A stretch of DNA of 18,920 bases from Pseudomonadota bacterium (lineage in GTDB: Bacteria; Desulfobacterota; Desulfobacteria; Desulfobacterales; Desulfobacteraceae): positions 1 through 18,920 of the forward strand of contig JAHIVS010000254.1 in the NCBI GenBank assembly GCA_018816605.1, read 5' to 3'. This document shows positions 1-18,920 of this stretch, piece after piece (positions within the stretch are counted from its first letter, which is position 1; every line of letters starts with the position of its first letter). Under the pieces are notes generated by a model that was not told the origin of the DNA, made no database searches, and worked only from the letters and a program-made list of their open reading frames with translations. Position numbers and translations under genes: made by a program.

Positions 1-1068
1 ATCGCCGGTGCCTCTTTGGGCATCATGGGCGGACCTTTCGGCCTGGTACAGAAGGCGTTTTCCGGCAGCAATTCCATCACCTGCCATTCATGGGGGGGGT
101 CCACCTCCGAAGCCCTGAGAAAATTTGCCTTTGATCCTTTTACCAAGGAAAGCGGCATCAAGGTGATTGATGCCGCCTTTACCGGCATGGATGCCTTCTT
201 AACCCAGGTAAAGGCCTCCTATCCGCCCGGGGGAGAATTTAATATTGCCCATCTGAGTGCGGTTTATGATTATGCCCGGTATACGGATCTGGGCTTTGGC
301 GTGGTTCTGGACGAAACCCAGATTCCCAATTTGAAAAATGTCATGACCAAAATGACCGATACCCTGAGGGGCATTTCCAATGGAACCTTGTCCGCCGTCC
401 CCTATGATCTGGGTCAGACCGGCATTGCCTATAACACCCAAAAAATTTCCAAGGCAGATGCCGAGAAACTGGGTGCTTCCCTGCTGTTTGATAAAAATCT
501 GAAGGGCAAGCTGGGATCCTGGGGGGGTGATTTCAGAACCAATATGTGGTATGCGGCCCTGCACACCGGACAGAGTCCCAACAATATCACGGATGAAAAG
601 GCTGTCTGGGAAGCCTTGAAAGAGCAGCGGGGACTGATCAAAAAATACTGGGCATCGGGATCTGAGCTCATGAGCCTTCTGGGCAATGGCGAGATCTATG
701 CCACCGTGGCATGGTCCGGCCGGGTTGCGGCCCTCCAGAAACAAGGGCATCCCATAGGGTATCTGGCGCCCGACGGCACCTATTCATGGATGGAATACAT
801 GTATGTTCTCAAGGGAACCGATCTTGCGGTGGCCCAGAATTTACTGAATTTCATGCTGGAGCCAGAAGCGGCCATAGCGGTTGCCCTGGGACAGAATTAT
901 CCGACCAGTCTGGATCCCACAAAGGTTGACATGCCCGATGCGGTCAAACAATTGCCCGCCTTTGACCCGACAGGCAAGCTGAACGGATACCTGTTTGCAG
1001 ATCCGGCCTATTGGAACGGTCACCAGCTGGATTGGTCTGAAAAATGGGATAGGGTAATGGCCGGCTGA
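1..1068 (+). CDS. ABC transporter periplasmic solute-binding protein, PotD-like (5' end missing)
   Basis: The reading frame is open from the first base, so the true start lies outside the window; an internal ATG at 16 is not a convincing start. The first visible residues (AGASLGIMGGPFGLV) look like the hydrophobic core of a Sec or Tat export signal, followed by the mature protein. The rest resembles the spermidine/putrescine-binding family (extracellular solute-binding family 1/PotD): an early CHSWGG segment, the YDLGQTGIAYNT segment typical of PotD-like proteins, and a C-terminal part with LLNFMLEPEAA and NYPTS. It probably delivers a polyamine-like or other cationic small molecule to an ABC importer. 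The ATPase follows after 66 bases; permease genes are not in the window and presumably lie upstream. The substrate is inferred from family resemblance only. Confidence 0.82.
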   Translation: MAGASLGIMGGPFGLVQKAFSGSNSITCHSWGGSTSEALRKFAFDPFTKESGIKVIDAAFTGMDAFLTQVKASYPPGGEFNIAHLSAVYDYARYTDLGFGVVLDETQIPNLKNVMTKMTDTLRGISNGTLSAVPYDLGQTGIAYNTQKISKADAEKLGASLLFDKNLKGKLGSWGGDFRTNMWYAALHTGQSPNNITDEKAVWEALKEQRGLIKKYWASGSELMSLLGNGEIYATVAWSGRVAALQKQGHPIGYLAPDGTYSWMEYMYVLKGTDLAVAQNLLNFMLEPEAAIAVALGQNYPTSLDPTKVDMPDAVKQLPAFDPTGKLNGYLFADPAYWNGHQLDWSEKWDRVMAG

Positions 1069-1134
1069 TTTGCCATGAACCAGGGAATTCCCGGTGCGCT
1101 GAAAATAGGGTGCCGGTGAATTCTTCAACAGAAA

Positions 1135-2250
1135 ATGGGGAGACATAACGGTTTGGGAAAAGAACGAGACCCGGCATTTGTAAGGTTTGCGGGCATTGAA
1201 AAACACTATGGAAAGGTGGTTGCGGTTAAACGCATGGATTTGGAAATCCCCGAAGGCTCTCTGGTGACCCTGCTGGGGCCGTCCGGCTGCGGAAAAACCA
1301 CCCTGCTACGGATGCTGGCGGGGCTGGAAACACCCACCCAGGGCGATATCTATATACGGGACAAGCGAATCAACGATACCCCTATCCATAAAAGGAATCT
1401 GGGCATGATTTTTCAGAATTATGCCCTGTTTCCCCATAAAACCATTTTTGAAAACATCGCCTTTGGCCTGAAATACAGGGGAGTTTCAAAGACAGATATG
1501 CACAAAAAGGTTGAAAAGGCCCTGGAAACCGTACGGCTACCCAAGGTGGGAAACCGGATGCCTTCCCAGCTGTCCGGCGGCCAACAACAGCGGATCGCCC
1601 TGGCCCGGGCCATTGTCATCGAGCCGGATGTGCTGCTCATGGATGAACCCCTGTCGGCACTGGACGAAAACTTGAGGGAGGATATGCGCCGGGAAATCGA
1701 TAACCTCCAACAGCAGCTGGGGGTTACCACCATTTTTGTGACCCATGACCAACGGGAAGCCCTTTCCATGTCCGACAAGGTTGTGGTCATGAAGGACGGG
1801 TTTATTCAGCAGCAGGGAACCCCGGAAGAGGTGTACAATAATTCGGCCAACCATTTTGTGGCCGATTTTCTAGGGCATTCCAACTTCATGGATGCCGTGG
1901 TTGGAGAGAGGAAATCACCGTTTCTTGAAGTCCGGCTTTCGGACAACACCCTTTGCCTGGTAAGTCCGGCAGAAGAATTTCCAGCCGGAGCCAAAGCCGA
2001 AATCGTGATTCGCGCCCAGAAGATGACCCTGGGCTATAAAACAGATTTCACCAGGCAAGACGGAATGAACTATTTTTTCGGCAAAATAGTGGACCGCAGT
2101 TATATGGGCGGAGAGGTCAGTTATTTTGTGGAACTTGCCCAGGGGCAGGTCCTGCATGTGATTAATTTTGTGAAACGGTCTCCCTATCGTCGGGGAGATG
2201 AGGTCTATATACAGGTGGACCCGTTTCATTGCAGATTATTGAAATCCTAA
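1135..2250 (+). CDS. PotA-like ABC transporter ATP-binding protein with TOBE_2 domain
   Basis: This 371-residue cytoplasmic ATPase of the spermidine/putrescine/iron-type ABC importer family has all motifs intact: Walker A GPSGCGKTT at residues 48-56, Q-loop IFQNYALFPH near 92-101, signature LSGGQQQR at 146-153, Walker B VLLMDEP at 166-172, the D-loop SALDENLRE, and the switch histidine in TIFVTHD. Residues from about 235 on form a TOBE_2-type C-terminal domain (VIRAQKM, then DRSYMGGEVSYFV). Length is normal for PotA proteins. The ATG at 1135 has a weak ribosome binding site; an in-frame TTG at 1153 is preceded by GGGGAGA and could be the real start. Its 3' end overlaps the next ORF by 22 bases. 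It should energise import by the upstream solute-binding protein. The family assignment is secure; the substrate is not. Confidence 0.92.
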   Translation: MGRHNGLGKERDPAFVRFAGIEKHYGKVVAVKRMDLEIPEGSLVTLLGPSGCGKTTLLRMLAGLETPTQGDIYIRDKRINDTPIHKRNLGMIFQNYALFPHKTIFENIAFGLKYRGVSKTDMHKKVEKALETVRLPKVGNRMPSQLSGGQQQRIALARAIVIEPDVLLMDEPLSALDENLREDMRREIDNLQQQLGVTTIFVTHDQREALSMSDKVVVMKDGFIQQQGTPEEVYNNSANHFVADFLGHSNFMDAVVGERKSPFLEVRLSDNTLCLVSPAEEFPAGAKAEIVIRAQKMTLGYKTDFTRQDGMNYFFGKIVDRSYMGGEVSYFVELAQGQVLHVINFVKRSPYRRGDEVYIQVDPFHCRLLKS

Positions 2251-2597
2251 GAAGTGCCATCACCGTTGTGACAGATTTTTTTCATCCGGTCCCGAAACAC
2301 CAGAGTTTTTTACAGGTCAAGCAGACCCTTGATCCGTCTGCCAGCTATATTGTTTTTGAAAATGCGTTAAACGCCCGGGAGGGCTCCATATTTGATCCGG
2401 CCCACATGGCCTATGCCTATCTTGAAAAAGAAAAATTTGTTTGGCAGCAGGTGATCGATATGGAGGTCTCCAGGGAATATCTTGTGATCCGTATCCCCAT
2501 CGGCCAGGAAGACAAGCTGCTTGCCAAGGCAATGGGATGGGGATTTTCCGAAAATACCATTTGTTATATATTCAAGGCGAAAGAGGTGCGAAAGTGA
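2229..2597 (+). CDS. Unrecognised 122-residue protein in ABC/KamA operon
   Basis: I do not recognise this protein. It is 122 residues from a TTG start that overlaps the end of the ABC ATPase gene; an AGGTGG sequence about ten bases upstream supports the TTG. A GTG at 2268 is the alternative start. Its stop overlaps the GTG start of the radical SAM gene (GTGA), so the three genes are probably translationally coupled. There is no signal peptide, no clear transmembrane segment and no cysteine pair. Near the C-terminus are strand-rich segments (YLVIRIPIG, then NTICYIFKA) that suggest a small alpha/beta fold. The coding frame is supported by the exact overlaps at both ends and by the absence of a better gene in this gap. 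A regulatory or accessory role for the transporter or for the enzyme that follows is possible but unproven. Confidence 0.65.
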   Translation: MQIIEILRSAITVVTDFFHPVPKHQSFLQVKQTLDPSASYIVFENALNAREGSIFDPAHMAYAYLEKEKFVWQQVIDMEVSREYLVIRIPIGQEDKLLAKAMGWGFSENTICYIFKAKEVRK

Positions 2598-5089
2598 AAC
2601 AGAGTACAGATCCCATCCTGGAAATCCGGTTTGAACATTCAAAATTTCAGGCAGAGGTTCCCTTGTCCCGGCTGACCTCCGGGCTGACGGATTTTCTGGA
2701 AACCTATGGCAATGAACAATTTTGCGGTGGAGCCTTTGCCCAGGTTATTGGAAACAAAGACGGGCAGACAAAACTTGCCCGCCTTTTAAAAGCCGCAGGC
2801 CACCCCGAAGATCCCAAGGGGTTTTTAGAAGCGGTCCTGGAGGCCATTGCAGGTTCCCGGGGCGGGCATCCGGTCCTAAACCGGGACGCAGATCCGGTGG
2901 AACTGCCTTCCAGGCTGCTGGTGGCGCTTCTGGAACACGTAATCCCGGGGCATGGCTATGTGTCCATCAAAGACACACACCAGCTGGAGCAGGTGACCAA
3001 CCTGGATATCCCGGAAGATCAGCGGTCCGATTTGCAGCGTGTGATCGAAAAATACCCGGTCCGCCTTTCCCGGCACACCATCCGACAGATGATGGTTTCC
3101 AGGGATGTGGCCTATCAGTATATGCCCTTTGTGGAAGAACTGGAGTCCGTAGGCCATACCAACACCTGGATCGGCCAGTTCCATGACGGGCTTCTGGAAC
3201 AGATGTACCAGAACCGGGTAATTTTTCTGCTCAACATGAGCTGCCCTGTCTATTGCCGGTTTTGTTTCAGAAAGCACAAAGATGCCAGGAACGAAAAAAA
3301 TCCCACTCCCCAGGGGGTTGCGGCAGCGGTCGCCCATGTCAGAAATTCTCCGTTGATCAAGGAAATCGTTGTCACGGGCGGAGATCCCTTCATGAACCGT
3401 GACAATATGGCTGCCACCATTGACGGGCTCATGACCATTCCCCATGTTCAGACCCTGCGTCTTGCCACCCGGTCCATTGCCTATTACCCGGATCTGTTTC
3501 TGGAAAAGGAATCTGCCTATCTGAAATATTTACAGCAGAAAAGCCTGGAACTCCAGCAGCATGGCAAGCGCATGGAAGTGGCCACCCATTTTATCCACCC
3601 GGATGAGGTGAGCCCCGAAAGCCTGGAGATCATTTCAGACCTGGTCAAAAGCGGTATTGCCGTTTATATCCAGACCCCTTTCTTAAGCGATTGCAATGAT
3701 ACAGGACCCGAACTGGTTAAACTCTTCGGCCTGCTGCGCGGCGCCGGTGCCGAGCTGCATTATATTTACATTCCCTGCAGCCCCATCCATGGAAATTCCA
3801 TTTATTGGAAGCCCTTGTCCGACGGGATTCATATGGCCCTGCATCTTCGGGCCCATTTGTCCGACCGGGCCATTCCCAGGATCTGTACCGCCACCCCCAT
3901 CGGGAAAATGGACTGGTATACCAGCGGCTGGGCTGTTGAACAGGTCTCGGACAATGAAAATTTTATCTGGATCAGGACCCCTTATACACCGGAATATTTT
4001 AAAAATTTTGCCCCCCTTGCCAATGAATTGAGCAATATCCGGATCAATGCCGAAGGCACCATCGATATCCAGTACATGGCAAAAATCGGGGACGCGGCCT
4101 GTTTGATCGGCAACCGCCCCACAAAGAAAGCGCCCAAAAATCCTGTGGCCGAAAAAGCAGATATTGACCGGTTGAAACAAAAACTGGCCGCCGTTTGCCA
4201 GACCGGGGTTTCCATTGTGAATACCGGCATACCGGGGCTGTCCCGGCTCCATGAAACCCGGGTTCAGATCAATGCCAAGGCAGGAGAGCGGCATCTGGCC
4301 TATATCATGGCAGACCCCAGGATTTCCGATGTGGTGATCGCACCGGATACGGATGGAGGCGCAGCCGTTGATGCCGTTGATGCCCTGTACGATATCACCC
4401 GGATCATGGGGCTTTTAAGGGCCATTCCCCATGTTACGGCGGTACGGCTGCGTTCCGTGAAGCTTTCAAATAACCCGGCATCCTATACCCGGGCTGTGAT
4501 CAACCGGTTGGGAGACTTGAACCATTTGTCCGTGGTCAATCCCCTTCGCCTTGAGATTGAAACCTGGTTTGTAACGGCCCAGGAGGTGGATGGCGATCAT
4601 GCTAAACTTGTCAGGCGGCTCAACAACAAGGGAATCACGGTCTATGCCAATGTTCCCCTGCTGGGCGGGGTGAATGACACGGATATGGCCATCCATGGGT
4701 TGGCCCATGGGCTGCGGACGGTGGGTATCGAATTCCACCATCTCTATGTGGCAGGCCTTCCCGTCCAGGATCAGTGGAACGATACCCATCCCATTGATTC
4801 CTTTGATGTCATTGATATTGCCACACGGGTTCGGCGGGAGGGGTCCGGGAGACAGATCCCCAGGTATATTATTTTAACGGCCCTGGGCGAGGTGGATTAC
4901 GGACTTACCAGCAAATTTATAAGCGATGGCAAGTCTCTGAAAATAAAACTTGGCTGTTACGATGAATCCTATTATAAAACCATGGATGAAAATTTTGTAT
5001 TTCCGGAAAATGTTGAAACCTGCGGGGCCGGAAACCCTGTGGTAAGTGTTTCCGGCCTGATAAAAACCAATGATTTTCCCGTTTCCTAA
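2594..5089 (+). CDS. KamA-family radical SAM protein with a second, degenerate KamA-like barrel
   Basis: This 831-residue protein starts at a GTG preceded by GAGGTG five bases away. Residues about 200-450 are a lysine 2,3-aminomutase (KamA/EpmB-like) radical SAM barrel: CPVYCRFC gives the CxxxCxxC cluster (C217, C221, C224), VVTGGDP (259-265) is the SAM-binding motif, and K438 in TPIGKMDW sits where KamA enzymes carry the PLP lysine. Usual KamA length is about 400-450 residues. Residues about 545-780 repeat the barrel at a near-constant offset of 322-328: DVVIAPD aligns with EIVVTGG, NVPLLGGVNDT with QTPFLSDCNDT, and IPRYIILTALGEV with IPRICTATPIGKM. The second copy lacks about 26 residues covering the cysteines and has Glu766 in place of the PLP lysine. 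The first half should catalyse 1,2-amino migration or a related radical reaction on an amino acid. The second half looks catalytically dead. The substrate is unknown. Confidence 0.9.
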   Translation: MKQSTDPILEIRFEHSKFQAEVPLSRLTSGLTDFLETYGNEQFCGGAFAQVIGNKDGQTKLARLLKAAGHPEDPKGFLEAVLEAIAGSRGGHPVLNRDADPVELPSRLLVALLEHVIPGHGYVSIKDTHQLEQVTNLDIPEDQRSDLQRVIEKYPVRLSRHTIRQMMVSRDVAYQYMPFVEELESVGHTNTWIGQFHDGLLEQMYQNRVIFLLNMSCPVYCRFCFRKHKDARNEKNPTPQGVAAAVAHVRNSPLIKEIVVTGGDPFMNRDNMAATIDGLMTIPHVQTLRLATRSIAYYPDLFLEKESAYLKYLQQKSLELQQHGKRMEVATHFIHPDEVSPESLEIISDLVKSGIAVYIQTPFLSDCNDTGPELVKLFGLLRGAGAELHYIYIPCSPIHGNSIYWKPLSDGIHMALHLRAHLSDRAIPRICTATPIGKMDWYTSGWAVEQVSDNENFIWIRTPYTPEYFKNFAPLANELSNIRINAEGTIDIQYMAKIGDAACLIGNRPTKKAPKNPVAEKADIDRLKQKLAAVCQTGVSIVNTGIPGLSRLHETRVQINAKAGERHLAYIMADPRISDVVIAPDTDGGAAVDAVDALYDITRIMGLLRAIPHVTAVRLRSVKLSNNPASYTRAVINRLGDLNHLSVVNPLRLEIETWFVTAQEVDGDHAKLVRRLNNKGITVYANVPLLGGVNDTDMAIHGLAHGLRTVGIEFHHLYVAGLPVQDQWNDTHPIDSFDVIDIATRVRREGSGRQIPRYIILTALGEVDYGLTSKFISDGKSLKIKLGCYDESYYKTMDENFVFPENVETCGAGNPVVSVSGLIKTNDFPVS

Positions 5090-5110
5090 TACGGCAGAAG
5101 GTGAAGATAA

Positions 5111-5773
5111 ATGAGATATCCTTACATGGACTATAGTGACAAGATCAGGATTCAACCGGTTTTCAAGGCATTGACAGGTGATCCGTTGGTGGTGGACCTG
5201 TCTGTTGGGTCAAAGGTGTTCGAACAGGTGGACATCCATGACCAGCGCGCTTTCCAGGCATGGCTGGACCAGACGATGGAAGGCCGGCATACCTGGGGAC
5301 TTGCCTCCTATCTGGAAAACCGGCATACCATTTTGTCCCGATATCCCCAGATGAGAGAAGAACAGCGGTATTTTCATCTGGGCTTGGATATTATCGTGGG
5401 CCTGGGCACCCCCCTGCATGCCCCCCTGGACGCCGTGGTCAAGGAAAGCGGTTATGAAGCTGGGGAAGGCAACTACGGGGGCAATGTGTTGCTCATGCAC
5501 CAAAGCCCCTGTTTTGAAACCTTTTATAGCATTTACGGCCATTTGAACAAAGAACAGCTGCCTGCTCCGGGCGACAGGTTTGCAGCAGGAGATGTCTTTG
5601 CCCGAATCGGGGATTTCCATGAAAACGGGAACTGGTTTTACCATACCCACCTCCAGGTCATCACCCAGAAGGGCTATGATACGGGCTGGGTCTCCAAGGG
5701 GTATTGTGCTGCCAAGGATCTTCCTGCCATGGATTCCATCTGCCCCTCCCCCCTGTCTTTGTTCAAAATCTGA
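5111..5773 (+). CDS. M23 (LytM-like) metallopeptidase-fold protein, no signal peptide
   Basis: This 220-residue protein starts at an ATG with AAGGTG seven bases upstream, 21 bases after the radical SAM gene. The C-terminal two thirds is an M23 domain with all expected metal and catalytic positions: HLGLD (H89, D93), YGHL (H144) and HTH (H178, H180). M23 enzymes are zinc endopeptidases that normally cut peptidoglycan cross-bridges outside the membrane. This one has no signal peptide or membrane segment, so a cytoplasmic role is suggested. From memory, its sequence style (HLGLDI, then GTPLHAPLDAVV, ending in CPSPLSLF) resembles the M23 module found between phosphotransferase and class III aminotransferase domains in large fusion proteins, rather than secreted cell-wall hydrolases. 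The first 85 residues are not recognised. The operon context implies it acts with the KamA-like enzyme or the transporter. Confidence 0.85.
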   Translation: MRYPYMDYSDKIRIQPVFKALTGDPLVVDLSVGSKVFEQVDIHDQRAFQAWLDQTMEGRHTWGLASYLENRHTILSRYPQMREEQRYFHLGLDIIVGLGTPLHAPLDAVVKESGYEAGEGNYGGNVLLMHQSPCFETFYSIYGHLNKEQLPAPGDRFAAGDVFARIGDFHENGNWFYHTHLQVITQKGYDTGWVSKGYCAAKDLPAMDSICPSPLSLFKI

Positions 5774-5792
5774 TCAGCGATTCATCCGGTTG

Positions 5793-5816
5793 GCCCCCCA
5801 GCTTTGTCAGGGGGGC
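5793..5816 (+). terminator. Hairpin terminator after the M23 gene
   Basis: GCCCCCC at 5793-5799 pairs perfectly with GGGGGGC at 5810-5816 around a 10-base loop. The stem begins 20 bases after the M23 stop codon. TTT follows directly, and a longer T run (TTTTTTTCTT) lies about 10 bases further on. It closes the solute-binding protein to M23 operon. The distance to the long T run makes efficient rho-independent termination likely but not certain. Confidence 0.7.
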
Positions 5817-6175
5817 TTTCCCGGCTCCTTTTTTTCTTAAAAAGCCCCATCAGACAGAGACAATAAAAAAGGGGCATGGAGGATTGTTTATCAATTTGAA
5901 AATAATTCTGACACCTGGGTTGATCCTTTGATCACCTTTCATAGGCAGAAAATATCTATAAAAACAATAAGTTGAATTTTAGTCCATGGTTTTTGCGAAA
6001 CCGGCATACCTATTGCAATCCTTCCGTTAGCATGGAATTTGATACGACCCCTAGGGAGAACAAAATCAGATTTGACAACCATGGGACATTTATAAGGAGA
6101 GAAGATGCGTTAATCGGTTTAATAGAATAGAATCTTGCAAATCCAATAATTGTTTTGATGAAAGGAGAATATGAC
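5817..6175. other. Non-coding gap between M23 and response-regulator genes
   Basis: I see no convincing protein gene in these 359 bases. The gap holds the T-rich tail of the preceding terminator, an A+T-rich stretch around 5870-6000, a sigma-54 promoter match at 6001-6017, and a leader of roughly 150 bases before the response-regulator start. A ribosome-binding-like AAGGAGAG near 6094 precedes ATG CGT TAA at 6105, a two-codon ORF that could be accidental. Confidence 0.6.
6001..6017 (+). promoter_or_regulatory. Candidate sigma-54 (RpoN) -24/-12 promoter
   Basis: The sequence CCGGCATACCTATTGCA has the diagnostic GG and GC dinucleotides (6003-6004 and 6015-6016) separated by exactly ten bases. 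It matches the family consensus TGGCAY-N5-TTGCW at most positions, including a full TTGCA. Transcription would begin near 6028 and leave about 150 bases of leader before the response-regulator gene. Sigma-54 promoters need an enhancer-binding activator; none is encoded nearby. No better sigma-70 promoter was seen: a TTGACA at 6072 lacks a -10 at proper spacing. Confidence 0.5.
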
Positions 6176-7090
6176 ATGGCCCAAAAAATAAAAGTGATGA
6201 TGGTGGATGACGAGCCAAGGTTTCGTGAAACCGCATCAACACTCTTGAGAAAAAAAGGATTTGAAACCACCATTGCCGGGTCCGGGGAAGAGGCCATCAG
6301 CATCCTGGCAAAAACACCCCATGATGTGGTTGTCCTGGATGTAAAAATGGAAGGAATGGACGGTCATGTGGCCCTTGGGGAAATCAAGAAAATTGCCCCC
6401 CAGACCCAGGTGATCATGCTCACCGGACACGGGAGTCCGGATTCAGCCGTCAATTCCCGCAAGCTGGCCGCCTTTGACTATCTTACCAAACCCTGCGACA
6501 TTGATATTCTTGCTGCAAAAATAAACGAAGCGTTCGCAGTAAAGCAGACAGGTGCGGCCCGAACGGAAAAAAAGGTCAGGGATATTATGACCACGATTGA
6601 CAACTATACGAGCGTGACCCTCAACACCACCATCCGGGAAGCGGTCGCCAAACTTATGGAGTCCCTGAACCAGATGATTTCAAGCAATCTGATCCGGGAG
6701 GCCGGCCACAGATCCCTTCTTGTGTTTGATGACCATAAAAATTTTGCCGGCCTCCTTCGCATGAAGGATCTTATCAAAGAGGTAAGACCTGCTTATCTGT
6801 CACCTCCGAAATCCTCCATGGCTGATGCCGTCCGGTTTTCCCACGTATTCACCGGGGGCTGGGACGGGCTTTTTACCATTCAGATGAAGGCCCTTGCGGA
6901 CAAAAAAGTGGGAGAGCTGGTTTTGGACGCTCCGCCCATGATCGATGAAAATGCAAACCTCATGGAAGTGACGGATCTGTTGTTCCAGACCAAGAGGACG
7001 CGCCTTATGGTCACGTCCGGCAACAAAGTGGTCGGTATCTTGAGGGAACAGGACCTTTTCTTTGAAATTGTGAGTATTGTCAATAGATGA
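6176..7090 (+). CDS. Response regulator with receiver domain and two CBS domains
   Basis: This 304-residue protein starts at the ATG with AGGAG eight bases upstream; earlier in-frame starts overlap that ribosome binding site. Residues 1-115 are a CheY-like receiver with acidic pair D11/D12, phosphoacceptor D55 (VVVLDVKMEGMDGH), T83 (MLTGHGS) and K105 (YLTKPCD). The rest carries a CBS pair: VRDIMTT followed by a segment with HRSLLVFDDHKNFAGLLRMKDL, and a second unit with ADKKVGELV and VVGILREQDLF. There is no DNA-binding output domain, so phosphorylation probably alters CBS-mediated nucleotide binding or a protein contact. The next gene, an SLC13-type transporter, starts 23 bases after the stop and is the obvious regulatory target. 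No histidine kinase is encoded in the window. Confidence 0.92.
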   Translation: MAQKIKVMMVDDEPRFRETASTLLRKKGFETTIAGSGEEAISILAKTPHDVVVLDVKMEGMDGHVALGEIKKIAPQTQVIMLTGHGSPDSAVNSRKLAAFDYLTKPCDIDILAAKINEAFAVKQTGAARTEKKVRDIMTTIDNYTSVTLNTTIREAVAKLMESLNQMISSNLIREAGHRSLLVFDDHKNFAGLLRMKDLIKEVRPAYLSPPKSSMADAVRFSHVFTGGWDGLFTIQMKALADKKVGELVLDAPPMIDENANLMEVTDLLFQTKRTRLMVTSGNKVVGILREQDLFFEIVSIVNR

Positions 7091-7112
7091 CCTGATTGGA
7101 GGATTACATAAA

Positions 7113-8606
7113 ATGACCACTGAATTAAATATTGCAAAACTGGAAGAAGAGGGCGGGTCTGAAAAAAGCCAGGCATTTGTTCTCAAATGGCTTTTAATCT
7201 CCATTGCCGCGGGTCTGCTGATCTGGATGATTCCCACACCGGAAGGACTGGGTGCCCGGGGACATGCATTTTTGGCCCTGCTGACCGGTATCGTTCTGCT
7301 GTGGACCTCCGAAGCCATCCCCATCGGGGTGACCTCCATCCTGGCCGGCTGCGGAATGATTCTTTTTAAGATCCAGTCCTCCAAGGCCACCTGGGAAGCC
7401 TATGCCGACAGGACCGTTGTCTTTGTTTTCTTCATCATCATGCTCGGGGTGATGCTCGGCCAGACCAGCATCCCCAACCGGCTGATGGGGTATATCCTGA
7501 AAATCGGCGGCCGGAATGTCAAACGGCTCAGTTTCACCCTTTGCATGGGGGCGACCTTTCTGGCGGCCTGGACCCACGACGCCACCATCACCATTATCCT
7601 GTTGTTTGCCATCATGCCCATGTTTTTGAAAATGGGCCTCACGCCCGACAAGTCCAACAGCTTTACCAAGCATTTCATGCTCGTGATACCCCTGGGCTCA
7701 GCCTGCGGCGGCGGGGCAACCTTTCTTGGCAGCGGCCGGTCCCCTGCTTCGGCAGAACTGCTCTTTAAGATCACCGGCTACAACATCGGTTTTATGGAAT
7801 ACATGCTCTATCAATTTGTGCCGTCCATGGTTTTGGGGCTGGCAACCTGGCTTGCGGTCTGGATCATGTTTCCGCCCAAGATCAAGGAACTGCCTGCGGA
7901 ACTGGCTGTTGGCAAAATGGCGCCCATGGAAAAAAATGAGAAGCTGCTCTCATGGATTCTCGCGGTGACCTTTGTGTTCTGGTTTTTGACCGATATTACC
8001 AAAATCCATGTATCGGCCATCGGCGGTCTGTTTGTGGTCGTGTGCATGATCTTCAAGGTTGTGGACTGGAAAAAATGCCTGGACGAGTACCCCTGGAATC
8101 CCATCATGGTATTTGGCGCGGGATTTTCCCTGGGCGTGGCCATGCTGGACACCGGTGCCGGAAAATGGCTGGCGTCACAGATATTCCCGATTTTCACCAA
8201 TTCGCCCTGGCCTGTGGTGGCAGCGGGTGCATCTGCCCTGAGTGCCGTGATTACAAGCTTCATGGCCAATGCAGCGGCAACCGCCCTGCTGGTTCCCGTG
8301 GTGGTGCCCATGGCCGATATGGCCGGGACCCCCGTGGCGCCCATTGCCATGGCCGTGCCCCTGGCCACAACCTTTGTACTGCTGGTCATCGGGTGTCCTC
8401 CCACCCTTATTGCCTATGGATTCGGCTATTTCACCCAGTGGGAGGCCTTCAAGGTCTTTTTGTTCCGGGCAGTTCTGGGCATTATCGTTCTTGCCCTGTG
8501 TATGGCCCTGTGGTATCCCCTGGTCGGTATGCCCGGAAACATCGATAACATGAAGACGGCGGCAAAACTGACAACCACCGGATATGAACGGATCATAACC
8601 AAGTAA
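7113..8606 (+). CDS. SLC13/DASS-family anion transporter
   Basis: This 497-residue polytopic inner-membrane protein belongs to the divalent anion:Na+ symporter (SLC13/DASS, ArsB/NhaD-like) superfamily. The ATG at 7113 has GGAGG ten bases upstream; an earlier in-frame start would overlap the preceding gene. More than ten hydrophobic segments alternate with loops, and the two-fold repeat characteristic of the family is visible. Each half should carry a Ser-Asn-Thr substrate/sodium motif. Here the first site reads T154-H-D-A-T (in AAWTHDATITI) and the second A385-N-A-A-A-T (in FMANAAATALLVP). Normal members move dicarboxylates, citrate or sulfate with sodium. The altered motifs make the substrate and coupling ion uncertain; in a sulfate reducer, sulfate or a C4-dicarboxylate are the first candidates. 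It is probably co-transcribed with the receiver-CBS gene. Confidence 0.92.
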   Translation: MTTELNIAKLEEEGGSEKSQAFVLKWLLISIAAGLLIWMIPTPEGLGARGHAFLALLTGIVLLWTSEAIPIGVTSILAGCGMILFKIQSSKATWEAYADRTVVFVFFIIMLGVMLGQTSIPNRLMGYILKIGGRNVKRLSFTLCMGATFLAAWTHDATITIILLFAIMPMFLKMGLTPDKSNSFTKHFMLVIPLGSACGGGATFLGSGRSPASAELLFKITGYNIGFMEYMLYQFVPSMVLGLATWLAVWIMFPPKIKELPAELAVGKMAPMEKNEKLLSWILAVTFVFWFLTDITKIHVSAIGGLFVVVCMIFKVVDWKKCLDEYPWNPIMVFGAGFSLGVAMLDTGAGKWLASQIFPIFTNSPWPVVAAGASALSAVITSFMANAAATALLVPVVVPMADMAGTPVAPIAMAVPLATTFVLLVIGCPPTLIAYGFGYFTQWEAFKVFLFRAVLGIIVLALCMALWYPLVGMPGNIDNMKTAAKLTTTGYERIITK

Positions 8607-8628
8607 CCGGACAGTATCCCTGCAAACC

Positions 8629-8658
8629 GGGGGGAGGCGTTTCCTTTCGCCTCCCCCC
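8629..8658 (+). terminator. Strong hairpin after SLC13 gene
   Basis: A perfect 11-bp stem, GGGGGGAGGCG at 8629-8639 with CGCCTCCCCCC at 8648-8658, closes an 8-base pyrimidine loop. It starts 22 bases after the transporter stop codon. The 3' flank is C-rich and has no T tract, so it may act as a 3'-end-stabilising structure or a weak terminator rather than a classical intrinsic one. Confidence 0.6.
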
Positions 8659-9338
8659 CTCCCATCCCCAAACGGTACTCCCCCCATGGAAAAAGGCAGA
8701 ATTGCAAAAACCCACCACCCGGATAGGGGGCACATGATTTCATCTGGGGTCAGATATCGAGAACACAAAACCGGAAACACGGTATCAAGGCAGATCCATA
8801 GTTTTCCATTTGATGTCAGAAGTATAACCCATTTCTTCTGGTCTAAGAATACCCGGAAAGGCAGGATCAAATATTAGAAACATATGGGGTTCCTTGTCCG
8901 GAAATCAAAATTTAGAAATCTGCGACCGGTTTGATGGGAATGATGGCATGGCCTGTCCCGCTTGCCGAAAGGGCACCCTGGTAACGCGGCTTGTGATTGA
9001 CGGGTATGGGAATATTGTGATGGATGCCTTATCAGATCCGGTCATCGAGCAGGAACCTAAGGCAGTTGATTCTTCATAAAAGGGTTTACTTTGAATAAAT
9101 TTGCATATAACTGGTTTAGAATAAAATAATCAGGGCCAGGTGCCTTCAAATGAAGAATTTATCACAATTGCTGTGAACAAGTTCAGGCCAAAAGGCAATA
9201 AAGTGAAGGGCAAACAAGGATACCAAGTCCGTATTTTCCACTTAACTTAACGTTTTAATGCAGCAATAAGTTCGAATGGTCGTTTGGCGGCATTTTTTTG
9301 GGGCACAAAAAAGAAACAAAGCAATCCGGACCTTATAA
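8659..9338. other. Long gene-poor interval
   Basis: These 680 bases between the SLC13 hairpin and the HD-GYP gene hold little that I can support. A 63-codon ORF at 8686-8877 has no family resemblance or ribosome binding site. A small Cys-motif ORF is listed separately. The last 250 bases are A+T-rich; weak -35/-10-like pairs such as TTGCAT (9101) and TAAAAT (9122) at 15-base spacing could be a promoter for the HD-GYP gene, but the match is poor. Confidence 0.5.
8894..9079 (+). CDS. Doubtful 61-residue ORF with CPAC motif
   Basis: This short ORF would start at a TTG; no ATG is available before residue 19 and the ribosome binding site is poor. It contains one CPACRKGTL motif, the form seen in half of a zinc ribbon, followed by strand-like TRLVIDGYGNIVMDAL. 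A second cysteine pair is missing, so it would not bind zinc as a monomer. It could be a small genuine protein, a remnant of a longer zinc-ribbon protein, or chance. Its base composition resembles neighbouring coding DNA, which is the main reason to list it. Confidence 0.3.
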   Translation: MSGNQNLEICDRFDGNDGMACPACRKGTLVTRLVIDGYGNIVMDALSDPVIEQEPKAVDSS

Positions 9339-10112
9339 ATGAATGAACAAAACCGATTAATCCAGATTATCAAAGAGATCGCAGAGGGCAATTATTCCAA
9401 TGATATCATGCCCTTTACCCGGCCTGAATGCCCGGAACATATCAGAGAAATTGCCGAAGCCATTGGTATGATGATGGTTAAGCTGGAGGCCAGGGAGCTT
9501 CGGCTTGAGCAGCTAAATGAGGCACTAAGGGAAAATACCCTGAAAACGATCGCCTCCGCCACAAAGGCCATGGCTGCAAGGGATACATATACCAGGGGAC
9601 ACGGAAACCGGGTGGCAGCCTATGCTGTCCGGCTGGGCCGCAGGATGGGCCTTGACAACACCGCTCTTAAAGAGGTGGAAACAGCGGGTTTACTCCATGA
9701 TATTGGAAAAATCGGGTTTACAGACAAGGTGTTCAACAACCAGGACATTACCCCTGATTCTGAAATCCTGGCTGAAATCCGCCAGCACCCGGAAACCGGG
9801 GTTGAGATTTTAAAAGACCTTGATTTCCTGGGACCTGTGCTGGAATACATCCACTCCCACCACGAACATCTGAACGGCCAGGGCTATCCCAGGGGGCTGT
9901 CAGAAGAAGAGATCCCTTTGGGGGCCCGGATCATCAGTGTTGCAGACTGCTTTGACGCCATCACCACAGACCGGGCATACCAAAAAGGCAAATCCAGGGA
10001 TGAAGGATTTCAGATACTCAAAATTCTTGGCACGGCACAACTGGATGCAGACCTTGTGGAGGCCTTTATTAACGATGTCAGAGAAAACGGTATGGAAGAA
10101 TCGGCTCTCTGA
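9339..10112 (+). CDS. HD-GYP domain protein, probable cyclic-di-GMP phosphodiesterase
   Basis: This 257-residue protein has no transmembrane segment and is probably cytoplasmic. Residues about 70-250 form an HD-GYP domain with every hallmark: H88 in RGHGNR, the HD pair H120/D121 in LLHDIGKIG, H150, the HH pair in HSHHEHLNG near 174-175, GQGYP at 181-184, and D203 in SVADCFDAITTDRAY. HD-GYP proteins hydrolyse cyclic di-GMP (some act on other cyclic dinucleotides) with a di- or tri-iron centre. The N-terminal 65 residues (EIAEGNYSNDIMPFTRPE, then REIAEAIGMMMVKLEARE) look like a helical linker of the kind preceding signalling outputs in these bacteria, not a complete sensor domain. The ATG start has no strong ribosome binding site. 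No obvious partner lies next to it. Confidence 0.9.
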   Translation: MNEQNRLIQIIKEIAEGNYSNDIMPFTRPECPEHIREIAEAIGMMMVKLEARELRLEQLNEALRENTLKTIASATKAMAARDTYTRGHGNRVAAYAVRLGRRMGLDNTALKEVETAGLLHDIGKIGFTDKVFNNQDITPDSEILAEIRQHPETGVEILKDLDFLGPVLEYIHSHHEHLNGQGYPRGLSEEEIPLGARIISVADCFDAITTDRAYQKGKSRDEGFQILKILGTAQLDADLVEAFINDVRENGMEESAL

Positions 10113-10215
10113 TCTTATTCTCTCCCAAGACGGGTAATGGCTTCTTAAGTTGACCCCATTTCTTATTTCGGCCATCATATACCGCATGAAATCCCCTGAG
10201 CAGAGAAGCGGAAAA

Positions 10216-10502
10216 ATGACCAGAATTGAAGATCAAAATGAAAACACATCCCAAGATTTTCTGGAAGCTGAATTAAAAGAGACCCGGGTCAGGCTTGAAG
10301 ACAGTCAGGTCCGATTCTCTTTTTAACCGAACAGACCCTGCTGCCCATTGTAACCTTCCAGGAAGACAAGGAGGTCTATGCAAACCAGGCCTTTCCAGGC
10401 CGGATGGGTGGATCACTACTTATCGAGCGTCCGGTTCAAGGGGAAACCAGCCAATATGGCCTGTATGAAGACTCGGCCCTTTTTAATCGTTTCTCCAAAT
10501 GA
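10216..10502 (+). pseudogene. Frameshifted and truncated PAS-domain fragment
   Basis: An ORF from the ATG at 10216 (an in-frame ATG at 10186 is possible) encodes a coiled-coil-like start ending RLEDSQVRFSF and stops at 10326. The adjacent frame continues seamlessly with LTEQTLLPIVTFQEDKEVY and then ANQAF, which is a typical opening of a PAS sensor domain. Adding one T in the T run at 10320-10324 would join the two frames, so a one-base deletion is the simplest explanation. Homology to PAS ends soon after ANQAF at about 10405 and the frame stops at 10502. The rest of the sensor protein is absent. The fragment abuts a MazF remnant. It is a decayed sensor kinase or regulator gene. Confidence 0.65.
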
Positions 10503-10701
10503 AATGAATCTAAATATAGGCACCGGAATTGTTGTTCCGATGACAACCAAAGGACGAAACTACCCAACAAGGGTCCTGTCTTCTTTTCAAGACAAGAAAG
10601 GCCAAGTCGTCCTTGATCAAATCCGAACAATTGATAAACTCGGCTTGGCTCGGTGCCCTATGAACTGCCAACAATTCCAACAATTTAAATGCGGACGTTA
10701 A
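10438..10701 (+). pseudogene. MazF/PemK-type toxin remnant, N-terminus missing
   Basis: In the frame running to the stop at 10701, residues KTRPFLIVSPNEMN, IGTGIVVPMTTKGRNYPTRV and KGQVVLDQIRTIDK match the central and C-terminal core of MazF/PemK endoribonucleases. Intact MazF proteins (about 110 residues) begin with a strand and a loop of roughly 25 residues before this point, with a motif such as VxLVxLDPTxGxE. Here that part is replaced by unrelated sequence running back into the PAS fragment. The last 20 codons after TIDK also look unlike the family. No MazE-type antitoxin gene is seen. It is probably inactive. A 107-residue ORF starting at the ATG at 10378 would span this region, but its first 25 codons read the PAS fragment in another frame. 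Confidence 0.7.
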
Positions 10702-10852
10702 AAAAACCGCAGAGTTTAATTGTTCACAGCGACTAGGTCGATCAGCACCGAGTTGTGCTTTTTAGCGGTGGAAACAGAAATGGAGAATCGTTGTCTGGAA
10801 TTAAAAAAATCAGATTCGCTGCAACAGATATAATTTATCAAAGGAAACTAAA

Positions 10853-11191
10853 ATGAGTATGCACATGCAATTGACGGTTAAAGTAAACCCTTACTATGAA
10901 AAAAGTCTGGAAGGAACTTATTCTAAGCTGGGACGCTGTTTAAGACATATAGATGAAGATTTAGCGAGCCGAAATCCCTCCCTTTATGAATTGGCAGGAC
11001 AAGTGGACCTGCTTCTTTACCGCTTCGATGGGACTCAACTCAGAGATGTGTTACTTCCATACAAAGACAAGCTTAGGGATATACACAATGCGATTCAAGA
11101 GAATATAGCTGTCTGGAACCTGGCTCAGGCTGACAAGCTTTTATACAGCCTTGAGGATATATTTGATGCAATAGAATCAAACTTGGCTTAA
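10853..11191 (+). CDS. Orphan small helical protein
   Basis: I do not recognise this 112-residue protein. The ATG has an AAAGGA ribosome binding site about nine bases upstream, better than most in this region. The sequence is almost entirely amphipathic helix, for example ELAGQVDLLLYRFDG, QLRDVLLPYKDKL and DKLLYSLEDIFDAIE, with no cysteine motif, signal peptide or membrane segment. Small four-helix adaptor proteins look like this, but no function can be named. The gene is visibly richer in A+T and in codons such as TTA and ATA than its neighbours. It stands between a toxin remnant and the 3' end of a tRNA gene. Horizontal acquisition is a reasonable inference. Confidence 0.6.
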   Translation: MSMHMQLTVKVNPYYEKSLEGTYSKLGRCLRHIDEDLASRNPSLYELAGQVDLLLYRFDGTQLRDVLLPYKDKLRDIHNAIQENIAVWNLAQADKLLYSLEDIFDAIESNLA

Positions 11192-11275
11192 TCGCTAGGG
11201 ACAACAAGACGGAAATAATAGCCAGAGGGTCTTAGGAGAAGATGGCAGATTGATGCATCGTGTTGGATCCTTTGC

Positions 11276-11305
11276 TTTTTGTGTACCTATTTTTGTACCA
11301 AAAAG
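11276..11305. repeat. TTTTTGTGTACC/TTTTTGTACC direct repeats beside tRNA-Thr
   Basis: TTTTTGTGTACC at 11276-11287 is followed by TTTTTGTACC at 11290-11299. The second copy extends into the near-palindrome TTTTTGTACCAAAAA. The cluster lies 36 bases from the 3' end of the tRNA gene. Short GTACC-containing repeats next to a tRNA 3' end are reminiscent of tyrosine-integrase arm sites, but no integrase gene or duplicated tRNA end is visible in the window. Confidence 0.3.
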
Positions 11306-11340
11306 GATATCAAATGCTACAATTCCGATAGCGAAAGGGC

Positions 11341-11416
11341 TGGAGCCGACGAGCGGAGTCGAACCGCTGGCTTGCTGATTACGAATCAGCTACTCTACCA
11401 ACTGAGTTACGTCGGC
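11341..11416 (-). tRNA. tRNA-Thr (anticodon CGT)
   Basis: The reverse strand folds into a full 76-base cloverleaf with encoded CCA. The acceptor stem is GCCGACG with CGTCGGC, the D arm ACTC-AGTTGGTA-GAGT, the anticodon stem GCTGA with TCAGC around loop TTCGTAA, and the T arm AGCGG-TTCGACT-CCGCT. The anticodon is CGT, which decodes ACG (threonine). The sequence closely resembles the E. coli tRNA-Thr with the same anticodon. The discriminator base is U. A strong promoter lies 16 bases upstream. The side beyond its 3' end holds decayed and orphan genes. Confidence 0.95.
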
Positions 11417-11432
11417 CGATTCCAGAAGACCT

Positions 11433-11461
11433 TATATAACAGAGGCGTTGAACAATTTCAA
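11433..11461 (-). promoter_or_regulatory. Sigma-70-type promoter of tRNA-Thr
   Basis: On the minus strand, TTGAAA (11461-11456) and TATATA (11438-11433) are separated by exactly 17 bases. The -10 element ends 16 bases before the tRNA 5' end, which leaves a leader of about nine bases. Both hexamers are close to consensus, as expected for a tRNA gene. Confidence 0.75.
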
Positions 11462-11723
11462 GGTAAAACCGGTTTCTTTCCAACGTTGCGTAGTTTTAAT
11501 CGGAAAGGATCGTTCCTGATCATTCCCGAAATGATATGACCCTGAAGCAGATGGTTTTGTCTTTCCCGCTTTTAGAAAAAACTTGTTTCTTGATTCAGGA
11601 GCTTACAAAAGATATGGTTTTATGATAAATATGGGGAGTGCAGATCACAGATGGCCTTTGAATCTTTATTCGTATTTGATGTGAGGCATCTGGGAGAATA
11701 CGTGAAATCAAAAGGGGTGTACA
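11462..11723. other. Gap between tRNA-Thr promoter and CoA-transferase gene
   Basis: These 262 bases contain no gene I can support; a 72-codon ORF beginning at 11651 runs into the CoA-transferase in another frame and is rejected. The stretch is A+T-rich around 11575-11630 and should hold the promoter of the CoA-transferase. The best pair, TTACAA then 17 bases then TAAATA near 11604-11632, is weak. Confidence 0.4.
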
Positions 11724-13211
11724 ATGAAAATAGACGGATATCCAATCATTTCAAAACAAGAGGTAATCTCCCTGATCAAGGACGGCGATACCGTGGCTTT
11801 CAGCGGTTTTGGTGCGGCAGGGGCTGCCAAGGCCGTGCCGGCCATGCTGGCCCAACATGCACGGCATGAGCATCGTCAGGGCCGCAGCTTTCGGATCAGG
11901 GTTCTTAGCGGGGCTTCCAGCGGGGACTATATTGACAATGACCTGGCCGAGGCCGATGCCATTTCATGGCGGGCTCCCTACCAGGGGGGGAAGATGCTCA
12001 GGGATCAGATCAATCGCCAGGAAGTGGAGTATGTGGATATGCACCTATCCCATGTGCCCCAGACCGTTAGCGCCGGATTTTTCGGCCGTGTGAACGTGGC
12101 GGTGGTGGAAGCCACCCAGATCACCCCGGACGGCAGGGTCTATCTTTCGGCCTCCATCGGGGCCTCTCCCACCTGGCTTTCCTGTGCGGACAAGGTGATC
12201 ATAGAGCTGAACCATTGCCATTCCCCCCGCTTAAGCGAGCTGGCCGATATTGTCATTATGCCGCCTCCGCCAAGGCGTGATCCCATTAATGTGCATACCC
12301 CTTTGGCAAAAATCGGGTGGCCCTTTGCCCATGTGGATCCCAAAAAGGTGGCGGGCATCGTGGAAAACAACGAACCGGACCAGGTGGAGGCCTTCAGCCG
12401 GGAAGATGAAACCAGCAAAAAAATTGCAGACCATGTGATTGAATTTTTGCTCAAGGAAAAGGCCGCCGGCCGGATTCCATCCAATTTTTTCCCCCTGCAG
12501 GCAGGGGTGGGCAATACCGCCAATGCGGTTTTGGCCGGTTTGGGGCGCCACCCGGACATCCCGCCATTTTACATGTATTCAGAGGTGTTCCAGGATTCCA
12601 TGATGGACCTGATTGATGCAGGAAAGCTTCTGGGGGCCTCTGCCACCTCCCTGACCATTGTGCCGGAAAAACTCAAGCAGATCGGGGAGAACATGGATTT
12701 TTACAGCCGGAAAATTGTGCTGCGGCCCCAGGAAATATCCAACCACCCGGGCATTATCCGCCGTCTGGGGGTGGTGGCCATGAACACGGCCCTTGAAATG
12801 GATATTTACGGCAATGTGAATTCCTCCCATGTGATGGGTACCCATGTGATGAACGGGGTGGGGGGCAGCGGCGAGTTTGCCCGGAACAGCCATTTGTCCA
12901 TTTTTATGACCCCCTCCATTGCCAAGGCTGGGAAAATTTCCTCGGTTGTCCCCATGGTCCCCCATGTGGACAACAATGAACATTCGGTCCAGGTGGTGGT
13001 AACAGAACAGGGACTGGCCGATCTGAGGGGGCTTGGCCCCCTGGAACGGGCAAAAAAAATCATCCATACCTGTGCCCACCCCTCATACCGGCCCTATTTA
13101 CAAGCGTACATCGCCAAGGGGACCTGCGGGCATATCTGCCATGACTTGACCCAATGTTTTGAACTCCACCGCAATTTTAAGGAATTTGGGGACATGCTTC
13201 CCAACAGGTAA
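11724..13211 (+). CDS. Acetyl-CoA hydrolase/transferase family protein, probable succinyl-CoA:acetate CoA-transferase
   Basis: This 495-residue cytoplasmic protein has the length and motifs of class I CoA-transferases of the Ach1/Cat1/AarC type. The N-terminal domain has VAFSGFGAAGAAKAVP. The C-terminal domain has the CoA-binding GVGNTANAVL, the catalytic glutamate E287 in YSEVFQDSMMDLID, the glycine-rich GVGGSGEFARNS, and VTEQGLADLRGLGP near the end. Members swap CoA between succinyl-CoA or another acyl-CoA and acetate through a glutamyl-CoA thioester. In acetate-oxidising sulfate reducers this step activates acetate while replacing succinyl-CoA synthetase in the citric acid cycle; this role is inferred. 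The ATG start has GGGGTG upstream. It stands alone, with 101 bases before the next operon. Other acyl specificity (for example propionate or butyrate) cannot be excluded. Confidence 0.9.
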   Translation: MKIDGYPIISKQEVISLIKDGDTVAFSGFGAAGAAKAVPAMLAQHARHEHRQGRSFRIRVLSGASSGDYIDNDLAEADAISWRAPYQGGKMLRDQINRQEVEYVDMHLSHVPQTVSAGFFGRVNVAVVEATQITPDGRVYLSASIGASPTWLSCADKVIIELNHCHSPRLSELADIVIMPPPPRRDPINVHTPLAKIGWPFAHVDPKKVAGIVENNEPDQVEAFSREDETSKKIADHVIEFLLKEKAAGRIPSNFFPLQAGVGNTANAVLAGLGRHPDIPPFYMYSEVFQDSMMDLIDAGKLLGASATSLTIVPEKLKQIGENMDFYSRKIVLRPQEISNHPGIIRRLGVVAMNTALEMDIYGNVNSSHVMGTHVMNGVGGSGEFARNSHLSIFMTPSIAKAGKISSVVPMVPHVDNNEHSVQVVVTEQGLADLRGLGPLERAKKIIHTCAHPSYRPYLQAYIAKGTCGHICHDLTQCFELHRNFKEFGDMLPNR

Positions 13212-13312
13212 CCGAAACCAATAAGCGGATCCATAACAGGATTGATTTTTGGGATATAACCCTGTAAGGGTAAGGGGAAAATTGCCGGTATCTCTTCATT
13301 GGAGTAGCTTTC

Positions 13313-14005
13313 ATGCGTCTTGAGTGTAATGGTCTGAAATATACATATCCGGAATCCGAGGTTGCGGTCATTGACAATCTGTGTTTTTCCATGGCAGGGC
13401 CCGGATTCAACGCCGTCTTCGGGCCGTCCGGAGTGGGGAAAACCTCCCTGGCAAAGCTTTTGGTCAGTCAGAAAGACCGGCCGGACAGCCGGATACTAGC
13501 ACCCGGTATGGAGACCATCCTGTATTCCTACAACCAGGAACGGCTGCCGGGCTGGTCCAGCACCGGGAGTCATCTGGACAGGGTGTGTCCTGCCGGCAAG
13601 AAGAAGCTGAAACAAGACCTCATTGAAATCTTCAGGCTGGCTCCGGTTCTGGAGGCCCGTTTTGCACAGCTGTCCATGGGCCAGCAGAACCGCATGAACC
13701 TCATCCGCTACCTGCTCCAGGAATTTGACCTGCTGATCATGGACGAGAGCCTGGCAAATGTGGATGAGGCTTTGCGGGAAACCATTATTCTGGCGGTTAA
13801 AGCATTTTTTCCGGGAAAAATGTTTCTCTATATCTCCCACAATCTCATGGAAGTGGCCAAGTTCTGTAAGGAGATCCTTGTGTTGAGCGAGCCTGTCAAA
13901 CAAAAGGGAAGTTTCATGGTGAAAGGCAGGGATTATTGCCAGGGGTATACCCTGGACAAAAAGTCCTTTGATGCCACCATGCTGGAGATCATGGATGCTT
14001 TTTAG
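13313..14005 (+). CDS. ABC transporter ATP-binding protein, NitT/TauT/ThiY-type system
   Basis: This 230-residue cytoplasmic ATPase starts at an ATG with GGAG about nine bases upstream. Walker A is GPSGVGKTS at 37-45, Walker B is DLLIMDE at 139-145, and the switch histidine is H176 in YISHN. Several elements differ from textbook forms. The signature reads LSMGQ (120-124) in place of LSGGQ, the Q-loop region is SYNQERLPGW, and the D-loop is ANVDE. These differences occur in the short ATPases paired with NMT1/ThiY-like binding proteins. The gene overlaps the permease by 11 bases. Together with the next two genes it forms a complete importer. The substrate cannot be read from the ATPase. Confidence 0.88.
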   Translation: MRLECNGLKYTYPESEVAVIDNLCFSMAGPGFNAVFGPSGVGKTSLAKLLVSQKDRPDSRILAPGMETILYSYNQERLPGWSSTGSHLDRVCPAGKKKLKQDLIEIFRLAPVLEARFAQLSMGQQNRMNLIRYLLQEFDLLIMDESLANVDEALRETIILAVKAFFPGKMFLYISHNLMEVAKFCKEILVLSEPVKQKGSFMVKGRDYCQGYTLDKKSFDATMLEIMDAF

Positions 14006-14762
14006 ACGCATATATCAATTTTTGATCGTCTATTGCCTTTGCCTGGTCGGCCTCTTGGGCATTAAGCAGGTGCTGGGTCTTTCCGATTATGTGATTCCCG
14101 GCGTCACCCTGATTCATTCGACCTTTGGCCGGGTTTCGGGCGGCTATTTTTTGGATGTCTTGAATACCCTGTCCGTGACCATTTTCGGCCAGATCATCTC
14201 CATTGCCATGGCGTTTACCGTGGGGATCCTGGGCCGCAAATCCTCCTGGGCAGGCTCTTTTATCAAGGTGATGGCCTATAATATCCAGGCCTACCCCATT
14301 GTGGCCCTGGCCCCGATTATTTTTATCCTTCTGGGAGATGGGTTTATCTCCCGGCTTCTCATTGCCTCCATGATCTGTTATTTCCCGCTCCTGCTGTCGG
14401 TCCTGGGGGTGATGGCCGTGCCGGTAAAGGATATCGAACATTTTTATATTGCCACGGGAAGGATGCGGTGGCAATTGGAGGTTAAGATCCGGGCTTTTGA
14501 AAATTTAAGCAAACTGACCACGGTCATTGCCGGGAGTGCCACCCTGGCCATGGCAGGGACCATCGTGGCAGAATTCATTGCCGCCAATGCCGGTATCGGG
14601 TATAGTATCCGCATTGCCCTTTACCAGAGCGATTTGGCCGGGATTCTTACGGCCCTGTTTTATATCGGGATCATTATCTCCGTTTACCAGGGGATGCTTG
14701 AGACCCTGGGGGAACTGGTAAAAACAAAGTGGTCTGCCCCAAAGGGAGGGGAGTTGTTATGA
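13995..14762 (+). CDS. ABC transporter permease, NitT/TauT/ThiX-type (BPD_transp_1)
   Basis: This 255-residue inner-membrane protein starts at the ATG at 13995, inside the end of the ATPase gene. An upstream in-frame alternative is less likely because it adds an unrelated tail. It has about six hydrophobic segments, including an N-terminal FLIVYCLCLVGLLGI and later PIVALAPIIFILLGDG. The cytoplasmic coupling loop follows at IATGRMRWQLEVKIRAFENL, and the motif AEFIAANAGIGYSI is typical of NitT/TauT/SsuC permeases. The stop overlaps the start of the binding-protein gene (ATGA), indicating translational coupling. Confidence 0.9.
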   Translation: MLFRRIYQFLIVYCLCLVGLLGIKQVLGLSDYVIPGVTLIHSTFGRVSGGYFLDVLNTLSVTIFGQIISIAMAFTVGILGRKSSWAGSFIKVMAYNIQAYPIVALAPIIFILLGDGFISRLLIASMICYFPLLLSVLGVMAVPVKDIEHFYIATGRMRWQLEVKIRAFENLSKLTTVIAGSATLAMAGTIVAEFIAANAGIGYSIRIALYQSDLAGILTALFYIGIIISVYQGMLETLGELVKTKWSAPKGGELL

Positions 14763-15760
14763 GCGTCAAGCCATGGGAGTTTCGGCAATGGCCGGTGGTG
14801 ATACTGGTCATTTTTGTTCTTTTTTGTGTTTCGCCTGTCCGGGCCGGGGCCATCAAAGTGAATTATCGTCTCAAATGGCTGTTCAACACCAGCGTGGCCG
14901 GGGACATCCTGGCTGTGGACCAGGGATATTTCAAGACAGCCGGGCTGGATGTGACCGTCAAGGAGGGCAGCCCTGAAAAAAATGCCATCAATGAATTGGA
15001 GCTGGGATATGCCGATTTTGGGGTGGCCTCGGCTGACCAGGTGATCCGGGCCCTGGACAAGGGGGCGGACGTGGTGGTTCTGGCCCAGCTTTTCCAGGTC
15101 AACCCCATGCAATGGATTTACCGGGCGGACCGGCCTGAGATTAAAGTGCTTGGGGATTTGAAGGGCCGGCATATCGGCATTACCTTTGGGGGCAATGATG
15201 AAACCATCATGCGAACCCTTCTGGCCCTTGCCGGGCTCGGCGAAAAAGATGTCCGACTGTCCGGGGTGCGGTTTGACTTTACCCCGTTTTTGAAAAAAAA
15301 GGTGGATGTCTGGCCGGTATACAAAAATTCCCAGGGTGTGATCCTTGCGGATCAATTGAGCAGGGAAGGCGAGGCGGTCTATTTTTTCAATCCATCCCAG
15401 TTCGGGGTGAATTTTGTGGCCAACTCCATTGTGACCTCTGGCAAACTGATGAAAACCCACCCCGAACGGGTAAAAATTTTTTTAAAATCCTTGCTTTCCG
15501 CATGGGAAGCGGCCATGGATCCTGTCAATGCGGCACAGGTTTTGGCTGCAGTAAAAAAAAAAGACAGTCAAACCCCGGATGATATTCAGCAAAAGCAATT
15601 GGCTGCCACCAGACAATTGATCAAGCCCGATAAGGGCATCCGGATCGGCGTCTTTGATGTTGGGGCCTGGAAGCAGACAGAAACCATCCTGTTGAATGAA
15701 CATCAGATTAAAGGACCTGTGGGCATCGCCTCCCGCTTGATCGCCCAGGAACGCTTATAG
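14759..15760 (+). CDS. ABC transporter substrate-binding protein, NMT1/THI5-like
   Basis: The ATG at 14759 overlaps the permease stop. The 333-residue product begins with a clear Sec signal peptide: basic residues, hydrophobic VVILVIFVLFCVS, and a probable cleavage after PVRA or PVRAGA. The mature part has the NMT1/THI5 fold signatures LKWLFNTSVAGDILAVDQGY, then GLDVTVKEG, YADFGVASADQ and a GGNDE loop near ITFGGNDETIM. This family binds HMP pyrimidine (ThiY), riboflavin or other small planar or anionic compounds. There are no thiamine biosynthesis genes or TPP riboswitch nearby, so thiamine-precursor uptake is only one possibility. An aminotransferase gene follows after 12 bases. Confidence 0.88.
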   Translation: MSVKPWEFRQWPVVILVIFVLFCVSPVRAGAIKVNYRLKWLFNTSVAGDILAVDQGYFKTAGLDVTVKEGSPEKNAINELELGYADFGVASADQVIRALDKGADVVVLAQLFQVNPMQWIYRADRPEIKVLGDLKGRHIGITFGGNDETIMRTLLALAGLGEKDVRLSGVRFDFTPFLKKKVDVWPVYKNSQGVILADQLSREGEAVYFFNPSQFGVNFVANSIVTSGKLMKTHPERVKIFLKSLLSAWEAAMDPVNAAQVLAAVKKKDSQTPDDIQQKQLAATRQLIKPDKGIRIGVFDVGAWKQTETILLNEHQIKGPVGIASRLIAQERL

Positions 15761-15772
15761 AGGGGAAATTTT

Positions 15773-16966
15773 TTGGAAAATCTTCAATTACCCCAGCTCC
15801 GGCTTGCACCGGATATGATTCATTTGGGGGTGGGCCAGCCCAGCCCCTTCCTGCTGCCGGTAAATCAATTGGAAACGGCCGCGGCCCAGGCATTGGGCTG
15901 TGGTGAAGGGTTTTTTCTCGCCTATGGGGAAACCCGGGGAAATCACAATTTCAGAGAGTCGCTGGCAGAGTTTTTAACCGGCCAATATGCACAGGCGGAT
16001 CAGAGCCACCGTGGGGTCGCTCCTGATCAGCTGCTCATTACCAATGGAAACTCCCAGGCCCTGGACCTGATCTGCACCCTGTTTTCAAAACCCGGAGATA
16101 CGGTGCTGGTGGAGGAACCCAGCTATTTTCTGGCCCTTAAGATCTTTGCCGATCATCATTTGAACCTGGTTCCGGTCCCTGTGGATGAAAACGGGCTTGT
16201 GACAAAGGTATTGGAAGAAATGCTTGAAACCCTGTCCCCGGCGTTTTTGTACACCATTCCCTTTTATCAGAATCCGTCGGGTGTTACCCTTTCCATTCAA
16301 AGAAGACAGGAGCTGGCGCGGATATCTGCCTGCAAAGATTTGCTGGTGGTGGCAGATGAGGTCTACCATTTTCTCAATTATACCGACACGCCACCGCCGT
16401 CCCTGGGGGCGTATGAATCCCAATTCCCCGTGATTACCCTGGGCTCCTTTTCAAAAATTCTGGCCCCGGGGTTGCGGCTGGGGTGGATTTACACAAGCAC
16501 CGACCGGCTGAAAACCATCTCCCGCTCAGGTCTGCTGCAGAGCGGGGGCGGGCTTAATCCGTTTACCTCCGAGATTGTCAGCCGGGTGATCCAAAAGGGG
16601 GTTCTTTCGGCACATATCCATAATTTAAAACAGGTTTACGCCCACAGGGCAGGGGTTTTATACCGGCACTTACGGGCGGGGCTGCCGGAAACCGTCACGT
16701 TTCAGGACCCCCGAGGCGGTTATTTTATCTGGCTTAAATTTCCCGACAAAATTGATGCCATTGCCTTGAGGAAAGCCGCCCAGGCCCGGAACGTGGATTT
16801 TTACCCCGGCAGTCTTTTTTCCTGTTCACAAGGGTTGAAGTCCCATCTGAGACTGTGTTTTGCCTTTTATGGGGAGGATCTATTGATTGAAGGGGTCAAC
16901 CGGCTGGTCCGGTGTGTTGAGCAGTCCCATCCCGACCTTTTTTTGGGGGGCCGGCCCCGGATCTGA
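15773..16966 (+). CDS. PLP-dependent class I/II aminotransferase
   Basis: This 397-residue cytoplasmic enzyme starts at a TTG preceded by AGGGGA at seven-base spacing. It is a fold-type I aminotransferase of the MocR/2-aminoadipate (LysN/ARO8-like) subgroup. LLITNGNSQALDLICTLF and VLVEEPSYFLAL lie in the N-terminal half, YTIPFYQNPSGVTLS holds the conserved asparagine, VADEVYHFLNY the conserved Asp/Tyr, and SFSKILAPGLRLGW the PLP-binding lysine. The RLCFAFYGEDL segment near the end contains the carboxylate-binding arginine. It transfers an amino group between an amino acid and a 2-oxo acid; the substrate is unknown. There is no DNA-binding domain, so it is not a MocR regulator. Its position 12 bases behind an ABC importer suggests it acts on the imported compound or on a product of it. 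Confidence 0.9.
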   Translation: MENLQLPQLRLAPDMIHLGVGQPSPFLLPVNQLETAAAQALGCGEGFFLAYGETRGNHNFRESLAEFLTGQYAQADQSHRGVAPDQLLITNGNSQALDLICTLFSKPGDTVLVEEPSYFLALKIFADHHLNLVPVPVDENGLVTKVLEEMLETLSPAFLYTIPFYQNPSGVTLSIQRRQELARISACKDLLVVADEVYHFLNYTDTPPPSLGAYESQFPVITLGSFSKILAPGLRLGWIYTSTDRLKTISRSGLLQSGGGLNPFTSEIVSRVIQKGVLSAHIHNLKQVYAHRAGVLYRHLRAGLPETVTFQDPRGGYFIWLKFPDKIDAIALRKAAQARNVDFYPGSLFSCSQGLKSHLRLCFAFYGEDLLIEGVNRLVRCVEQSHPDLFLGGRPRI

Positions 16967-16994
16967 TTTACGGAGTCTTTTTGGGGCCGGCCCC
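16947..16994. repeat. Twin 12-bp palindromes GGGGCCGGCCCC between convergent genes
   Basis: GGGGCCGGCCCC occurs at 16947-16958 (within the last codons of the aminotransferase) and again at 16983-16994 (just beyond the end of the minus-strand reductase). Both copies are preceded by a T run. Each copy is self-complementary and the two can also pair with each other across a 24-base loop. The structure may act as a bidirectional terminator for the two convergent genes, though no T tract follows on either strand in the classical position. Confidence 0.5.
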
Positions 16995-16999
16995 GCCCG

Positions 17000-18133
17000 T
17001 TAAGGCTGTTTGGCGGTGAGAAGCCGCTTGTTTTTCTTTTTTTCAAGGTAATACTGCAACACCGGCTCAAGATACCTGTCAATTTCAGGCAGGGCAATCC
17101 CACCTGCTGCTGCTATCCGGCGGGTCCGGGTGTTGATAAAATGCTGGGGCATTTTAAGATAGGCCAGGAAAAACGGCAGGGTGTTCAACGACCTTCTTGC
17201 CTGTTTGGAAGCCCCCCACTTGATAAGGGCCACGCACAGCCGATACACGGATATGGGTATCCGTTTGCTTTTGGGCAGGGTGCGCCCGTTTTTCAGATAA
17301 ATTTTACGGACCCTTTCCGAAAGCGGGTTCAGCCCGATGCTTCCTGCCGGTCCTGCGCAGGCATGGAGGACCCGGGGCAGGCCCTGGTCCTGGCAGCTGG
17401 CCCAGTAAATCAGATCGGCAACATAATCAGAGGGGACCACATCCAGATACATCCCGCCCAGGTCCGGAAGAAAGCCCAATGTAGCACTTCCGCTCAAAAA
17501 TTCGCACAGATAGTAAAATACCTGGAAACGGATATTTTTACCGGTGGAAGAATCTCCCACAACCATGCTGGGCCGATGCACCGTGATGTTCAGGCCCTGT
17601 GTTATTTTTTCCCGGAGATAGGTTTCTGCACAGGCCTTGGCCGCCTCATATGAATTGCGGAACACCCGCAGGTCATCTGTGATCCATTTTTCACGGATGC
17701 CATTGGGTGTATACCCGGCAACGCCCACGGTGGAGACATATTCCATTTTTTTTACATGGTGGCCCCTTTCCATCAGGGAGACGATATTTTTTGTCATTGC
17801 CATGGTCTGTTGCCGGGCAATTTCTTCTGGAAGGCCCATGGTCACATTTCCGGCACAATGGAGGATATGGGTCACCCGGCAAAGCAGCATCTGATATTGA
17901 TCAGGGGCCAGGGCAAACCCGGTCTGGTAAAGGTCTGCCTTTATGGGGCAAACCCTTGATCTGGGCTGGTCCGGCAGTTCACAATAGGCGAGCAGCGCCT
18001 TGAATCGCTCTGTTAAATGGGTTTGTGAATCCGCTCGGATCAGAAGGGTTACTCGCTGGCCGCTTTTTATCAGGCGCCGGAACACAGCACTCCCGACAAC
18101 ACCCGTGGCACCGGTAAGAAGGTAGTGTTTCAT
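17000..18133 (-). CDS. Extended SDR, thioester-reductase-like NAD(P)-dependent oxidoreductase
   Basis: This 377-residue protein starts at the ATG whose first base is 18133, with AGGAGAG about seven bases upstream; longer in-frame extensions would overlap the ligase gene. It has an N-terminal Rossmann motif LLTGATGVVGSAV (glycines 8, 11, 14), ILHCAGNVT near 90-98, EYVSTVGVAG with catalytic S134 or T135, and NSYEAAKACAE with Y162 and K166. HRPSMVVGDSSTG follows. This is the NAD_binding_4/thioester reductase branch of extended SDRs, which reduce carrier- or CoA-bound acyl groups to aldehydes or alcohols, or modify related lipids. The AMP-forming ligase gene ends four bases before it, so the pair probably works on the same acyl substrate. 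A plain epimerase/dehydratase function is the main alternative. Confidence 0.82.
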   Translation of the reverse strand: MKHYLLTGATGVVGSAVFRRLIKSGQRVTLLIRADSQTHLTERFKALLAYCELPDQPRSRVCPIKADLYQTGFALAPDQYQMLLCRVTHILHCAGNVTMGLPEEIARQQTMAMTKNIVSLMERGHHVKKMEYVSTVGVAGYTPNGIREKWITDDLRVFRNSYEAAKACAETYLREKITQGLNITVHRPSMVVGDSSTGKNIRFQVFYYLCEFLSGSATLGFLPDLGGMYLDVVPSDYVADLIYWASCQDQGLPRVLHACAGPAGSIGLNPLSERVRKIYLKNGRTLPKSKRIPISVYRLCVALIKWGASKQARRSLNTLPFFLAYLKMPQHFINTRTRRIAAAGGIALPEIDRYLEPVLQYYLEKKKNKRLLTAKQP

Positions 18134-18137
18134 GGGA

Positions 18138-18920
18138 TCACTCTCCTTTGTGCAGCGCGTCAAATTGGGTGCGATAGGCATCCAGGACATGGTTGCGCCG
18201 GACTTTAAAATTTTGCGTCAGCTCTCCTGTTTCCACGGAAAAAGGAGTGTGGGTAACCCCAAAGGCAACCGGCCTGAAGTGGGCGGGCAGTTTCTGGGTA
18301 ACCCGGTCAATTTCCTGCCGGATAAAATGTCGAATCCCTTGTTCAGAGCCGTGAAAAAAAACCAGCTTCTGCCAGGCGTCAAGGGAAATGGCCAACAGGG
18401 CAACGATGTATTTATGTCGGTCCCCATCAATTACGGCATGGTCCACAGCCCTGATCCGGGTTAACCTGGATTCAATCACCTGGGGGGATATCCTGCGGCC
18501 GGTTGATAGCTTGAATTCATCTGATTTTCTTCCGGTCAGCCGTAAATATCCGTTTTCATCAATGGCTCCGGCATCCCCTGTTTTAAGATACCCGTCATGC
18601 GTCAGGGCCACTCCTTTCCGGGCCACCCCGATCCCTTTTACCAGCACCTCTCCGTTCCCGGCTATTTTGACGGTATTCTGGGGCAATGGTTTGCCGACGC
18701 TTCCCAGTTGATATGCCTTGAGGGTATTCATGCTCACGGGGATGATGTTTTCACTTACCCCGTAGGATTCCAATATCCGCCAGCCCCCTGCGTGAAATTT
18801 TTCCAAAAGGCTGCAGGAAAGGGGGGCGGAACCGCTGATGAAAAAACGAAGGTTTTTACCAAAAAGCGTCCGGGGTCCCGGGATGGGATGTCCCACGGTT
18901 TGACCGGAGAGCGTCTCATA
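18138..18920 (-). CDS. AMP-dependent acyl-CoA synthetase/ligase, C-terminal part (5' end missing)
   Basis: The frame is open to the window edge, so only about the last 260 residues are seen. They include the ANL-superfamily motifs GSAPLS, ESYGVSEN (motif A5, usually YGxTE), YLKTGDAGAIDENGYLRLTG with the adenylate-binding Asp, GRKSDEFKLSTGRRISP at the hinge, and LTQNFKVRR with the catalytic lysine of motif A10. The style is closest to long-chain acyl-CoA synthetases (FadD15-like). These activate a fatty or other carboxylic acid to an acyl-adenylate and then to a thioester. The reductase gene starts four bases downstream on the same strand. Confidence 0.88.
   Translation of the reverse strand, partial: YETLSGQTVGHPIPGPRTLFGKNLRFFISGSAPLSCSLLEKFHAGGWRILESYGVSENIIPVSMNTLKAYQLGSVGKPLPQNTVKIAGNGEVLVKGIGVARKGVALTHDGYLKTGDAGAIDENGYLRLTGRKSDEFKLSTGRRISPQVIESRLTRIRAVDHAVIDGDRHKYIVALLAISLDAWQKLVFFHGSEQGIRHFIRQEIDRVTQKLPAHFRPVAFGVTHTPFSVETGELTQNFKVRRNHVLDAYRTQFDALHKGE

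Follow-up and report, generated by a model that had tools for sequence, protein, structure and literature searches.

A conserved radical SAM protein with two barrels of the lysine 2,3-aminomutase fold, the second without cluster loop and PLP lysine

Introduction

Enzymes of the KamA family normally consist of a single barrel in a chain of about 350-450 residues, and they form homo-oligomers. Two radical SAM barrels in one chain occur in FO synthase, a CofG-CofH fusion in which both barrels carry clusters and are catalytic. Here we describe a protein of 831 residues with two barrels, encoded in a stretch of 18,920 nucleotides (the window) from a member of the Desulfobacteraceae (assembly GCA_018816605.1, contig JAHIVS010000254.1). 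An earlier note on this DNA had described the product as a KamA-family protein made of an active-looking barrel and a degenerate duplicate. We confirm that the architecture is real and conserved; among the titles and abstract openings listed by searches of the open-licence literature, none describes a two-barrel aminomutase. Our best explanation of the whole, which we consider probable by a small measure, is that an N half of the lysine 2,3-aminomutase (LAM) type works with a built-in C partner that binds a ligand, and that in the window's clade this enzyme serves a catabolic operon.

Results

The gene lies in an operon-like series on the forward strand (Table 1). A longer alternative frame opens at 2441; in most aligned homologues the first residue coincides with the 2594 start or lies a few residues from it. 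We divided the homologues into groups A and B by scores over and under 1000 bits, and within clade A the additional N-terminal domain has the lowest mean identity of the four parts measured (44.7% for residues 5-104).

Table 1. Features of the two-barrel gene and of its surroundings in the window
Feature	Position	Strand	Remarks
Periplasmic binding protein, polyamine (PotD/PotF) type	16..1068	+	5' end perhaps cut by window
ABC transporter ATPase, PotA type	1135..2250	+	family search
Small protein of unassigned family	2229..2597	+	stop codon overlaps start of double-barrel gene
Double-barrel radical SAM protein	2594..5089	+	831 aa, GTG start; open frame
Additional N-terminal domain, residues 1-104	2594..2905	+	matches no family
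LAM/KamA-like N-terminal domain, residues 120-199	2951..3190	+	4 of 6 KamA-type NCBIfam models begin their match at 124-125
N barrel, residues 200-505, radical SAM and PLP type, active-looking	3191..4108	+	profile and fold matches, barrel alignment
CxxxCxxC motif (C217, C221, C224)	3242..3265	+	identical in 54 of 54 sequences
K438 codon, column of the conserved KamA lysine	3905..3907	+	K in 54 of 54 family members and 32 of 33 KamA
Linker, residues 506-544, one helix	4109..4225	+	predicted models
C barrel and tail, residues 545-831, without cluster loop and PLP lysine	4226..5086	+	profile alignment, model, barrel alignment
E766 codon, at the place of the PLP lysine	4889..4891	+	E 50, D 3, gap 1 of 54
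M23-type metallohydrolase, 220 aa	5111..5773	+	zinc motifs HLGLD and HTHLQ present
Class I aminotransferase	15773..16966	+	family search

Of 7992 candidates scored in a protein search, 1012 matched at E <= 0.001. The best 120 of these, query included, are 799-933 aa long and cover 96-100% of the query, the 119 further homologues being 64-88% identical to it, although a search that admits only 0.55 to 1.75 times the query length, and a sample of the best 120 of 1012, favour full-length rows. The source organisms named among the matches listed are mostly Desulfobacteraceae or Desulfobacterales, with Candidatus Vecturithrix in addition, and partial sequences come from Spirochaetia, Caldithrix, Clostridia and Acidobacteriota as well. 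In the family of Desulfospira, 60 of 86 genomes have a match at E <= 1e-20; the matches in 52 of the 86, at 2.2e-71 or better, belong to the two-barrel family, and the remaining eight are to single-barrel KamA proteins, accompanied in one genome by a short end piece. A phylum-wide draw of 395 genomes gave a match at E <= 1e-40 in the centre genome of the sample only, and KamA proteins of any kind were found at E <= 1e-30 in 25 of 39 genomes, counting the centre genome with its two-barrel proteins.

These counts bear on whether the long frame could be an assembly error, a frameshift or a chance fusion in one genome, to which the many shorter pieces in the databases (208 with a match) might seem to point. 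We give this explanation a practically negligible probability, as the best 120 of the 1012 proteins come from many separate contigs and many genomes carry full-length frames free of inner stops, both of which contradict an artefact of a single genome. One frame of 3142 residues, at 1974-11402 in locus L072, was rejected as a giant protein, being an artefact of a masked stretch.

A search with an alignment of the C half found 172 proteins at E <= 0.001, the best 120 of which are 46-81% identical to the C half of the window and are often marked partial or placed on short contigs. We take these best 120 of 172, as a set, for probable pieces of the two-barrel family, and have dropped the idea of a separate family of C-barrel genes. 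On contigs longer than about 9.6 kb, 16 of 67 inner ends of pieces fall at residues 480-550 against 6.2 expected (p 0.0003), in a sample of 47 hand-picked pieces plus P0274, P0301 and P0325; for all 208 pieces the figure is 54 of 239 against 22.0. This excess at the linker is biased, given that half-length queries were used to find the pieces and that local alignments tend to end in poorly conserved stretches. Two pairs of an N-half and a C-half piece (P0251/P0210 and P0258/P0217) lie on contigs of equal size with the break in the linker, and a further such pair (P0275/P0177) has its break within the N barrel. The linker breaks may stem from a frameshift, an assembly fault or a true two-chain form.

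For residue counts we used 54 full-length sequences, 36 from group A and 18 from group B, leaving out frames outside 740-930 aa, frames with masked letters and identical copies. Profile-profile comparison of the N and C halves of this set aligned 262 columns at 24% identity (probability 99.8, E 3.6e-28) with a score of 195.4, against 10.7-21.5 for 20 column-shuffled C halves; the N-terminal domain (residues 1-199) gave probabilities of 0.1-0.2 with either half. All three residue pairs first put forward for the duplication (I258/V580, Q360/N686 and K438/E766) are present in this alignment. A fourth, R208/R556, is absent from it, since it begins at C221 and pairs R232 with R556, but is recovered in an alignment of 69 barrels made up of 18 N and 18 C barrels, drawn from 18 of the 54 sequences, and 33 KamA barrels.

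The C half had also been said to be some 26 residues shorter at the cluster loop, and the predicted models agree: in the N half strand 2 (from 257) begins 49 residues after the start of strand 1 (208), whereas in the C half the distance is 23 residues (from 556 to 579). In the 69-barrel alignment all 18 C barrels have gaps at the positions of C217, C221, C224 and R226. The GG(D/E) stretch is missing from the C half as well, and in the column of the lysine E stands in 16 and D in two, in keeping with the exchange of lysine for glutamate first seen in the window and borne out across the 54 sequences (Table 1). Of the traits of the radical SAM superfamily, the C half has the barrel fold, as predicted, and lacks the cysteine motif that binds the cluster. 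Residues 545-831 are predicted to fold as a LAM-like barrel and profile searches place the C half in KamA/LAM models (TIGR04368, its best match, at 5.6e-12; TIGR00238 at 2.7e-11), so that a second half of different fold or unrelated family, which would have spoken against the proposal, was not found; at E <= 10 the C half matched nothing in Pfam and nothing outside KamA/LAM in NCBIfam. The LAM fold is clear in both halves, and the residues of the chemistry are retained in the first. A match range of 108..828 on one LAM chain, obtained with the full model, was discarded as a hint that the tail lies on the N barrel, as it gives end points only and other rows span both barrels too.

The unrooted tree of the 69 barrels has three supported clades, formed by the N barrels, the C barrels and the KamA proteins, with a bootstrap not quite settled and several long branches. 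The 33 KamA rows come from the phylum of Desulfospira; one of them is a fragment and six are long forms. All that the tree shows is that the barrel was doubled before the sampled sequences split, and, being unrooted, it is compatible both with duplication inside one gene and with a fusion of two related ones. Group A is one clade; the ten group B sequences in the tree comprise a clade of eight, L085 as the sister of group A, and L075, which stands apart. Six KamA proteins of about 520-660 aa have a long N-terminal extension (L043, L044, L045, L105, L106 and L112), which had no Pfam match in the two tried (L044 and L045).

Eight N-barrel residues never change in the 54 sequences: C217, C221, C224, R208, R226, H332, Q360 and K438. 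We take K438 to occupy the place of the LAM lysine that holds PLP, and R226 that of the LAM arginine that binds the substrate carboxylate. Two further columns presumably correspond to the LAM aspartates for the epsilon-amino group of lysine, and both differ from most KamA proteins: S396 (S in 12 and H in six of 18 N barrels) stands where 22 of 33 KamA have D, and A433, an alanine in all 18 N barrels, takes a place where 24 of 33 have D. With the lysine and the arginine kept and both aspartates replaced, the N half seems fit for the chemistry and directed at a substrate other than lysine; because the arginine is kept, this substrate would be an alpha-amino acid. The fold and motif of the radical SAM superfamily are matched, and Pfam PF04055 scores 33.6 bits on the N half, above its cut-off of 29.5. 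The more specific models all score below theirs: TIGR00238 (KamA family) 152.7 bits against 199.2, TIGR03820 (lysine 2,3-aminomutase, AblA) 150.1 against 525.4, TIGR04368 (glutamate 2,3-aminomutase) 140.9 against 650, TIGR04468 (arginine 2,3-aminomutase) 137.1 against 600 and TIGR03821 (EpmB) 122.2 against 369.3. Confidence of the predicted model is poor around the cluster loop of the N barrel (pLDDT <50 at 180-204 and 218-232), which counts against our best explanation. The assignment to the KamA family in the earlier note is a loose one, given the score below the cut-off of TIGR00238 and the clade of their own that the N barrels form beside the 33 KamA proteins.

Scores so far under every equivalog cut-off of the aminomutase models, together with the two side-chain columns unlike most KamA compared, would also suit a PLP radical enzyme that is no aminomutase of free amino acids and acts in protein modification, as EpmB does, or in another PLP radical reaction. 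We regard this as quite unlikely, since the operon resembles one for uptake and breakdown of a small molecule, the EpmB model itself scores far below its cut-off, and R226 is invariant, although an arginine found in 33 of 33 KamA proteins does not discriminate alone.

The C barrel has a conservation of its own, and it is here that the description of the second half as degenerate misleads: the radical and PLP parts are lost, but near-invariant residues particular to it are kept. Over the 54 sequences 32 C-half columns are at least 98% identical, many of them polar, including R618, E654, N686, H715, H716, Q725, R747, R753 and Y758. A few C-half residues are shared with most of the 33 KamA proteins, namely R618 (R in 33), N694 (N in 31), P756 (P in 29) and G765 (G in 31). 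Group B varies in the C half at R652, A720, W728 and Y769, and at R556 in two of 18, which weighs against our best explanation. Were the C barrel an inert relic, or a scaffold for the solubility or the right pairing of the N barrel, one could understand its greater variability (in group A its mean identity is 66.6%, that of the N barrel 85.0%) and its longer branches in the tree; the 32 near-invariant columns make this decidedly unlikely, the conserved polar residues indicating that the barrel does more than fill space.

Thirteen of the 25 polar residues conserved at 95% or more lie near strand ends, against 51 of 211 other positions (p 0.005, a guide only, as the strands come from a predicted model of the C half and one definition of "near" was used). 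The conserved polar residues would fit a ligand pocket, although 12 of the 25 lie away from strand ends, which counts against that reading. Conservation at strand ends would fit a second catalytic site too, and the enzyme might then be bifunctional, its C barrel forming a non-radical site, for instance of a lyase or hydrolase with E654, H715, H716 and E766, that acts on the product or substrate of the N barrel. The nine near-invariant residues named above, R618 to Y758, agree with such a site, as does their constancy while parts of the N-barrel pocket differ between the groups. We think it unlikely, if by no means negligible, because at E <= 10 the C half matches no NCBIfam family beyond KamA/LAM and none in Pfam, no catalytic motif was recognised in it and E766 gives way to D in three of 54 sequences. 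Of the two roles for which these residues argue, ligand binding is the likelier and catalysis of a further step the less likely.

The small gene upstream of the two-barrel gene, whose product matched no Pfam or NCBIfam model at E <= 0.1, is likely to be translationally coupled to it. Of the 27 related loci whose upstream sequence is available, 25 have it there, and of the 24 that continue past the two-barrel gene, 23 have the M23 gene downstream. In the full set of 28 loci PotA occurs in 25 and the gene of the binding protein in 22, contigs too short to include them being scored as misses. The zinc motifs of the M23 protein are kept in all 22 sequences caught by the pattern in the 28 loci and the window (the genes of L004 and L018 are present, uncaught), and by eye the protein of the window has no signal peptide. 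It matches the middle of the PRK06148 model (1.5e-32), which we take to describe a kinase-M23-aminotransferase fusion, and an orthologue of the aminotransferase directly follows the M23 gene in five of 28 loci (L011, L016, L018, L019 and L020; partial matches in L018 and L019). Further upstream, 15 of 16 regions from group A genomes, several from the same genomes as the 28 loci, contain a gene of the proline racemase family, and likewise 15 of 16 an amidohydrolase gene; both cysteine motifs of the racemase family are present in 14 of 16 loci, the genes of L122 and L135 escaping the pattern. L020 encodes a PrdR-like regulator (345.8 bits, cut-off 795) together with permeases similar to PotB and PotC, all below cut-offs, while the binding protein of the window resembles several polyamine and opine binders. 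The surroundings read as those of a pathway for uptake and stepwise breakdown of an amino compound, for which a polyamine, a derivative of proline or hydroxyproline and an opine-like compound have been considered.

Other genes near these loci were noted in passing. A second ABC transporter, of SsuA type, lies beside the aminotransferase gene of the window (13313-16966), with orthologues directly after the M23 gene in L010, and a pair resembling a reductase and an AMP-forming ligase by eye occupies 17000-18896 on the minus strand. Close to the two-barrel operon, L010 also carries a single-barrel LAM-like gene and a histidine-racemase-like epimerase (9086-11017). In L123 a threo-3-hydroxyaspartate ammonia-lyase, above cut-off, is encoded at 4005-4952, divergently from the racemase-family gene, and by eye similar frames occur in L130 and L137.

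Paralogues occur both inside and outside the operon. No operon genes were found near group B genes, L085 apart, in 22 loci with 18 distinct genes, some with short flanks; L085 adjoins the transporter operon in opposite orientation. The operon consequently says nothing on a role of the C barrel common to both groups. Two-barrel proteins outside the transporter operon are those of L037-L040 and of L073-L091 without L085; several lie near a helix-turn-helix regulator or efflux-pump-like genes, judged by eye, and some are without the C-terminal tail.

Discussion

The reading that we favour, of a LAM-type half joined to a ligand-binding partner, can be put in terms of a mechanism. In the N half (about residues 120-505), C217, C221 and C224 would hold a [4Fe-4S] cluster with SAM, and PLP would be bound on K438. 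From these kept residues and from the chemistry of LAM, we infer that the N barrel most likely performs chemistry of the LAM type: SAM would be cleaved at the cluster and a hydrogen abstracted from the beta carbon of the PLP-bound amino acid, whereupon the nitrogen would migrate through an azacyclopropyl radical and the hydrogen be returned. By this radical route the alpha-amino group of an imported amino acid, an alpha-amino acid other than lysine, would be moved to the beta carbon.

The C half, a copy of the same barrel, would no longer be able to bind a cluster or PLP in the manner of LAM, and we suggest that it stands in for the second subunit as a built-in partner. With its second copy fused and inactivated, the protein would form a fixed pair with one site. 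The earlier note had proposed an internal pseudo-homodimer with a catalytic and a regulatory or substrate-binding half; the homologous second barrel bears this out in part, and packing like that of a KamA dimer and a regulatory or substrate-binding role would be predictions of the proposal. The conserved polar residues of the C barrel may bind a small ligand, for which substrate, product and effector are the most probable candidates. For the clade to which the window belongs, we propose a catabolic operon as the setting of the enzyme, in which an amino compound would be taken up through the polyamine-type ABC transporter and processed by the racemase-family enzyme, the amidohydrolase and the M23-type hydrolase.

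This family offers a rare chance to ask what a radical SAM barrel does once it has lost cluster and cofactor. An active-looking and a dead copy are present in one chain, in dozens of sequences with paralogues, and a named DSM strain (Desulfospira joergensenii) is among the sources, which makes the question directly testable. Were the C half a sensor or a second active site, this would be a new use of the radical SAM fold; a doubled aminomutase with one radical half and one non-radical site for the same substrate or product, which we rate as a minor prospect worth keeping in view, would be a two-step enzyme derived from one fold. In sulfate-reducing bacteria, moreover, the family is a marker of a conserved operon for an amino compound.

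Among described systems, lysine 2,3-aminomutase (KamA/AblA, structure 2a5h) is alike in its barrel fold, its CxxxCxxC motif, the lysine at the PLP position and the carboxylate arginine; it differs in having one barrel in a chain of 416 residues, against the two here, and in keeping the two epsilon-amino aspartates that are replaced here. The glutamate and arginine 2,3-aminomutases are expected to share the type of reaction, but the scores of their models are far below the cut-offs. EpmB, which acts in the beta-lysylation of EF-P, has the same type of barrel and the same kind of cofactors, whereas the two-barrel gene sits in a small-molecule operon. FO synthase likewise has two barrels in one chain, both with clusters, whereas in the protein described here the second barrel is without the cluster loop.
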